Assembly: GCA_023129715.1 (NCBI GenBank)
Contig: JAGMBO010000022.1
Span: forward strand, 1-64,000
DNA: 64,000 nt
Direction: 5' to 3'
Origin: Candidatus Eiseniibacteriota bacterium
Lineage (GTDB): Bacteria; Eisenbacteria; RBG-16-71-46; CAIMUX01; WJJG01
The translations under genes were made by a program, and so were the position numbers. Below the pieces are notes generated by a model. That model did not search any database, was not told the origin of the DNA, and saw only the letters and a program-made list of their open reading frames with translations. This document shows, in pieces, positions 1 through 64,000 of the stretch; positions within the stretch are counted from its first letter, which is position 1; each line of letters begins with the position of its first letter.

Positions 1-306
1 AGTGCATTTCAACTGGGAACTTCGGATTAGAGTGCGTAAGCGGTCAATGACCGGTGCCTTCCCGCTCCCTTCCGCATGAGATACAACCGCCCGGTGGGTG
101 GTAGGTGACCGGGCCCGACGCTTGCCAATCACCGGAATTACCTACGTGAGCTGCGACTGAGGCCGTATCTTGAATACCAGAAGCGAATTAGTTGGCCCGC
201 CTTCGCAGCCGCAGTGGTGGCCACTCTCAGATCTACGGGAACTCAATAACCCAAGAGGCATGGGCAAATGGTACCGAATATGGTACCATCCTGACTTGAC
301 ATCAGA
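1..306. other. No gene seen at left edge
   Basis: I see no convincing coding region in this stretch. Its last 40 bases hold the duplicated ATGGTACC site listed separately, which precedes the stunted hicA frame. The rest is short open frames interrupted by stops. Confidence 0.5.
268..289 (+). promoter_or_regulatory. Candidate operator, duplicated ATGGTACC
   Basis: ATGGTACC occurs at 268-275 and again at 280-287, a 12-bp period, and the second copy lies in the palindrome ATGGTACCAT. It sits 18 bases before the ATG of the stunted hicA frame. HicB antitoxins with ribbon-helix-helix domains commonly bind short repeated palindromes in their own promoter, so an autoregulatory operator is the natural inference. 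No good -35/-10 pair was found here. Confidence 0.4.
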
Positions 307-417
307 ATGACCCGACGTTCGAAGCTGCTCCAGAAGGCGCTGGCGGACCCGGCGAGTCTCCGTTTCCAGGAACTCCTCAGCCTGGCGCGCCAGTTGGGCC
401 TGATCGGCGATCAATAG
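307..417 (+). pseudogene. Stunted HicA-like toxin, N-terminal part only
   Basis: A 36-codon frame starts MTRRSKLLQKALADP and ends LARQLGLIGDQ before TAG. It resembles the first third of HicA mRNA-interferase toxins (a basic start, then a helix leading into the dsRBD-like fold), which are usually 60-90 residues. The part that would carry the GSHH-type catalytic histidine is absent, and the hicB gene follows 12 bases later. I read it as a truncated toxin that keeps the hicA-hicB order. Alternatively it could be an unrelated small leader ORF. Confidence 0.45.
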
Positions 418-429
418 CAGGGGGAACGC

Positions 430-960
430 ATGTCTCGCTATAGCATCAAGGTATCCTGGAGCGAACAGGACGACATGTTCGTGGCGGTTTCCCCGGCTCT
501 TGGAGACCTCTCCGCCCTAGGGAATACCGCCCCTGCCGCAGTGGCGGAACTTGAACAGGCCATTGAGCTGGCATTGGAGACCTACGCGGCCGAGGGCTGG
601 CCCGTTCCTGAACCAGACTTCATTGAGGAATACAGTGGGCAGTTCCGCTTGCGGCTGCCTCGCTCTCTGCATGCTTGGCTAGTGCATGAGGCGCAACGCC
701 AGGGCGTGTCCCTCAACACCTTGGCGATGAGCCTTCTCGCTCAAGCCAGGGGAAGTGTCGACACGAGCATGTCGTTGACCAGTGAAGTCGACACCGCTCT
801 CACCTCGCTGAGAACCACACTCGTCTCCACCATGCGCAGCGCCATAGTCGAGATGGCGGCAGACTCATCGACCTCCTGGAATCGTGAAGCGCAGCCTGTC
901 GACTATGAGTACGAAGGTTCGCCAACGAGCACTCTCAGGCTTGTGGAATCGGCTGGCTAG
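430..960 (+). CDS. hicB: HicB-family antitoxin
   Basis: This 176-residue protein has the HicB layout. The N-terminal half (about 1-65) is the degenerate RNase-H-like domain, with the usual start (YSIKVSWSEQDDMFVAVSP) and an acidic AVAELEQAIELALE helix. It is followed by a ribbon-helix-helix DNA-binding segment (about 70-105) starting FRLRLPRSLHAWLVHEA. In this family the N-terminal domain neutralises HicA and the C-terminal domain represses the operon. The start is the ATG after CAGGGGGAACGC. The matching toxin upstream is truncated, so this may be an orphan antitoxin kept as a regulator. The Ser/Thr-rich tail after residue 110 is longer than usual. The next gene begins 17 bases downstream, so co-transcription is likely. 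Confidence 0.8.
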   Translation: MSRYSIKVSWSEQDDMFVAVSPALGDLSALGNTAPAAVAELEQAIELALETYAAEGWPVPEPDFIEEYSGQFRLRLPRSLHAWLVHEAQRQGVSLNTLAMSLLAQARGSVDTSMSLTSEVDTALTSLRTTLVSTMRSAIVEMAADSSTSWNREAQPVDYEYEGSPTSTLRLVESAG

Positions 961-976
961 AAACAGGAGATTCGTC

Positions 977-1477
977 ATGCCAATCCTTCAGTGGGCTCTC
1001 ATCTGCAACAGGGTCATTACCGACAAGGAAACAAACTCGGTCAGCTATATTGATGCCCTTGAAGCCTTCGCTGTCTCGAGCTTTCCGATTCCGTTTCCAC
1101 CAGTCTGCGTGTCCACTCTATGGTGTCGCGAGAGTGAAGAGGACACCCTACGTGTACGAATTCGCATTCAAGATCCAGCCGGCCAGACTATCCAATCTTT
1201 CGAGCCCGACCAGCCAACACCATTACCGAAGAAGCGTCATCGGCTCAATGTCATCCTCGGTGGCGCCGAGATCAGAGAACCAGGAGAGTTCGTGATCATC
1301 ATCGAACAACATACCGGGAAGAGGTGGAGAATGGAGCATTCTCTCCCCATTGACGTCAGCCAACTTCCCCCTGTGCAGGAAGCGGTCCCGAGGTCCAGGA
1401 ATAGGAGGAAGCGCTCCCGTGTCACCAAGGCGGTCCAACAAAGGCACTCAGCGGGGGATGTTTCGCGCCGCCGCTGA
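977..1477 (+). CDS. Uncharacterised small protein, DUF6941-like
   Basis: The product is 166 residues with no signal peptide or membrane segment. The segment ALICNRVITDKETNSVSYID, followed by a Pro-rich turn and alternating beta strands (LRVRIRIQDPAGQ), resembles a family of small bacterial proteins of unknown function that I know as DUF6941. That name is from memory of the motif and was not checked. The last 35 residues are strongly basic (RSRNRRKRSRVTK), which suggests nucleic-acid or membrane contact. The ATG lies 17 bases after the hicB stop and follows AAACAGGAGATTCGTC, a good ribosome-binding site. It therefore appears to be the third member of the hicA(remnant)-hicB operon. Function unknown. 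Confidence 0.65.
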   Translation: MPILQWALICNRVITDKETNSVSYIDALEAFAVSSFPIPFPPVCVSTLWCRESEEDTLRVRIRIQDPAGQTIQSFEPDQPTPLPKKRHRLNVILGGAEIREPGEFVIIIEQHTGKRWRMEHSLPIDVSQLPPVQEAVPRSRNRRKRSRVTKAVQQRHSAGDVSRRR

Positions 1478-1552
1478 TGCCTGACATTTCCATGACGAAC
1501 CCCGGAGTCGCCAGCAACAGTCCGAGCTCTGGCGAGACTGGTTGGGCGAGAC

Positions 1553-1581
1553 TTGACTTGCGGACCGGCCCTTCCTATCGT
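1553..1581 (+). promoter_or_regulatory. Candidate sigma-70-type promoter for the kinase gene
   Basis: TTGACT (1553-1558) and TATCGT (1576-1581) are separated by exactly 17 bases. They lie about 195 bases before the chosen kinase start, in a 298-base gap with no other gene. Confidence 0.45.
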
Positions 1582-1775
1582 TCAGGTGCGCAGAGGGGAT
1601 GCTGCCGTGTGCCGACCGAGGGGCAGGTTGCCGCGTCCTCGCCGATGTGCGATCCACTTCCGGCGGGTCGAGCGGGAAGCCGCGCGTGCGGGGCGATTTC
1701 GCCGAGACCTCTCTCACCACACGGCTTCTCCACTGCCCTCGGCGAGCAGTACGGACACTAACTCCAGGGATCATC

Positions 1776-4052
1776 ATGGACAGCGGCACCGAGCAAGGCG
1801 ACGGGACGCAGATTCTCCCCGCATTCGCCACCGGCACCATCATCACTCACTACCGGGTGATCGAGAGGATCGGTTCCGGCGGCATGGGCGAGGTCTACCT
1901 AGCGGAAGACACCACCCTCGCGCGCCGGGTGGCGCTGAAATTCCTACTGCCGGCCTATGCCACCGATGACCACCTCAAGGCCCGCTTCACGCGCGAGGCG
2001 CGAGCGACGGCAGCCCTGAATCACCCCAATGTCGTGACGATCCACGAGGTGAGTGAATACCAAGGCCGTCCCTTCTTGGCCATGGAGTACGTCGGAGATC
2101 GATCACTGAGGGACCTCATCCGCGACGGCGAATGCACGCTGGAGATGACGATCGACTTCGCCTCGCGCATCGCGGACGCGCTGCGCGCCGCGCACAACAC
2201 CAGCATTGTCCACCGAGACGTCAAACCCGCCAACGTCCTGCTCACCCCTTCGGGCCAACCCAAGCTGGTCGACTTCGGCCTGGCGGCGATCCGCGGAACC
2301 GAGGCGCTCACGCGAATCGGTACGACACTGGGTACCGTGGGCTACATGTCTCCGGAGCAGGCTCGGGGCGGAGAGGTCGATCACCGCACAGACATCTGGG
2401 CGCTGGGCGTCGTCCTGTATGAGATGCTGACGGGGCGTCTCCCGTTCACCGCCGAGCACGATCAGGCCGTCATCTACGCGATCCTCAACGAGAGACCGCC
2501 GCCAGCCAGTGACCTGCGGCCGGACGTGCCGGCCTCGCTGCATCACCTCGTTGACAGGATGCTGCAGAAGGAGCCGTCCCGGCGTCCCCCGGACACTGAG
2601 GCGGTGATGGCGGAGCTGGAGGTGGTTCGCCAGCAGGTCACCCCGCGATCCTCTCAGCTGACGACTGCGGAGAAGCCCCCCTCCATCGCCGTCCTGCCCT
2701 TCGTTGACATGAGCCCGCAGAAGGACCAGGAGCACTTCTGTGACGGCATGACCGAGGAGTTGATCAACGGACTCACCCGGCTCAGGGGATTCCGGGTCGC
2801 ATCGCGAACCTCCGCTTTCCAGTTCAAGGGGAAGGACTGCGACATCGGTGAGATCGGTGCGCGCCTCAGGGTGGATACGGTTCTGGAGGGCAGTGTGCGC
2901 AAGGCCGGCAACCGGCTGCGGATCACCGCCCAGCTCGTCAATATCGCCGACGGCTATCATCTCTGGTCCCAGAAATACGACCGGGAGATGGAGGATATCT
3001 TCGCGATTCAGGACGAGATCGCCCTGACCATCGTCGAGAGACTCCAGGTAAAGCTCCTGGAGGGCGAGGAGTCCGGATTGACCGGACGAGCGACCGAGGA
3101 TCTCGAGGCATACAGCCTGTATCTCAAGGGGCGCTTCTTCTGGAACAGGAGGACCCCGGAATCGCTGGAACGGGCCCTGGACTGCTTCCAGCAGGCCATC
3201 GAGCGAGATCCCCAGTATGCCCATCCTTATGCCGGACTGGCGGATTGCCACATCATCCTGATGGCCTTCGGCCCCCGCGCGGGCAGACAGGTCTTGTCCA
3301 GGGCGCGGGTGGCCGCCGAGAAGGCGCTGGAGCTGGACGAGACTCTCTCGGAGGCCCACACCTCACTGGCATTCGTCCGGGAGTGGGACTGGGATTGGGC
3401 CGGCGCCGAAGCGGAGTACCGGCGCGCGATCGAGCTGAACCCGGGTTACCCAACGGCGCATCAGTGGTACGGGTGGTACCTCTCGGTGATCCGCAGGCAC
3501 GAGGAGGGTATTGCCGAAGGCCGACAAGCGCTGGAGCTGGACCCCATCTCGCCGATCGTCGGCACGGCGCTGGGAGGCATGTACACTCTGGCCCGCAGGT
3601 TCGACGAAGCGATCGCGCTGCTCCGGAAGGTCCTGGAGATGGAACCAGGCTTCCCCGCCGCTCTCCACGCCCTCGCGCGCACCTACCTCGAAATGGAGAG
3701 ATACCCGGAGGCCATGGCACAGCTCCACAAGTCACTGGCCCTCTTCCCGGAAGATGCGTTGCTCAAGGCGTACACTGGGTGCGTCTATGCCGGGCTCGGC
3801 GAAACGGAGCAGGCACGTGAGATACTCGATGAGCTGAAATCCGACTGGGGAACAAAGCACTTCAATGGCGCCGGCATGGCCAGACTGTGTATGGCGCTGG
3901 GCAAGGGCGACGAGGCTCTTGAATGGTTCGCGAGAGCGATCGAGGAGAAGGACTACGGCGTTATGGACGAGAGACTGAGTGCCGCCTTCGATGGCCTCCG
4001 CTCGGATCCCCGGTTTCGGGATCTGCTGCGGCTGATGCACTTGGACCGATAA
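1776..4052 (+). CDS. Ser/Thr protein kinase with TolB-like and TPR domains
   Basis: This 758-residue protein joins three modules. Residues about 24-290 form a Hanks-type kinase with the glycine loop GSGGMGEV (33-40), catalytic Lys55, HRDVKPAN (Asp148), DFGLA (166-170) and SPEQA in the activation segment. Residues about 305-415 match the TolB-like domain found after kinases and cyclases (IAVLPFVDMSP, then DGMTEELINGL and LEGSVRK). The remainder is TPR repeats (for example DCFQQAIERDPQYAHPYAG). I see no clear transmembrane helix, so it is probably cytoplasmic, unlike PknB-type receptors. The ATG at 1776 gives a normal N-terminus about 20 residues before the kinase fold, and the upstream open frame has no homology. 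Substrate and signal cannot be read from the sequence. Confidence 0.9.
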   Translation: MDSGTEQGDGTQILPAFATGTIITHYRVIERIGSGGMGEVYLAEDTTLARRVALKFLLPAYATDDHLKARFTREARATAALNHPNVVTIHEVSEYQGRPFLAMEYVGDRSLRDLIRDGECTLEMTIDFASRIADALRAAHNTSIVHRDVKPANVLLTPSGQPKLVDFGLAAIRGTEALTRIGTTLGTVGYMSPEQARGGEVDHRTDIWALGVVLYEMLTGRLPFTAEHDQAVIYAILNERPPPASDLRPDVPASLHHLVDRMLQKEPSRRPPDTEAVMAELEVVRQQVTPRSSQLTTAEKPPSIAVLPFVDMSPQKDQEHFCDGMTEELINGLTRLRGFRVASRTSAFQFKGKDCDIGEIGARLRVDTVLEGSVRKAGNRLRITAQLVNIADGYHLWSQKYDREMEDIFAIQDEIALTIVERLQVKLLEGEESGLTGRATEDLEAYSLYLKGRFFWNRRTPESLERALDCFQQAIERDPQYAHPYAGLADCHIILMAFGPRAGRQVLSRARVAAEKALELDETLSEAHTSLAFVREWDWDWAGAEAEYRRAIELNPGYPTAHQWYGWYLSVIRRHEEGIAEGRQALELDPISPIVGTALGGMYTLARRFDEAIALLRKVLEMEPGFPAALHALARTYLEMERYPEAMAQLHKSLALFPEDALLKAYTGCVYAGLGETEQAREILDELKSDWGTKHFNGAGMARLCMALGKGDEALEWFARAIEEKDYGVMDERLSAAFDGLRSDPRFRDLLRLMHLDR

Positions 4053-4349
4053 ACTGCATCTCCTTGCGCCGCTCGCTGAGTGCCATCCAGTCACAGCAAC
4101 GGATACTGCGCCTCCGACACTTGGCCATTCGCCGGCTGGCTCTCCTCGCCATCGTCCCCACGGGACCATCCTCTTGCCAGGTGGTCGTCTGTGAGGAGTT
4201 CGGAATCGACACAACCTCCTTGCCGGACCAGGTGGCTCCCGACTAGCATCGGGATGCGATTGGGCTCGCGATTGTCAGCCACTGAGTACGTGCGGGAGCG
4301 CCGACCTTCTGCTCGGACGCATTGGCCGGCCCCGCCGAGGAGACAGCTA

Positions 4350-4769
4350 ATGAGCACGCTCGAACGAGCCATCCAGATCGCGGCCCGCGCTCACGCGTCC
4401 CAGCAGGACAAGGCGGGCCAGCCCTACATACTGCATCCGCTGCGCGTCATGCTGCGGTTGGATTCAGAAGAAGAACGGATCGTCGCCGTCCTGCACGATC
4501 TGATCGAGGATACGGAATGGACTTCCGACGACTTGCTGAGTGAGGGATTCTCGCCCAGGATCGTCGACGCCGTCCTTGCTCTCACCCGTCAGGATGGGGA
4601 GTCCTACGACGGCTTCGTCCGCCGCGCTGCCCGGAATCCCATCGGCCGGCGTGTCAAGATCGCCGACCTGGAAGACAACATGGACCTCTCCCGCATTCCC
4701 AACCCGACGGCCCGGGACCAAGAACGTCTGAAGAAGTACGAGCGTGCGTACCGACAGCTCGCCGGATGA
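4350..4769 (+). CDS. Small HD-domain hydrolase, SpoT/MESH1-like
   Basis: This 139-residue single-domain protein has the metal ligands of the RelA/SpoT hydrolase fold: His29 (PYILHPLR), His49-Asp50 followed by Glu53-Asp54 (VLHDLIEDT), and Asp106 (RVKIADLEDN). No synthetase or regulatory domain follows. In this family such proteins are small alarmone hydrolases that split (p)ppGpp to GDP/GTP and pyrophosphate, although some members act on other nucleotides. The ATG follows CCGAGGAGACAGCTA, a good ribosome-binding site. The gene converges with the HTH/ImmA gene on the other strand with a two-base gap. The (p)ppGpp substrate is inferred, and a general HD phosphohydrolase remains possible. Confidence 0.75.
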   Translation: MSTLERAIQIAARAHASQQDKAGQPYILHPLRVMLRLDSEEERIVAVLHDLIEDTEWTSDDLLSEGFSPRIVDAVLALTRQDGESYDGFVRRAARNPIGRRVKIADLEDNMDLSRIPNPTARDQERLKKYERAYRQLAG

Positions 4770-4771
4770 CG

Positions 4772-5857
4772 TCATGCCGCCCATTCCAACCGCTGCTTCA
4801 ACCGGTTGCCATGTGTTTGGGGAAGCAGCCCCTCATGCTGGAGCCTGCCCACGAGAATCCCGGGCGCGATGCCGAGTTGACGCGCCAGAGATCGTAGATC
4901 GCCCAGCGAGAAACGCGATCGCCGCGCAATCGCCTTGAACTGCTCAGGCGGAATCAGAGAATCGGCGGCGAACCGATCGGCCTCCTCTTCTTCCTGGCCG
5001 TGCGCCTCCGCGCCCTCGATGAAGATTGCTCGCTTCCCATGCAACAAGATATGGGCAGACTCATGGAAGAGCGTGAACCAAAGATGATCATCCGTCTTGT
5101 AGCGCAGGCTCAGCTGAATCATGGCCTTCCCGGGCATCAACCACCTCGTCGCACCGCTCGCTCGCGATCCGCGCATCTCGGGCACGAACACGACTGCCAC
5201 ACCAGCCTCCGCACAAAGTCGGCCAAGGGCAGGTACGAATGCCTCTGGCCCCTGCCGGGTCAACCTGCGCACCTCTCGAAGGGTCTTCAGGAAGCGGCGC
5301 TTCGAGTAGGGCTTGCAGGCTAGGGCCTCTGCCTGACGCACACCCTGCCGGAGCCAGGCGGCCATGGCCGCTTGATCGGGCTTGAACTTCGCTGATCGCC
5401 TGAAGGCAACTTGCTGCCTGGCGTAGACAGCTTCCCATTGCTCCGGTGAAGCAACGCCGAAGAACTGCAACAACTCCTTGAGCTGAGCCGCCTTGTCTCC
5501 ATGCTTCTCGATCCACCCGCGCCTCGCCATCGCGGCGACGGGGAATCTCTTCACCCACTTACTGTGCTTCTCGAGTCTTGCCCTCTCCTCGCGCGCCTCC
5601 AGGTATTCCCGGTAGTGCAGTTCGCGGCGGTTCCAGAAGTTCGCCGGAACCCCGAGAACCATCTCGAACTGGAGTGCCGTCTCCGTGGTGATCGCCGTCT
5701 TGCCCTTGATGATCTCGTTGATCGTCTTCTTGGGACGCCCCGTTCGCTCAGCGAGATCCGCCTGCGTCATTCCCCGCTCAGCGAGGATCTCCCGCAAGGT
5801 CTCTCCCGGCGGCGAGACTTCGCTGGGGGCGTAATGGTTCTTATTCCCCTCAACCAT
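4772..5857 (-). CDS. HigA-type HTH regulator fused to ImmA/IrrE peptidase
   Basis: This 361-residue protein starts with a Xre/HigA helix-turn-helix (about 16-75, GMTQADLAERTGRPKKTINE). It ends with an ImmA/IrrE-type zinc peptidase domain carrying HESAH at 265-269 and downstream acidic residues (EEEEADRFAAD). In this family the peptidase cleaves a repressor or the HTH binds the gene's own promoter. I chose the ATG at 5857 because GGAGG lies just upstream and the HTH begins soon after. An in-frame start 28 codons earlier has no homology. No HigB-like toxin is seen in the following 400 bases of the same strand, so it looks solitary. Its 3' end faces the SpoT-like hydrolase two bases away. Confidence 0.85.
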   Translation of the reverse strand: MVEGNKNHYAPSEVSPPGETLREILAERGMTQADLAERTGRPKKTINEIIKGKTAITTETALQFEMVLGVPANFWNRRELHYREYLEAREERARLEKHSKWVKRFPVAAMARRGWIEKHGDKAAQLKELLQFFGVASPEQWEAVYARQQVAFRRSAKFKPDQAAMAAWLRQGVRQAEALACKPYSKRRFLKTLREVRRLTRQGPEAFVPALGRLCAEAGVAVVFVPEMRGSRASGATRWLMPGKAMIQLSLRYKTDDHLWFTLFHESAHILLHGKRAIFIEGAEAHGQEEEEADRFAADSLIPPEQFKAIARRSRFSLGDLRSLARQLGIAPGILVGRLQHEGLLPQTHGNRLKQRLEWAA

Positions 5858-6309
5858 GGGTATCCTCCACTCCGAGGACTCGGATGGCGCGGACGCCTCT
5901 CCAATCCAACCCGCCATCCGGCTTCCGCGGGAGGGGATCACAGGATATCCATCGCGGTTCCGAGATTCGATAAACTTGTTAACCCCAAGGGTGAATCATG
6001 GTCTCGCGAGAGCCATGTGTCAACCCATGTCACCATCGATCTCAATCGTCAATGACGCCTGTTGGGCTTGACATAGGAAGGCGATCACCTGAGCACAAGG
6101 ACGCCCTGCTCGCCGCCCTCATGCACACAGATGGAAACCGGCATCGTGCGATCTTCTCGCGCACTCGTCTCGACTCCGATCCCTGAATCCCTTTGAATCG
6201 GCCAGACACGGCTTGTAGGCTTGCGCCCACTGCGGGAACGTGCCGGATTACACGGAGCGGAACCGGTTCCGGCGTCGCAAGTTATCAAGAGCAGGGTGTA
6301 TCGGCTGCC

Positions 6310-8166
6310 ATGTCGGACTGCCGCGAAAGACTGAAGCAGGAACTCGCCCGGAGAGTGCTCCTCCTCGCCCCGGCCGATCGCGGGGCTCTGGAAGCGGGGG
6401 CCGACATCGTCGCCACGGACACCCCTCACGCCACCACGTTCGCGCGTCCTGCCGCCGGCACTGAGCCGGCCGTCCGGGAGGTGAACGTCTCCGCCGCTCG
6501 CATCGCGAGGACCGCGGCCGATGAGTTCACCCGGCGTGATCCTACTCACCCTCGCTTCGTGGCCGGCATTCTGGGCGTCGGGGCCTGCAATCACGGCCCC
6601 AAGGACGAACCCTCCGCGCATCCGACGGAAAGCCGAGCTCGAGAAGCGGGGCGCAGCCCGGCAGCGCGCGGCCAGGAACCACCAACCTTCGACCATCTAG
6701 CCGTCGCCTACCGGGACCAGGCGGAAGCACTCCTGGATGGCGGTGTCGATATCCTCTGGTTCGAGACCGACCACGATGCGCGCGCGGCCAAGGCCGCACT
6801 CTTCGCGATTCGCGCTCTCCTGGATGAGCGCGGGGCGGATGTCCCGGTCTGCGTGTCGGTCCGCACCCCCGAGGATCACTTGGATCGCGGCGCCGCCGGC
6901 GGCCCCGGCCAGCTAGCCGATGCTGCGAGTACCGACGCCCTGTGGACCGCCGTCCGCCACACCGATCCGTTCTGCTTCGGTCTCAGCATAAGGACGATCA
7001 GCGACGAGATCCTGGCACAGCTGCCGGCGATCTCACCGTTTGTCGATTCATTCCTCTCGCTTCGCGTCGATGTACTCCGCGCCGACCTGCTTCGCAACGA
7101 GCGCAACCTGATCAATATCCTCGGCGCCGGCTCCGGCGCCACGCCGGAGCAGATCGCGATGCTGGCAGAGGTGGCCCGAGCCGCCTCGCCGCGGCCGGTC
7201 CCGCGCGCCGAGGCCGCGTGCCGCCTCAGCGGCCGGGAAGCGCTCACGATCCGACCCGGCTCACCATTCGTCAAGATCGGCGAGCGCGCGAATGTGGCCG
7301 GATCGGCCCGCTTTGCGCACCTGATTCGCGATCGCCGGCATACCGAGGCGCTGGAGGTCGTCCGCCGGCAGATCGAGCAGGGAGCTCAGATCATCGACCT
7401 CAATTTCGACGATCCTCAGCTCGATGCGGCGGCCGAAATGGCTTCATTCCTGCAACTGCTCGCCGGCGATCCGAAAGCAAGCCGGGTTCCGGTAATGATC
7501 GATTCCGCGGACTGGCGCGTCCTCGAGGCGGGTGCCAAGCGTCTCCCCGGCAGAGGGGTCGTCAATTCGATCTGTCTCAAAGACGGTGAGGAGGAGTTCA
7601 TCCGGCGGGCGCGGAGGATCCATGAGCTTGGTGCCGTGCCCGTGCTGGTGGCCCTGGACGCCCAGGGGCCGGCTATGGATCGAGCCCGCAAGGTAGAGAT
7701 CTGCACACGCAGCTTCCAGCTCGTGACCGAACGGGCCGGCTTCGCACCGCAGGAGGCGATCCTGGATCCGGCGATCCTCACCGTCGGCACCGGACTGCCC
7801 GAGCACGACGATGCCGCGATGGCCTACATCGAGGCCTGTCGGACTCTGCGCGAGACCTTGCCCGAGTGTCTGATCTCGGGCGGCGTCAGCAATCTCTCGT
7901 TCGCCTTCCGGGGCAACAATGTTGTTCGCGCGGCGCTGCACGTCGTCTTCCTGCACCACGCCATCCCGGCCGGGATGAACGTGGGGATTGTCAATGTTGC
8001 CCGCTGGCTGGCCTATGAGGACCTGCCCGAAGAACTGAGGGAAGCGGCCGAGGATGTCGTCTTGAACCGGCGGCCTGATGCGGCGATCCGCCTGGCGCGA
8101 CTTGCACGCCATCTGCGGGCGGATTCCCGTGATCTCGGACCAACGGACGCAGGAGGGCCGGACTAA
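6310..8166 (+). CDS. MetH-like protein: degenerate homocysteine domain plus pterin-binding domain
   Basis: The protein is 618 residues. Residues about 319-600 are a clear methyltetrahydrofolate-binding domain of cobalamin-dependent methionine synthase ([51 protein letters not shown]). Residues 1-300 follow the homocysteine methyltransferase barrel in outline ([35 protein letters not shown]), but the opening LDGAMGT segment is missing. The zinc ligands are also gone: the usual GGCCGTTP reads LGAGSGATP (271-279), and the GLNC position reads FGLSIRT (about 223-229). There are no B12-binding or reactivation domains. A low-complexity insert lies at about 97-125. The stop overlaps the metF start (TAATG), so the two are translationally coupled. 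Methyl transfer to homocysteine by this protein seems unlikely. Confidence 0.85.
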
Positions 8167-9107
8167 TGCATGTCATCGAGCACCTCGAGCGGGCACGCAA
8201 TCCGCTCTTCAGCCACGAGATCATCCCACCCAAGCGCGGCCAGAGCGCCCAAGATATCATCGATGTCGTCGAACAACTCGTCCCCTACGAGCCCCCGTTC
8301 ATCGATGTGACCAGCCACTCGGCCGAGGCCCAGTACGAGGAGGTCGGAGACGGCACGATTCGCCGCCGCGTTCGTCGCAAGCGCCCCGGCATGATCAGCA
8401 TCTGCGGAATCATCAGCAATCGTTACCGGATCGATACGGTTGCCCATATCCTCTGCCGTGGCTTCACTCGCGAGGAGACCGAGGATGCGATGATCGAGTT
8501 GAACTTCCTCGGGATCCACAACGTCCTGGCTGTTCGCGGGGATGAAGTCAATTACAAGAAGCAGTTCGATGCCGGCAAGACAGTCAACGTCTACGCGAAC
8601 GAGCTCGTCGGCCAGCTCACTGATCTGCGACAAGGCGTCTACCTCGAAGACATCGCCAACTCCGCGCCGATCGACATGTGCATCGGTGTCGGCGCATATC
8701 CCGAGAAGCACTTCGAATCGCCTAATCGAAAGGTCGACATCCAGTTCCTGAAGCAGAAGGTCGATCGGGGCGCGGCCTACATCGTCACCCAGATGGTCTT
8801 CGACAACCGCTACTTCTTCGAGTTCGTCGATGCCTGCCGCGCGGCGGGAATCACCGTGCCGATCATCCCGGGCCTGAAGATCCTCGAGCGACAGAGCCAG
8901 CTAACCAGCCTGCCGAAGAACTTCCATGTGACGATCCCCGAGGCATTGGTGGATGAGGTCCAGCGGAGCCCGCAGCACATCGCCGAGATCGGCCGGCGCT
9001 GGGGGGTCGCACAGTGCCGCGAGCTGCTGGAGCGCTCGGTCAAGTGCATCCATTTCTACATCATGAACGATGCCCAGCCGGTCATCGATGTGATCAAGCG
9101 TCTGTAG
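8166..9107 (+). CDS. metF: Methylenetetrahydrofolate reductase
   Basis: This 313-residue protein reduces 5,10-methylenetetrahydrofolate to 5-methyltetrahydrofolate using FAD. The family hallmarks are FSHEIIPPK near the N-terminus (with the catalytic glutamate), the segment FIDVTSHS, the nucleotide/folate segment [25 protein letters not shown], and [10 protein letters not shown] in the barrel. Length is normal for bacterial MetF. Its ATG overlaps the stop of the MetH-like gene by one base, so the folate-binding partner and the reductase are made together. The product, methyl-THF, is the ligand of the upstream protein. Confidence 0.93.
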
Positions 9108-9300
9108 GTGCATTTTGCCGGGGCTCCGAGGCTTCCGTGTTCCTTCCAGCCGCACGCATGTCAAACTCATTGATACGTTGGAAAGCGGTTTGCTATCAAG
9201 GGGAGGGGGCTACTTGCGCTTCTGAGTGGGCCATCTCCGTGTGGCCGCCACGGTCGGTCAGCAGGCTTGGCTTGCAGTATGCTACGCTCGGAGACCAGTG

Positions 9301-9384
9301 GTGGGAGCCAACGTGGAAACCGACATGGAACCCAACGTGGGAGCCAGGCGGAAGCCGAGCGGAGGAAGCCAAGTGGAAGCCAAG
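9301..9384 (+). repeat. Seven 12-bp tandem repeats abutting a start codon
   Basis: Seven consecutive 12-base units variably spelled GTGGRARCCRAV fill 9301-9384 exactly and end at the base before the ATG of the next gene. They are in frame with it and could encode tetrapeptides (VGAN, VETD, MEPN, VGAR, RKPS, GGSQ, VEAK) if translation began earlier, for example at GTG 9301 or ATG 9325. The units contain GGAA/GGAGG strings that could act as multiple ribosome-binding sites. Confidence 0.75.
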
Positions 9385-10074
9385 ATGAAAGCGAGGTCGC
9401 CCCAGACGGTCCGCATCATCGCCGGAATCTCCTCCGGGGTCACGGGCGCCGTCTCCCGCATCGCCCTCGTTCTGCTCCTCGGTCTCTCCCTGGCCATCCT
9501 CTGGATCGCGGCCCTTCCCGCGCTACCCGAGACTCCCGGCGCGCAGGCCGCAGGCCCCCAGGCGCAGTTCCACTCCGAAGTCATCCGGCTGCTCGTTCAG
9601 CCCGGGCGGCTGACGGTCAATGCCCTCTACCGGTTCGTCGCGCCGGAGGAGGCACGCGTGCGGCCCATGCTGCTTTTCTTTCCCTATCCTCAAGATAGCC
9701 TGCTGGGGCAGGCGGAGATGGCCATGCTCGAAGTCGCACCGCCCGATGGAAACTGGCATCCGGCCGGCTTCACCGAATCCCCCGACGGGCGCGGAGCACG
9801 CTGGCGCATCCCCCTGCCGGCGGACACGACGCTGGTGCGCGCCGTCTACCACCAGGCCCTCTACGCGGAATATGCCCGCTATATCGTCACTACCACATCC
9901 GTCTGGGATCGTCCCCTGGTGCACGCGCGCTTCGAGATCTTCCTCCCCGAAAGCGCCCGCGCGCCGGAGTTCAGCTTCCCCTTCCAGGCCCCCGATGAAC
10001 CGGGCGCCCCTTACGTCTACGAGGAAGAGAACTTCCTGCCCGACCGGGATATCACCGTGACCTGGTCCTGGTAG
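9385..10074 (+). CDS. Secreted or membrane-anchored protein of unknown function
   Basis: About 229 residues from the ATG chosen at 9385. A basic start (MKARSPQTVR) is followed by a hydrophobic helix at about 25-45 (IALVLLLGLSLAILWIAALP) and a cleavable-looking Ala region. The mature part is probably periplasmic and rich in beta strand, with paired aromatic and acidic residues and a WSW end. No known family was recognised. The start is ambiguous because the in-frame 12-bp repeats upstream remain open. The gene stands alone, about 280 bases after metF and 175 bases before the DUF5916 barrel gene, on the same strand. Confidence 0.6.
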   Translation: MKARSPQTVRIIAGISSGVTGAVSRIALVLLLGLSLAILWIAALPALPETPGAQAAGPQAQFHSEVIRLLVQPGRLTVNALYRFVAPEEARVRPMLLFFPYPQDSLLGQAEMAMLEVAPPDGNWHPAGFTESPDGRGARWRIPLPADTTLVRAVYHQALYAEYARYIVTTTSVWDRPLVHARFEIFLPESARAPEFSFPFQAPDEPGAPYVYEEENFLPDRDITVTWSW

Positions 10075-10249
10075 CGGGCGGCCGGACCGCAATCCAGCCC
10101 CTCTGCCACCCCCAAATGCGATTTTCCTGATTATCCTTTCAACGCAACCCACCTCCCATGCGTCTAGTACATGGAGCGCAGGAGATCCCCCCTCTCCCCC
10201 CCTGATCAGAGGCTGTCGGCTTGGGCCCACGCTGAATGAGGGAATCGCC

Positions 10250-12919
10250 TTGTCTGATCAGAGATCTGTGCGGATGGGAACACGCGCGAAGCGGATGTGG
10301 GAGATGCGGGATATGTTCGGACCAATTGCAGGACTCATCGTCGTCGCACTCTGTCTGTGGGCCGCGCCGGTCGGCGCACTCTTCCAGGGATTCACGCCCG
10401 AGGACGCGGCGCCGCCTGCCGCCCTTCCCGTGGATGCCGGGATGAACGCCGCGCCGAAGATCCACGCCCTGCCCTTCAACGACGGCGAGCAGATCAAGGT
10501 CGACGGCCGGCTCGACGACGCCATCTGGCAGCGCGCGTCCGCCGCGAGCGGATTCCAGAAATGGAGTCCCGACCGGGGCGGGGAGCCCTCTCAGCAGACC
10601 GTCTTCAAGGTCGCCTACGATCAAGACGCGATCTACTTCGCCTTCGCGTGCCTGGAAGACGATCCGTCCCAGATCACCCAGTGCCTGAGCCGCCGCGACC
10701 ACATCACCAGTTCCGACAACGTCGCGATCTACATCGACCCCTACCACGACCGCACCACCGGCTACAACTTCCGCATCAATCCGCGCGGCGTGCAGGAGGA
10801 CTTCTACGTCTTCGACGACGGCGAAACCGACCGCGACTGGGATGCGGTCTGGCAAGCGGAGACCTCGCGCGATGACGACGGCTGGTACGCCGAGATCCGC
10901 ATCCCCTTCTCCTCGATCCGTTATCGCGCCGACGCTCCCGCCTGGGGCCTGCAGGTCTATCGCTACATGCACAGCCGCGGCGAGGACACTGCCTGGACCG
11001 TCTGGGATCGCGAGACGGCCGGCTTCGTCAGCCGCTTCGGCACGCTGCATGGGATCACCGGGATCCCGGTGCCGCGCCAGCTCGAGATCCTGCCATACAT
11101 GGTCGCGCAGACCACCGACTACGCGGTCACCGGCCCCGAGGAGACCGACAACTTCCAGAACCTCGGGCTCGATCTCAAGTACGGCCTCACCGCCGATCTA
11201 ACGCTGAATGCCACCTTCCAGCCCGACTTCGGACAGGTCGAGGCCGATCCGGCGACGCTGAACCTCTCACCCTTCGAGACCTACTTCGAGGAGAAGCGCC
11301 CCTTCTTCGTCGAGGGCAATCGCTTCTTCCAGCACCGCGGCTTTAACCTCTTCCACTCGCGGCGGATCGGCGCCGGCAATGAGAACTCCCGCATCCGGTA
11401 CGCGGCCAAGCTCACCGGCAAGACCGCCGGTGACATCTCCGTCGCCGCCCTGTTCGCCGGAACCGACATCACCGCCGATGGGCAGACACACAACTTCCTG
11501 AAGAACGGCACCTGCCCCGCCCAGTATGTCGTCGGCCGCTTCGGCAAGGAGTTCAACCAGGGGCACCAGCGGATCAACTTCATGCAGACCGCCGTCTTGC
11601 GCAGCGCCTCGCGCGAGGCCTGCGGCGACTACGCCTCACGTGAGGCCTACACTTCCGGGCTCGATTTCGAACTGCAATTCCATGACCGCGACTACGCGCT
11701 GTCCGGTTCCCTCGTCGGCTCGGTGATCGATCCGGAAGCTCTCGAGTCGGACCCCTCCGTGACGGCGAGCAAGAGTTACGGCACCGGCGGGAGCCTCAAC
11801 TTCCACAAGGCGGGCGGGAAGATCCGCGGGAGCATTTGGGGACGCTGGGAGAGCGACCGGCTCGATCTCAACGACATCGGGTTCCTCCACGCACCCGATG
11901 AAATCGCCAGCGGCCTCTGGCTCGGTTACACCTACTCGCCCAACGGGAGCAGCCCGATCTTCCTGCGCGGCAATTTCAACTTCAACCTCAATGGAGGCTG
12001 GCTCTACGCGCCTAGAGCCGGATACGATCTCCACACGGGTGAAGAGACCTGGAACTACGGACGCGGACACCGCTCCGTCAGCTCCAGCAACTTCAACGGT
12101 TGGATGCAGCTCAAGAACTTCGCCGAGACCTGGTGGGGCATCTCGTTCAATCCCGAGGGCACGCGGCGCTATGACACGCGCAGCACGGTGATCCGCGAGG
12201 ATGGCGAAGAGGTCGAGATCCCCGGCGGCGGGCCCTTGATCAGTGAGCCTTACACCCTGGGCGGCTGGTGGGGGGCCAACACCGACTCGCGCAAGGATCT
12301 CGTCTTCGGCCTGGACCTGAACTACTGGGACGATGCGGCGCGCAATATCTCGCGCTACTTCGGCGTAGGAATCGAGTGGAACCAATCGAACGCCGTCCAC
12401 CATTCCCTGAACACGGGATTCCAGAACCGGATCGACGATACCCAGCACCTCGGCAACTTCGAGAACCCAGGCGGCGGGATCGGCGGGGTGAGCTACGTCT
12501 ATGGCGTGTTGCATCAGAAGGTCTTCGATCTGACGTTGCGCTCGAATGTTCTCTTCAGCCGCAACCAGTCGCTGGAGCTCTACGTCCAGCCCTACCTCAC
12601 TGTCGGCGACTATCGCCAGGCGCGCGAGCTGGCGCGGCCCGATTCCTACGACCTAGCGCCTTACGAGTGTGAGGGTTTCAACGTCGACGACTACGACTTC
12701 AACTACTCGGCGGTGAACCTGAACCTCGTCTATCGCTGGGAGTATCGCCCGGGGAGCACGATCTACTTGGTCTGGGCGCACACCCGCTTGACCGATGACG
12801 AGCGCGGCTTCCATGAGACGCCGGGCCGTTTCAAGAGCAACCTGGATCCCGATACGCTCTTCAGCAACGAGCCGGAGAACCGGTTCATGGTAAAGGTCAG
12901 CTACTGGATGCCGGTTTGA
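10250..12919 (+). CDS. Outer-membrane protein, CBM9-like domain plus DUF5916 barrel
   Basis: This 889-residue protein has a signal peptide (IAGLIVVALCLWAAPVGA, about 26-43). A carbohydrate-binding family 9-like domain follows (about 75-250: IKVDGRLDDAIWQRA, YDQDAIYFAFAC, SSDNVAIYIDPYHD). The remainder is a long aromatic beta-barrel typical of DUF5916 proteins (FQPDFGQVEADPATLNLSPF, then FEEKRPFFVEG). Members occur in Bacteroidota, Gemmatimonadota and relatives. They are thought to sit in the outer membrane, often near peptidase or carbohydrate genes, but their cargo is unknown. I chose the TTG at 10250 because GAGGGA lies six bases upstream. An ATG at 10274 lacks a ribosome-binding site. Confidence 0.85.
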   Translation: MSDQRSVRMGTRAKRMWEMRDMFGPIAGLIVVALCLWAAPVGALFQGFTPEDAAPPAALPVDAGMNAAPKIHALPFNDGEQIKVDGRLDDAIWQRASAASGFQKWSPDRGGEPSQQTVFKVAYDQDAIYFAFACLEDDPSQITQCLSRRDHITSSDNVAIYIDPYHDRTTGYNFRINPRGVQEDFYVFDDGETDRDWDAVWQAETSRDDDGWYAEIRIPFSSIRYRADAPAWGLQVYRYMHSRGEDTAWTVWDRETAGFVSRFGTLHGITGIPVPRQLEILPYMVAQTTDYAVTGPEETDNFQNLGLDLKYGLTADLTLNATFQPDFGQVEADPATLNLSPFETYFEEKRPFFVEGNRFFQHRGFNLFHSRRIGAGNENSRIRYAAKLTGKTAGDISVAALFAGTDITADGQTHNFLKNGTCPAQYVVGRFGKEFNQGHQRINFMQTAVLRSASREACGDYASREAYTSGLDFELQFHDRDYALSGSLVGSVIDPEALESDPSVTASKSYGTGGSLNFHKAGGKIRGSIWGRWESDRLDLNDIGFLHAPDEIASGLWLGYTYSPNGSSPIFLRGNFNFNLNGGWLYAPRAGYDLHTGEETWNYGRGHRSVSSSNFNGWMQLKNFAETWWGISFNPEGTRRYDTRSTVIREDGEEVEIPGGGPLISEPYTLGGWWGANTDSRKDLVFGLDLNYWDDAARNISRYFGVGIEWNQSNAVHHSLNTGFQNRIDDTQHLGNFENPGGGIGGVSYVYGVLHQKVFDLTLRSNVLFSRNQSLELYVQPYLTVGDYRQARELARPDSYDLAPYECEGFNVDDYDFNYSAVNLNLVYRWEYRPGSTIYLVWAHTRLTDDERGFHETPGRFKSNLDPDTLFSNEPENRFMVKVSYWMPV

Positions 12920-12982
12920 TGGATGATTCGCTGACGCTTTGTATCAGCCTGCGAGGGTCCCCCATGGCTCCGGTGTGAGCCT

Positions 12983-13068
12983 CCATCGGTGCCGGTCGGC
13001 CGGTGTCCCCTCCGGTCGGCCGGCGCCCCCTCTGTCGGCTGAGGTCACCTTCAGCCCCACACCGATGG
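12983..13068. repeat. Inverted repeat in convergent gap
   Basis: CCATCGGTG (12983-12991) and CACCGATGG (13060-13068) are perfect inverted copies, and the flanking T/A extends the pairing to ten bases. Between them GGTCGGCCGG occurs twice as a direct repeat. The element lies between two converging genes, so it could act as a shared terminator. No U-tract is visible. Confidence 0.4.
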
Positions 13069-13116
13069 ATCGGAGGTTCTCTCGGAAGAGTGCCCCCCCC
13101 TGGCCGGCCAGCGCAC

Positions 13117-15786
13117 TTAGCGTCTCTGCAAGGGAATCGCCACCTCGCCCGTCGAACCCATCACCAAGTACATCGTGCCTAACAGACTGTTGAGGGTCAG
13201 ATTCAGCTCGGCCCGCGAGCAACTCGAGACCCAGTCGTCCTCCTGGCCGTCGCCGTCGGTGTCGGCACAGCACCAGCACGAGCATGTCCGCGAGCCCGCC
13301 AGTCGCGACAGAATCCCCCCGGCGACGACATCCGCGAGCTCGATGCCGAAGGGATCGGTGACAAAGAGATCGCCGTAATCGATGATCCCGCAATTACAGG
13401 CGGCCGCCGCCGGATCCCCCTCGATCGAGAAGACCATACTCGAGTAGACGCCTTCATCGGGGTCGTAGCAGGTCTGGCGTGAGGTCATGTAGAGGACCCC
13501 GGCCGCCCCGCTGCCTCCCATCGAAATCGAGAAGCCGTCGCCAAGATCGTAAGTCCCGGGGCTCTGGACTTGATTCAGGGCAATGATGAGCTGGATGACG
13601 TCCGTTGCCGGCGATCCCGCCACGGCGACCACCTCGATCGTGAGTCCGCCCTCCGCGATCCACGCGCCGACGACTTCGGTCGCGATACTGAAATGCGACT
13701 CATACGATCCGTCACCGTCCCGATCGAGCCGGATGGTGCCGTACAGGGAGTTGGCCGGCTGGAGGATCAGGTCCCGGGGCGTCGCGGCGCCCGACTCGGT
13801 CACCGTGACCTGTACGGAGTCGGGGTGGTAGTACTCGTTGCTCGCCCGCACCAAGTACGTGCCGGGGTCGAGGGCGAACTGGTAGGTGCCGTCGTAGATC
13901 GAGTAGCTGTGATCGAAATCACCATCGAGTTGCGTGACCTGGAGATCGAGCTCCTTGGTGAAGACCGCATCGGCCGCGCTATTGGCCAGCAAAACGCCAT
14001 CGAGAACCCGGCCCGAGAGGACCCCTGATACGGGATCCAGGATGAGCTGCGGCGCCGTCACGGTGCTGTTCATGACCACGGTGACGGTGATCGCGCCGGA
14101 TGCATAGCCGTCCTTGCTCGCCAGAATCGTCTTCGTCCCCACGCCGATATTCTCGAAGTAGTAGAGCCCCGCGCCGCTGGTGACGTCGTTGTGCGCCGGG
14201 TTGAAGGGGTTATCGTCATCGCCTTCGAGGACGACGCTCGCCCCTTCAATGGCCATGCCGGTCTCGGAATCGTAGACCCCGCCCATGATGCTCCCGACCT
14301 CGACCGTCATCTTCCAAACCTCGAAGGCCGTCTTGAATCGGGCGTTGTAGAAGCCGAGAGCGGTCTTGACGCTGTTGGTGATCGCATCGACGGTCAAGAA
14401 CGCGCGCACGGGCAGCAGCAGCGAGCCGGCGGCGCGCTTCAGCGCCCCCTCGGAGAACGACATGCCGAGCGCCTCGATGAACGAGGCCCGGAAGTCCTCG
14501 TTGCCGATGAACTCGCTGACGATCGTCTCGGTCAAGAACTTGACGAGCCCCATCGGATCACCGGCGCGGATGTATTCGGTCGAGCGCGTGATCGTGTTCT
14601 GATGCTTCAGATGGGTGAGCATCTGCACGATCTTCGTCTTCCCGATCTGTCCCTGGCCGAAGGTCGTGGAGCAGTTCGTGACGACCGAGACAATCTGCGG
14701 CACGAACTCGAGCAGAACAGTCGCCATACCTGCATCGAGCGCGAGTTCCTGCTCGGCGGCCGAGAGGCTGTCCCACAGGTTGTCCTCGCTCGCCGCCCAA
14801 CCCAATCCGTAGACCGAGACGATTTTCGGATCGATGCTGAAGGGCACGTCCATTGAGAAGGCGCGTTCCGAAGGAGCCCAGGGGTTGCCCTTCAACACGT
14901 CGAGCAGCGTCCCGTTGGGGAAAAGGTAGAACGACTCCTCGGGCGTGACGCACTGAGCCCAGCGGCCGATCGAGTTGGCCATCTTGAACTGGCTTCCGCC
15001 AGTGTGCGTCAGGCGCAAGCCCCCGGTCTCGTAGTCGGGCAGGATGTCGATCCCGGAGGCGAGGGCGATCGGCTTCGCCGAGACCCGAGGCGGCGGCGGC
15101 ACGTGTCCCCCCGTCGCCGGCGTCGCCTGTCGTGCCGCTCGAGCCTGCGGTGCCTGCCCCGCTCGAGCCTGCAGGGCCGGTCGAGCCTGCGGCGCCGGCG
15201 CGATGCGCGCGCCTCCCTCGAGCTCCAGCGCGTAGGAGTTCAAGTAGGCGGTCAAGACATCGGTCAGCGCCGCATCGATCACATCGTCGCCGCTGAGAAG
15301 CACGTCCGGCTCGATCGAGAGACCCGTAATCAGCACCGCCTCGAGCGCATCAAGTTCAGGCAGCGCGCCCAGGCGCTCCAGGACCTCGTCGGCGGCGGTC
15401 GGATCGTCGGTGCAGACGAAGGGATTGAGGAAGGCGAGGGCGAGAGCGGTCGAACGCGCATCAAGGGTGACGTCGACCGCACCGGCAGGATCGGGCACGA
15501 TCGCCATGAGCAAGGCCAGCTCGTCCTCACCGTAGGCCATGGCGAGCCCGGGCCGGCCGGGATTCCCGCGCACGGAGAACCCGCCGTCCTCACTGAGCTC
15601 GCTCTCGCTCTCCCCGAAGGCGACCTCGATCTCAGCGAGATCAACCGCTGCCTCGCTCGGGAACTCGACACTTCCCTCGACGGCAACCTGTGCGGGCTCA
15701 GGCGCGACAGATGTCTCCGAACCGCAGGAGACGAACATGGGCAGCAAAGCTGCAACGATCAGGGCAGGTAAGATTTGGTTCTTCAC
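13117..15786 (-). CDS. Large lipoprotein with carboxypeptidase-regulatory-like domains
   Basis: Translation from GTG at 15786, preceded by GGGGAGGAGG, gives 889 residues. A short lipoprotein signal (ALIVAALLPMFVSCGSE) has its lipobox cysteine near residue 20. The mid-section is alpha-helical and unassigned. Residues from about 520 contain beta-sandwich carboxypeptidase-regulatory repeats (DSETGMAIEGASVVLEGDD, YYFENIGVGTKTILASKDGY). A linker near residues 210-235 is a QAR/QAP low-complexity repeat. Near the C-terminus a cysteine cluster (TCSCWCC) is followed by a calcium-loop-like DTDGDGQEDDW. The gene is divergent from the wHTH-propeller regulator, with 294 bases between them. Surface or periplasmic anchoring is inferred, and function is unknown. 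Confidence 0.75.
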   Translation of the reverse strand: MKNQILPALIVAALLPMFVSCGSETSVAPEPAQVAVEGSVEFPSEAAVDLAEIEVAFGESESELSEDGGFSVRGNPGRPGLAMAYGEDELALLMAIVPDPAGAVDVTLDARSTALALAFLNPFVCTDDPTAADEVLERLGALPELDALEAVLITGLSIEPDVLLSGDDVIDAALTDVLTAYLNSYALELEGGARIAPAPQARPALQARAGQAPQARAARQATPATGGHVPPPPRVSAKPIALASGIDILPDYETGGLRLTHTGGSQFKMANSIGRWAQCVTPEESFYLFPNGTLLDVLKGNPWAPSERAFSMDVPFSIDPKIVSVYGLGWAASEDNLWDSLSAAEQELALDAGMATVLLEFVPQIVSVVTNCSTTFGQGQIGKTKIVQMLTHLKHQNTITRSTEYIRAGDPMGLVKFLTETIVSEFIGNEDFRASFIEALGMSFSEGALKRAAGSLLLPVRAFLTVDAITNSVKTALGFYNARFKTAFEVWKMTVEVGSIMGGVYDSETGMAIEGASVVLEGDDDNPFNPAHNDVTSGAGLYYFENIGVGTKTILASKDGYASGAITVTVVMNSTVTAPQLILDPVSGVLSGRVLDGVLLANSAADAVFTKELDLQVTQLDGDFDHSYSIYDGTYQFALDPGTYLVRASNEYYHPDSVQVTVTESGAATPRDLILQPANSLYGTIRLDRDGDGSYESHFSIATEVVGAWIAEGGLTIEVVAVAGSPATDVIQLIIALNQVQSPGTYDLGDGFSISMGGSGAAGVLYMTSRQTCYDPDEGVYSSMVFSIEGDPAAAACNCGIIDYGDLFVTDPFGIELADVVAGGILSRLAGSRTCSCWCCADTDGDGQEDDWVSSCSRAELNLTLNSLLGTMYLVMGSTGEVAIPLQRR

Positions 15787-16080
15787 GGGAATCGACCTCC
15801 TCCCCATCCCCATAGGATCGGCATCCGGCACAGCCGCGCTGAGACTCGATTGCCTTGTGGAATCGGGCTCGAATGCGGGGTGCCCGGGGACTCGCGGGAG
15901 GCTCGATCGATGCGAACGGGCCAGGGCTTCCGGGAGGCGCAGGGGCAGGCTCGCCGGGGGTGCGAGGGCCCGATCCGCACTGGACACGCGCGCCATACCG
16001 TTGCAGACTGCGGGGCTAACGTCAGCCGCCCCAAGGCGATGCCCGAGGGAGTCGCGCCGACCGGATGAGGGGATCGTGTC

Positions 16081-18291
16081 ATGGGTCAGCCGCCGAGATC
16101 GTCCCGCCCCCGTCCCTTTCAGCTTCACGAGTGGCTGATCCTTCCCGAGCTGCACCGCGTCTCGGGCCATGGTCAGGCGATCCAGGTCGAGCCGCGCCTG
16201 ATCGATGTGCTCGTCTACCTCGCCGACCATGCCGGCCGGGTCATCACTCGGGATGAGCTGATGGACGCCGTCTGGGGCGAGGTGATCGTCAACGAGGAGT
16301 CGCTCACCCGCGCGATCTCGGAATTGCGCCGCATCCTGCGCGACGACCGTAGCGCGCCGCGCTTCATCGAAACGATCCGCAAGACAGGCTACCGGCTGGT
16401 GGCGCCGGTCGTCGCCCCAGCTCCGGGTGTCCTCAGCGCCGCCACAGCTCTGGGTGTCCCGAGTGCCGCCACAGCTCCGGGTGTCCCCAGCGGCGCCACA
16501 GCGCCTGCCTCCCCTGCCCGCGCGCAGGATCTCCGCACCCGCCTGCGCCGGATCATCCCGCTCGCCTTTGGCGCAGCCGCCGTGGTGATCGCGATCCTGC
16601 TCCTGCGACCGACGACGCCCCGCGCGCCGATCGAACCCCTGGTTCTGACCAGCGTGCCTTTCACCACCTACACCGGCGAGGAGACCCGCCCGGCGATCTC
16701 CTCCGACGGCACGCGCGTCGCCTTCTGCTGGGGCGGGCCCGAGGGAGAGAACTTCGACATCTACGTCAAGCAGCGCAACACCGAGATCCCGCTGCGTCTG
16801 ACCGACGACCTCACCTATGAATCCAACCCCGCCTGGTCACCCGACGGCACGACGATCGCCTTCGTGCGCCGACTCGAGCAGGGGGCGGGGATCTTCACCG
16901 TGCCGGCGATCGGGGGTGTCCCCCGCCGGCTCTATCTCGGTGAGCACTGGATCCCCGGGATCGACTGGTCCCCCGATGGAAAGTGGATCGCCTTCGCCGA
17001 GCGCAGCAGCTACGGCGAGCAGGAGCCTCCCTCGCGAATCCAACTCCTCTCGCTCGAGACCCTCGAAGCACGGCCGCTCACAATCCCCCCGCCGGGCTAT
17101 CGTGGCGACACGACGCCGGCCTTCTCCCCCGACGGTGAAACGCTTGCCTTCCTGCGCGCCGATGATCTCGGACTACTCGACCTCTATCTGATGCCCGCCG
17201 GCGGCGGGCGCCCGCGGCGCCTGACCCGCGGCGGGATCGAGCTCCACGGGTTCGACTGGCTGCCCGATGGACGCGGGCTCGTGATCTCTTCGATGTCGAC
17301 CGGCAGCCTCTCGCTCTGGCGCGTGGCGGTTGCGGGCGGCGAGCTCTTGCCGCTGATCACCTTCGCCGACTGGGCCGCGAATCCCTCGATCGCCTCGCAG
17401 ACCGGAGCGCTCGTCTACGAGGACATCCGGTTCGACAGCAACATCTTCCGCGTGACCCTGAGCCCCGGCGAGGATCCGCTGCACGAGGCGGACCCGTTCA
17501 TCGGTTCCACGCACTGGGACAGCGAGCCGGAGTACTCCCCCGATGGTTCGCGGATCGTCTTTACATCCAAGCGCACCGGCGAGCGGGAGATCTGGCTCTG
17601 CCGGGCGGATGGCTCAAGACCTGAGCAGCTCACCTTCTTCGAGGGCCCGCTGGTCGGCAGGCCGAGCTGGTCGCCCGACGGCACGCGGATCGCGTTCGAG
17701 GCGGGCCCACGCGGCTATGCCAATGCCTATGTCGTCGCCGCCGACGGGGGAACGGCGCGCGCGGTCACTTCGGATGAGCACAACGATCTGATCCTCGGCT
17801 GGTCCCACGACGGCATCTGGCTCTACCTCGCCTCCGACCGCACCACCGACCGCGACGGGAGCGGGCAGCTCTGGCGCCATGAGGTCGACGGAGATCGGGC
17901 CGAGCGGCTCGCGATCTCGGCATGCGTCGTTGCCAAGGAAGCGGCCGACGGTGCGCACCTCTTCTTCGCCCGCATCGGAGAGCCGGAATTGTGGCGGATG
18001 CCGATCGACGGCGATGAGGAAGAAGCCGAACGACTCCCGATCGCCCTCGAAGACATCAGCAACTGGGCGGTGCGGCCCGAGGGGATCCTCTACGTCGAAC
18101 TCAGTGACGCGGGACCGCTGGTCAAGCTCTACGAGTTCGAGAGCGGCGCGTCCCGCCTGCTCGGCCAGCTCCCGGGGCTCTGCCAACCCGGACTGGCGCT
18201 CTCCCCCGATGGAGGCACGTTGCTCTACGCGCGCACCGATCATCGCTCGGTGGATATCGCGGTGTGTGATCGGTTGGCGGGGTTGTGGTAG
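16081..18291 (+). CDS. Membrane regulator: winged helix plus TolB-like propeller
   Basis: This 736-residue protein begins with an OmpR/CadC-type winged-helix DNA-binding domain (about 10-105: RLIDVLVYLADHAGRVITRD, then NEESLTRAISELRRIL and FIETIRKTGYRLVAPV). A repetitive linker and one transmembrane helix (about 160-178, IPLAFGAAAVVIAILLL) follow, then PD40/TolB-type propeller blades (SPDGTTIAFVRR, SPDGKWIAFAER and similar). This is the ToxR/CadC layout: the DNA-binding part is cytoplasmic and the propeller is periplasmic. The start is the ATG after GAGGGGATCGTGTC. It is transcribed away from the large lipoprotein gene, whose divergent promoter region is a natural target, although that is inference. 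Confidence 0.88.
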   Translation: MGQPPRSSRPRPFQLHEWLILPELHRVSGHGQAIQVEPRLIDVLVYLADHAGRVITRDELMDAVWGEVIVNEESLTRAISELRRILRDDRSAPRFIETIRKTGYRLVAPVVAPAPGVLSAATALGVPSAATAPGVPSGATAPASPARAQDLRTRLRRIIPLAFGAAAVVIAILLLRPTTPRAPIEPLVLTSVPFTTYTGEETRPAISSDGTRVAFCWGGPEGENFDIYVKQRNTEIPLRLTDDLTYESNPAWSPDGTTIAFVRRLEQGAGIFTVPAIGGVPRRLYLGEHWIPGIDWSPDGKWIAFAERSSYGEQEPPSRIQLLSLETLEARPLTIPPPGYRGDTTPAFSPDGETLAFLRADDLGLLDLYLMPAGGGRPRRLTRGGIELHGFDWLPDGRGLVISSMSTGSLSLWRVAVAGGELLPLITFADWAANPSIASQTGALVYEDIRFDSNIFRVTLSPGEDPLHEADPFIGSTHWDSEPEYSPDGSRIVFTSKRTGEREIWLCRADGSRPEQLTFFEGPLVGRPSWSPDGTRIAFEAGPRGYANAYVVAADGGTARAVTSDEHNDLILGWSHDGIWLYLASDRTTDRDGSGQLWRHEVDGDRAERLAISACVVAKEAADGAHLFFARIGEPELWRMPIDGDEEEAERLPIALEDISNWAVRPEGILYVELSDAGPLVKLYEFESGASRLLGQLPGLCQPGLALSPDGGTLLYARTDHRSVDIAVCDRLAGLW
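16419..16499 (+). repeat. Three 27-bp tandem repeats inside the linker
   Basis: Three 27-base units (16419-16445, 16446-16472, 16473-16499) encode APGVLSAAT, ALGVPSAAT and APGVPSGAT. They form the linker between the winged helix and the transmembrane helix of the regulator. The unit is a multiple of three, so copy-number change would only alter linker length. Confidence 0.8.
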
Positions 18292-18357
18292 GGCTGATCT
18301 AAGAGCACGGGCGCCGGCTGGAATCACCGGGCTACGCACGCCAGTTGGGGGAATCGC

Positions 18358-18684
18358 ATGAACATCGAAGAAGCCGGTGCGACCATGCAGGCAATCGAGA
18401 GCTCGCGCGAGAAGCAGCTCCGCCTGGATCTCTACACCCTATGTGTCCGCTACGCGGCGATCCGGGCCGATTGGCGGCTCGCCGAGCGCGCTGAACGTCG
18501 CAGGATGGAACGGCTGAGGACCGCCACGCACAACGCGCTGATCGATGCGTGCAATAGCCTCGCGCGCAAGATGGCGAAGCAGGGCGAGGACGCATCATGG
18601 AGGGAACGGCTCGGCAATGACCGGCGCGAGATCGGGGACCTGGCCTGCTATCTCAGCTGCCTGCTCGGCATCTCCGCCCGCTAG
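18358..18684 (+). CDS. Small hypothetical helical protein
   Basis: The product is 108 residues, almost entirely charged alpha helix (EKQLRLDLYTLCVRYAAIRA, RLAERAERRRMERLRTATHN). It ends in a short hydrophobic part with LACYLSCLLGISAR. The ATG follows GGGGGAATCGC, a strong ribosome-binding site, 66 bases after the wHTH-propeller gene, so both may share a transcript. No family recognised. The cysteine-containing C-terminus and coiled-coil-like heptads suggest a small protein-interaction partner, but this is a guess. Confidence 0.6.
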   Translation: MNIEEAGATMQAIESSREKQLRLDLYTLCVRYAAIRADWRLAERAERRRMERLRTATHNALIDACNSLARKMAKQGEDASWRERLGNDRREIGDLACYLSCLLGISAR

Positions 18685-18746
18685 TCCTCCGCTGAGGTGG
18701 CGAGCAGGTCGAGTTCCGAAGGCAATGGACCACGCCTGTCTTGGGC

Positions 18747-19157
18747 CTAGTTCACCCGCTTCTGGAACCGCCACACCGCCGCCGAGAAGGTCAGCACCCC
18801 GATCCCGACCATCGCGGCGAGCTGCGGCAGAATGTCGGGCAGCGTCGCCCCCCGCAGGAAGATCCCACGGACGATGGTCATCATGTAGCGCAGTGGATTG
18901 GCGTAAGTCATCCAGCGGATGCCGGACGGCATATTGGCGACCGGATAGAAGAAGCCGCTCATCAGGATCATGAAGATCAGGACGAACCAGAGCGTGAACA
19001 TCGCCTGTTGCTGGGTGGACGAGACGGTGGAGGCGAGCAGGCCGAGGGTCACTAACAAGTAGGCCAGCGCACTGCCGGCGAGCAACAGCACCGAGCCCTC
19101 CAGGGGCAACCGGAACCAGAGGACTGCGACGAGCGTCGCGAACGCCAAGTCGCCTGC
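18747..19157 (-). pseudogene. ABC-2 permease remnant, C-terminal third only
   Basis: The open frame from just below 19158 down to 18747 encodes the end of an ABC-2-type transporter permease: three or four hydrophobic helices with the family segments STQQQAMFTLWFVL, GFFYPVANMP, MTYANPLRYMMTIVRGIFL and a basic end (RFQKRVN). Complete permeases of this class have about 370 residues. Here about 135 remain, with no signal or ribosome-binding site. The codon directly upstream in the same frame is the stop of the DUF4932 gene, so the 5' part was lost by deletion or by insertion of that gene. No ATPase gene lies next to it. Confidence 0.8.
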
Positions 19158-20855
19158 TCATCGTCTCCACGCCCCATCCATCCTCCGGTACCGCCCGGCG
19201 GCCAACCGCTCGTCTCCCCGGTACAGGATGTAGTCCGCCTCCCATTCCTCGGGGCTGCTCACTCTCTCGCCCAATCCGATCAGATCCTCCGGCCGATTCG
19301 CGACACAGACGACAAAGGGCAGCGTTGCGTTGAACGGATTGGGCAGGCAGGAAATCAAGACGATTCCCTCGCCTGCGTATCTCTCTCCCGCGAATTCCAG
19401 CGTGCCCTCCGCGACCTCGAGGGGAACGGCCATCTCCAGACTTCTCAGAAACAGGTTGCCGCCGCCGCTGCCGTAGACGAAGGCCACCTTGTCCTTCCAG
19501 TCGATCGCCATGGCCTCCCGGTCGCTGATGATCCGCGACGGCATTTGAAATGAGGCGAGGAACCCCGCGAATCCCTCCAGCTCCACCTGCAATCGCCGGA
19601 TCATCTCCTCGTCAAGACTGCGTATTCCACTGATTCCATGATCCGAACCAGTCGGATAGACGAGATAGATGCGCTCGGCGCGCGGGAAGACACCGCTCAA
19701 CGGCCCGCTGAACGAGGTAACCCGCAGCGGCAATTCATCGATCGAGAGTTGACTGAGTGCACGAGCAATCACAGGCACGAACCGACCGAAGCTCGCGTAC
19801 TGCTCGCGGTGAGCCTGGTAGACCTCGAGCAGGCTGTCGACGGGACCGACGTACCAGAATCCCTGACCCTCATGGACCCGCAGAGCGCTCTCTTTGTCGA
19901 AGTCCTCATAGAGAGTTGCCCGAATGTTGATCTCTGCGGCCCGGACAATGTGCTCGTAGAGCGCGATCTTCCAGCTCGGATAGGCCTGTCGCGTCATCAT
20001 CCCCCGGATGGGATCGAACAGGCGAGCAGATGCGCGGAACTCATCGGCCCACTGATCGACCAAGGGGTTGACGAACGAATGGCTCCACTCGTGGAGCATG
20101 ATGCTCTCGAGATATCGGCGGCAACCGAAGGTCGTCCGATCATCCTTGCGGGCGCAGGGTCCGATCACGGCATAGAGATCGTAGCGATCCTTGTCCTGGA
20201 TTCCCGGACCATAGCCGCCGGCGAAGAGCGGTGGGAGGATCAGGTGATAACCATCCCGCGACTCACCGAAGAACTCCTCCAGTGCCCGCACATAGTCCTT
20301 TCCGGCCAGACTCGCGCATACCTCCCGCACGTGAAGGTCATAGAGCGGGCGGTGCGCCCGGTAGAAGGCCATGAAGTCTGTGGCCCGCGCGAAGTCGCGC
20401 AGCGCAGCGACGAAGGCATCCAGAATCGGCTCGCCCCCCGCTCGGGTGATCAAGTAGTCCGAGTAGGGCGTCCGGCGCCGGAGATCGGGCGGATCCTGAT
20501 GGTGGAGGATCAGCCGGACGGGCGCATCATGGGTGAATTCCGCTGCGACCAGACTGTCCATCCAGGCGACCGCGCGGTGCTCCTCGAAGCCGGCGAAATA
20601 GTCGTCGATGTCGCGCTTGTAGGTGGTCCGGCTCTTGATGTGGCCCCCCGGAGCCCACGTGCTGAAATGCTGAACCACGGCCAGGAGCTCCATCCGGGGA
20701 TCGATGCGCACAGAGAACCCTTCGGGGAGTCCGGCGGCTTGTTCGTCTCCTTCATCGCCCGCTGCGGCGGATTGCTGCACCGGGACGCCAGAGCCGAGGG
20801 TGAGAAGCAGCCCGACCCACACGAGCACCAGCGTTGTTCGTCCCAGGTACCCCAT
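19158..20855 (-). CDS. DUF4932-type zinc-metallopeptidase-like protein
   Basis: This 565-residue protein has an N-terminal signal or membrane segment (TTLVLVWVGLLLTLGSG) and a zincin-type HEWSH motif at 255-259 in a helix (SIMLHEWSHSFVNP). Upstream segments such as RMELLAVVQHFS and a TPYSDYL-like stretch agree with DUF4932, a family of putative secreted peptidases. The distal third (about 390-565) is a separate domain with YGSGGGNLFL. The ATG at 20855 has GGGGG ten bases upstream. The longer upstream frame lacks homology. The protein ends at the exact point where the permease remnant begins. Activity is likely because the HExxH motif is complete, but no substrate is known. Confidence 0.8.
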   Translation of the reverse strand: MGYLGRTTLVLVWVGLLLTLGSGVPVQQSAAAGDEGDEQAAGLPEGFSVRIDPRMELLAVVQHFSTWAPGGHIKSRTTYKRDIDDYFAGFEEHRAVAWMDSLVAAEFTHDAPVRLILHHQDPPDLRRRTPYSDYLITRAGGEPILDAFVAALRDFARATDFMAFYRAHRPLYDLHVREVCASLAGKDYVRALEEFFGESRDGYHLILPPLFAGGYGPGIQDKDRYDLYAVIGPCARKDDRTTFGCRRYLESIMLHEWSHSFVNPLVDQWADEFRASARLFDPIRGMMTRQAYPSWKIALYEHIVRAAEINIRATLYEDFDKESALRVHEGQGFWYVGPVDSLLEVYQAHREQYASFGRFVPVIARALSQLSIDELPLRVTSFSGPLSGVFPRAERIYLVYPTGSDHGISGIRSLDEEMIRRLQVELEGFAGFLASFQMPSRIISDREAMAIDWKDKVAFVYGSGGGNLFLRSLEMAVPLEVAEGTLEFAGERYAGEGIVLISCLPNPFNATLPFVVCVANRPEDLIGLGERVSSPEEWEADYILYRGDERLAAGRYRRMDGAWRR

Positions 20856-21502
20856 GATGACCAACCCCCTTTCATCTCCCGAGCCAAACAGAGGGGGGAT
20901 CGTCCGGCGATCGCCGAGATTCCGGTGTGGGGCCCATCGAGGGACCGACATGCACCTGGCGTAGCGTCCCGAGCTTCGCTCGATCCGGAGGTTCGGCGCA
21001 GAATGCACGTTGTCGGTGCGCGGCCGAATGCGACGTAGGGATCACGAACACCAATGGCCGCGTCTCGGGCTGTATCCCGCCGGAGGCACCCGACGCCGGA
21101 GCCCCCGGAAAACCGATCCCGCCACCAGGGACTACGATCGACCCCCCGCCTGGTTCAGGGCCGATCGGTGGCTCGGCCGGCGCCCTCCCCAACCCGCCAC
21201 AACTCGCGCAACCGGACTGTCTCGGTGCCCTCGATCGGTCACCTCGGCCGAGATGACCCAGGCGGCCGCTGCCGGACGGGAGCCTCCCGATAAGATCCCT
21301 AATCAATTGCTTCGCAGAGAGATAGCCGGGACGCACCATCCTCCTTCGTCCCAACCCGCCCCACGCCCCTACCTGGGGACGAGCTCTGGATTGCGATTCA
21401 ATGCAGTTTTCTGGATCTTATCGGCTTGATCATTGTCTACTGAGTTGATATACATATGCGACTATGGTGACGGAACCCAGTGCAGAAGGAGGAGGGGCCA
21501 CC
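20856..21502. other. Divergent intergenic region, no gene seen
   Basis: This 647-base gap separates the DUF4932 gene from the Fur-family gene. It is GC-rich in the middle and AT-rich near 21400-21460, where a promoter candidate lies. I see no convincing small gene. Confidence 0.5.
21426..21454 (+). promoter_or_regulatory. Candidate promoter of the Fur-family gene
   Basis: TTGATC (21426-21431) and TATACA (21449-21454) are 17 bases apart in the only AT-rich stretch of the gap, 48 bases before the ATG. I did not find a classical Fur box within it. Confidence 0.5.
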
Positions 21503-22066
21503 ATGGAACCCATGTCCCAGGCCAAGCCTGAAAGCCGCCAGGAGATCAGTCCGCAGGCGGCTGGGCGCATCACCACGCTGCTGCGCAAGTCCAAGCTGAA
21601 GGTCACCCGCTCGCGCATCGCGATGCTCAATTTGCTCTCCGAGCGCCAGACCCACATGTCGGCCGATGAGATCGCGGATGCGATGCACGCGAGCGGCCAT
21701 CCGATCGATCGGGTGACCGTCTATCGCAACATCGATCGCATGCTCGAGGCCAATCTGCTCGCCATGGTCTACATCCCGGGCCGCGCGATGCACGTGGGCC
21801 TGCGTTCCAATCCCGGTTCTCCGCACCATCACTTCATCGTCTGCCAGGAAACGGGCCGCATCGCCGAGATCGACAGCTGTTTCCTCGGCAACTGCTGGGA
21901 GCATGCCCGTGGGGTCATCAAGCAGGCGAATGGCTGGGAGTTGACCGGACACGTCATGCAATACGTCGGCCTCTGCCCCGAGGCAATTGCCGCGGGTAAC
22001 GGTACGGCACCCGGGACGGGACATCCGGATCCGGGGGAGCTGAGGCGGGCCGCCAGCGCCCGGTAG
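21503..22066 (+). CDS. Fur-family transcriptional regulator
   Basis: This 187-residue protein has the Fur winged helix (about 20-95: KLKVTRSRIAMLNLLSERQT, DRVTVYRNIDRMLEANLL) and the C-terminal dimerisation domain with HHHF at 108-111. The ATG at 21503 follows AGGAGGAGGGGCCACC. The usual structural-zinc cysteines are altered. The first CxxC reads CQET (Cys114 only) and the second reads GLCPEA (Cys158 only), while Cys126 and Cys131 form a different pair (SCFLGNCW). Metal binding may therefore use another arrangement. Whether it senses iron, zinc, manganese or peroxide cannot be told. The gene is monocistronic, with its own promoter. Confidence 0.85.
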   Translation: MEPMSQAKPESRQEISPQAAGRITTLLRKSKLKVTRSRIAMLNLLSERQTHMSADEIADAMHASGHPIDRVTVYRNIDRMLEANLLAMVYIPGRAMHVGLRSNPGSPHHHFIVCQETGRIAEIDSCFLGNCWEHARGVIKQANGWELTGHVMQYVGLCPEAIAAGNGTAPGTGHPDPGELRRAASAR

Positions 22067-22377
22067 GCTGCACCTAGGAAACATACGCACCCCGCAACGC
22101 GCTAGGGACGAGGCGCCTTGCGGTTCATCGGGTCAAACCGCGTCCTGATAGAACGATCGATGCACATCGTGCTGCCGGGCCGCGAGTGGATCCGGGGACT
22201 CCGGAATCCCCGCGGCGCGGCGGCGGGATCTCCGCCGAGAGGCTTCCTTATCCCCACCTCGCCGCCCCACAGTAGGCGCACCATTATTGCATCTATTCCC
22301 CCGCAGCGATTCTCCTCTCCCCTCGTGAACTCAAGCATCCCGACCGATGCATGAATAATGAGGAAAGGAGGCCGACG
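22067..22377. other. Intergenic region, hairpin only
   Basis: This is a 311-base gap. GGGGACTCCGGAATCCCC at 22194-22211 is a near-perfect palindrome that may end the Fur-family transcript. No gene is seen, and the rest is low in coding signal. Confidence 0.4.
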
Positions 22378-23727
22378 ATGCCGATGGTTCTGTCTCACCG
22401 CTATGGCTTGGTATCCCTGGTGCTTGCCTGCCTGCTCGCCCCTCTGCTAGGCTGCTCGGGCGACAGCTCGACGAGTTCGGGCGGCAATGGCGACGACCCC
22501 CTGCCGGAATCGGGCCGCTACCTGATCGAGGGCTACTTCGGCGCCAACTTCATCGAGAGTGGCTTCGCCGTCTGGGTCGGGCGCATCGATCCTGAAGACG
22601 ACCCGGCGAGCGGGTGCACGATCACGATCAATGGCAACGCCGTCGAAGAGCAGCCGCTGTTGAGCAGCGACGATGATGCCTTCTACTCGATCCTGAGCTT
22701 CGAGTACGAGACCGGGGTCGACTGCACGATCAATGTGAGCAAGGGGGGCAAGACGGCCACCTGCAACTTCACCGGCCCATCCTATCCGATCATCACCCTG
22801 ACCCAACCGAGCGGAGATACGTTCGTCCCGGGGCAAGCACTGGTTCTCGCCTGGGAATATGATTCCGGCACGGCCGATGATGTCTACATCAATGCCTATG
22901 GCGACGACGACGAGGCCTTGATGACCGAGATCCACGTCGCCGGCACGACGACGACCTATACGATCCCCGGCACGATTACCGCCGGATGGAGCGAGGAGGA
23001 AGAGGATGTGCTGATCACCGTCGATGCCGGTGAGGCCTTCTATCCCTTCACCGGGGATCTCGCCTATACGGGGAGCGGGGTGTTCACGGTCTTCACCGGA
23101 GACGCGGCACTGCTCGAGCCGGGCACCGCAACGCAGTGGACCGTCACTGTCTGGGTCGACGACGAATCGATCCCCGCCGACGGCAGCAACACGATGGTGC
23201 ACGTCGAGGTGCACGATGAGGCCTACACCGATTGCCCCGATGGATCGACGGTGACCCTGAGCTGCTCTCCGGCCGGGGCGGTCTCGTTCACGTACACATC
23301 CCTGTCGACGACCGGGGGAGAAGCGAGCACCTATGTGATCGCCGGCACGACGCCCACAACGGTAACGATCTTCGCTAGCGTCTTGGAGAGCGAGGGCTCC
23401 GCAAGCCTGACACTGGACGAACCGCCCCAGACGATCAGCTCGATCACCGTCGGCGAGGGCGAGTATCCCCAGATCAGTTGGAGTGATCCGCTCACCGTCT
23501 ATGGGTTCTTCATCCGCGAGAAGGCCGTGGTTCGCAACGTCAAGTGGTGGCTCGTCAGTGCGACGGGCATCAGCCCCCCGCTGACCTTCGCCACCGTGCC
23601 GGAATCGGCGACGCAGACTTGGCCGCTGGGCGGCGCCACACCTTCGCCGATGACGGAGGGCGTGACCTACCAGTTCGGCTTCATCAGCGCGGGCGCCGAT
23701 ACGACTTTGATCGATTACACGCCATAG
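22378..23727 (+). CDS. Lipoprotein with Ig-like domains
   Basis: The 449-residue product has a lipoprotein signal ending LLGC, with Cys26 as the lipidation site, then an acidic Ser/Gly linker. The mature part is all-beta. A segment around 250-360 (TVWVDDESIPADGSNTMVHV, then VTLSCSPAGAV) resembles a bacterial Ig-like (Big/invasin) domain. The start is the ATG after AGGAAAGGAGGCCGACG. No catalytic motif is visible. It is probably anchored in the outer membrane. It stands alone after the Fur-family gene, and whether Fur controls it is not evident. Confidence 0.75.
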   Translation: MPMVLSHRYGLVSLVLACLLAPLLGCSGDSSTSSGGNGDDPLPESGRYLIEGYFGANFIESGFAVWVGRIDPEDDPASGCTITINGNAVEEQPLLSSDDDAFYSILSFEYETGVDCTINVSKGGKTATCNFTGPSYPIITLTQPSGDTFVPGQALVLAWEYDSGTADDVYINAYGDDDEALMTEIHVAGTTTTYTIPGTITAGWSEEEEDVLITVDAGEAFYPFTGDLAYTGSGVFTVFTGDAALLEPGTATQWTVTVWVDDESIPADGSNTMVHVEVHDEAYTDCPDGSTVTLSCSPAGAVSFTYTSLSTTGGEASTYVIAGTTPTTVTIFASVLESEGSASLTLDEPPQTISSITVGEGEYPQISWSDPLTVYGFFIREKAVVRNVKWWLVSATGISPPLTFATVPESATQTWPLGGATPSPMTEGVTYQFGFISAGADTTLIDYTP

Positions 23728-23816
23728 CTTCTGGGAGGAGTCTCGGGGCGCCAGAGGACCGGTCGGCAGCGTGTCACACAGAACACCTGCCCTACCGGTC
23801 ACCGACGCCTCCGAGC

Positions 23817-23890
23817 CGCTCCCGCAAGCAGGGCGTTGCGACGCTCCCGCAAACAAGGCGTTGCGACGCTCCCTCAGGCAGGGCGTTGCA
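23817..23890 (+). repeat. Three 25-bp tandem repeats
   Basis: Units at 23817-23841, 23842-23866 and 23867-23890 read CGCTCCCGCAAGCAGGGCGT plus TGCGA, with few substitutions. They lie 80 bases before the next lipoprotein start. The unit is not a multiple of three. Confidence 0.8.
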
Positions 23891-23970
23891 TGGTGGGCCG
23901 GGCGGTCAGTGCCCGGCCTTCCTCTGTTCCGATCTTGATCCGCCCCCCTGCCCGTGCCATTCTGGAATCC

Positions 23971-24741
23971 ATGCTAGTGCGCAGACAGTTCTGGTTCTTC
24001 TCCCTGGTCCTGCTTTCCTTGGCCCTGCTCTGCCTCGCCTGTTCATCCCGACCCCGGACCGTCTGGCTCCCACGCGATACGCCGCTCGATGAAGTCGTCG
24101 TGCTCAGCGGGATCCCCTTCAGGGTCTGTCGCGGAGAGTGCGCGCTGGCGCTGGTCGGACTGGAATCGGTCCGCATCCTGGAGGGTGAGTACTTCCGCGC
24201 ACTCCTGATCTACGAGAGCCATGCCGCCGAGACTCACTACTTCGATCCCCAGTCCGAGTGGCTGATGACCGTCGGCACGCCCGATACGACCTTCTCCGCC
24301 TTCCCGGCAGTGCCGCCTGCCGTGATCAGCGCCACGCATGATGCAAGCGCCTACGGCGATCTCACCGAAGCCCGCCATCGGTGGGAAGGAGGGATCTTCC
24401 GGGCCCCCGATGGCGTCGACCAGACCGGCCGCGTCCGGGCAGCGGGATCGCTGAGCCGGCAGGACATCGATAAGATCGTCGAACGGGGGACGCTGCCGGG
24501 ATTGCTCGAAGAAACCACGCTTGCTCCGGGAGCGGTCGTCTCGGGCGTCAGCTACTTCGAGGTTCCCAAACGCCGTGCCCAGGGCAAGCAGCTGCATCGC
24601 GAGGTCTATGAATACCGACAGATCGATCCGCTGAGCTGCCGCGTCTCCCTCCACCTGATCACGCCCTGCGATACGCTCTCGGTCACCGTCGACCCGTACG
24701 ATCTCGATTCGCTCAAAGTCGCGCGTGAAGCAATGCGGTGA
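23971..24741 (+). CDS. Lipoprotein of unknown function
   Basis: The 256-residue product starts MLVRRQFWFFSLVLL and has the lipobox LCLAC (Cys24). The mature domain is mixed alpha/beta with two cysteines close together (VCRGEC), and no known family was recognised. I chose the ATG at 23971 because the signal peptide begins there, although the ribosome-binding site (TGGAATCC) is weak. It is the last plus-strand gene before the large minus-strand operon, which converges on it with a 103-base gap. Confidence 0.7.
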   Translation: MLVRRQFWFFSLVLLSLALLCLACSSRPRTVWLPRDTPLDEVVVLSGIPFRVCRGECALALVGLESVRILEGEYFRALLIYESHAAETHYFDPQSEWLMTVGTPDTTFSAFPAVPPAVISATHDASAYGDLTEARHRWEGGIFRAPDGVDQTGRVRAAGSLSRQDIDKIVERGTLPGLLEETTLAPGAVVSGVSYFEVPKRRAQGKQLHREVYEYRQIDPLSCRVSLHLITPCDTLSVTVDPYDLDSLKVAREAMR

Positions 24742-24844
24742 TCTCTCCCGCCGCATCGCGCCGCGACACGACGACCCCACTCCGGGAACGCTCGTCACAG
24801 GCGAGAAGTCCGGGGAAGGCATGCACGCCGGCAACCAGGCTCGA

Positions 24845-25579
24845 TCAACGCAAGATCAGAATGCCCGTCTCGGGATGTGCCCCCACCTTCTCAGCGGGAT
24901 TGCCGCGGACTTGGGCCTGGGCATCGACATCGCTGCAAACGACCGACCCGGCGACGACCAGCGCCTCGCGCCCGAGCGTGACCTTCTCGACGATGGTGAC
25001 TCCGATGCCCAAGTAGCTCAGTTCCCCGATGCGGCAGGCGCTGGCGATCATGCAGCCCGGGGCGATGAAGACATGATCCTCGATGCGCGTGTTGTGGCCG
25101 ATGTGGGTCGCGGGGCGGATGATGACATTGTTGCCGATTCCGGATTCCGGCCCCACGAAGACGAAATCGCCGATGATGTTGTTCTCGCCGAGTTCGAGAT
25201 CGCCGGCCAAGCGGCTGGTCGGCGCGATCAGATTCGGCAGCCGGTAGCCGCGCTCCTTGGCCCGCCTGAACATCACCTCCCGGTCGCGCATGCGCTTGTA
25301 TCCGATGAGCACCAGCATGTCGTGGCGATCCGGTGGGAAGCGCTCGGCGACCTCTTCGAAGGCAACGACCGGGAGGCCTTCTCCTTCTCCCACGCGCCCA
25401 CCCTCCAGGAAACGGCGATCGACACAGAAGGCGACGACGTCGGCGAGCCCCTGCTCGCGAATCATCTTCAGCGTGGTGCGGGCGAGGGCGCCGATGCCAT
25501 AGATGACCAGCGGCCGCCGGGGGATCGCGCCCCCGGAATCACGGTCATGCGGCCCACAGGCGATCAGCGGGTGTTCCAT
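24845..25579 (-). CDS. NeuD/PglD-like sugar acyltransferase
   Basis: This 244-residue protein has an N-terminal Rossmann-like nucleotide-sugar part (PLVIYGIGALARTTLKMI, about 22-40) and a C-terminal left-handed beta helix of hexapeptide repeats (LGENNIIGDFVFVGPES, then IGNNVIIRPATHIGHNTRIE). A conserved His lies in the HIGH region. Family members transfer an acetyl group from acetyl-CoA to an amino sugar. The ATG follows AGGAGGTGCC. It is the last gene of the seven-gene ACP operon, after the phosphopantetheinyl transferase. In this setting the donor could be an acyl-ACP rather than acetyl-CoA; that is inference. Confidence 0.8.
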   Translation of the reverse strand: MEHPLIACGPHDRDSGGAIPRRPLVIYGIGALARTTLKMIREQGLADVVAFCVDRRFLEGGRVGEGEGLPVVAFEEVAERFPPDRHDMLVLIGYKRMRDREVMFRRAKERGYRLPNLIAPTSRLAGDLELGENNIIGDFVFVGPESGIGNNVIIRPATHIGHNTRIEDHVFIAPGCMIASACRIGELSYLGIGVTIVEKVTLGREALVVAGSVVCSDVDAQAQVRGNPAEKVGAHPETGILILR

Positions 25580-25661
25580 GGCACCTCCTGATTCATCCGT
25601 CCTGAGAATCTCGGCGATCTTCATTCATCTGCCGTGGAGAGCTCGGCAATCGTCGACGGCC

Positions 25662-26501
25662 TCAGCCCTCGATCCCGCCCCGGCGGGATTCACGCCGTTC
25701 GAACGCCACCGCTCCAGCATACCCCGCGGCGATATCGAGGTCGCGCAGGATCCACTGCTCCGCTGCTTGAGGATCGCGTTCGTCCGCAATCAGCCGCGGG
25801 GCCTGCTTGTCATCGCCGGCGGCCTCGGTCTGCCGGCATTCGGCCCAACCGATCGTGACCGAGAAGCTGCGCAGCCCACGCGCCAGCCCCTCGCCGCGCG
25901 CCTTGGCATAGGCCTCCTTGCGTACCCAGGCATGCAGGAAAATCTGCCGGCGATGCTCCTCCGCTGCTGCTGAGCCGGGGGCGGCGGCACCGGATCCATG
26001 GGTGGCGAGCGCATCCCAGACGGTCAGTTCCTGACTCGAGAAAACGCGGCGCGCGAGGCGCTCGGGATCGAGATCGGATCGGACTCGCTCGATGTCGACC
26101 CCGATCTCACCCGCTGTCGAGACGCCGATCAAACCCCACGCTCCCGAGTGGGAGAGGCTGAAACGAAGCCCGGGCTGACCAACCAAACGAGGTTTGCCAT
26201 GTCGGCCCTGCTCGAAGATCACTCGATCCGCCCTGAGACCTGCGCAGGCGGCGAGAACCACCCGTACACCGGCATGCGCCGCCGCGTAACGCCGCCCTCG
26301 CTCGGGCAGGGCGATACCTTCCACCCGCCGCCGCTCTTCATCCGAGAGCAGCGTAGCCGCCCATCGAGGAGCGACCGAATCGAGCCGCACCGACCAGATC
26401 TTCGCCTGCCCCGGCGGAAAAGCCGCGGACGCCGCCGGCGCTGCGATCCTCCCCGAGTGATCGATCTTCAGGCGTTCTACTTCCACGGCAATTTCCTGCA
26501 C
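25662..26501 (-). CDS. 4'-phosphopantetheinyl transferase, Sfp type
   Basis: The protein has 279 residues in the two-lobed Sfp fold. Signature motifs are FSLSHSGAWGLIGVS, GEIGVDIERVR (Mg-binding Asp/Glu) and WVRKEAYAKARGEG. It moves phosphopantetheine from CoA to a carrier-protein serine. The natural substrate is the ACP in the same operon, whose Ser30 motif is intact. A low-complexity stretch (GSGAAAPGSAAAEEH, near 168-182) is inserted before the WxxKEA motif. The start is uncertain: GTG at 26501 gives the full frame, but the recognisable fold begins near residue 30. The gene follows the FkbH-like gene by 35 bases. Confidence 0.88.
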   Translation of the reverse strand: MQEIAVEVERLKIDHSGRIAAPAASAAFPPGQAKIWSVRLDSVAPRWAATLLSDEERRRVEGIALPERGRRYAAAHAGVRVVLAACAGLRADRVIFEQGRHGKPRLVGQPGLRFSLSHSGAWGLIGVSTAGEIGVDIERVRSDLDPERLARRVFSSQELTVWDALATHGSGAAAPGSAAAEEHRRQIFLHAWVRKEAYAKARGEGLARGLRSFSVTIGWAECRQTEAAGDDKQAPRLIADERDPQAAEQWILRDLDIAAGYAGAVAFERRESRRGGIEG

Positions 26502-26536
26502 ATGGGAACCCAGGCCGTCCGCCGCAACTGCGGCAC

Positions 26537-27634
26537 CTACTCCCCGACGAGAACGTCGAGGTAGGCCGGAGGTCGCTGGAGGGGGACCGGATCGGTCTCG
26601 AGCGTGATCACCCGTGGCCGATTCACTCCGCCCCCCACGCCCTGCATCGACGGCTCCGGAGCCGTTGCCGGCGAGGCGGTCGTCTCTTCGAATCCGGCGA
26701 ACTTGAGCGTCACGAACATCTGCCGGTTCACATCCGTGGGAACATACTCCGCCCGCAACCGCACGCCGGCGCTTCTCGCCCGCTCGATGATGTGATGCAG
26801 CAGCACCGCCCCCACCCCGCGCGACATCACCCGGCAGGACATCAAGAGCAGCTTGATCGTCCAGACCTCGGCCGTGCAGGCGACCAGCGCAAGCCCGATC
26901 TTGCCATAGCTGCCGTAGCGGTCCTCCAGATCAGCGACCAGCAACAAGTGATCCGGCGACTGGCGCAGGCGATCGAGCTCGTCGTAGTCATACGTGTAGC
27001 CGGTCGAGTTGAGCTGATGCGTGCGGATGGTCAGCTCCTCGGCCCGCTCCAGGTCCCCCGGCTGCGCCTCGGTGATCCGCAGGCGCATGCCCAGGCTGGC
27101 GAGAAACCCCTCCTGGGACCCCGAGAACCGCGCTTCGGCCTGCCGGCGCTCGATCTCGCACTGATACATCTCGCGCCGGCGGCCCGAGTCCTGGGTCACG
27201 AAGCGCGGTTGGAAGGCGGGCAGGCCGGGGATCCGCGGGACCTCCGCCGCATCGAGGACCAGCACCTGTGGCAGGGTGTGCTTGACTTGATCGCGCTCGA
27301 AGGGATCGTCGTCGACAAAGGCGATCGCATCGAGACCGATGTTGATCGCCTCGGCGAGCCGCCGCAGCGAGTCGGGCTTTGCCCCCCAGCCGATCTGGGG
27401 ATGGAGGAAGTAGTCGCGCAGGCCGAATGCAGTCAGCCGCGCCAGTGCGCGATCGGGGTCATTGCGGCTGGCGATCGAATGGAGGATCCCGCGGGCATCG
27501 AGCGCTTCGATCACCTCGCGGACGGCGGGCTTCAAGGCAAGCTCGTCGTTCTCGAGCAGGATCCCACCCCACAGCGTGTTGTCGAGATCCCAAACGAGAC
27601 ACTTGATCGTCTGCGGCGCCCGCGAGTCCGTCAT
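26537..27634 (-). CDS. FkbH-like HAD protein, glyceryl-ACP synthase
   Basis: The 365-residue protein starts with the HAD-IIIC motif VWDLDNTLWGG (13-23) and has VDDDPFERDQVK at about 105-116. It ends with a GNAT-like lobe (TIRTHQLNSTGYTYDYDELD, SCRVMSRGVGAVLLHHI). FkbH-type enzymes take D-1,3-bisphosphoglycerate, remove phosphate and load the glyceryl group on an ACP. Length matches the family. The start overlaps the stop of the acyl-CoA-dehydrogenase-like gene (ATGA). It is the first step of the hydroxymalonyl-ACP route whose other enzymes are encoded upstream in the same operon. Confidence 0.9.
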   Translation of the reverse strand: MTDSRAPQTIKCLVWDLDNTLWGGILLENDELALKPAVREVIEALDARGILHSIASRNDPDRALARLTAFGLRDYFLHPQIGWGAKPDSLRRLAEAINIGLDAIAFVDDDPFERDQVKHTLPQVLVLDAAEVPRIPGLPAFQPRFVTQDSGRRREMYQCEIERRQAEARFSGSQEGFLASLGMRLRITEAQPGDLERAEELTIRTHQLNSTGYTYDYDELDRLRQSPDHLLLVADLEDRYGSYGKIGLALVACTAEVWTIKLLLMSCRVMSRGVGAVLLHHIIERARSAGVRLRAEYVPTDVNRQMFVTLKFAGFEETTASPATAPEPSMQGVGGGVNRPRVITLETDPVPLQRPPAYLDVLVGE

Positions 27635-28809
27635 CACAACCGTCCTTGGCGCTGCAGCGCATCGGTTGCGATCATCACCTGCTGGAGCTGATTGCTGCCC
27701 TCGATAATCTCCATCACCTTGGCATCGCGCAGGTAGCGCTGCACCGGGCTGCCCGCGGCGCACCCCTCGGCCCCGAGGATCTGAACCGCGGTCTGCCCGG
27801 CATGCATCGCCGCGCGGGCCGCGAAGTACTTCGCCGTGCAGGTTGCGATCACCCCGTCGGGATCGCCGCTTTGCCGCAGGCGTCCGGCCGCCATGGCGAG
27901 CTCGCGGGCGGCTTTCAGGTCGACCGCCATCTCCGCGATCAGCCCCTGGATGAGCTGGTGCTCGCGGATCGGCACATCGAACTGCACGCGCGTGCGCGCA
28001 CGGCGGGTCGCGGCCTCGAGGCAGGCGCGGATCAGCCCGACACAGCCCCAGGCGACGCCGTAGCGTCCCAGGTCGAGCGCGGCGGCCGCGACGTGATTCA
28101 GTCCGCTGCCGACCGGCCCGAGCATCCAGCCGGCCGGGATGCGGCAGTCAGCGAAATGCAGCTCGGCGAGCATCGCCGCGCGCAGGCCCAGCGGCGGCGC
28201 CAGGGGCTCGATCGTAAGCCCCGGGGTCCCGCGTGGGATCAGAAACGCCGTCGGCTTCTCGTCACAGCGGGCGAGCACCAGGAACAGATGCGCGATTTGC
28301 CCTGCGGTGATCCAACGCTTGCTGCCATGCAGCGAGAATCCATCGCCGCTGCGCACCGCCTCGGTGCGGATCGCCTTCGCGTCGCTGCCGACCTCGGGCT
28401 CGGTGAGCGCGAAGGCACCGAGCGTCTCGCCCCGGGCCATGCGAGGCAACCAGTCGGCTTGCTGTTCGGGACTCGCCCACCGGCCGATGGCGGCGGCGAC
28501 CATATCGTGAACGGTCAGCACGGCGCGGGTCGCCGCACACGCGGCGCCGAGTTGCTCATGGATCAGGCCATAGGTGATCGGATCGACGGGGCGGCCGCCC
28601 TGGCCCTCGGGCACGACGAGGCCGCAGAGTCCCTCGCGGCCGAGCATCACCGGCAACTCATCGGGCAGACGCCCCTCGGCGTCACAGGCATCGGCCCGGG
28701 GCCGGATCTCGCGCTCGATGAGTGCGCGACAGCGGGCCAGGCGCTGCTGTTGGTTCTCGGGGGGTTCCACGGGTGACTGTGCCTCTGGGAGCGCCATTCG
28801 ATCTTCCAT
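27634..28809 (-). CDS. Acyl-CoA dehydrogenase-like protein, FkbI type
   Basis: The 391-residue flavoprotein has the acyl-CoA dehydrogenase segments FALTEPEVGSDAKAIRT, HGSKRWITAG and MEIIEGSNQLQQ; the glutamate of the last aligns with the catalytic base region. In hydroxymalonyl- and methoxymalonyl-ACP pathways this type (FkbI, ZmaE) oxidises the aldehyde of the ACP-bound C3 unit to a carboxylate. Genetic context supports that role over fatty-acid oxidation. The ATG at 28809 has GAGG only three bases upstream, while an in-frame ATG at 28797 has GGAAG at better spacing, so the start may be four codons shorter. Its stop overlaps fkbH-like. Confidence 0.85.
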   Translation of the reverse strand: MEDRMALPEAQSPVEPPENQQQRLARCRALIEREIRPRADACDAEGRLPDELPVMLGREGLCGLVVPEGQGGRPVDPITYGLIHEQLGAACAATRAVLTVHDMVAAAIGRWASPEQQADWLPRMARGETLGAFALTEPEVGSDAKAIRTEAVRSGDGFSLHGSKRWITAGQIAHLFLVLARCDEKPTAFLIPRGTPGLTIEPLAPPLGLRAAMLAELHFADCRIPAGWMLGPVGSGLNHVAAAALDLGRYGVAWGCVGLIRACLEAATRRARTRVQFDVPIREHQLIQGLIAEMAVDLKAARELAMAAGRLRQSGDPDGVIATCTAKYFAARAAMHAGQTAVQILGAEGCAAGSPVQRYLRDAKVMEIIEGSNQLQQVMIATDALQRQGRL

Positions 28810-28868
28810 TCACCTCGATGATCGACCCCCGGTGAGCACTGGCGCTCGGCCGCTCCCGCCGCGCGCCA

Positions 28869-28985
28869 TCGATCAACCGGCTACCTGCGCTCGATCAATC
28901 CGAGCCGGGTCACTCGATCACTCCGGGGCACTCGATCAATTCGGACGTCTGCGCATCATCCGCCCGACCGCTTGCGCTCGATCAA
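28869..28985. repeat. Recurring TCGATCA motif in operon gap
   Basis: TCGATCA occurs at 28869, 28891, 28914, 28932 and 28979, mostly as TCGATCAAYYC, in and just below the 146-base gap between the ACP and the acyl-CoA-dehydrogenase-like gene. The spacing (22, 23, 18, 47 bases) is irregular. Confidence 0.45.
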
Positions 28986-29183
28986 CTCAGCCATGGCACC
29001 GATCGAGCGGAAGTTGGCCAGGCTCAGATCCTCGTTCCCCACCGTGATCCCGAACTCCTTCTCGATGAAGAGCACGAGCTGCATGGCGAAGAGCGAGTTG
29101 ACGAAACCAACCCCGAAGATGTCCTCATCGTCGCGGAGTTGGTAGTCCCCAAAGAAACGACCCAGGAAATCCCGGATCTTCAT
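28956..29183 (-). CDS. Acyl carrier protein, FkbJ type
   Basis: The 75-residue carrier has the FkbJ-like motif DIFGVGFVNSLFAMQLVLFI. Ser30 is the phosphopantetheine site, here preceded by Asn instead of the usual Asp of DSL. The helix following it is acidic (EKEFGI). FkbJ-type ACPs carry glyceryl, then hydroxymalonyl units. The ATG at 29183 is in good register with the family start. The ribosome-binding site (CAGGATTCACGG) is modest. It lies between the FkbK-like dehydrogenase and the FkbI-like flavoprotein genes. Confidence 0.88.
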   Translation of the reverse strand: MKIRDFLGRFFGDYQLRDDEDIFGVGFVNSLFAMQLVLFIEKEFGITVGNEDLSLANFRSIGAMAELIERKRSGG

Positions 29184-29268
29184 CCGTGAATCCTGCACGG
29201 CTACAGCATCTCCTCCTCGTCCCTGTTCGCCGATCACTCGGACGGGAAGCGCGTCCGATCGATCGCTC

Positions 29269-30123
29269 TCAACCCCCACAGGGACAGAACCCCTCACCGC
29301 TCTTGCGGCCCAGACGTCCCTCGGCCACCCGCTCGCTGAGCGGCGCACAGGGCTTGTAGCGTTCCGCCGAGACCTGCGTCTCGAGAACCGCGAGTGTCTG
29401 CGCGATCGTATCGAGGCCGATCAGGTCGGCCGTCTCGAGCGGACCCATCTTGTGCCCGAAGCACTCGCGGCAGACCCGGTCGATCGTCTGCGGACCGGCG
29501 ACACCTTCCTCGACCAGGCGCACCGCCTCGTTGATCATTCCCATCAGCAGGCGATTCGAGACGAACCCGGGCGAGTCCTTGATCGGGATCCCCGCCTTGC
29601 CGAGCCCGGCGAGCAGTGCCAGGGTGCGCGTGACCGTCTCGGCCGAAGTCTGCTCCCCGGGAATCACCTCGACGGCATGGATCCGCGCGACCGGATTCAT
29701 GAAGTGGACCCCGACGACCCGGTCGGGCCGCCCCGTGAAGGCGGCGAGCTGGGTAATCGGCATCGCCGAGGTGTTGGAGATGAAGATGCATTCCGGCGGA
29801 CAGCGCCGGTCGGCCTCGCGGTAGACGTCCTGCTTGACTCCCCAATCCTCGGTCACCGCCTCGATCAGCCACACCGCATCCCCCAACGCAGCCGCCTCGG
29901 TCGTCGTCCCGATCCGCCCAAGCGTCTCCTCCGGGTCCCCCGCGTTCGGGTTGGCCAGGAAGCGCTCCATGCGGCAGAGCTCGTGGATCCGCTCTCGACT
30001 CGCGGAGAGAATCGCCTCATTCTGATCGATCAAGACGACCGGATGGCCGTTCTGCGCAAGGTCATGGGCGATCCCGGTACCCATCACCCCAGCGCCGATC
30101 ACGTGCACGCGATCAGCCGGCAT
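29269..30123 (-). CDS. 3-hydroxyacyl dehydrogenase-like protein, FkbK type
   Basis: The 284-residue protein has the NAD-binding motif VIGAGVMGTGIA (6-17), FISNTSAMPITQLA, GVHFMNPVARIHAVEVI and PGFVSNRLLMGMINEAVRL, and ends in a Cys-Pro-Cys tail. In the methoxymalonyl and hydroxymalonyl routes, FkbK-like enzymes (ZmaG) oxidise the C3 hydroxyl of glyceryl-ACP to an aldehyde. The general family includes 3-hydroxybutyryl-CoA dehydrogenase, so context decides the call. The ATG at 30123 has GGGAGGTGGATC upstream, and the gene overlaps the end of the glycosyltransferase by 11 bases. Confidence 0.85.
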   Translation of the reverse strand: MPADRVHVIGAGVMGTGIAHDLAQNGHPVVLIDQNEAILSASRERIHELCRMERFLANPNAGDPEETLGRIGTTTEAAALGDAVWLIEAVTEDWGVKQDVYREADRRCPPECIFISNTSAMPITQLAAFTGRPDRVVGVHFMNPVARIHAVEVIPGEQTSAETVTRTLALLAGLGKAGIPIKDSPGFVSNRLLMGMINEAVRLVEEGVAGPQTIDRVCRECFGHKMGPLETADLIGLDTIAQTLAVLETQVSAERYKPCAPLSERVAEGRLGRKSGEGFCPCGG

Positions 30124-31123
30124 GATCCACCTCCCGCTCCGTCGCGCCATTGGCAGCCGAGTCGGCCATCGTCGCCTCCCGTTCCTGGCGGCTGTCGTGG
30201 CGAACGACATAGCTGGGCCGGCTCTCCGCGGTGTGAATGATCCGCACGAGGTAGGTGCCGATGATGCCGATCGAGAAGAGCAGCACGCCGCCGATCCCGA
30301 GCAGCGCAAGCATCAACGAGGTCCAGCCAGAGACGCCGATGCCATGCATGAACTTGCGCAGCAAGTAGTAGACAAAAACGACCAGAGCGAGAAACGAGAC
30401 ACTGATCCCCAGGTACCCGATCGTCGTCAGCAGGAGGGCTGAGTTGTTGATGATCAGATTGCTGAAGAGTTTCAGGCGCTTGGAGAATGTGTAACCGCTG
30501 CGGCCGAGTTCGCGCTTGTCGTGCTGGACGACGACGTTGACCACATCGCGCGTCGTGTGGAAGACGAGTGGAAAGAGCAGCGGATAAGGCGTGTGCACCG
30601 AGAGCACGCCGCGCACGATCGGGCGCCGCATCAGAACGAACGATGAATGGTGGATGTGAAAGGGTTTGCGCAATAGCAACCAGTCGAAGTAGCCCTTGAT
30701 CCGGCTGGTGAAGCGCTTGAACCAACCATGTTGCTTACGGGGAAAGTGGGCGATGACGACGTCGTGCTCGCGCGCCGCGACAAGGAGGGGGATCGCCTCG
30801 GGCGGATGCTGCAGATCGTCGTCCATCGTGATCACATACTCACCGCGCGCCTCGGCGAGTCCACAGAGCATCGCCGCCGACTGACCGTAGTTACGGGTCA
30901 GGCGCAGGGCGATCACCTCGGGGAACGAGCGGGCCAGCCGGCGCAGGGTCGGCCAGGTCTCCGGGTTGGGCGAGTCGTCGTCGACGAAGATCAGCTCGGA
31001 GGGCTGGCCGATCTCCTCGCGGAAGACACGCGTCACCCGCTCGGCCAGCAGGGGCAGCGAGTCGGCGCTGTCATAGACGGGAACGACAACGGAATAGAGC
31101 GGTTTCTTCTCTAGGAATGCCAT
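30113..31123 (-). CDS. Polyprenyl-phosphate glycosyltransferase, GT2
   Basis: The 336-residue protein has a GT2 fold (about 10-215) with YSVVVPVYDSADSLP, FVDDDSPN and the DxD site TMDDDLQHPPE. Two transmembrane helices follow (about 236-260 and 275-303). This matches ArnC/dolichol-phosphate-mannose-synthase-like enzymes that put a sugar on undecaprenyl phosphate. The start at 31123 is the first in-frame ATG before the conserved core, and the ribosome-binding site is poor. It is the first gene of the minus-strand ACP operon and overlaps the FkbK-like gene, which ties lipid-linked sugar chemistry to the ACP pathway. Confidence 0.88.
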   Translation of the reverse strand: MAFLEKKPLYSVVVPVYDSADSLPLLAERVTRVFREEIGQPSELIFVDDDSPNPETWPTLRRLARSFPEVIALRLTRNYGQSAAMLCGLAEARGEYVITMDDDLQHPPEAIPLLVAAREHDVVIAHFPRKQHGWFKRFTSRIKGYFDWLLLRKPFHIHHSSFVLMRRPIVRGVLSVHTPYPLLFPLVFHTTRDVVNVVVQHDKRELGRSGYTFSKRLKLFSNLIINNSALLLTTIGYLGISVSFLALVVFVYYLLRKFMHGIGVSGWTSLMLALLGIGGVLLFSIGIIGTYLVRIIHTAESRPSYVVRHDSRQEREATMADSAANGATEREVDHAG

Positions 31124-31168
31124 GCGTTGGGACGATAGCAGTGAGCTGCCGCCAAGTACAGTCTGGGC

Positions 31169-31197
31169 TTGTTCCGCCCCGATCGGCCCCCTATCCT
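31169..31197 (+). promoter_or_regulatory. Candidate promoter for the ADP-forming acyl-CoA synthetase operon
   Basis: TTGTTC (31169-31174) and TATCCT (31192-31197) are 17 bases apart, 53 bases before the ATG at 31251, in the 127-base divergent gap. Confidence 0.45.
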
Positions 31198-31250
31198 CAG
31201 TCGGCCCCGCACGATCTCGCGGGGTCAACATCGTGAGCAAGGGAGAGACC

Positions 31251-33506
31251 ATGACCCAGCGCCAAGGCCAGGGTGCCCCGGCCCCTAGGAAGCCGGACGG
31301 GAAGCAGAGCGGCAGAGCTGCCACCAAGGCAACCGCCGAAGCCGCCACCGAGACGGCCGGCAGAGCTGCCACCAAGGCGGCCGCCGATGCCCGCGCCGGT
31401 CTCGATCCGCTCCTCCGGCCACGATCGATCGCCATCATCGGGGCCTCTCCACGGCCCAACTCGATCGGCCGGGTGGTGCTGCACAACATCATCGATGCCG
31501 ACTTCAACGGTGTCGTCTACCCGGTCCACCCGAAAGCCCCCTTCGTCCACAGCATGAAGGCCTATCCGAGTATCACCGACGTCCCCGATGACATCGATCT
31601 CGCCTTCGTCATCGTCCCCCATACTCGTGCCATCGATGTCGTCGAGGAGTGTGGCGAGAAGGGCGTGCGGGCGGTCTGTGTGATCAGCGCGGGCTTTCGC
31701 GAGATCGGCGGCGAGGGAATCAAGCGCGAGGAGGCGCTGCTGGCCCTCGTGCAGAAGTACGGCATGCGCATGGTCGGACCGAATTGCCTCGGCCTGGTCA
31801 ACATGACCCCCGACGTGCGCCTCAACGCGACCTTCGCCCCAGCGACTCCGATTACCGGCGGGCTCGCCTTCCTTTCCCAGAGCGGCGCGCTGGGTGTCTC
31901 GATCCTCCAAAACATGGAGCGGCTCAACATCGGCTTCAGCTACTTCGTCTCGATCGGCAACAGCGCCGACGTCAGGGGCCATGATCTACTGCAGTACTGG
32001 GAGGAAGATCCACATACTGATGTCGTCGCCCTGTATGTCGAGTCCTTCGGCGACCCGCGCATCTTGGGGCCTCTGCTGCGGCGGATCACGCGGCGCAAGC
32101 CGGTCGTCGTCGTCAAGTCGGGCCGCACCGCTGCCGGCGCCCGGGCCGCCTCCTCCCACACCGGGGCGCTCGCGGCTGCCGATGTCACCGTCGATGCCTT
32201 CCTGCGCCAGACGGGCGCGATTCGGGCAAACACGATCGAGGAGATGCTCGGCCTACTGACCGGCTTCTGCCGCTCGCCGCTGCCCAAAGGCAAACGGGTG
32301 GCGATCCTGACCAATTCGGGCGGCCCCGCGATCATGGCGACCGACGCGCTGGTGACCGGCGGGATGGAGATCGCTCGCTTCAGCGACGAGACCAACGCCA
32401 AGCTCAAGGCGATGCTGCCGATCGAGGCGAGCCACGCGAACCCGATCGATCTGACCGCCTGGGGCGTGGCCGACACCTATCGCGAGATCCTGCCGACCCT
32501 CTTCGCCGATCCCAATGTCGATATCATTCTCGCCCTCTTCGTCCCGCCGCTGATGGTCGATCCCGCCGATGCGGCGCGGGCGATTGCCGAGTCGCGCAAG
32601 GGGCAGGAGAAGCCGATCTACGGGGTGATCATGGCCGAGGAGTCCTCCTATCGCATGCTGCCGCGTGAGATCCCCAACTGTCCGCCGATCTACCCCTTCC
32701 CCGAGATGGCAGTGCAGGCCTGTATGACGATGTACAACTATGCGCAGTGGCAGAAGCGTCCCTTCGGTGAGTTCCCGCGCTTCGATGTGCGCACCGACGA
32801 GGCGCGCGCGATCATCGCGCCCTATCTGAAGAAGGGCGGCGGCTACCTCCCGACGGCCGAGTGCATGAAGGTGCTCGACTGCTACGGCTTCCCGACCGCG
32901 CCGCTATTGGAGACCGAGGGCGCCGAACCGGCCCTGCAGGCGGCTAACGAGTTCGGCTACCCGGTCGCCTTCAAGGTCGGCGGGCGCAAGTACGTGCACA
33001 AGTCGGATATGGGCGGCGTCGTGCTCGGCATCAAGAACGACCTCGAACTGCAGGGCGCGCATGCGCAGATCACACGGCTGATCGAGAAGATGGGTGATGA
33101 TCCGAGCGAGGAACGCGGCCTGGTCCAGAAGATGGTCAAGCCGGGGCGCGAGGTGATCCTCGGGATGAGCGTCGATCCGAAGATGGGACCGACGATCATG
33201 TTCGGCATGGGGGGCAAGTACGTCGAGGTGCTCAGAGACGTGACCATCCGCATCCCGCCGATCTCGGATACCGACGCCAAGGAGATGATCCGCTCGATCC
33301 GTAGCTTCCCGCTGCTCGAAGGCGTGCGCGGCGAGGATGGCGTCGCCATGGATCTGCTGGTCGAATGCGTCCTGCGACTCTCGCAGATGGTACTCGAGCT
33401 CGAGGAGATCGCCGAGCTCGATCTGAACCCCTTCATCATGAACCCGGCGCGCAAGGACTGCGCGGTGGTGGATGCGCGCATTCGCGTCACCCCGCGCGCA
33501 GAGTAG
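31251..33506 (+). CDS. ADP-forming acyl-CoA synthetase, fused alpha-beta
   Basis: The 751-residue protein joins the CoA-binding/ligase alpha part (about 52-480) to the ATP-grasp beta part (about 530-750), as in single-chain acetate-CoA ligase (ADP-forming). Motifs are IAIIGASPRPNSIGRVV, the phosphohistidine segment ASSHTGALAA (His303), AFKVGGRKYVHKSDMGGV and EIAELDLNPF. It interconverts acyl-CoA, ADP and phosphate with acid, CoA and ATP. The start at 31251 follows GGGAGAGACC. Residues 10-50 are an Ala/Thr/Lys-rich extension with a duplicated GRAATKA, unlike the family. The next gene starts 19 bases later. Confidence 0.92.
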   Translation: MTQRQGQGAPAPRKPDGKQSGRAATKATAEAATETAGRAATKAAADARAGLDPLLRPRSIAIIGASPRPNSIGRVVLHNIIDADFNGVVYPVHPKAPFVHSMKAYPSITDVPDDIDLAFVIVPHTRAIDVVEECGEKGVRAVCVISAGFREIGGEGIKREEALLALVQKYGMRMVGPNCLGLVNMTPDVRLNATFAPATPITGGLAFLSQSGALGVSILQNMERLNIGFSYFVSIGNSADVRGHDLLQYWEEDPHTDVVALYVESFGDPRILGPLLRRITRRKPVVVVKSGRTAAGARAASSHTGALAAADVTVDAFLRQTGAIRANTIEEMLGLLTGFCRSPLPKGKRVAILTNSGGPAIMATDALVTGGMEIARFSDETNAKLKAMLPIEASHANPIDLTAWGVADTYREILPTLFADPNVDIILALFVPPLMVDPADAARAIAESRKGQEKPIYGVIMAEESSYRMLPREIPNCPPIYPFPEMAVQACMTMYNYAQWQKRPFGEFPRFDVRTDEARAIIAPYLKKGGGYLPTAECMKVLDCYGFPTAPLLETEGAEPALQAANEFGYPVAFKVGGRKYVHKSDMGGVVLGIKNDLELQGAHAQITRLIEKMGDDPSEERGLVQKMVKPGREVILGMSVDPKMGPTIMFGMGGKYVEVLRDVTIRIPPISDTDAKEMIRSIRSFPLLEGVRGEDGVAMDLLVECVLRLSQMVLELEEIAELDLNPFIMNPARKDCAVVDARIRVTPRAE
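31311..31378 (+). repeat. Duplicated 20-mer in the synthetase N-terminus
   Basis: GGCAGAGCTGCCACCAAGGC occurs at 31311-31330 and 31359-31378, a 48-base period that preserves frame and gives the repeated GRAATKA in the Ala-rich extension. Confidence 0.75.
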
Positions 33507-33525
33507 CAGGAGGCGGGATCCGGCC

Positions 33526-34833
33526 ATGGCCAAGATCCTCCTCGTCAAGCACCTCTTCCCCTACCCGCCCAGCCAGGGTACGCGACGGGTTTCACTCGCC
33601 CTGCTCGGTGATCTGGCCACGCGCCACGAGGTCGTCTATCTCTGCCAGCTCGAGCATCCCGGCGAGCGCGAGCTAGTTCCCAAGATCGAGAGACTCGGAG
33701 TGCGGGTCGTGGCACCGCTGATGCCCAACCATCGCACACCCGTTCATCGCCTGCTCTACAAGATCAAGAACCGGGCCTTGAGCCGCCTGCAGGATATCCC
33801 GGAGGTCTGCTACTACTGGTCGAACATCGCCCTGCGCACGAATCTCGAGCGACTGCAGGATGAGTTCGCCCCCGAGCTGACGATCCTCGAGAACTGGGAG
33901 ACCTTCCCGCTGCGCCGCTCGATCAAGACCGGCATCGCCGCCTTACTCGCCCACGATGCGGCCTTTCAGATCCTCGAGCGGGCGGTGGCCGCCACGACCG
34001 ATCCGCGGGAACGCGCCCGTCGGGCGCGCGCGCTGGAGCAGCAGAAGCGGCTCGAGATCGCCGCCTGGGGAATGTACGAGGCGGTGATGACCTTGACCGA
34101 GAGCGACCGGGAGACGATCGAGCAGGAGTTGGGATTGCCCGATCCTCAGGACTCGCTATCCCCCGGCCTGCCGCCGATCAAGCCGATTGTCCGTCATCTC
34201 CCCGTGCCGGTGCCGGGTGAGTTCTTCGACTTCTCACGCCCGGCGACGCCCGGGAAGCGCGTCGGGTTCTTGGGCACGTTCCGGGCGCACTTCAACCGCG
34301 ACGCCCTCGAGTTCCTGCTGCAGGAGATCTGGCCCGAGCTGAGCTGGGCGGTGCCCGATGCGCGGCTCGTGATCGCGGGCAACGGTTACCAGGGTCGGCT
34401 GAAGACAGCCGCCGAGCGCGCCGGCGCGCGCTGGATGGGGTTCGTGCACGATCTGGATGAGTTCTTCCAGGCGATCGACGTGTTGCTCGTTCCGCTGCGC
34501 TTCGGCGGCGGCGTGCGGATCCGGATCCTGGAGGCGCTGGCGGCGGGGGTGCCGATCGTGGCGACCCCGGTGGCCCTCGCCGGGCTCGCCGCCCGCCCCG
34601 AGGAACATCTGCTCCTCGGGGCCGATGCCGCCGAGATCGCCGGGCAGATCGAGTGGCTGTTTGCGAATCCCCGGGAGGCAGCCGCGATGGGTGCCCGGGG
34701 CCGCGCCTGGTGCCGTGAGGCGCATGGACCGGAAGCTCTGCGACCCAGGCGCCTGGCAGTGATCGATGAGATCCTGGCGCTGAGGTCTGCGGCAGGGGAC
34801 GCCCGACGCCACGACCGAGGAGGCCGATCATGA
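33526..34833 (+). CDS. Glycosyltransferase, GT4-like
   Basis: The 435-residue protein starts MAKILLVKHLFPYPPSQGTR, the nucleotide-sugar-binding opening of GT-B enzymes. The second Rossmann half has VGFLGTFRAHFNRDALEFL, GFVHDLDEFFQAIDVLLVPL and GGGVRIRILEALAAGVPIVAT, the usual GT4 donor site. It has no membrane segment. The ATG at 33526 is preceded by CAGGAGG at about 12 bases. The donor sugar cannot be told. The gene lies between the acyl-CoA synthetase (19 bases) and the S41 peptidase (ATGA overlap), so all three are probably one transcript. Confidence 0.88.
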   Translation: MAKILLVKHLFPYPPSQGTRRVSLALLGDLATRHEVVYLCQLEHPGERELVPKIERLGVRVVAPLMPNHRTPVHRLLYKIKNRALSRLQDIPEVCYYWSNIALRTNLERLQDEFAPELTILENWETFPLRRSIKTGIAALLAHDAAFQILERAVAATTDPRERARRARALEQQKRLEIAAWGMYEAVMTLTESDRETIEQELGLPDPQDSLSPGLPPIKPIVRHLPVPVPGEFFDFSRPATPGKRVGFLGTFRAHFNRDALEFLLQEIWPELSWAVPDARLVIAGNGYQGRLKTAAERAGARWMGFVHDLDEFFQAIDVLLVPLRFGGGVRIRILEALAAGVPIVATPVALAGLAARPEEHLLLGADAAEIAGQIEWLFANPREAAAMGARGRAWCREAHGPEALRPRRLAVIDEILALRSAAGDARRHDRGGRS

Positions 34834-36254
34834 TGACACGGGACGATGTGAGGCGGACATCGCCGACCTCGGGAAACTTGCTGCCTTCGAAGGCCTTGCC
34901 GGCACCCCTGACGCTGCTTGCAGCATTGATGACGCTTCTTGCCCTGCTCGCCCTGGCCGCCCCCGCCGGCGCCCAATTCGCCCCCCCCGAACAACCGGTC
35001 GCGATCGACGCCGAGATGCGGGCGGCGATCGTCGATAGCGTCACCGGGGTCATCGACACCGTCTATGTGCTCGAGGAGCCGGCCCGCAGAATCGTCGCCG
35101 GGCTGCGCGGCAACCTTGCCGACGGCGCCTACGACGACCTCTCTGATCTGGTCGAGTTCCTGCAGCGGCTCGATGCCGATGCCCAGGCGATCAATCATGA
35201 CGGTCACTTCGGCATCCGGGCGCTTGCCCCGGTCGATCCGCGGTACGTCGAAGAGGGCGAGGACCCGGCGGAGGCGGCGCGCCGCCTCCGCTTCCAACGG
35301 GCGGGCAACTTCGGATTCCGCAAGGTCGAGATGCTGCCCGGAGGTGTCGGCTACCTGCGGTTCGATTCATTCGAGACTCCCGACCGCGACGCCTTCGCCG
35401 CGGCAGCGGCAGCGATGAATTTCCTGGCCAACAGCGAGGCGTTGATCATCGATCTGCGGCGCAACGGCGGTGGAGAGCCGTCGATGATCCGCTTTGTCGC
35501 CGGCTATTTCTTCGACGAGTCCGTCCACCTGATCAGTTGGTATGAGCGGGACAATGAGAAGACGGTGCAGTCCTATTCCGCCGATCACGTGCCGGGGCCG
35601 CAGCTCCTCGACCAACCCGTCTATATCCTGACGGCCCGGCGCACCGCCTCGGCGGCCGAGGAGTTCACCTTCGACATGCGCAACCTTGAGCGCGCCACCA
35701 TCGTGGGCGACACGACCGCCGGTGCCGGGCACACGGTCCACGGGGCGGTCTTCGACTTCGAGGGTTTCCGGGTCATGGTGCGCGTGCCCTTCGGCCGGGC
35801 CTTCAATCCAGAGAACAACGAGGGGTGGGAAGGCGTGGGCGTCATCCCCCACATCGCCGTGCCCGAGGCGCAGGCCCTCGAGGCCGCCCATGCCGATGCG
35901 CTGCGCACACTCATCGAGGCGGAGGAGGACGAGGAGTACAAGGTCTTCCTCGAGTGGCCGCTCCAGGAGATCGACAGTCGCCTCCACCCACTGACAATCT
36001 CGCAAGAGGAGATGGCCGCCTACGAGGGCCAATATGGCCCGCGGCGCATCTACATCGAGGAGGGCGCGCTCCACTACCTGCGCGAGGGCCGGCCACCCTT
36101 CCGACTCGAGCCGATGGGAGACAACCTCTTCCGTGTCGGGGGCCTCGACTACTTCCGGCTCACCTTCGAGCGCGACGAGACCGGAGCGGTGATCAAGATC
36201 ATCGGCCTCTATGACAACGGCCGTCGCGACGAGCACATGCGCGACGCGGGCTGA
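34830..36254 (+). CDS. S41-family peptidase, secreted
   Basis: The 474-residue protein has a signal peptide (LLAALMTLLALLALAAPAGA, about 30-48) and a tail-specific-protease/IRBP-type catalytic domain. Key segments are GGVGYLRFDSFETPD, ALIIDLRRNGGG, and ILTARRTASAAEEFTFDM with the catalytic Ser near 274; GVGVIPHIAVP follows. No PDZ domain is evident between the N-terminal helical part and the core, as in the IRBP-like branch. Family enzymes cut C-terminal tails of envelope proteins. The ATG overlaps the glycosyltransferase stop and has GAGGAGGCCGATC upstream. Confidence 0.88.
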   Translation: MMTRDDVRRTSPTSGNLLPSKALPAPLTLLAALMTLLALLALAAPAGAQFAPPEQPVAIDAEMRAAIVDSVTGVIDTVYVLEEPARRIVAGLRGNLADGAYDDLSDLVEFLQRLDADAQAINHDGHFGIRALAPVDPRYVEEGEDPAEAARRLRFQRAGNFGFRKVEMLPGGVGYLRFDSFETPDRDAFAAAAAAMNFLANSEALIIDLRRNGGGEPSMIRFVAGYFFDESVHLISWYERDNEKTVQSYSADHVPGPQLLDQPVYILTARRTASAAEEFTFDMRNLERATIVGDTTAGAGHTVHGAVFDFEGFRVMVRVPFGRAFNPENNEGWEGVGVIPHIAVPEAQALEAAHADALRTLIEAEEDEEYKVFLEWPLQEIDSRLHPLTISQEEMAAYEGQYGPRRIYIEEGALHYLREGRPPFRLEPMGDNLFRVGGLDYFRLTFERDETGAVIKIIGLYDNGRRDEHMRDAG

Positions 36255-36588
36255 AGTCTCGGGGTGCTCCCGATGGCCGCCTGGAACGGAGAGTGCCCGC
36301 CGCGTCAATCCCCGCCGTCGGGGCGCCATGCCCCGCCAGTCAGGCCCTCCGCGCGCGAACGGCCCCGCCGCCGGCAGCCACGCCTAGCAGCAAAGGCCGG
36401 CTCCCACTGCTGGCAGGCGCGCCCTGCCGCGGGGGCGGCCCGCAGCCGCCCGCCGCGCCCCCCACCCTCGCCTTCTGGCCATCACTCTGCTACCCTGACG
36501 GCCTTGCTTTCGCGCAATGAGGCGCCCCTGAGAGCCGAAAACCTAAGCGACCGGCCCGGCTTCGGGCCGGCATCGGGAAGGCGACCTG
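36255..36588. other. GC-rich intergenic region with hairpins, no gene seen
   Basis: This is a 334-base gap. CGGGGC-GCCAT-GCCCCG at 36319-36335 is a perfect six-bp stem that may end the upstream transcript. A second hairpin at 36551-36570 is listed separately. Confidence 0.45.
36551..36570 (+). other. Perfect hairpin in the 5' leader of the epimerase gene
   Basis: CCGGCCCG, loop GCTT, CGGGCCGG ends 18 bases before the epimerase ATG. It sits directly before the ribosome-binding site (GGGAAGG), so it could tune translation or be a short attenuator. Confidence 0.45.
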
Positions 36589-37590
36589 ATGGCTACTGCT
36601 GATTCACCGCCCAACGCACCGGGACCTGCGCCCCGGACCGACGACTGGACCGGCCGGCGCGTGCTCGTCACCGGCGGCGCGGGCTTCATCGGCTCGCACT
36701 TGGTCGACCGCCTGGTCGCCGGGGGAGCCGAGGTGCGCGTGCTCGACAATCTCCAGGCGGGAAATGAGAAAAACCTGAGCCAGGTGCGCGCGACGATCGA
36801 TCTGCGCATCGCCGACCTGCGCGATCCTCAGGCGGTCAGCGATGCCGTCCGGGGATGTGAGGTGCTCTTCCACATCGGCGCCAATGCGTCGGTGCCCGCC
36901 TCGGTCGACGATCGCGACTACGACTTCACGACCAATACGCTCGGCACCTATCACCTCGCCGATGCCGCCATCCGCCATGGCGCCCGCCGCATCGTGCATG
37001 CCTCGACCGCGGCCGTTTACGGCCCGCCGCAATACACGCCGGTTGACGAGGCGCATCCGCTCAATCCGATTTCGCCCTACGGGGGCTCGAAGCTGGCCGC
37101 CGAGCGGCTGCTAGCCGCCTACGCGCAGACCTTCGACTTCGAATTCGCCGCCGTGCGTATCTTCAACACGTACGGGCCGCGGCAACCACGCTACGTCGCC
37201 TACGACCTGATGATGAAGCTCACGCGCGACCCGCAGCACCTCGAAGTGCTCGGCACGGGAGAGCAGAAGCGCGACTACTGCTACATCTCGGATACAGTAA
37301 GCGCGCTCCTGCTGGCCGGCGAGATCCCGGCCGCCCAGCCCGAGGTGATAAACGTCTCGGGCGGGCGCACGATCACGATCCGTGAGCTCGTCGACTTGAT
37401 CCTACAAACCCTCGGACTCGACCAGACCGAAGTCGTCTATGGACTTCCCTCCTGGAAGGGAGATATCGAGGTACTCTCGGGCGATATCACCAAGCTGCGC
37501 GGTCTCGGTTGGCAACCGACCGTTCCGCTCGAGGAAGGTCTGCGCCGGATGGCAATCGACTTGGGCGTGCTGCCCCGGGAGAGATCATGA
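36589..37590 (+). CDS. NAD-dependent sugar-nucleotide epimerase/dehydratase
   Basis: The 333-residue protein is an extended short-chain dehydrogenase: Rossmann motif VTGGAGFIGSHL (27-38), VLFHIGANASVPASVDD, HASTAAVYG and SPYGGSKLAAE, with the catalytic Tyr and Lys of YxxxK. FNTYGPRQ and GEQKRDYCYISD follow. The closest functional class is UDP-glucose 4-epimerase-like, but other NDP-sugar epimerases and dehydratases share these motifs. The first 20 residues are a Pro-rich extension. The stop overlaps the next glycosyltransferase start (ATGA). It supplies a sugar nucleotide for the adjacent transferases; the identity is unknown. Confidence 0.9.
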   Translation: MATADSPPNAPGPAPRTDDWTGRRVLVTGGAGFIGSHLVDRLVAGGAEVRVLDNLQAGNEKNLSQVRATIDLRIADLRDPQAVSDAVRGCEVLFHIGANASVPASVDDRDYDFTTNTLGTYHLADAAIRHGARRIVHASTAAVYGPPQYTPVDEAHPLNPISPYGGSKLAAERLLAAYAQTFDFEFAAVRIFNTYGPRQPRYVAYDLMMKLTRDPQHLEVLGTGEQKRDYCYISDTVSALLLAGEIPAAQPEVINVSGGRTITIRELVDLILQTLGLDQTEVVYGLPSWKGDIEVLSGDITKLRGLGWQPTVPLEEGLRRMAIDLGVLPRERS

Positions 37591-38993
37591 CCGTTCCGGG
37601 CGGCGTCTTCCGATCCATGCGCGGGCCGGCATCCGCCGGGACGCGGAGTGCTGCGAGGCGCCGGGTGCGCGTCGCCTTGGTCGGCGAGTATCCGATCGCC
37701 GAGGATGCGATCCACGCCGGCGGCATCCAGTCGGTGACTCATGGATTAGCGCACGCCCTCGCCCGCCGGGATGACATTGAATGCCACGTCGTCTGCGCCA
37801 CGGCGGGCGTCAATGAGCTCGAGCGGCAGGTCGGGCCGCTGACGGTCCACTTCGTCCGCCGCACCGCCCTGCCGCGTCTGGCGACCAATCGGCTGCACGA
37901 TGTGCCCCGGCTCGTGCAGCTCATCCGCTACCTCGAACCTGACGTCGTCCATGGCCAGGGACAGGATCGGCATGGGTTGGCAGCGGTCCGCTCGGGCTTT
38001 CCCACGGTCGTGACCCCGCATGGGGTGATCTTCGTCGAGAGCCGGCTGCTTCGGCGCCACGCCCTCGATGCCGTCGGCGGACTGAAGAAGTACCTGCTCG
38101 ACCGCACCGAACGCGAGGTCTTCGATCGGGCAAAGGACATGATTATCATCTCGCCCTACCTGCCGCGCATCTATGGCCGCATGCTGAGCGCGCGTCCACA
38201 CTTGATCGAGAACCCGATCAACGAGGCCTTCTTCTCGCTCGAGCGGGCGCCCGAACCGGGCCGCCTGCTCTTCGCCGGCACGGTCGTCCCGCGCAAGCGG
38301 GTCGAGGATCTCGTCTATGCCGTGGCCGCGCTGCGGAGATCTGCGATCTCGGCCTCCAGCCCCCTCGCGCCGGGGAGCATTCCCGGCGCTCCCGCGGGGC
38401 TGGGAAGCGCCGCGACCGCGACCGCGGGTGCACCGGGCGTCCCGGCACGCGGTGCAGGGGATCTGGCGGGCGCCTCGGGCAGCGGCGTTCGTCAGCCCGA
38501 TTGGTTCCCCCGGCTGCAGCTGCGGATCGCCGGCCCGCTCGTCGACCGCGACAGCGAGGCGCGGGTGCGCGGTGCGATCGCCGAGCAACGCTTGGAGCAA
38601 TCGGTCACCTTGCTCGGTGCGGTCAGTCAGACCGAGCTCTACGAGGAGTACCGCCGCGCGCAGGTGCTCGTGCTCGCTTCCCGCGAAGAAACCTCTCCGC
38701 AAATCATCGCCCAGGCGATGGCCTGTGGCCTGCCGATCGTGGCGTCCCGGGCGGGTGGGGTCCCCGACATGGTGCGCGATGGTGAGGAGGCGCTGCTCTT
38801 CCCCATCGGCAACATCGACACCTGTGCCGCCCAGATCCGCCGCCTGCTCGATGAGACCGGCTTCCGCGAGGCGATGGGTTACCGCATCCGCGAGGCGGCG
38901 GGGCGGCGCTTCCATCCCGACGCGGTGGCGGAGCAGACGGTCGGGGTGTATCGAGAGATGCTGGGTGGTGACCATCCCCTGACGACCGGATAG
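37587..38993 (+). CDS. Glycosyltransferase, GT4 family
   Basis: The 468-residue GT-B enzyme has VRVALVGEYPIAEDAIHAGG near the start, VTPHGVIFVESRLL, LLFAGTVVPRKRVEDLV and ASREETSPQIIAQAMACGLP, the GT4 donor-site segment with the conserved glutamates. About 50 residues of Ala/Gly/Pro/Ser-rich sequence (about 252-304) interrupt the second Rossmann half between strand segments. This insert is absent from ordinary GT4 proteins and resembles inserts in other genes here. The ATG overlaps the epimerase stop, with GGGAGAG upstream. Confidence 0.88.
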   Translation: MTVPGGVFRSMRGPASAGTRSAARRRVRVALVGEYPIAEDAIHAGGIQSVTHGLAHALARRDDIECHVVCATAGVNELERQVGPLTVHFVRRTALPRLATNRLHDVPRLVQLIRYLEPDVVHGQGQDRHGLAAVRSGFPTVVTPHGVIFVESRLLRRHALDAVGGLKKYLLDRTEREVFDRAKDMIIISPYLPRIYGRMLSARPHLIENPINEAFFSLERAPEPGRLLFAGTVVPRKRVEDLVYAVAALRRSAISASSPLAPGSIPGAPAGLGSAATATAGAPGVPARGAGDLAGASGSGVRQPDWFPRLQLRIAGPLVDRDSEARVRGAIAEQRLEQSVTLLGAVSQTELYEEYRRAQVLVLASREETSPQIIAQAMACGLPIVASRAGGVPDMVRDGEEALLFPIGNIDTCAAQIRRLLDETGFREAMGYRIREAAGRRFHPDAVAEQTVGVYREMLGGDHPLTTG

Positions 38994-39164
38994 GCGGAGG
39001 CTATTTCGTCCTGCTGCGCGCGCGCCGCAACGACGCCTCACCAGATCCACGCGTACTAGATCCGAATCGGCGGTTCGAGGGCTGTTTTGCAGCCATACCC
39101 TCTGATTCGACTCCCCTGCATCACTTCAGAGCGCCTGCCACACTCCAACCGGCAAGAAAGGAAA

Positions 39165-39200
39165 CGGCAAGTCGATGTCACACGGCAAATCGATGTCACG
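39165..39200 (+). repeat. Two 18-bp tandem repeats
   Basis: CGGCAAGTCGATGTCACA and CGGCAAATCGATGTCACG (39165-39182, 39183-39200) lie in the convergent gap before the DxD-protein gene end. Each contains an ATG, and the second is in frame with the first. Confidence 0.8.
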
Positions 39201-39237
39201 CGGGGGCTATGGAGGAACTATGAAGGGGCTACGGTGA
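39175..39237 (+). other. Possible 20-residue microprotein
   Basis: An ATG preceded by AAAGGAAACGGCAAGTCG opens a 20-codon Gly/Met/Arg-rich frame (MSHGKSMSRGGYGGTMKGLR). It is built partly from the 18-bp repeat. It may be chance. Confidence 0.2.
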
Positions 39238-39239
39238 GG

Positions 39240-40232
39240 CTACGGTTGCCACTCCCTCAACCAGGCGATCCGATCCTCCGGCCCCGTCAGCTCATCGGGC
39301 CAGTTCGATCCCAGCTTCTTGAACGAGCCGAGGAGACGCACGGTCACGACCCCCGCTAGCGACGTGTACGCCTGATCAGCCCCGTAGAGCCGCTCGAAAA
39401 AGATCGGATAGTTGTACGCGCCAGAGAACTCGACGAGCGCCTCGCGGCCCAGCCGATGTAGCACCGCGCTCGTCAGTGCCGTCTGATGCAGAAAGGTCCG
39501 CCGATCACCGCTCTCCTTGCACATCGCAACCAGCACGCTGTCACGGGCCAGGATGGCGAAGTCCTCCGCCCACTGGCGCAGGATGCCCTTCTCCGGGCGA
39601 ACGGCGAGGTGCCCGCAATGGAAGTAGGCGCGGATCTTCTGGTGATCGGTGGGCGTCACCATCGGGAAGAGGATCTCGTCGGAGAGCGACAGCAATTCGT
39701 AGATGCGGCTCCAGAATGCATCCGGCGGAGCGTCACAGGAGCTTCCCGAGCGATTGTGCATGACCGGGCAGTAGGCCAGGGCGATCTCCGGGGCGAGGTC
39801 GAATTCCCACGGCTCGCCTAAGAGAACCGTGTCGCAGTCGAGCCAGACGAGGATCTCCGCCCGGCCGGTGGCCGGAGTCCCGGCGGCGTCGCCGGTTCCA
39901 CCGGTGACCCGAGTCCCGGTCTGCTCCCCGGATCCATCCACCGCCCGCGGCCCCGCAAGGTCCTCCTCGGCCTGAGCCGCCGCGAAGGGCTTGCCGCCAT
40001 AGAAGAACCAACGGGCGAACTCAGGCGTCCGGCTGGTCCGCAGCTCCACGCCCACCGACCCGAGCCGGACAACGATCTCCGTATCGACGGAGGCGACGCC
40101 CTCCGGCAGGTAGACGACGACCGGGGCCTCCTGCCACTGCCCGCCGAAGGCCCGCAGGCTTTCCGCCAGACGATGGGCGGCCATCAACTGACCTGGATTC
40201 TCGGCGTAGGTGGCGACGATGGCCTTCGGCAT
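39240..40232 (-). CDS. Putative GT-A-like protein with DxD motif
   Basis: The product is 330 residues with no signal peptide. The N-terminus (MPKAIVATYAENPGQLMAAH) and the acidic motif WLDCDTVLLGEPW (Asp132, Asp134) recall metal-dependent GT-A glycosyltransferases of the GT8 or related type. FHCGHLAVRPEKG and FLHQTALTSAVLHRL resemble later parts of such folds. A Gly/Thr-rich insert of about 30 residues (about 93-124) precedes the DxD strand. The start at 40232 has GGGAGGACCC upstream. It converges on the GT4 gene and probably belongs to the same glycan locus. Family placement is moderate. Confidence 0.65.
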   Translation of the reverse strand: MPKAIVATYAENPGQLMAAHRLAESLRAFGGQWQEAPVVVYLPEGVASVDTEIVVRLGSVGVELRTSRTPEFARWFFYGGKPFAAAQAEEDLAGPRAVDGSGEQTGTRVTGGTGDAAGTPATGRAEILVWLDCDTVLLGEPWEFDLAPEIALAYCPVMHNRSGSSCDAPPDAFWSRIYELLSLSDEILFPMVTPTDHQKIRAYFHCGHLAVRPEKGILRQWAEDFAILARDSVLVAMCKESGDRRTFLHQTALTSAVLHRLGREALVEFSGAYNYPIFFERLYGADQAYTSLAGVVTVRLLGSFKKLGSNWPDELTGPEDRIAWLREWQP

Positions 40233-40591
40233 GGGTCCTCCCGAGTCGTGGTCTCGCGTGTGGCGGGTTCCCGGTTCCGGGCAGGGGGGCGTGCAGAGTG
40301 TAGTCGGGTGTGGGCGGATGGCCAAGCCCTGCCCTCGCCCTGTGTGCCCTGCCCTCGCCAACCGCCAAGGATCGCCGGGGTAATGGCCGCCCCCTCATCC
40401 GCCGATAGATTCGATAGGCCGGTTGTGGACCGAGTGTGCGGCCAGCCGGCGAGCCAACTAACGTATGATCAATGAGTTAGGAGGCGGTTGACGGACCCGG
40501 GGTCCAACGAAAGGCCATCTGGCGGCAGCCCCGTCCGAAGGAGCCCCCCCGTGCCGAATCCTTGACCCACAAGCTGAGGGCAACGGAAACC
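40233..40591. other. Divergent gap with cysK leader
   Basis: This is a 359-base region between the DxD-protein gene and cysK. TATGAT (40464-40469) is a good -10 for cysK without a clear -35. The leader after it is about 120 bases and contains GGACCCGGGGTCC (about 40493-40505), a palindrome. I could not match it to a known riboswitch. No gene seen. Confidence 0.45.
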
Positions 40592-41494
40592 ATGAGCTAC
40601 TGCGCGGATGTCCTGGACCTGGTCGGCAACACCCCTCTCATCAAGCTGACCCGCATCACCGATATGTCCCTCTTCGCCAAGGCGGAGTTCCTCAACCCGG
40701 GGGGCAGCATCAAGGACCGTGTCGCCAAACACATCATCTTCGAGGCGGAGAGGCTTGGCGAACTCAAGCCCGGCGTGCTGATCGTCGAGGCGACCACCGG
40801 CAACACCGGAATCGGCATCGCCTTCGTCGGGATCCAGAAGGGCCATCCGGTCAAGATCGTCATGCCCGAGAACATGAGCGAGGAACGTAAGAAGATTATC
40901 AAGGCGCTCGGCGCCGAGTTGATCCTCACCCCCGCCAAGAAGGGTGTCAACGAAGCGATCAGGCTCGCAAACGAGATCGCCGAGAAGGAGCATGGCTGGC
41001 AGCTGAGGCAATTCGACAATCCGCTCAATCCCGAGACCCACTACCTCTTCACCGGCCGTGAGATCTGGGAGCGGTTGGAGGGGAAGGTCCACGCATTCGT
41101 CGCCGGTGTCGGTAGCGGCGGGACGATCGGGGGCGTCTCGAGGTTCCTGAAAGAGCGCGATCCGAGTGTGCGCATCATCGCCGTCGAGCCGAAGCAGACT
41201 GCCGCCCTCCTGCGTCAAGAACCGGGGCTGCATGCGATCCAGGGCATCGGAGATGGATTCGTTCCCGCATGCCTCGACACGAAACTCATCGATGACCTGA
41301 TCACTGTCAGCGACGAGGACGCGATCAAGACCACGCGCCAACTGGCCAGCACGCAGGGGCTGCTCGTGGGCACCTCTTCAGGCGCTAATGTGTGGGCGGC
41401 GAGCTTTGTCGCCCGAGCCCTCGGGCCGACCTACAATGTCGTCACGGTGCTCCCCGACCGGGCAGAGCGCTATTTCAGTACGGCGCTGATCTGA
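40592..41494 (+). CDS. cysK: Cysteine synthase (PLP-dependent)
   Basis: The 300-residue fold-type II PLP enzyme has VGNTPLIKL, NPGGSIKDRVA (Lys41, Schiff base), TTGNTGIGIAFVG, GVGSGGTIGGVSRFL (phosphate loop) and GTSSGANVWAA. It makes cysteine from O-acetylserine and sulfide, or an O-phosphoserine/CysM-type variant of that reaction. Length is normal. The ATG at 40592 follows GAGGGCAACGGAAACC. It ends 196 bases before a converging lipoprotein gene, with a perfect hairpin between them. The CysK versus CysM choice is not certain. Confidence 0.92.
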   Translation: MSYCADVLDLVGNTPLIKLTRITDMSLFAKAEFLNPGGSIKDRVAKHIIFEAERLGELKPGVLIVEATTGNTGIGIAFVGIQKGHPVKIVMPENMSEERKKIIKALGAELILTPAKKGVNEAIRLANEIAEKEHGWQLRQFDNPLNPETHYLFTGREIWERLEGKVHAFVAGVGSGGTIGGVSRFLKERDPSVRIIAVEPKQTAALLRQEPGLHAIQGIGDGFVPACLDTKLIDDLITVSDEDAIKTTRQLASTQGLLVGTSSGANVWAASFVARALGPTYNVVTVLPDRAERYFSTALI

Positions 41495-41610
41495 GGCGCA
41501 CGCCGGTCCGCAGCAAGCCCCCGACCTGCTCTCCTCGCCCCGCGTCCCGGGGGAAGGCACGAGCCTCTCAAGCCACCGGCCCTTCTACCGACTGGCCCTT
41601 CGAACGCACG

Positions 41611-41636
41611 CGGGCCGCGGGGAAACCCGCGGCCCG
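41611..41636. terminator. Bidirectional terminator-like hairpin
   Basis: CGGGCCGCGGG (41611-41621), loop GAAA, CCCGCGGCCCG (41626-41636) is a perfect 11-bp stem with a GNRA-type tetraloop. It lies between the converging cysK and lipoprotein genes. No T-run follows on either side, so termination is inferred from position and stability. Confidence 0.7.
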
Positions 41637-41690
41637 ACGGCTTGGATCTGCATGTGCCTTCCGCACGATTCCACGGACGGCGTGGGAAGC

Positions 41691-42833
41691 CTAATCGAGT
41701 ACGCCCGAGTACCTCCGTGCCCCCCGCGTCCAGACCGAACGGCTGGTCAACGTGCGGGGCACATCGGCCATCCCGATGATCGGCCGGGCCATCGCGCTCA
41801 TGCGGGTGGCGAGTGGGATCTCGATGTCCTCGAGCAACTCGATCAGATCGGCGAAGATCTCATCGGCCGGAACCCACTCATCCTGGACGACGATGTAGAC
41901 CATCATCGTGTCGGTGCCACATCCGGTGGCGGCGATCTCCGCCTGCTGGTGACCATTGATCGTGATGTGGCCATCGAGACAGTCTTCGGCGCTGGGCGTC
42001 ATCTGCAGGTAAATGCCCAGGTCGGGATTCTGCGCCGAACCGGTCCAGATACTCGCCGTGATCGTCGTGTCAGGCGCGAAATCGACATCGACGAGATAAT
42101 TGACGGTCTCGTTCTCGTAGTTGTACCAGCCCGACATGTCCATGCCCTCATCGAGGTCCATGGTCATCTCCATGGAATACTCGAGCGCGCAGACATTGCC
42201 CGAGATGTCGAAGTCGAGGGTCAAGTCCTCGACGAGTTCATCGCTGCCCTCGGGGGCGAGCTGCGCAGTGACCTCCAAGCTGACGCTCATCGCCATGTTG
42301 TCGCCCGTGGTCGTCTCGTTGATCGATGCGTCCATCTCGAGTGTTACGTCGATGGCGCCGCCGGTGGTGTCGATGTCGACGGTGATGTCATCGACGAGCA
42401 GGTAGCCTTCGAGGTCATTGCCGAGTGTGTCGACGCCCTCGAGGATGACCTTGATGGCATCGGTCGGAACCACGTGGTAATGCTTGACTCCGTAACCGTC
42501 GGACCCGTTGCCGCTTTCATCAACCCACGTTCCATAGTACCCCGAGATCGGATCCCCCTCGACGATGGGCATCAGGATGTTCTCCGAGAAGTAGTCGAGG
42601 ATATCTTCATTCGCCTCCGGATCGAGGAGATAGCCTGCGGTACAGTCGATCGCCTCCTCATCGATCCCGGCGACGAGCGCTTCGAGTTCATCCTGCACCT
42701 GTTCCGGCGTCAGCGGGTCGGGGTCGCCGTTGTTGCCATTGCTATTTGTGGATGAGTCGTCGTCGCAGCCGATCATAACGATGGCAAGCACGAAGACCAA
42801 AACCGTCACGTACTTGGCCGTGAGCATCCGCAT
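41691..42833 (-). CDS. Acidic lipoprotein of unknown function
   Basis: The 380-residue product has a lipoprotein signal ending VMIGC (Cys23), then an Asn/Ser/Asp linker (DDDSSTNSNGNNGD). The mature part is strongly acidic and beta-rich, with repeated strands such as DLEGYLLVDDITVDID and a pair DFDISGNVCALEYSMEM. No known domain recognised. The start is the ATG after GAGGAGGTACCACT. The C-terminal 35 residues lose the acidic bias (RSVWTRGARRYSG), which may reflect a late stop codon change. Probably outer-membrane or periplasm facing. Confidence 0.75.
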   Translation of the reverse strand: MRMLTAKYVTVLVFVLAIVMIGCDDDSSTNSNGNNGDPDPLTPEQVQDELEALVAGIDEEAIDCTAGYLLDPEANEDILDYFSENILMPIVEGDPISGYYGTWVDESGNGSDGYGVKHYHVVPTDAIKVILEGVDTLGNDLEGYLLVDDITVDIDTTGGAIDVTLEMDASINETTTGDNMAMSVSLEVTAQLAPEGSDELVEDLTLDFDISGNVCALEYSMEMTMDLDEGMDMSGWYNYENETVNYLVDVDFAPDTTITASIWTGSAQNPDLGIYLQMTPSAEDCLDGHITINGHQQAEIAATGCGTDTMMVYIVVQDEWVPADEIFADLIELLEDIEIPLATRMSAMARPIIGMADVPRTLTSRSVWTRGARRYSGVLD

Positions 42834-43003
42834 AGTGGTACCTCCTCGCAGCGAACCCGTTGGGGCCCGACCAATGGACTCGGGGAGTACGCCTCCCCGG
42901 GATAGACTCGCGTGGGGAAGAACCTACCACGGTGCGCAGGTCTGCGCAAAGCAAACAGGCTATCTATCTCCAGCTACCGGCCTCGGGCCGGGCACTGTCT
43001 CCC

Positions 43004-44215
43004 CTAGCGCGTTCTGGCCGCCATCGCCCGCGCCAGGCCCGTGAGCAGCGCCGCGTGTTCCTCGGTCGACGCGGCCTCGAAGCTGCGGGTCACATAGGCG
43101 AACATCTCATCGGCCGCTCGGGCACACTGGTCGGCAAACGCGGCATCGAGGCCGCGAAACGCCTGGTCGCTCAGCGCCAGCAACGACAGCGACATGCCGT
43201 ATTCGTAGGCGGCATTGCCGTGCGGATCGGGCAGCCCGCGCAATCGGCCGTACGATCGCATCTGGGAGAGAACGTACTCGCTGTGCCGGCGGCAGGCCGA
43301 CAAGAGGTCCGCCCGGCCGGTCAACAGACTGTACTCGAGCGCCCCGACCTGCATCTCACTCGCGTACTTCCAATCGACCGGCTGCCACCCCTTCCAGCCT
43401 GCATCCGTCCATTCGAGCAGACGCACCCACGTGCCGCTCGTTGCATCGAAGAAGCCCCGCTCTGTGGGGGGGCGCAACGATTGGGTCACCAGGCGATCGA
43501 GAGCCTGCGCCGCCGCTCCGATGCGGCCCCGCGCGCCAAGCCCTGAACCACCGGTGCCGCAGTGGAGGGCGAGGGACCAGAGTGTCGCGCCGATTTCATA
43601 GGATCCCTTGAACGGGCCCTGCGATTGGAGAACTCCCTGCCGGTCGACCGATCGATAGGCGAAGAAGGCGTCATGGGCTTTGGCATTGTGCTCATAGAGA
43701 TCGACGCCTGCCGGATTCGTCGCGATCATGAAGCCCCAGGCGGCTTGCTGACACTCCCGAATCGCAGCATGGCGCGCAGGTCGCGACGCATCATGCGCAC
43801 CCATTGCAGTGGAACTGGAATCGAGCCGTAGAATCAGCTCACTGGCGATCAGAAACCAATGCTGATGCACCTCGAAGAAGTGTTGGTTCTCGGGACCAGT
43901 CCAGTTGAGGCCCCCGTGCGCCTCCATGCGCTGTGCGATCACCCACTCGAGATCGCACAGCGCCGAGATCCCGTAGACGTCGTCGCCTGTGACCTGCCCG
44001 GCGTGTGCCAAGGCGATCTCGGCTTTCAGGCGGGCCTGGACTTCCGACGGCAGGTCATAGGCGCCATCGGGATGTTGCCGAGACAAGAATGGGGCGGCAT
44101 AGATGCGGATCATCTCTTCGCCGGTGGTCGCGGCGCTCTGCAGGGAAACCCCGCAGAATCCCGACAGCACGACCAGGCAAGCCAGGAACACCCGGCAAGT
44201 CGGCGCTGACGTCAC
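43004..44215 (-). CDS. Secreted protein, possible alpha/alpha-toroid fold
   Basis: The 403-residue protein begins from GTG at 44215, with GGGGGGATGA directly upstream. It has a signal peptide (VFLACLVVLSGFCGVSLQSAA, about 9-29). The mature part is helical with recurrent Trp/Tyr/His segments (GLNWTGPENQHFFEVHQHWF, YASEMQVGALEYSLLTGRAD). This recalls six-hairpin glycosidase or lyase toroids, but no catalytic signature was confirmed. The end of the gene is 170 bases from the acidic lipoprotein start. Function unknown; a carbohydrate-active role is only a possibility. Confidence 0.6.
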   Translation of the reverse strand: MTSAPTCRVFLACLVVLSGFCGVSLQSAATTGEEMIRIYAAPFLSRQHPDGAYDLPSEVQARLKAEIALAHAGQVTGDDVYGISALCDLEWVIAQRMEAHGGLNWTGPENQHFFEVHQHWFLIASELILRLDSSSTAMGAHDASRPARHAAIRECQQAAWGFMIATNPAGVDLYEHNAKAHDAFFAYRSVDRQGVLQSQGPFKGSYEIGATLWSLALHCGTGGSGLGARGRIGAAAQALDRLVTQSLRPPTERGFFDATSGTWVRLLEWTDAGWKGWQPVDWKYASEMQVGALEYSLLTGRADLLSACRRHSEYVLSQMRSYGRLRGLPDPHGNAAYEYGMSLSLLALSDQAFRGLDAAFADQCARAADEMFAYVTRSFEAASTEEHAALLTGLARAMAARTR

Positions 44216-44708
44216 TCATCCCCCCGCCGGCAGCGCCGGTGTAGAATCGTGGATGACTCGGCAGTGCGCAGCATCCTCCCTCGAGTCCGCGGATCCGGGA
44301 AAGATATGCCCCGCGGAAATCCTATCCCGAGAAGGGGTATCGTGGAACCCCTTCCCGTCCGACTTCCTGTCCGACTTCTGTCCGACCTTCCTGTCCGACC
44401 TTTCAGTCCGACCAGCCAGCTCGGTCGGCCACCGGCGACGGGGAGTGCGGCAGCGAGCGCGGCGGAGAGTGCGGCGGCGAGTAACGCTTGGTGCCGGCGC
44501 AGACGCCATTGCCCCTTTGTCCTGCGATTCACCAATGGTAGCCTGTGTCGACAGTGAAATCGCTTGGATCTGTGTCCCGCGGGCCTGGATGAGGGCCCTG
44601 ATGTGGCGTGCCGCCCCACATCGCGGATCGCCCCCGGGAAATCGCAATGAAACAGCGGGGGACTTGGTCGTCGATCGCCAGGTGACATTCGAAGGCCATT
44701 GCACGAGC
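44216..44708. other. Gap with tandem repeats, no gene seen
   Basis: This 493-base divergent region holds the 12-mer repeat listed next and, just after it, a GAGTGCGGCGGC-like stretch (about 44435-44485). An open frame from the left is read through but shows no homology until about 44709. Confidence 0.5.
44351..44411 (+). repeat. Five CTTCCTGTCCGA-type tandem repeats
   Basis: Five units of 11-13 bases (44351-44362, 44363-44374, 44375-44385, 44386-44398, 44399-44411) each end in GTCCGA. Unequal unit length suggests slippage, and the repeat is non-coding. Confidence 0.8.
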
Positions 44709-45434
44709 ATGCAGGAAATCGACAGACTGTTCAGGCACCTGAAGAAGTCCCCGGGCGTGAAGAGCATCTTCAATCCCTGGTACGATCGGGATCCCAAGCA
44801 TGATCGCAATACTCTGGCCTCGCGCATTCGACGCTGCAACTTAAGGTGTTTCCTCGAGCAGCGCGTTGGCCGGGCCCGCTATCTTCTCGTCGGCGAGGCC
44901 CTCGGCTATCAGGGCGGCCACTTCACCGGAATCGCAATGACCTCCGAACGGATCCTCCTTGGCGGTCTGCAGGAGCGGGGCATCTCCCCCGAAGTGGTCT
45001 TCCGCGGCCAGCACCTGCGAACGAGCTCGCCTCAACTGAAGCCGCAGGGATTCACCGAGCCGACCGCTACCGTCGTCTGGGGAAGCATCACCGCGGCGGG
45101 CCGCGATCCCTTCGAGTTCGTTCTCTGGAACATCCTGCCCTGGCATCCATTCGAACGCCGGCGTGGAATGCTCAGCAACCGCACGCCGAGACAGACGGAG
45201 ATCGCAACCGGCTGGCCGGCGATGACCCTCATGCGCGAGATCTTCCCCCAAGCGCAAGTCATTGCTGTCGGCCGCAAGGCGGCGGCGAACCTCGCGGCGC
45301 TGGGCATGGCGCACGCGTGTGTGCGTCACCCCGCCCAGGCGGGGGCCGCGCAGTTCCGGGCTCAGTTTCGCGGGATCGTTGGAAGATCCAAGGCGGCGCC
45401 TCGATACCACCGCCAGCAGCGGGCAACTCGATGA
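44709..45434 (+). CDS. Uracil-DNA glycosylase-family protein
   Basis: About 241 residues from the ATG at 44709. RYLLVGEALGYQGGHFTGIA matches the GEAPGxxG water-activating loop of the UDG superfamily, with Leu in place of Pro. LWNILPWHPF and VGRKAAANLAALGMAHACVRHPAQAGAAQF supply the later motif, with HP before the loop. These enzymes remove uracil or related bases; some members have other roles. The start is weakly supported (no strong ribosome-binding site) and may lie slightly upstream. The stop falls in the first of three 27-bp repeats. Confidence 0.75.
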   Translation: MQEIDRLFRHLKKSPGVKSIFNPWYDRDPKHDRNTLASRIRRCNLRCFLEQRVGRARYLLVGEALGYQGGHFTGIAMTSERILLGGLQERGISPEVVFRGQHLRTSSPQLKPQGFTEPTATVVWGSITAAGRDPFEFVLWNILPWHPFERRRGMLSNRTPRQTEIATGWPAMTLMREIFPQAQVIAVGRKAAANLAALGMAHACVRHPAQAGAAQFRAQFRGIVGRSKAAPRYHRQQRATR

Positions 45435-45503
45435 GAGCGCCGGCAGGCCGCAACTCCATGAAAGCGCCGGCAGGCCGCAACTCGATGAGAGCACCGGCAG
45501 GAT
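45423..45503 (+). repeat. Three 27-bp tandem repeats
   Basis: Units at 45423-45449, 45450-45476 and 45477-45503 share GCAACTCGATGAGAGCGCCG. They begin in the last codons of the UDG-family gene and end 47 bases before the small-Hsp-like start. Each unit carries an ATG. Confidence 0.85.
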
Positions 45504-45549
45504 CGGACTGTGGTTTGCCCTGGCCGGCGAACCGGCACGAGGAGTCGTC

Positions 45550-45909
45550 ATGGTGGCCATTGACCTGACCCGCATCGCCGAGGAGATCGAGCGGCTCGAG
45601 CGCCGTTGGGCTTCGCTCTATCGGGAAGTGCCGAGCGCCGAGCGCGCCGAGGTGCGCTGGACCGCCAGCGGCCGGACGCTGCGCTGGCATGTCTGTCTGG
45701 AGGATGTCGTCGAGCCCGACATCGACGTCGAGATCCTGCCGCGCGTCCTGGTCATCCGGGCCCGCCGCGACACTCACCCCGAGTCCCTCCTGCTAGCACT
45801 CCTGCCCGTCCCGTCCGACTTCGATGTCGAGCAGCCGCGCCTCTACTGGGAGTTCGGCTACCTCGAGGTCCGGCTCAGCCGGCGATCGGGAGGGGGCGCG
45901 CAGCAATGA
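45550..45909 (+). CDS. Small-Hsp-like (alpha-crystallin fold) protein
   Basis: The 119-residue protein has an N-terminal helix ([19 protein letters not shown]) followed by strands in alpha-crystallin order: [29 protein letters not shown], then [14 protein letters not shown] and [10 protein letters not shown]. The final GYLEV aligns with the GVL segment of Hsp20 chaperones. It lacks the C-terminal IxI tail, so oligomer assembly may differ. The ATG follows GAGGAGTCGTC. The stop region overlaps the dnaJ ATG, so both chaperones are translated together. Confidence 0.7.
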
Positions 45910-46967
45910 GCAACTACTACGAAGTACTCGGCGTCTCCCCCGACGCTTCACCCGAGGAGATCAAGAAGGCCTACCGGCGCAAGGCGATCAAGTACCATCC
46001 CGACAAGAACCCTGACAGTCCCGACGCCGAGGAGCGCTTCAAGGATCTCTCCCAAGCCTTCGAAGTCCTCTCCAACCCCGCGAGGCGGCGCGAGTACGAC
46101 GCGGCACGAACAGGTAGGCGCGAGGGGCGCAGGGCGAGCGCCGGTCCCAGGCAGCCGTCGGAGGCGAAAAGCTGGTCGGTCGAGGATTTCCTGAGCCACT
46201 TCGGTGACATCTTCGGCAGCGATTTCGGTGAGAGTTTCCATCGCGCCCGCCCCCGCGGGCGGCCCGGCTTCGACATCGAGACAAGCCTCGACGTCGATTT
46301 CCGCGTCGCGGCGTTGGGCGGCAAGGTGCGTGTCGCCGTTTCCGGTGAGGCCTCGTGTCCGAGCTGCGACGGACGCGGCATGCAGGGTTCGGCCGCGGTC
46401 TGCCCCACGTGTGGCGGCAGCGGCCGCCGCACCCAGCGCACAGAGCGTCAAGGGCAGTTCTACAGTGTCACCCGCGCGTGTCCCACCTGCCAGGGCACAG
46501 GGATCGCACCCGGCGAGCAGTGCCCGGCCTGCCATGGCCGCGGCCTGACCGAACGGACTCGGCAGATCACGATCACGATTCCGGAAGGGACGGGTGACGG
46601 AACCACGCTGCGGCTCAGCGGCCAGGGAGGCGCCGGCACCGGCGGGGTTCCTGCGGGAGACCTGCTCGTTCGCATTCAGGTCCGGCCCGATCCGCGATTC
46701 CACCGCAAAGCCAACGACATCTACGCCGACGTCTCCGTTCCGGTCGCCACGGCCGCGCTGGGGGGTGAGGTGGCCGTGGAGACCCTCCATGGACGCGCGA
46801 AGCTGAAGATCCCACCGGGCAGTTCTTCGGGCAAGCAACTGCGCCTGAAGGGTCAGGGAATCCGGGGGGGAGACCATATCGCCCGCGTGCTCGTTGCTGT
46901 GCCGACCAGGCTCAGTAAGGAGCAGCGGGATCTGTTCGAACAGCTGGCCCGGCTCACCAGCGACTAA
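45906..46967 (+). CDS. dnaJ: DnaJ-type chaperone
   Basis: The 353-residue protein is a type I J-protein: J domain with HPD at 31-33 ([16 protein letters not shown]), a Gly/Phe-poor linker (about 70-130), then four zinc-binding CxxCxGxG motifs ([32 protein letters not shown]) and a C-terminal substrate-binding part ([33 protein letters not shown]). It activates Hsp70 ATPase and delivers clients. No dnaK or grpE is adjacent. The ATG overlaps the end of the small-Hsp-like gene by four bases, an unusual pairing. Confidence 0.94.
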
Positions 46968-47031
46968 GTCGGGCGCTTCGTCTTTCCGGACTGCCCCGCA
47001 CGCGCGATATCGGCGAACTTGCGGAATCGGA

Positions 47032-47061
47032 TTGACTTCGGCCCCACCCCGCACCTAGCCT
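47032..47061 (+). promoter_or_regulatory. Candidate promoter in the gap before the barrel gene
   Basis: TTGACT (47032-47037) and TAGCCT (47056-47061) have an 18-base spacer in the 292-base gap after dnaJ. The implied leader is about 190 bases, long for a simple promoter. Confidence 0.3.
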
Positions 47062-47259
47062 GCCTCAGGAACGATTCGCGTTTCTGTGACGATCCGGTCT
47101 GCTCGGCGGCCCCAGTCGGAGACCGGTTGGCAAGCCACGGTGGCTGCCCCTGCCGCCTCCACTGTTCGATGGGCGGCATACTGGAGGGATTCCCAGGTCG
47201 TTCCCCAATCCATCCCTACCAGCAGGGGCCCCGGAGGCGCGTCTTTAGGGAGGCACACG

Positions 47260-48192
47260 ATGATCCCACGCTATGGCTGCTCGGCAGCACTACTCTGGCT
47301 GGCCTTGATGGTGCTCTCCAGCCCGAGTCTCGCCCAGATCGAGGACAACGTCCTCGGGCTCTCGGATGAGAACTTGGAAGGCTATCTCAGCCCACTCAAC
47401 ACGGGGCTATCGGGAACCATGAACTCCGCGATCTTCCGCACCGGCTTCGTGCCGCAGCAGCGGTTCGACCTCTCCGTCGGGCTCGCGGTGATGGCAGTGG
47501 GATTCGGTAGCGAAGACCAGACTTACCTGCCCACCGATCCCGACGGCTTCACCAGCCTCGAACCCACCAAGGTGCCGACGATCATCGGCGATCCCGCTGG
47601 GATGATCGTGGAGGGTGAAAGCGGACTCTCCCAGATCTACGCGGGCGGCTTCGATCTCGACGGTTTCGAGATCGCCGCGCCGCAGATCTCGCTGGGAACG
47701 GTGATGGGGACGCGGGCGACGCTCCGTTACATGGCCGCCGACCTCGGGGATGCGGAGCTGGGGGATTTCAGCTACTACGGAGTCGGCGCCCAGCATTCGA
47801 TCTCGCAGTGGTTCGACGATTTCCCCGTCGACCTCGCGGCCGGCTTCTTCTTCCAGGGCCTCACGATCGGGGATGGTGTCGTCGATGCGAGCACCCTGCA
47901 CCTGAACCTGACTGCCAGCCGCCAGTATGGGATCATTCAGCCGTACGTGGGCGTCGGCTACGACTCGAGTGAGCTGAGCGTCGACGCGGAGGATGAAGAC
48001 AATCCCGAGGAGTCGATCAGCGCAACCCTGGAGAAGCAGAACAACTTTCATCTGACGCTGGGAGCGATGGCGCGCCTCTCCTTCGTCGGTCTGTTCTTCG
48101 AATTCAACGCGGCTGCGGGCACGGGGTTCGCCCTGGGCTTGGACTTCGGAACCATAGGAGGCGCCAACTATGCGGTGGATGACACTATGTAA
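47260..48192 (+). CDS. Outer-membrane beta-barrel protein
   Basis: The 310-residue protein has a signal peptide (ALLWLALMVLSSPSLAQ) and an alternating-residue beta-barrel pattern (FDLSVGLAVMAVGFG, GTRATLRYMAADLGDAEL, IQPYVGVGYDSSEL). It opens with SPLNTGLSGTMNSAIFRTGF, a segment of uncharacterised barrel families; I suspect DUF6588 but cannot check. The ATG follows TAGGGAGGCACACG. Its last 23 bases overlap the next lipoprotein gene. Function unknown; cargo or adhesion roles are equally open. Confidence 0.75.
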   Translation: MIPRYGCSAALLWLALMVLSSPSLAQIEDNVLGLSDENLEGYLSPLNTGLSGTMNSAIFRTGFVPQQRFDLSVGLAVMAVGFGSEDQTYLPTDPDGFTSLEPTKVPTIIGDPAGMIVEGESGLSQIYAGGFDLDGFEIAAPQISLGTVMGTRATLRYMAADLGDAELGDFSYYGVGAQHSISQWFDDFPVDLAAGFFFQGLTIGDGVVDASTLHLNLTASRQYGIIQPYVGVGYDSSELSVDAEDEDNPEESISATLEKQNNFHLTLGAMARLSFVGLFFEFNAAAGTGFALGLDFGTIGGANYAVDDTM

Positions 48193-48802
48193 GCTCGGGG
48201 TCTTCGTCGCCCTCCTGGTTCTCCTGCAGGGCGCGAAGTGCCCCAATGTGCCCGAATTGAAAGACATCGAGATCACGGTCGTCGAGGCCGAGTACATCGA
48301 GTTCGAATTCCAGGCGCGGGGCGGGATCAATGCGCACAGCGCCGTTGAAACGATCGACATCGACGAGCTGCGTCAGGATCTTGAAGAGATGGATCTCGAT
48401 GTCTCGCAGATCGACACTATCCTGGTGAGTTCGATACTCTACGGCGTGACGGCGTACAACGAAGCGGTCAATGACCGCGAGATCGTCAATGGCGCTCTGA
48501 CCGTCACCCGTTTGGATACCGATGCCTCCGCCGTAATCTTCGATGACGTCAACGCCGTGGTCTACCCCTTGCTCGGCGCGCTGGTGCCGCCGCCGATCGA
48601 GCCCGACGGGGTTGATTTCTTGAACGAGCTCTTCGCCGACGTGCTCGCGGCGCTCAAAGGTAGCGGACCGTCCGAGTTCGAGGTCCAGGCCGAGGTCAGC
48701 GGAAACTCCGCTCCCGCGGGACGCGACACTAACTTCGACTGGCGCGCCCGGATCTACTACCAAGTCTCCGCACCGCTCGAGACGGAGACGATCGAATTCT
48801 AG
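48170..48802 (+). CDS. Lipoprotein coupled to the barrel gene
   Basis: The 210-residue product has a signal (LGVFVALLVLLQGAKC) with lipobox Cys24. The ATG lies inside the end of the barrel gene, after AGGAGGCGCCAACT, so translation is coupled. The mature protein is acidic with an SAVETIDIDELRQDLEEMDL helix and beta strands (GALTVTRLDTDASAVIF). No known family. Its coupling suggests that it works with the barrel, for example as a periplasmic or surface partner. Confidence 0.7.
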   Translation: MRWMTLCKLGVFVALLVLLQGAKCPNVPELKDIEITVVEAEYIEFEFQARGGINAHSAVETIDIDELRQDLEEMDLDVSQIDTILVSSILYGVTAYNEAVNDREIVNGALTVTRLDTDASAVIFDDVNAVVYPLLGALVPPPIEPDGVDFLNELFADVLAALKGSGPSEFEVQAEVSGNSAPAGRDTNFDWRARIYYQVSAPLETETIEF

Positions 48803-49393
48803 GCGCCGACGTGAGAACTCCCGCTCATCCCGGGGCAGATGCGCATTCGTCGCCCTCTGCCCCGGAGTCACGGGGGTGGCCGGCCACCGATCTCGCTCTC
48901 ACGATCCCTTTTCCCACCCGGTCGCTTGCGCCGCTTCACCCGAAGGCATCGGGTTCCATAACCGGACTTTCCCCAACATGTTACCGCCCGTGCAGGAGAT
49001 GCTCCATCGCTGCCGGAGGCGAACAGATGCCGTTGCTAATTGCCCCGGGGACGCCTATTCCTTGAAATCGAGCGCCCGCCACGGGCAACATAGGGATGAG
49101 AGGCTCGTAGAGGTATCATCGATGGACAGGCCCCAACCACGAGGAGGAAGATGATGAACGATCATGCACGCCGCTCTGCCCCGCGGCGACCGAATCCCTT
49201 CCTCGGCGGTTTGGGAACCTCCCGCGGCTAGGACCTCGTCGTCCGACACCACTTCACCCGCCGGATCTGGGATGAGTACGGCGGGTTTCCTCTGCCCCGG
49301 AATCCCGCCCCGCTCGCAACGGTCGCTTGCCCAGGCGCGTGTCTGACCTGAATCCAGTCACGAGACCGACAGAAGATAGCCAAGGATAGACCG
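48803..49393. other. Intergenic region with hairpin and small ORF
   Basis: This is a 591-base gap. CCGGGGCAGA (48830-48839) pairs perfectly with TCTGCCCCGG (48856-48865) across a 16-base loop, a terminator-like hairpin 27 bases after the upstream stop. A 26-codon ORF with a strong ribosome-binding site is listed separately. I see no other gene. Confidence 0.5.
49151..49231 (+). other. Possible 26-residue microprotein
   Basis: GAGGAGGAAG stands directly before ATGATG, opening a 26-codon Arg/Pro/Gly frame (MMNDHARRSAPRRPNPFLGG, then LGTSRG) that ends in TAG, 162 bases before the ABC exporter pair. The ribosome-binding site is strong, but the peptide matches nothing I know. Confidence 0.35.
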
Positions 49394-51391
49394 ATGACCT
49401 CTACCTATTACGAAGACGAGCCGACCGGAGACGGCGAGCGCGAACTCGACGCCCGGGCGGCCTTCCGGCGGCTGCTGCCCTTTCTGCGCGAGCACCGCCG
49501 GCCGCTCTTCGTCTGCCTGGCGCTGCTCACCGGGGCCACACTGCTGTCCCTCGCCTGGCCCTGGCTGATCCAACGGGCGATCGATGGCCCCATTCAGGGA
49601 CAGCTCGAACTGCCGGCGGCCGAGCGAGTGTTCGGGTCGCTGCTGCTGATCGGCTGTGCCGTCCTGCTCATCCAGGGCGCCACGCTGATCCTGCAGTACC
49701 TGCAGCGCGTCAAGCTGGAGCGGGTCGGGCAGAACATCATGCTGACCCTGAGGACCCGGCTCTTCGAGCACATCCTCGGCCTCGACATCTCCTTCTTCGA
49801 CAAGCATCCGGTCGGCCGACTGATGGCCCGCGTGGAATCGGACACCGAGTCGCTACGCTTGCTCTTCACCAACACGGTGGTGCTGGTCGTCGGTGACCTG
49901 CTGATGATGATCGGGATCTGGAGCGTGCTCTTCTACAAGCATCCGCGTCTAGCGGGAGCGATCTTCGTCTTCTTCCCGGTGATCGCCGTCTCGATCTGGA
50001 TCTTTCACAAACTGACGACGCACCGCTTCCTCGTAGTCCGTAGGCGCATGGCGGATGTGACCGCCTCCTTGACCGAGTTCATCCATGGGATCTCGATCGT
50101 CCAGATCTTCCACCGCGGCGACTACGCCCGCCGGCGGGTCTATCGTGCCAACGAGCGGAAGTTCAGCGAGGATGCCTACGTCAATATCGCCGTCTGCATC
50201 TTCTTCAACCTGCTCTTCCTGATCGAGTTCATCAAGATCGGCTTGGTCCTGCTGCTCGGCGGTCTGTGGCACGTCAGCCCCGGTGTGATCGTGCTCTTCA
50301 TCCTGCTCATCTGGAAGGAGTTCGATCCGATCGCGCGCACCGCTGATCAGCTCGGCAGCTTCCAGAAGGGCATCGCCGGCGCGCGGCGCATCTTCGCCCT
50401 GCTCGACGTCGCACCGACGCTGCATGAGCCGGAGGCTCCGCTGCGCTGGACCGGCCTGCGCGAGGGCATCCGCTTCGAGAACGTCTGGTTCTCCTATGCA
50501 AACGACGGCAACTGGGTGCTGCGCGATGTCAACTTCGAGATCCCAGCCGGTCGGCGAATCGCGCTCGCCGGCGTGACCGGCGGCGGGAAGAGCACGATCA
50601 TCAACCTGTTGCTGCGGCTCTACGATCCGCAGCGCGGCCGGATCTTGGTCGACGGTCTCGACATTCGCCGGATCCCGACCGCCGACCTGCGGCGCCGCTT
50701 CGCGCTCGTGCTCCAGGACATCCTGCTCTTCCCGGGCACCGTGGCGGAGAACATCAGCCTCGAGGCGCCCGAGATCACCGCGGAACAGCTCGCGGCCGCC
50801 GCGCAGACGGTGGATGCCGAGGCCTTCATCCGGAAGCTGCCGGAGGGCTACCAAGCGGAAGTCTCCGAGAAGGGGGCGAATCTCAGTCGCGGAGAGCGCC
50901 AGCTCCTCTCGTTTGCCCGGGCGCTGGTCGTCAATCCCGACCTGCTGATTCTCGACGAGGCAACCAGCTCCATCGATCCGGAGACCGAGCGCAGGATCCA
51001 AGTCTCGTTGAAACGCCTAATGGCGGGACGGACGTCGCTGGTCATCGCGCATCGTCTCTCGACGATCCTTGATGTCGACCAGATCCTGGTGTTGCGCGAC
51101 GGCGCGATCGTCGAGCGTGGAATCCATCGGGAGCTGCTGTTGAAGAACGGCTACTACGCGAAACTGTTCCAGCTGCAGTTCAGCCCGAGGAATGGCGAGC
51201 CCCCGGATTCCGGCGACCTCGAGCCGGCTGCAGCCGTGGCCGCTGCCGTCCCAGGCGACAGCGATAGGGCGACAGACAGGGTCGGAAGCAGAGGCGGAGG
51301 CGAGACACGGCACCCGGCCGGCGCCGAGAATCGCCGCGGTGACTGCGGACCACCCGACCAAGAGAAAGGAGCGCTGGGTCATGCGGGATAA
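49394..51391 (+). CDS. ABC exporter half-transporter, consensus Walker B
   Basis: The 665-residue protein has a six-helix exporter domain (about 30-320) and an ATPase domain: Walker A GVTGGGKST (about 393-401), signature LSRGERQ (about 497) and Walker B LLILDEATS with the catalytic glutamate, followed by IAHRLST. The signature departs from the LSGGQ consensus (Arg for Gly, Glu for Gln). The C-terminal 70 residues are a Glu/Gly/Arg-rich low-complexity tail. The ATPase resembles multidrug and lipid exporters. The next gene, a second half-transporter, overlaps its end by 11 bases, so the two form a heterodimer. Confidence 0.92.
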   Translation: MTSTYYEDEPTGDGERELDARAAFRRLLPFLREHRRPLFVCLALLTGATLLSLAWPWLIQRAIDGPIQGQLELPAAERVFGSLLLIGCAVLLIQGATLILQYLQRVKLERVGQNIMLTLRTRLFEHILGLDISFFDKHPVGRLMARVESDTESLRLLFTNTVVLVVGDLLMMIGIWSVLFYKHPRLAGAIFVFFPVIAVSIWIFHKLTTHRFLVVRRRMADVTASLTEFIHGISIVQIFHRGDYARRRVYRANERKFSEDAYVNIAVCIFFNLLFLIEFIKIGLVLLLGGLWHVSPGVIVLFILLIWKEFDPIARTADQLGSFQKGIAGARRIFALLDVAPTLHEPEAPLRWTGLREGIRFENVWFSYANDGNWVLRDVNFEIPAGRRIALAGVTGGGKSTIINLLLRLYDPQRGRILVDGLDIRRIPTADLRRRFALVLQDILLFPGTVAENISLEAPEITAEQLAAAAQTVDAEAFIRKLPEGYQAEVSEKGANLSRGERQLLSFARALVVNPDLLILDEATSSIDPETERRIQVSLKRLMAGRTSLVIAHRLSTILDVDQILVLRDGAIVERGIHRELLLKNGYYAKLFQLQFSPRNGEPPDSGDLEPAAAVAAAVPGDSDRATDRVGSRGGGETRHPAGAENRRGDCGPPDQEKGALGHAG

Positions 51392-53174
51392 GATCGCCTG
51401 GCTGTGGCGCTATTACCGCCATTACCTACATGTCGTCGCCCTGCTCTTGATCCTGACGCCGATCCACGCCCTGATCGCGGTCGCCGGACCGCGCATGGTC
51501 GGTTTTACGATCGACTTCATCAAGAGCGGCAAGGTGCCCGAGGATTGGCTCGCCCGCCAGGTGGTGGCGCTCGGCGGGGCGATCGATCTGCAGCCGACGG
51601 TCGCCTTCGCGCTCAGCTTCATGCTGCTCGGCGTGGTGGGCGCGATGCTCTATACCTACTTCCAGTCGTGGCGCGCCTGGATGAATGTGCGGCTCGAATG
51701 GCATTTCCGCCAGGAAGCCTTCGACCGTCTGACGAGCAAGGGCCCCGACTTCTTCGCTCGGTTCCGCACCGGTGACCTGGTGACCCGGATGACCGACGAT
51801 GTCGCCGAGAAGCTCTCCTGGTTCGCCTGCTCAGGCATCTTCCGGCTCTACGAGGCGCTGCTCGCGATCGCCTTCATCGTCGCGATGATGACGACGATCG
51901 ATCCGGTGCTGACGCTCTGGACGGCGGGACCCCTGCCGCTGCTGATCATCGTCTTCTTCCGCAGCTCCGCGCTGCTCGACCGGCGCTACGATCGCTTGCA
52001 GAAGCGTATCTCGGGTGTCAACGACATCATGGAAGCCTGCTTCTCCGGCATCCGGGTCATCCGCGCCTACGTCCGCGAGGGGACGCAACGGAAGAAGTTC
52101 GACGCGGCCTGCCGCGCGCGACGCGGCGCGGAGATCGACTCGGTCAAGGCGACCACCGTGATCGATTCGCTCTACAGCTACATCTGGCAGTTCGGCGTGG
52201 TGATCGTGCTCTTGGCCGGCGGCTACCGTGTGCTCTACGGCACCCTCTCGCTCGGGGAGATGGCCGCGTTCATCTACTACGTCGTCTGGCTCGTCTTCCC
52301 GATGTTCGACGTCGGACAGTTCCTGGTCAAGTCGCGCCAGTCGGCGGTCTCGATCAACCGGCTGACCGAGCTCGAAGACGTCCCTCCGATGGTCGTCGAC
52401 CATGGCCGGCGGCGGACGAACGGGGACTTCCACGGCGCGCTCGCCTTCGAAGACGTCGAGTTCGCCTTCCCCGGATCGAAGCGCAAAGTGCTCGATGGCG
52501 TCTCACTGGCCATCGCTCCGGGAGAGACGGTCGCCGTGGTCGGCAGGGTCGGGGCGGGCAAAAGCTGGCTGGTCAACCTGATTCCACGAATCGTCGACCC
52601 CACCGGCGGGCGGATCATCCTGGATGGGCACGACCTGCGCGAGTACCGGCTCGAGGATCTGCGACGCCATGTCGGCTACGTGCCGCAGGAGCCCGTACTC
52701 TTCAGCGACACGGTGCGCAACAACATCGTTTTCGGCCGCGACGACGTGACCCCCGAGCTGCTCGACTGGGCGCTCGAGGTCGCCCAGTTCCGCGACGAAG
52801 TGGATGGATTTCCGCAGGGCATCGACACCCCGATCGGAACCCGCGGCATGTCGATCTCGGGCGGCCAGAAGCAGCGTCTCGGGCTGGCACGGGCGCTGGT
52901 CGGGCGGCCGAGGATCCTGATTCTGGACGACTGCACCTCGGCGCTCGACTCACGCACCGAGGCGACTCTCTGGGAGCGCCTCCACGAGGTGTTGCCCGGA
53001 ATGACCGCGATTCTGATTACCCATCGTCCCGACTCCCTTCGGCGGGCCGATCGGATCTTTGTCATGCGGGATGGACGCGTGGTCGAGGAGGGCGGGCACG
53101 AGGATCTGATCGCCGGCCGCAGCGACTATGCCCGCATCTATCATCGCTCCGAGCTGGAAGCAGCGGTGCGTTGA
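51381..53174 (+). CDS. ABC exporter half-transporter with degenerate Walker B
   Basis: The 597-residue partner has a six-helix exporter domain and an ATPase with Walker A GRVGAGKSW (about 387-395), consensus signature ISGGQKQ (about 492) and Walker B ILILDDCTS, where Asp replaces the catalytic Glu; ITHRPDS follows. In heterodimeric exporters such as TM287/288 or BmrCD, one Walker B has Asp and the opposite signature is degenerate, exactly as seen with the upstream subunit. The ATG at 51381 follows AAAGGAGCGCTGGGTC. Cargo unknown; drugs, lipids or peptides are all possible. Confidence 0.92.
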   Translation: MRDKIAWLWRYYRHYLHVVALLLILTPIHALIAVAGPRMVGFTIDFIKSGKVPEDWLARQVVALGGAIDLQPTVAFALSFMLLGVVGAMLYTYFQSWRAWMNVRLEWHFRQEAFDRLTSKGPDFFARFRTGDLVTRMTDDVAEKLSWFACSGIFRLYEALLAIAFIVAMMTTIDPVLTLWTAGPLPLLIIVFFRSSALLDRRYDRLQKRISGVNDIMEACFSGIRVIRAYVREGTQRKKFDAACRARRGAEIDSVKATTVIDSLYSYIWQFGVVIVLLAGGYRVLYGTLSLGEMAAFIYYVVWLVFPMFDVGQFLVKSRQSAVSINRLTELEDVPPMVVDHGRRRTNGDFHGALAFEDVEFAFPGSKRKVLDGVSLAIAPGETVAVVGRVGAGKSWLVNLIPRIVDPTGGRIILDGHDLREYRLEDLRRHVGYVPQEPVLFSDTVRNNIVFGRDDVTPELLDWALEVAQFRDEVDGFPQGIDTPIGTRGMSISGGQKQRLGLARALVGRPRILILDDCTSALDSRTEATLWERLHEVLPGMTAILITHRPDSLRRADRIFVMRDGRVVEEGGHEDLIAGRSDYARIYHRSELEAAVR

Positions 53175-53181
53175 GACAGAA

Positions 53182-55638
53182 CTAGCGCGCCGCGCAGTAG
53201 GCCCAGGCGTCGTGGGTGATGGCGATCATCGTATTGCCGCCGAAGACCATCATCCCGAGATCGGGATCGAAGACAGCAGAAAGCCCATACCGTGGACCAG
53301 GTGTGCCTGGCTCGGTTCCATCACCGCGCAGTTCCCAATGGGGAACCGGATCCATGACCAGGGCATGCATGTCGGCCAAGGCAATCTGCTCGTCCCGGCC
53401 CCCATAGATGAGCACCTCCCCCCGTGCGGGGCTGTAAACCGCCACGCAGTAGGCGCGGAACCCGGGTCCGGCGGGAAGCGGAATCCAGCTCCCGGTCACC
53501 AGGTCCAGCGCCCAGGTGTCCTGATGGAAGGTGAAGTAGTCGACATCCCCCCCGTAGACGACCATCCAATCCCGCTGGGCATCGCGGACGTGGACGGCGG
53601 CGTGATTCGCGCGGGCGTCGGGCTGGATGGGAAGCTCCCCCGGCTCTCCCGTATGCACGAGTTCCCAGGTATCGGTCGCAAGGTCGAAGGCCCAGACATC
53701 GTTCAGCCGACCGCCGCTATCCATCCGTGTGCCGCCATAGATCACCATGCGATCGCGAGCGGAATCCCAGATCGCCGTGTGGCCCCAGCGCGAACTCGGC
53801 CCCTCCGCCCCGTCGTCCAACTTGCTCCAGGTCTGGCTCGCCAGATCGAACGCCCAGGTGTCGCCGTACCCCTCCTCGGGGGCGAAATACTCCTTGCCTC
53901 CGTAGACGATCATCCGGTTCCGCGACACGTCGTAGATGGCGGTATGACTGAAGCGCTTCCGTATGTTGCCGCCGATATCGATCCGTTGCCACTGCGAATC
54001 ATCAAGGGCAAGTTCCCAAACATCCCGATAATCATGACCACAATCACCGCTCTCGCACCCGGTGCCCGCGAATACGATCAGGCTATTGCGCTCTGAGCAG
54101 TAGATCATGGTCTGGCCCCAGCGTTCCAGGAGCCCTTGATCCCCGTCGTTCAGGATCAACCAGGGCTCAACAGCAACCTCGCCGGGAGGACTGGCGGCTC
54201 CGGTCAACTGATCTATGTTCTCGGTAACCACCCGATACAGGTACTGCCCTTCACCAAGATCACGATCGATGAAGGTGCCCTGTTGCCTGTCAATGAGACC
54301 GCTGACATCCGCATAGGCATCTTGCCCTGCCGGCGATCGATACACGCGGTAACCGCCGACCGTCTCCTCCAAACGAATCGGCCACTCGACGTGGATCTCC
54401 CGGCAGTCGAAGCGCTCCACACCGGGACCATCCGGCAGAAAGGGCGGGGGCAGCGGGCGGGCGGTGAGCTGGACATCATGTTCCTGGTCTCCACCGGAGA
54501 CCTCAAAGACCGTGATCTGCTCGAAGTAGAGCCCGTGCGTCCAGCGGATCTCGCGCACCCCCTCGGGCACGCGTTCGATCTGGTAGTAGCCGACCAGATC
54601 CGTCTCATCGACCAAGGCGGTGGCGGAACGGTCAGGGTTGAGCAGGACGCCGGTGGCCCGGTAGATGGGAACACCCTCCGCATTGATCAAGCGGCCACTC
54701 ACCCGGTGGGCATAGGTGTCCGTCGAGAGCCAGAGGTCGTGCACGAGTCCCGACTCGGGGATCTCAACGACTTCCTCGACACTGCCGTACCCCTCTCGCG
54801 TGGCACGCAGGACTCGTGAGCCGACCGGCATGCCGGTGAAGAAGAAGGCCCCCTCCTCGTCGGTCAGATCCTCGAACCCGAGCAAGATGACACGCGCGCC
54901 TGAAACCGGAATCTCTGTTTCCGCATGGAAGACATGGCCCGAGACCGTGCCGGCCAACGAGACGCTCATCAGTACCGGGATCGTATCCCGCCCGTAGCCG
55001 CCGGCATCGATGCGGACGGTGCCGCTGTAGTCGCCCTGGGCCAAACCCTCACGACTGACGCTGAATCGCAGAGTGTCGGGCGCCTCGCCCAGCACTCCAT
55101 CCCGGTGATCCACATCCAACCAGCCGCCTTCGAGCTCCGCGCTCCAGGGCAACGGATCATCTCCATCGTTGCAGAGCTCGATCGTCCGCGCAAACAGGCT
55201 GTCGCTGAAGATCAACGTATCGGGCGTCGCGCGCAGCGCCTGCCACATGTGCACCGCAAGCTGCTCGTCGCCCCCGTTGGAGGCCAAGGCGACGATCGCC
55301 GTGGGCGGCCCGACCCAGATGCTGTCGTGATCGATCGCGAAGGCGACGATCGTCTCGCGCGCGGTCTCGCCCGAGGAGATCTCCGGATCGAACCATCCGG
55401 CGGTGTTGGTCAAAGACCAGGTCAGGACCCCACCGCCACCATTGCGAACGGTGAAGACGCCGGCCGAATCGCCCGGAGCGAGGTGGATCGCGGCCGGCTC
55501 GAGCAACAGGACGGGAGGCTGGGAGGAGTCATCGGAGCAGGAGGCGACGAGCACGACGACAGAGAGGACGGCAAGGAACACCCCCACCCCTACCCGGCCG
55601 GGCGCTGCCCGCCGATCGACCTGCCCGCTTGCACCCAT
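53182..55638 (-). CDS. Kelch-repeat lipoprotein
   Basis: The 818-residue product has a lipoprotein signal (VFLAVLSVVVLVASC, Cys about 34), a BACON-like N-terminal beta domain, a carboxypeptidase-regulatory-type segment (PVSGARVILLGFED), an FnIII-like part (RLEETVGGYRVYRSPAG) and six Kelch-type blades (HTAIYDVSRNRMIVYGG, HTAIWDSARDRMVIYGG and others). Kelch propellers usually bind proteins or glycans. The ATG at 55638 lies closest to the signal. The gene converges on the ABC pair with a seven-base gap. Confidence 0.85.
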   Translation of the reverse strand: MGASGQVDRRAAPGRVGVGVFLAVLSVVVLVASCSDDSSQPPVLLLEPAAIHLAPGDSAGVFTVRNGGGGVLTWSLTNTAGWFDPEISSGETARETIVAFAIDHDSIWVGPPTAIVALASNGGDEQLAVHMWQALRATPDTLIFSDSLFARTIELCNDGDDPLPWSAELEGGWLDVDHRDGVLGEAPDTLRFSVSREGLAQGDYSGTVRIDAGGYGRDTIPVLMSVSLAGTVSGHVFHAETEIPVSGARVILLGFEDLTDEEGAFFFTGMPVGSRVLRATREGYGSVEEVVEIPESGLVHDLWLSTDTYAHRVSGRLINAEGVPIYRATGVLLNPDRSATALVDETDLVGYYQIERVPEGVREIRWTHGLYFEQITVFEVSGGDQEHDVQLTARPLPPPFLPDGPGVERFDCREIHVEWPIRLEETVGGYRVYRSPAGQDAYADVSGLIDRQQGTFIDRDLGEGQYLYRVVTENIDQLTGAASPPGEVAVEPWLILNDGDQGLLERWGQTMIYCSERNSLIVFAGTGCESGDCGHDYRDVWELALDDSQWQRIDIGGNIRKRFSHTAIYDVSRNRMIVYGGKEYFAPEEGYGDTWAFDLASQTWSKLDDGAEGPSSRWGHTAIWDSARDRMVIYGGTRMDSGGRLNDVWAFDLATDTWELVHTGEPGELPIQPDARANHAAVHVRDAQRDWMVVYGGDVDYFTFHQDTWALDLVTGSWIPLPAGPGFRAYCVAVYSPARGEVLIYGGRDEQIALADMHALVMDPVPHWELRGDGTEPGTPGPRYGLSAVFDPDLGMMVFGGNTMIAITHDAWAYCAAR

Positions 55639-55960
55639 TCCGGCTGCTCTCTCGTTAGAACCGCGATTGCCCGACGGGATCTCCGCCGGCCTGGGGGGAA
55701 GGTCTTCGGAGAACCAGGAGCCGCCTGAAGACACCCGTCTGCGTTCCTCGTTCCTAATCGTAGTCTAAGCCTTCTGAGGAGGCTTGTGTTTCCCTTTGGG
55801 TACGGTTTTGTGTCCGGTGCGACATCGCCGGGGCAGGGATTCCCGCGACCAGCGGTGCCTCGGGCCTCGCCAGACGCGGCGCTTGCGCGGCCCGCAACGA
55901 AACCCCTAACCACCTGCCGCACAACCAATTGAGCCAATCTCGGCCCCTGCCCGATCTCGC
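55639..55960. other. Intergenic region with an inverted repeat, no gene seen
   Basis: This is a 322-base gap between the Kelch gene start and the TSUP gene end. AAGCCTTCTGAGGAGGCTT at 55767-55785 is a near-perfect palindrome in the region upstream of the Kelch gene and may be an operator. Confidence 0.4.
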
Positions 55961-56704
55961 CTACTCCCCCAGCAGCAGCTTGACGATCGCCCCGATCGCG
56001 GCGATGACGACGAAGACCCGCACCCAGCGCGAGCCCTTCACAATCACCAGGCGCGCGCCGACAATGCCCCCGGCGATCGTGCCGATGGCCAGGAAGAGCC
56101 CGGTGGACCAGCGCACCTGCCCCATGCTGGCAAACATCAGCAGCGCCGCCAACGTGAAGACGAGCGCGAGAGCGAACTTGAGCGCGTTCCCGCGCACGAC
56201 ATCGTAGCCCCCGGCGAGCACGAAGGTGCTGATCAAGAGCACGCCGAGCCCCGCCTGCAGGAAACCGCCATAGATCCCCATCAGGAAGAAGAGGGGATAG
56301 ATCCGCGGACGGATTCGACCGACCGAGTTCTCACGCGCCCAGCGTTTCGGATCGATGAGCACCGTGCCCGCCATCACGGCGAAGAGGATCGCCGCTACCT
56401 TGCGGAAGATCGACTCATCGACATGGGCCGCCAGGTAGGCGCCGAGCAGCGAGCCGAGGACGGTCGGAATCGCAATCGCGGGCAGGTGGCGCCAGAGGAG
56501 CACACCATGACGGTGATAGGTCGCCGTTCCGGCAACACACTGCAGGGTGATGGCCACCCGATTGGTTGCGTTGGCCACTTGAGGAGGAAGCCCGATGAGC
56601 AAGAGCAGCGGCAGAGTGACGAACGACCCCCCGCCCGCCAGGGCGTTGATGATCCCGCAGAGAAACCCACCGGCGATCAGCACCGGATACTGCCACAGCT
56701 CCAA
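55961..56704 (-). CDS. TSUP-family permease (TauE/SafE type)
   Basis: The 247-residue membrane protein has about eight hydrophobic helices and the TSUP signatures GIINALAGGGSFVTLPLLLL and GIYGGFLQAGLGVLLI. Members move sulfite, sulfonates, or organic acids across the inner membrane. I chose TTG at 56704 because AGGAG sits upstream. It is the last gene of the acyl-CoA carboxylase run, 55 bases after the biotin carrier. An organic-acid substrate linked to that pathway is possible but unproven. Confidence 0.85.
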   Translation of the reverse strand: MELWQYPVLIAGGFLCGIINALAGGGSFVTLPLLLLIGLPPQVANATNRVAITLQCVAGTATYHRHGVLLWRHLPAIAIPTVLGSLLGAYLAAHVDESIFRKVAAILFAVMAGTVLIDPKRWARENSVGRIRPRIYPLFFLMGIYGGFLQAGLGVLLISTFVLAGGYDVVRGNALKFALALVFTLAALLMFASMGQVRWSTGLFLAIGTIAGGIVGARLVIVKGSRWVRVFVVIAAIGAIVKLLLGE

Positions 56705-56759
56705 TGCACCCGCTCCTGCTGCCGAGACCTCACCTCATCCGCCCTGGGCACCACCGCCC

Positions 56760-57371
56760 TTACTCGAGCGGCTCGATGCGGAAGAGCGTCTGCCCGAACT
56801 CCACCTCGGCTACATCCTCGGCGAGGACCTTGACGACCCGCCCCCTCTCGGGCAGCCCCGGACCGCCGTAGGTGATCTGGTTGAAGCACTTCATCACCTC
56901 GACCAAGCCGAGCACGGTCCCGGTCGCGACCTCGTCACCGATATCGACATAGACGGGCGCGTCGGGAGCGGCCCGCCGATAGAAGATTCCCTCGGAGGGC
57001 GCCGAGATGATGATCGCATCGTCATCAGCGGCATCTTCGCCCGCTTTCCCGGCGGTCCCGCCGGATGTACTCGCTGTCGGACCACCCGCCAGCGCGCGCT
57101 GATCGATCTCGATCAGGGGGTCATCGAAGGCCACCGGCGTGTACTCGTTGGGCACCAGCACGCGCGTGATCCTGCCGTGGGTGTCGCGCGGCAGCCGCAG
57201 GGTGTAGCGCCGGTTGAGGATCTTGATCGTCAGGATCTGGTCGAAGGGATTGAGGAAGGCGCCTTCCCGCGGCGCACCATCGACCATGCCGACCACCGGC
57301 GATGCGACCCGCAGGATCCCGGCCTCCTCCTCATCGGGTCGCACACGTGCAATCAGTGTTCGCTCCGCCAT
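56760..57371 (-). CDS. Biotin carboxyl carrier protein
   Basis: The 203-residue protein ends in a biotinyl domain with LVEVMKCFNQI (Lys161 is the biotin site). The N-terminal half (about 1-95) is a second beta-barrel-like part, and a Gly/Thr/Asp-rich linker joins them. The VMKCFN spelling is typical of carriers for multi-subunit acyl-CoA carboxylases rather than of AccB. The ATG at 57371 follows CAGGGAGCAAGAATCGCA. It completes the enzyme with the carboxyltransferase 89 bases upstream on the same strand and the biotin carboxylase. Confidence 0.88.
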   Translation of the reverse strand: MAERTLIARVRPDEEEAGILRVASPVVGMVDGAPREGAFLNPFDQILTIKILNRRYTLRLPRDTHGRITRVLVPNEYTPVAFDDPLIEIDQRALAGGPTASTSGGTAGKAGEDAADDDAIIISAPSEGIFYRRAAPDAPVYVDIGDEVATGTVLGLVEVMKCFNQITYGGPGLPERGRVVKVLAEDVAEVEFGQTLFRIEPLE

Positions 57372-57460
57372 TGCGATTCTTGCTCCCTGCCGCCGCGCTG
57401 TGCACCGTCTCTGCCGCCGCGCGAGGGTCACTTGCCGGCGAAGCGCCGTCGCGGCCGCCC

Positions 57461-59194
57461 TTACCCCGGAAAGTCGGTCAAGACCTGCAGGTCGTGCATC
57501 GACCAAATCCGCGGGTTCTTGACCCGGCGATAGCCGATGCCCTGATAGCTCATCTCGACCAGCGTCGCCAAGTAGGCCCGCAGTTCGTGCGCGGCGACGA
57601 TCTCATCGGTGTCCATCTGTCGCGCCGACTTGTACGGATCCATGTCCTTCTCGATGCGCGCCTCAACTTCGCGCATCCCCTCCTCGGTCTGGGCACGTTC
57701 AGGCGCGTTCTTCGCGATGATGTGGAAGTTGTCATCCAGCCGCGTGCGATAGGTCCCGATCGCCAGCGTGCGTCCCTCCATGACCGCCAAGCGGGTCAAC
57801 GGGGTCGAGAGCTGAACGAACGGCTCGTAGGGTCGACCGGTCATCGCGTAGTAGCCGGCGCCGGAGGCCTTGCGCAGCAACACGGTGATCATCGGCACCG
57901 TATTGGTCGAATTCGTGTAGAGCAGGTTCGAGCCGAAGCCGAGCAGTCCGTGCTTCTCGGCCTCTAGACCGATGTCGAACCCGGAGATATCCTGCAACCA
58001 GACGATCGGGATCCCATCGGAGTTACACGCCCGCGAGAACTGCGAGATCTTGGCGATGCCTTCACGGTAGAGGATGCCCCCGGGGCGACTGCGGTCGCGC
58101 TTCTCAGGATGGGGTGTGAGATGCTGGTTGTTCATGATGATCCCGGCATAGAGGCCGTTGATCCGGGCCACCCCGGTGATCATCTCCTCGCCGGTGTGCG
58201 GCATCAGCTCCCAGAAGAGCGAGCTGTCGACCAGGCGGGCAATCACCTCGCGCGCATCGTAGACGACTCGGTGATCGGTGGGCAGCAGGCCATTGATCTC
58301 CTGCGGCGGGAAGCGCGGATCGGCGGGGCTGAAGGCATGGCGGTAGTAGTCGGCGCCACTGGATGGGAGCTTGGCGATCTCCTGGCGGATGCGCGCGACC
58401 AGCGCCGGGTCGTTGGGAACACGTTCATCGGCGCAATTGGAGAGGTGCACGTGGACGTCGGGGCCGCCGATCGTCAGCGAGGTGATCTTTTGTGATTTGG
58501 CCCCCTTGATCAGCGCCGCGCCGGCGATGACCATGTAAGCCTGCTCGGTCATGAAGAGCTTATCCGAGATGATCGGCATGTAGCCGCCACCGGCGATGCA
58601 GTCACCGAGCACGCCGGCGATTTGCGGCACACCGCTGGCCGAGAGCAGCGAGTTCATCTTGAAGATGTAGCCCGCCCCCAGCTTGCCCGGGAAGGTCTTC
58701 GATTGCTCGGGCAGGAAGAGACCCGAACAGTCGACCAGATAGATCACCGGGAGCTTCAGCCGCAGCGCGATTTCCTGGGCGCGTTCGATCTTCTCGGGCG
58801 TCAGCGGCCACCAGGAGCCGGAGGCAACGGTATTGTCGTTGGCGATCACCACGGTCAGCCGCCCATGAACGCGCACGCAGGCGGTGATCACGCCGGCCGA
58901 GGGCGAGGTCCGCGGGGGATCGCCGAAGGTCAGGCCGTAGTTGACGAAGGTGTTGATCGGGAAGATCTCACTGTCCGGATCCTTGAGGATCTCGATGCGC
59001 TCCCAGGTGGTCAGCTTGCCCTTGGCGTGTACGCGCTCGACGTACTTCTGACCCCACCCCATGCGCACCTCGTTGCGCCGCTCGAGAAGCGTTGCGTTGA
59101 GCACCTCCATGCGCTCGGTGTTCTCGCGGTAGACCTTCTCGTCCCCGATCTGCTCGACCGGCCTGCCGATCGGATGAAGAATGACCTTTGCCAT
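57461..59194 (-). CDS. Acyl-CoA carboxyltransferase, GcdA/PccB type
   Basis: The 577-residue protein has two crotonase-like carboxyltransferase halves ([39 protein letters not shown], and [19 protein letters not shown]). Length and order resemble the alpha subunit of glutaconyl-CoA decarboxylase (GcdA) more than 530-residue MccB/PccB. It transfers carboxyl between biotin and an acyl-CoA. With separate biotin carboxylase and carrier it can act as an acyl-CoA carboxylase. The start is the first in-frame ATG. A methylcrotonyl/methylglutaconyl-CoA substrate is inferred from the neighbouring hydratase and HMG-CoA synthase. Confidence 0.85.
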
Positions 59195-59257
59195 CTTTCA
59201 GTCCTTATTGCCACCTGTCGAGCCAGCGTGCACCCGGCACGGATGCGGCCGGGGCAC

Positions 59258-60607
59258 CTACCCCAGCAATCGCTCGACGAACCCCGTGTCATAGTTGCCC
59301 GCGGCGAAGTCGGGATTCCGCATGATCTTCAAGTGCGCCGGAATCGTCGTCTTCACCCCCTCGACGATGAATCCTTCCAGGGCCTGGATCATCCCCTCGC
59401 GCGCCGCATCCCGGGTCGGCCCCCACACGATCAGCTTGGCGATCAAGGAGTCATAGTAGATCGGGATCCGGTAGCCCGGCTGGACATGCGAGTCGACCCG
59501 CACCTTGACCCCGGGGATCTCCTTCGGCGGCGCGAATTCGGTCACCACGCCGGGTGAGGGTCGGAAGTCCTCGAAGGGATCCTCGGCATTGATCCGGCAC
59601 TCGATCGCGTGGCCTTCGAGCGCGATCTCATCCTGGCCGTAGGGCAGCGGCTCGTTGGCCGCGATGCGCACCTGCTCCGCCACCAGATCGTGCCCGGTGA
59701 CCATCTCGGTGACCGGGTGCTCGACCTGCAGCCGGGCGTTGACCTCCATGAAGTAGATCTGCCCCGATCGATCGCGGAAGAACTCGACGGTGCCGGCGTT
59801 GCGATATCCCGCATCGCGCAGGGCGACGCGCAGGTGCTCGCCGAGCTCCCGCCGCAGATCGGGGGTCATCACGGGCGAGGGTGATTCCTCGACGAGCTTC
59901 TGGTGCCGGCGCTGGGCCGAGCATTCGCGCTCGCCCAGATAGACAACCTCACCGAAGGCATCGGCCATGACCTGGAATTCGATGTGCCGGCCGTCGACGA
60001 TGTACTTCTCCAGGTAGAGACCCGGATTGTTGAAAGCCTTCGCGGCCTCGATCGAGGCCTGGCGGAATTTCTCGGCGAACTCGGCCTCCCGGTCCACACG
60101 GCGCATGCCCTTGCCGCCGCCGCCGGCGGTCGCCTTGAGCAGCACGGGAAAACCGCTCTCACGGGCCAGCGCCAACCCGGCATTCATGTTGGGCAGCGTG
60201 CCGCGCGACCCGGGAATCACCGGCAGACCGGCGGCGCGCATTGTCTCGCGCGCGGTCGCCTTGTCCCCCATCGCACGGATCGCGGACGCCGGCGGGCCGA
60301 TGAAGCTCATCTTGGCCTGCTCGCAGAGCTCGGCGAACAGCGCGTTTTCCGCCAAGAACCCATACCCGGGGTGGATCGCACAGCAGTCGTGCTGTTCGGC
60401 CGCCTGGACGAGCGCCTCCATGTTCAAGTAACTCTCGGCGCTCTTCGGCGGACCGATGCAGACACGATCGTCCGCCTCGTTCAAGTGGGGTGAGTCGGCA
60501 TCCGCCTCCGAGAAGACCGCCACCGTCTCGACCCCCAGGGAGCGGCAGGCCCGGATCACCCGCAGGGCGATCTCGCCGCGATTCGCGATCAGAATGCGCT
60601 TGAGCAT
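59258..60607 (-). CDS. accC: Biotin carboxylase
   Basis: The 449-residue ATP-grasp enzyme has [61 protein letters not shown] and the C-terminal lid typical of AccC. It carboxylates biotin on the carrier using bicarbonate and ATP. Length equals stand-alone AccC, not fused acyl-CoA carboxylase alpha chains. The ATG follows GAGGAGGACG. It lies between the hydratase and the carboxyltransferase genes on the same strand. Whether it also serves fatty-acid synthesis cannot be seen. Confidence 0.95.
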
Positions 60608-60742
60608 CGTCCTCCTCATGCTCGGGGCGCGTGCCCGCCCGAGCGGGCCACGGCGCCTGCGGGTCTGCACGCGGCTCCCCGCGGTGCCGACGGGTGCCGG
60701 CAGAACTCGACCTCGACGCGGAGCACTCCTGCCACGGGCTGC

Positions 60743-61552
60743 TTAGGACGCCTCATCCTCGGGACTCACGGGAGCCACCCAGGTGGGCTTGCGCTTCCCG
60801 AGAAAGGCCGCCATGCCCTCCTGCCCCTCCGCACTCATCCGCAGGCGCGCGATGACCTCGGCCGTGTAGGGACCGTTCTCCTCGAGTGAGCGTTCGGCAA
60901 TCCCGCGGATCAGCGCCTTCGAGACCGCCAGCGCCTCGGGCCCACCGGTCAGGATGGCGGCCGCCTTCTCCGCCACGGCGGCATCCAGGTCGACCGCCGG
61001 TACCGCCGCATTGAGCAGGCCCAGCTCCACCGCCTGGGGCGCCGTAAAGCGCGCGCCCGTCAGGAAGCACTCGCGGAGGTTGCCCTCCCCCATCCGCTTG
61101 AGCAGATAAGGGGAGATCGCCGCGGGCGTCAGGCCCAGCTTGGTCTCACTGAAGGCAAACACCGCCTCTTCGGCGGCAATCGCGATGTCGCAGACGGCGA
61201 CCAGGCCCGTGCCCCCGCCGATCGCGGCGCCATTGATCCGGCCGATGACCGGCTTGGGACAAGTGTAGATCTCATGGAGCATCTTGGCGAGCCCCAGGGA
61301 GTCCGCGTAGTTCTCTTCGTAGGTGTAGTCGCGCACGCGCCGCATCCAATGCAGATCGGCGCCGGCACAAAAGGCGCGGCCCGCCCCGGTCAGAACGACG
61401 ACGCGCAGATCGGCAACCTCGCGGATTGCGGCAAAAGCCGACCGCAGATCGGCGAGCATCTCGTCGTTGAAGGCATTGCGGATCTCGGGGCGGTTCAGGG
61501 TAACGCGTGCCAGAGGCCCTTCGTAGGCAATCTGCAGTGTGGCATAGCCCAT
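60743..61552 (-). CDS. Enoyl-CoA hydratase/isomerase-family protein
   Basis: The 269-residue crotonase has ARVTLNRPEIRNAFNDEM, GAGRAFCAGADLHWMRR (oxyanion loop), IGRINGAAIGGGTGLVAVCD and ETKLGLTPAAISPYL. GADLHWM and the general length are like 3-methylglutaconyl-CoA hydratase (LiuC), but crotonases are hard to tell apart. The ATG at 61552 has GAGGAAGG upstream, and a longer open frame passes through 11-bp repeats without homology. Its place between HMG-CoA synthase/thiolase and the carboxylase fits interconversion of HMG-CoA and 3-methylglutaconyl-CoA. Confidence 0.88.
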   Translation of the reverse strand: MGYATLQIAYEGPLARVTLNRPEIRNAFNDEMLADLRSAFAAIREVADLRVVVLTGAGRAFCAGADLHWMRRVRDYTYEENYADSLGLAKMLHEIYTCPKPVIGRINGAAIGGGTGLVAVCDIAIAAEEAVFAFSETKLGLTPAAISPYLLKRMGEGNLRECFLTGARFTAPQAVELGLLNAAVPAVDLDAAVAEKAAAILTGGPEALAVSKALIRGIAERSLEENGPYTAEVIARLRMSAEGQEGMAAFLGKRKPTWVAPVSPEDEAS

Positions 61553-61640
61553 CCCGGCCTTCCTCACCCAATCCCCCGCAACCTGCCAGGCGGCGGGATA
61601 CTTCAGCACCACCGGCACACCGGCGTCGGCGCCCCCCTCG

Positions 61641-61739
61641 CCGGTAGAGCGCCGGCAGAACACCGGCAGAGTACCGGCAGAACACCGGCAGAGTACCGGC
61701 AGAACACCGGCAGAGCACCGGCAGAACGCCGGCAGAACG
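61641..61739 (-). repeat. Nine 11-bp tandem repeats upstream of the hydratase gene
   Basis: Nine units spelled CCGGCAGARYA or a close variant run from 61641 to 61739 at a strict 11-base period, alternating AACA and GTA endings in the middle. They lie 88 bases above the hydratase ATG in a 245-base gap. Eleven bases is close to one helical turn. Confidence 0.9.
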
Positions 61740-61797
61740 CCTGCCACGGCAGCGCCGCGCTTCGACACCAGTGCCACACCGGTGTCAGCCGCGCGCG

Positions 61798-62193
61798 CTA
61801 CTTCCGGACCAACACCGCCTTATGGCCGTAGTGGATGACACCGGATTCACCCTCGGAATACATCCGACGGAACTCCAGCCGGACCGGAAGGCCGGTCTTG
61901 ATCTCCTCAAAGCCAACATCCGCGAGCTGCAGGGTGAGACGCGGCCCATCGTCCATCTCGACAATACCGACGGCGAAGGGCGCAAGGCCTGAGAACTCGC
62001 TCGACGGCGTACGGATGACCGTGTGGGAAACGATCGTGCCGGACGGCTTCATCCTGAAGTGCTCGAACTCACGGCCCTTGCACCCGGGGCAGATCAACCG
62101 CGGCGGGTAGTAGGCTTTGCCGCAGCCCTTGCAGCGGGCGGCCTCCAGGCGATAGGTCTGCGGGTAGCTTCGCCAAGATCTCGACGGCGGCAT
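61798..62193 (-). CDS. DUF35 zinc-ribbon/OB-fold protein
   Basis: The 131-residue protein has a rubredoxin-like zinc ribbon (Cys21, Cys24, Cys35, Cys38: CKGCGKAYYPPRLICPGC) and an OB-fold (TIVSHTVIRTP, FAVGIVEMDDGPRLTLQL). In archaea such DUF35 proteins scaffold acetoacetyl-CoA thiolase and HMG-CoA synthase and bind the acyl-CoA intermediate. Here it directly follows both genes on the same strand, starting one base from the thiolase stop. The ribosome-binding site GGAGGTAAAGTAG lies within the thiolase end. Confidence 0.92.
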   Translation of the reverse strand: MPPSRSWRSYPQTYRLEAARCKGCGKAYYPPRLICPGCKGREFEHFRMKPSGTIVSHTVIRTPSSEFSGLAPFAVGIVEMDDGPRLTLQLADVGFEEIKTGLPVRLEFRRMYSEGESGVIHYGHKAVLVRK

Positions 62194-63348
62194 CTACTTT
62201 ACCTCCAGGATGTGGACGACGCTGCTGCCGCCGCTCCCACCCATGTTCTGCGCCATACCCACGCGGGCGTCCTTGACTTGCCGCTCGCCCGCCTGACCGC
62301 GGAGCTGCTCGACCAACTCGACGATTTGGGCGACACCCGTCGCGCCGACGGGATGGCCCTTCGATTTCAGCCCTCCGCTCGGATTGATCGGGATACGTCC
62401 CGTGCGGGCGGTCTCTCCCGCTTCCACCGCGGGTCCCCCCTTGCCCGGCTCGAAGAAGCCGAGGCTCTCGGAAACGATGATCTCAGCGATCGTGAAGCAA
62501 TCGTGAACCTCGACTAAGTCGATGTCGGCCGGCTGCTTGCCCGCCATCGCATAGGCCTGCTTGGCCGCCTCGGTGACCGCGCGCAGAGTCGTCAGGTCGG
62601 CGCGGTCGTGGAGCGCGATCGTGTCGGTGGCATGCCCGGTGCCGATCACCTGAATGATTGGCTTGCCGAGCTTCTTGGCCATCTCGAGCGGCATGAGCAC
62701 GGCGGCGGCCGCGCCGTCGGTAATCGGCGAGCAGTCGAGGATGTTGAGTGGATCGGCCACTTTCACTGAATCCAGGACCTGATCAACCGTGATCTTCATC
62801 CGGAACTGCGCCCGGCTGTTCGAGTAACCATTCTCATGGTTCTTGACCGAGACCATCGCGAGCTGCTCGCGCGTGGTCCCGTAGCGCTCCATGTGTGCGA
62901 CCGCCAACATCGCGTAGAGGCCAGGGAAGGTCACGCCGCTGACGCCCTCCCACTTCATGTCGGCGGCGGTCGACAGGGCATGAGTCGCCTCACCGCCGCT
63001 GACGTCGGTCATCTTCTCGATGCCGCCCGCCAACACGACGTCGTGCATCCCGGAGGCGACGTTAACATAGGCGAGCCGGAAGGCGAGGCCACCCGACGCG
63101 CAGGCCGATTCGACACGCGTGGCGGGAATGGGCAGCTGGCCCAAGTAGTCGGCCATCACCGACTCAAGGTGCTCCTGGGCCGCGAAGATCCCGGGGCTCA
63201 TGCTGCCGACATACATCGCGCCCAGTTGGTCGACACCGGCGTCATCCATGGCGAGCAGGGCCGACTCGACGAAGATGTCGCGGGTCGACTTCCCCCACAA
63301 CTCGCCCCACTCCTGCATCCCGACGCCGACCACGGCAACATCTCTCAT
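62194..63348 (-). CDS. Thiolase, acetoacetyl-CoA/SCP-x type
   Basis: The 384-residue thiolase has the nucleophile VESACASGG (Cys83), [11 protein letters not shown] and [14 protein letters not shown] near the end. HDCF replaces the NEAF of bacterial biosynthetic thiolases; this is the archaeal and SCP-x branch that partners DUF35. It condenses two acetyl-CoA to acetoacetyl-CoA (or the reverse). The ATG follows GAGTAGGAGGGAATC. It lies ten bases from the HMG-CoA synthase stop and one base from the DUF35 start, so all three are one complex-coding unit. Confidence 0.92.
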
Positions 63349-63357
63349 GATTCCCTC

Positions 63358-64000
63358 CTACTCACTCGCCAGGCGGATCTTGCGCCGCAGCTTGGCGTAC
63401 TCGCCGTACTCGACGAATCTAATGTTCTCATCCAACAGCCAGCGCGTCTTCGGCGCCAGATCCTGAACTTCGAGAATGCGCTCACGAACGGTCAGGACGA
63501 AGGCATCACTGCCGGCGCCCGAGCCGTAGGAGCACATCAGGATCCGGTCGCCCGGCTTGGCGACATCGAGCACCGCCGTCAAGCCGATCGGGGAGGCGCC
63601 GGAATAGGTGTTGCCCAGCAGCGGAACCACGCGGCCGGTCTCGATCTGCTCGGGCGTGAACCCGAGCCGCTTGCCGATTCGCTTGGGGAACTTGCCGTTG
63701 GGCTGATGGAAGATCACGTGCTGGAAGTCACTCGGCGTCATCCCCGCCTTCTTCAGAATCCCGGCCACGGCGCCGGTGACGATCCGGAAGTAGGCGGGTT
63801 CGCCGGTGAAGCGGCCGCCATGGGAGGGGTAGAACTGGTGCTCGCGCCGCCAGAAATCGGGCGTATCGGTCATGAACGAGTAGGTCTCATCGACGGTGGC
63901 GACAATGCGCTCCTCGTCGGCACCCATGATGAACGCCGCGGCGCCGGCAGCGGCGGAGTATTCGAGCGCATCACCGGGCGCCCCCTGAGAGGTATCACCG
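63358..64000 (-). CDS. HMG-CoA synthase, partial (runs off the right edge)
   Basis: The C-terminal 213 codons are in the window, and the frame stays open to the edge. APGDALEYSAAAGAAAF, IVATVDETYSFMTDTPDFWR, VIFHQPNGKFPKRIG (conserved active-site His) and LLGNTYSGASPIGLTAVLD match archaeal-type hydroxymethylglutaryl-CoA synthase. It adds acetyl-CoA to acetoacetyl-CoA. The catalytic Cys lies beyond the window. With thiolase and DUF35 it forms the archaeal-type complex. Confidence 0.9.
   Translation of the reverse strand, partial: GDTSQGAPGDALEYSAAAGAAAFIMGADEERIVATVDETYSFMTDTPDFWRREHQFYPSHGGRFTGEPAYFRIVTGAVAGILKKAGMTPSDFQHVIFHQPNGKFPKRIGKRLGFTPEQIETGRVVPLLGNTYSGASPIGLTAVLDVAKPGDRILMCSYGSGAGSDAFVLTVRERILEVQDLAPKTRWLLDENIRFVEYGEYAKLRRKIRLASE

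Follow-up and report, generated by a model that had tools for sequence, protein, structure and literature searches.

One question that this locus raises is what a gene set for hydroxymalonyl-ACP serves in a genome that seems to hold no polyketide synthase (PKS) to use it. The locus lies in a stretch of 64,000 nucleotides (the window) from a Candidatus Eiseniibacteriota bacterium, in which seven genes run in one direction on the minus strand between 24845 and 31123, as defined by the list of open reading frames (ORFs) and by Pfam and NCBIfam profile matches. All seven genes named in the original prediction are present with their families matched by the profiles, and so are the two overlapping junctions that it described: 11 bases between the glycosyltransferase and FkbK genes and one base (TGATG) between the FkbI and FkbH genes. 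The seven genes, followed by their neighbours, are:

30113..31123, minus strand: ArnC/GtrB-like GT2-family polyprenyl-phosphate glycosyltransferase (PF00535, 97 bits)
29269..30123, minus strand: FkbK-like 3-hydroxyacyl dehydrogenase, for glyceryl-ACP C3 oxidation (PF02737, 3HCDH_N, and PF00725, 3HCDH)
28956..29198, minus strand: FkbJ-type acyl carrier protein (PF00550, PP-binding)
27634..28809, minus strand: FkbI-like acyl-CoA-dehydrogenase-type enzyme, aldehyde to carboxylate on the ACP (three ACAD Pfam domains)
26537..27634, minus strand: FkbH-like glyceryl-ACP synthase (TIGR01686, 264 bits, cut-off 146.65)
25662..26501, minus strand: Sfp-type 4'-phosphopantetheinyl transferase (PF01648, ACPS, 55 bits)
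24845..25624, minus strand: NeuD/PglD/PerB-type left-handed beta-helix sugar N-acyltransferase (TIGR03570, 159.8 bits, cut-off 160.8)
31122..33506, plus strand: ADP-forming acyl-CoA ligase, divergent neighbour (PF13549, PF13607)
33472-34833, plus strand: GT4 glycosyltransferase (Pfam)
36589-37590, plus strand: NAD-dependent sugar epimerase (Pfam)
37509-38993, plus strand: GT4 glycosyltransferase (Pfam)

Judging from its motifs, the hydroxymalonyl-ACP set FkbH/I/J/K is apparently complete and intact. FkbH has an N-terminal HAD-IIIC domain with DLDNT from Asp16 and a C-terminal domain carrying Cys267 in SCRV (motifs compared across 122 sequences), and it is about 60% identical to FkbH of other phyla. 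FkbK carries His140 in HFMNP and Glu152 at the expected spacing and is 43-52% identical to the FkbK proteins that adjoin FkbI/FkbH in many loci. The ACP has its attachment Ser35 within GFVNSLFAMQL, of which NSLFAMQ is common to 31 of 90 matches, and shares 45-65% identity with ACPs encoded in FkbH loci. FkbI matches the solved FkbI (1r2j) with 205 bits, among other ACAD matches, and has Glu370 at the catalytic position in IIEGS; the Sfp-type transferase contains GVDIE and WVRKEAY. The motifs are intact in all of these proteins and in the glycosyltransferase. The gene set and its K-J-I-H order are those of the FK506-, oxazolomycin-, bafilomycin- and tetromadurin-type FkbH/I/J/K(G) cassettes, and across the cassette proteins of 80 fetched loci the identity is 42-65% with catalytic motifs kept. 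Unlike the FK506-type cassettes, the run adds the NeuD-type, glycosyltransferase and Sfp genes, while none of the scanned ORFs encodes an O-methyltransferase and the genome search found no PKS. A sigma-70 promoter scan of the operon gave nothing above chance.

Our main reading, to which we give a probability of about 0.6, is that the seven genes would place a C3 acyl group, made on a dedicated ACP, onto an amino sugar and then transfer this sugar to polyprenyl phosphate. The Sfp-type enzyme would add phosphopantetheine to Ser35 of the ACP. According to the pathway chemistry from glyceryl-ACP to hydroxymalonyl-ACP (PMC7489565), FkbH would load glyceryl from 1,3-bisphosphoglycerate onto the ACP, and oxidation of C3 by FkbK and FkbI would then yield hydroxymalonyl-(tartronyl-)ACP. 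The final acyl group would be hydroxymalonyl rather than glyceryl. The NeuD/PglD-type enzyme, replacing the acyltransferase of a PKS, would N-acylate a nucleotide-bound 4-amino-4-deoxy (or 4,6-dideoxy) sugar from the acyl-ACP, and the ArnC-like transferase would load the N-acylated product onto polyprenyl phosphate, so that it could be exported and end up on a glycan, lipid or protein of the cell surface. We propose an acylated 4-amino sugar because the structural kin of the NeuD-type enzyme are 4-amino-sugar N-acetyltransferases, the glycosyltransferase is nearest to ArnC, and an ArnB/PseC-like aminotransferase is present elsewhere in the host genome. Within the operon there is no sugar aminotransferase or 4,6-dehydratase, and there are no ketosynthase (KS) and KR genes for building an acyl chain on the ACP.

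Could a PKS or a non-ribosomal peptide synthetase (NRPS) elsewhere be the consumer of the ACP? Among the window ORFs scanned there is no PKS, NRPS or methyltransferase, in agreement with the original prediction that a PKS and the FkbG O-methyltransferase are missing from the window. In the host assembly (4.83 Mb, 186 contigs, 96% complete) a genome-wide search with PF00109 gave one 433-codon single-domain ketosynthase, whose length suggests a FabF-size protein, and a weak match in a thiolase; PF00668, the NRPS condensation domain, gave no match in this 96%-complete genome. A PKS or NRPS module elsewhere in the genome, which had been named as evidence against a role in glycan acylation, was thus not found, and a PKS as consumer was set aside. 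It seems quite improbable that the genes supply extender units in the ordinary way to a PKS or NRPS that was lost or is missing from the assembly. Elsewhere, K-J-I-H blocks are common and mostly stand beside a modular PKS or in genomes that have one, and large PKS genes break assemblies, here one of 186 contigs; yet the scarcity of KS matches and the lack of condensation domains across 4.83 Mb at this completeness argue against it, as does the lack of a modular-range KS in both of the other genomes in which such a block is linked to NeuD. The HMG-CoA synthase and thiolase genes at the end of the window were also considered as users of the ACP and look like a separate acyl-CoA pathway.

The true start of the NeuD-type gene is more likely at 25579 than at 25624, since AGGAGG lies at 25589-25584 and the later start removes an N-terminal extension that is absent from its relatives. 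His177 aligns with H141 of PerB at the catalytic position, and this His is invariant in the relatives from the two other NeuD-linked loci, one of a Desulfobacteraceae genome (L083) and one of a Sedimentisphaerales genome (L066). The nearest solved structures are PglB-ATD (4m98) and PerB (4ea7), and in a fold search the top eight hits were 4-amino-sugar N-acetyltransferases (PglB-ATD, PerB, VioB and WeeI), although the predicted model used, built from three alignment rows with a moderate mean pLDDT of 61, is informative on fold class only. The original prediction had placed the C3 acyl group on a lipid-linked sugar. Its sugar acylation is partly supported, since two other phyla also have FkbH and NeuD side by side, in one case near a WecE-type transaminase gene, but the acceptor is more likely an NDP-4-amino sugar, because the nearest solved relatives (PglB-ATD, PerB, VioB, WeeI and PglD) act on such nucleotides.

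The PerB/PglD/VioB/PglB-ATD enzymes share the fold and the catalytic His position with the NeuD-type protein of the window, but their donor is acetyl-CoA, whereas acyl-ACP is proposed here. One may argue, then, that the enzyme is a standard sugar N-acetyltransferase using acetyl-CoA, with no functional tie to the neighbouring cassette, while hydroxymalonyl-ACP feeds some unrecognised use such as tartronate release, an unknown ligase or a small KS. The known donors of the NeuD family agree with this, the TIGR03570 score is 1 bit under the cut-off (160.8; the L066 and L083 proteins score 173.7 and 153.9), and several PKS-free cassettes adjoin unrelated genes (L026, L045 and L059). We consider it unlikely, as the link of NeuD right next to FkbH recurs across phyla and the protein of the window is nearer to the L083 NeuD (139 bits) than to the best in its own phylum (63.9 bits).

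In L083 and L066 the order FkbK-ACP-FkbI-FkbH is followed directly by NeuD, with no KS in the locus; in the window the Sfp gene lies between FkbH and NeuD, and the L066 contig stops after NeuD. The best KS matches in these two genomes are 2.1e-62 and 3e-57, compared with 3e-70 to 6e-105 in the genomes of most other PKS-free FkbH loci, and in neither genome does any ketosynthase score within the modular-PKS range. The L083 locus also carries a WecE-type dTDP-4-amino-4,6-dideoxygalactose transaminase (575 bits, cut-off 375), whose product is a 4-amino sugar of the type acylated by NeuD enzymes, and this pairing points to dTDP-Fuc4N as a concrete candidate substrate. Of the seven-gene order suggested for a search, the FkbKJIH-NeuD part recurs in two other phyla, in genomes that lack a modular-range KS, whereas the glycosyltransferase is found in the window only, with no counterpart in the L083 and L066 arrangement. 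Further NeuD-linked cassettes were not found: among 161 genomes of the L066 order only L066 itself has one; among 242 of the L083 order there are 12 FkbH, and the eight new loci fetched with wider context show no NeuD link; the further matches in other phyla are either linked to a PKS or partial, or they lack NeuD. In L008 FkbH is followed by a 372-aa protein that was considered as a GNAT enzyme; it has no Pfam or NCBIfam match and was left out of the argument. In a concatenated tree L066 and L083 are sisters (support 1.0), which reduces the independent recurrences from three lineages to two. The window falls elsewhere in this tree, together with L048 of Sphaerimonospora (0.96), whose contig of 5.6 kb stops at FkbH. 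A single clade of all three NeuD-linked cassettes is not supported, the FkbH tree being unresolved there and the concatenated tree separating the window from the other two.

The original prediction named no earlier description of ACP-dependent glycan acylation; as an idea, it has been put forward before. In Flavobacterium psychrophilum O-polysaccharide, acyl transfer from the ACP WfpD by the PglD homologue WfpG onto a 4-amino-sugar nucleotide has been proposed (PMC6519341). In both systems a NeuD/PglD-type N-acyltransferase accompanies an ACP that would be dedicated to a glycan; the acyl group there is 3,5-dihydroxyhexanoyl, proposed from FAS-like KS/KR genes, and here a glycerate-derived C3 unit is proposed. 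Campylobacter jejuni has pseudaminic acid with a di-O-methylglyceroyl group and an FkbH-domain gene, cj1302, in its flagellar-glycan locus (PMC3068675, PMC7099621). We infer that the two are linked, which would give an FkbH-domain gene in a glycan locus together with a glycerate-derived acyl group on an amino sugar, as proposed here; the glyceroyl there is O-methylated and FkbI/FkbK are not mentioned, and the scanned ORFs of the window include neither DUF4910 nor nonulosonate genes. A Niveispirillum plasmid (NZ_CP025615.1) similarly carries genes for FkbH, an ACP and a polysaccharide acyltransferase one after another with no PKS shown, but with a long-type FkbH (about 34% identical), WcbI in place of NeuD and no FkbI/K.

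These examples bring up glyceryl-ACP as the donor, with the sugar bearing a glyceramide and FkbI and FkbK being side-stepped, acting on another substrate or acting after transfer. Glyceroyl-type groups are known on glycans (2,3-di-O-methylglyceroyl on pseudaminic acid; PMC3068675), and FkbH without FkbI/K occurs in glycan loci, as in the Niveispirillum set and in Maritalea, where it lies between pseB and DUF4910/NeuB-family genes. Still, FkbI and FkbK retain their catalytic-position residues, and their genes remain with the cassette in all three NeuD-linked loci (the window, L083 and L066), which would be odd for unused enzymes; a glyceryl donor is rather unlikely.

We did not find in the literature a description of the full hydroxymalonyl set in glycan acylation. 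A tentative generalisation, to which we give slightly less than even odds, is that hydroxymalonyl-ACP may be a direct N-acylation donor to 4-amino-sugar nucleotides, so that surface glycans would contain tartronamido (2-hydroxymalonamido) sugars, with K-J-I-H having become linked to NeuD-type acyltransferases on at least two occasions and occurring so in three phyla. If so, a pathway regarded as an extender-unit source for assembly-line PKS/NRPS would also supply acyl groups for glycans, and the resulting N-acyl group would be negatively charged and hydroxylated. It would explain some hydroxymalonyl-ACP cassettes in PKS-free genomes, cassettes that genome-mining tools may be annotating wrongly as PKS supply genes. 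Acyl-ACP use by NeuD/PglD-family enzymes has so far only been proposed in the literature consulted.

Where did the cassette come from? The host genome has one FkbH and none of 46 phylum relatives (0/46) has any, therefore the FkbH/I/J/K set was probably acquired by the host lineage. The same absence may be taken to mean that the cassette is an assembly artefact or a foreign contig. This is most improbable: the tetranucleotide make-up of the cassette correlates with its flanks at r 0.935, inside the 0.82-0.96 of other pieces, and three other host contigs are at 0.945-0.962 to the window, closer than loci of other organisms, which argues against a foreign contig.

The closest solved chain to the glycosyltransferase is ArnC (residues 10-312, 125 bits), followed by sll0501/GtrB. 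The protein contains DDD motifs and two C-terminal hydrophobic segments (residues 228-255 and 268-292), and by these features it is a predicted GT2 domain with a DXD-type motif and C-terminal membrane helices. ArnC, the undecaprenyl-phosphate 4-deoxy-4-formamido-L-arabinose transferase, is similar over the full length, shares the C-terminal hydrophobic pair and has an N-acylated 4-amino sugar as its substrate. The protein of the window nevertheless reaches only 134 bits with the strict ArnC equivalog model NF007986, well under its cut-off of 529, and other arn genes were not seen in the window.

The divergent acyl-CoA ligase is 4-hydroxybutyrate-CoA-ligase-like, under the profile cut-off, and probably stands outside the system; nothing was found in favour of it as a pathway member. 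The GT4 and epimerase genes (33472..38993, plus strand), among which an S41 peptidase gene is interspersed, may possibly serve the same glycan as the seven-gene run.

Open reading frames together with Pfam/NCBIfam matches bore out the original prediction of seven minus-strand genes and their order:

30113-31123, minus strand, GT2, an ArnC/GtrB-like polyprenyl-phosphate glycosyltransferase (class confirmed)
29269-30123, minus strand, FkbK (class confirmed)
28956-29198, minus strand, ACP (class confirmed)
27634-28809, minus strand, FkbI (class confirmed)
26537-27634, minus strand, FkbH (264 bits; cut-off 146.65)
25662-26501, minus strand, Sfp-type transferase (class confirmed)
24845-25624, minus strand, NeuD/PglD/PerB-type sugar N-acyltransferase, here NeuD (TIGR03570 159.8 bits, just below the cut-off of 160.8)

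The two predicted overlaps are also present, one of 11 bases between the glycosyltransferase and FkbK genes and one as the common TGATG of FkbI and FkbH; the other gaps are about 35-146 bases. NeuD likely starts at 25579, with AGGAGG immediately upstream. The residues expected for catalysis were found by motif in six proteins: FkbH (DLDNT from residue 16, Cys267), ACP (Ser35), FkbK (His140 with Glu152), FkbI (Glu370), the Sfp-type protein (GVDIE and WVRKEAY) and the glycosyltransferase (DDD motifs, with two hydrophobic segments at the C-terminus). The FkbH Cys, the FkbK His/Glu dyad and the FkbI Glu are catalytic in these enzyme families.

The cassette was predicted to lack a PKS, and this holds across the assembled genome, as no modular PKS or NRPS was found in the host assembly (4.83 Mb, 186 contigs, 96% complete, 4% missing). 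This assembly has one true ketosynthase (KS), a single-domain frame of FabF size, a second, weak KS-profile match inside a thiolase, and no NRPS condensation domain. FkbH is present in one copy, and none of the 46 further genomes searched in the phylum has it; the window NeuD scores 139 bits against the NeuD of a Desulfobacteraceae cassette (L083) and 63.9 bits against its best match within the phylum. The cassette was therefore probably acquired by the host, likely together with NeuD, and would since have adopted the host composition.

An FkbH search of 84,980 species genomes gave the best 80 loci by FkbH similarity, among which the order FkbK-ACP-FkbI-FkbH is the rule. In most of them the KS of a PKS lies within 10 kb, while several have no PKS nearby. 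In 14 genomes whose FkbH loci have no PKS nearby, the best KS matches mostly lie between 3e-70 and 6e-105, the range of modular PKS; the exceptions are G048 (3e-57), G047 (2e-62) and G050 (2e-56). In two of these three, NeuD directly follows FkbH: L066 in G048 (Sedimentisphaerales, Planctomycetota), whose contig ends just past NeuD, and L083 in G047; the relatives are draft genomes. In the third, L008 (Kiritimatiellales, G050), FkbK-ACP-FkbI-FkbH is followed by a 372-amino acid protein (4115-5230) that matched no Pfam or NCBIfam family; with a best KS match of only 2e-56 in its genome, this locus is a further candidate for non-PKS use. At three other loci (L045, L026 and L059) the K-J-(I)-H cassettes adjoin genes unrelated to PKS or glycans, in genomes that carry modular PKS elsewhere; the cassette seems to move independently.

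In the FkbH tree all three NeuD-linked proteins (window, L066 and L083) fall inside the FkbI/K-associated clade, whose internal order is not resolved. The concatenated K-J-I-H tree places L066 and L083 as each other's closest relatives (1.0) and groups the window with L048, from Sphaerimonospora (0.96), so that the NeuD link exists in at least two lineages. Either the genes were joined independently, or the link is old and other lineages have lost it.

As for the sugar, among solved structures the Neisseria PglB acetyltransferase domain and PerB come nearest to the window NeuD, ahead of LpxA, VioB and LpxD. LpxA belongs to the same superfamily and works on acyl-ACP. The predicted NeuD model is of moderate confidence (mean pLDDT 61), and its first eight fold matches (PglB-ATD, PerB, VioB, WeeI) are all 4-amino-sugar N-acetyltransferases. 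In the alignment, the His at the PerB H141 position is conserved in the window, L066 and L083. ArnC, which loads undecaprenyl phosphate with an N-formylated 4-amino sugar, aligns along the whole glycosyltransferase, and an aminotransferase on another host contig scores highest with the ArnB and PseC models. A 4-amino sugar is therefore indicated by the genes at both ends of the run. Beyond a divergent acyl-CoA ligase, within 8 kb, there are also two genes for GT4 glycosyltransferases and one for a sugar epimerase. Divergent from the L083 cassette is a gene for a WecE-type dTDP-4-amino-4,6-dideoxygalactose transaminase (575 bits; the cut-off is 375); after it come genes for a large membrane protein that has no Pfam match and for an LPG_synthase_TM protein. 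The WecE product is the substrate of an N-acyltransferase (in enterobacteria WecD, with acetyl-CoA), and for this reason the gene is the strongest independent support for an amino sugar.

In FK506-type pathways the hydroxymalonyl unit is methylated and then taken by a PKS. FkbH makes glyceryl-ACP, and a two-step oxidation leads to hydroxymalonyl-ACP (PMC7489565); the window enzymes would follow the same course. NeuD, the sole acyl-accepting enzyme in the run, probably then transfers the hydroxymalonyl group from the ACP to a 4-amino-sugar nucleotide, and the acylated sugar would be passed to polyprenyl phosphate. A less likely option is that NeuD takes the glyceryl group directly from glyceryl-ACP, yet FkbI and FkbK are kept intact in all three NeuD-linked loci, which favours hydroxymalonyl as the putative acyl group.

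The original prediction knew of no description of ACP-dependent glycan acylation. In this general form it was already proposed for the Flavobacterium psychrophilum O-polysaccharide, with a PglD homologue for ACP-to-sugar N-acylation (PMC6519341); there, however, the acyl group is FAS-like and not an FkbH/K/I-derived unit. For the acyl group proposed here, searches of the open-access literature turned up no case in which hydroxymalonyl-ACP is used to modify a glycan. The C. jejuni flagellar locus contains the FkbH-domain gene cj1302 (PMC7099621), which may supply the 2,3-di-O-methylglyceroyl group of pseudaminic acid in strain NCTC 11168 (PMC3068675). FkbH is also found on plasmids, as FkbH-ACP-WcbI in Niveispirillum, between pseB and DUF4910/NeuB-family genes in Maritalea, and within a dTDP-sugar and exosortase cluster in an Aquisphaera plasmid record; these are long-type proteins without FkbI/K, in contrast to the window set. 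The Maritalea row (NZ_CP021332.1, 3820-14133: pseB, long-type FkbH, SDR, DUF4910 protein, NeuB-family gene) recalls the C. jejuni locus for glyceroyl-pseudaminic acid, where Cj1295 is a DUF4910-type protein. In Sinorhizobium, 40 plasmid records contain FkbH matches; on one S. meliloti plasmid (CP050512.1, 815-5849) an MBOAT acyltransferase, an ACP and a long-type FkbH are clustered, possibly another ACP-linked glyceryl acylation set. On rhizobial plasmids, such as one of Peteryoungia (NZ_CP058351.1), NeuD-like acetyltransferase genes overlap a class I methyltransferase gene and adjoin WbqC and GT2 genes. These NeuD-like proteins are ~31% identical to the window NeuD and may belong to a related amino-sugar acylation set without FkbH.

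Elsewhere in the window, three genes may form a defence island (1599-5941):

1599-4052, plus strand, Ser/Thr kinase with TPR repeats and a PD-T4-6-like kinase domain
4080-4769, plus strand, HD-domain protein
4772-5941, minus strand, HTH and IrrE/ImmA-type peptidase, PD-Lambda-2_B-like (142 bits, PADLOC)

At the other end (56760-63927, minus strand), biotin carboxylase, carboxyltransferase, biotin carrier, enoyl-CoA hydratase, thiolase and archaeal-type HMG-CoA synthase genes run in one direction and look like a separate acyl-CoA pathway.
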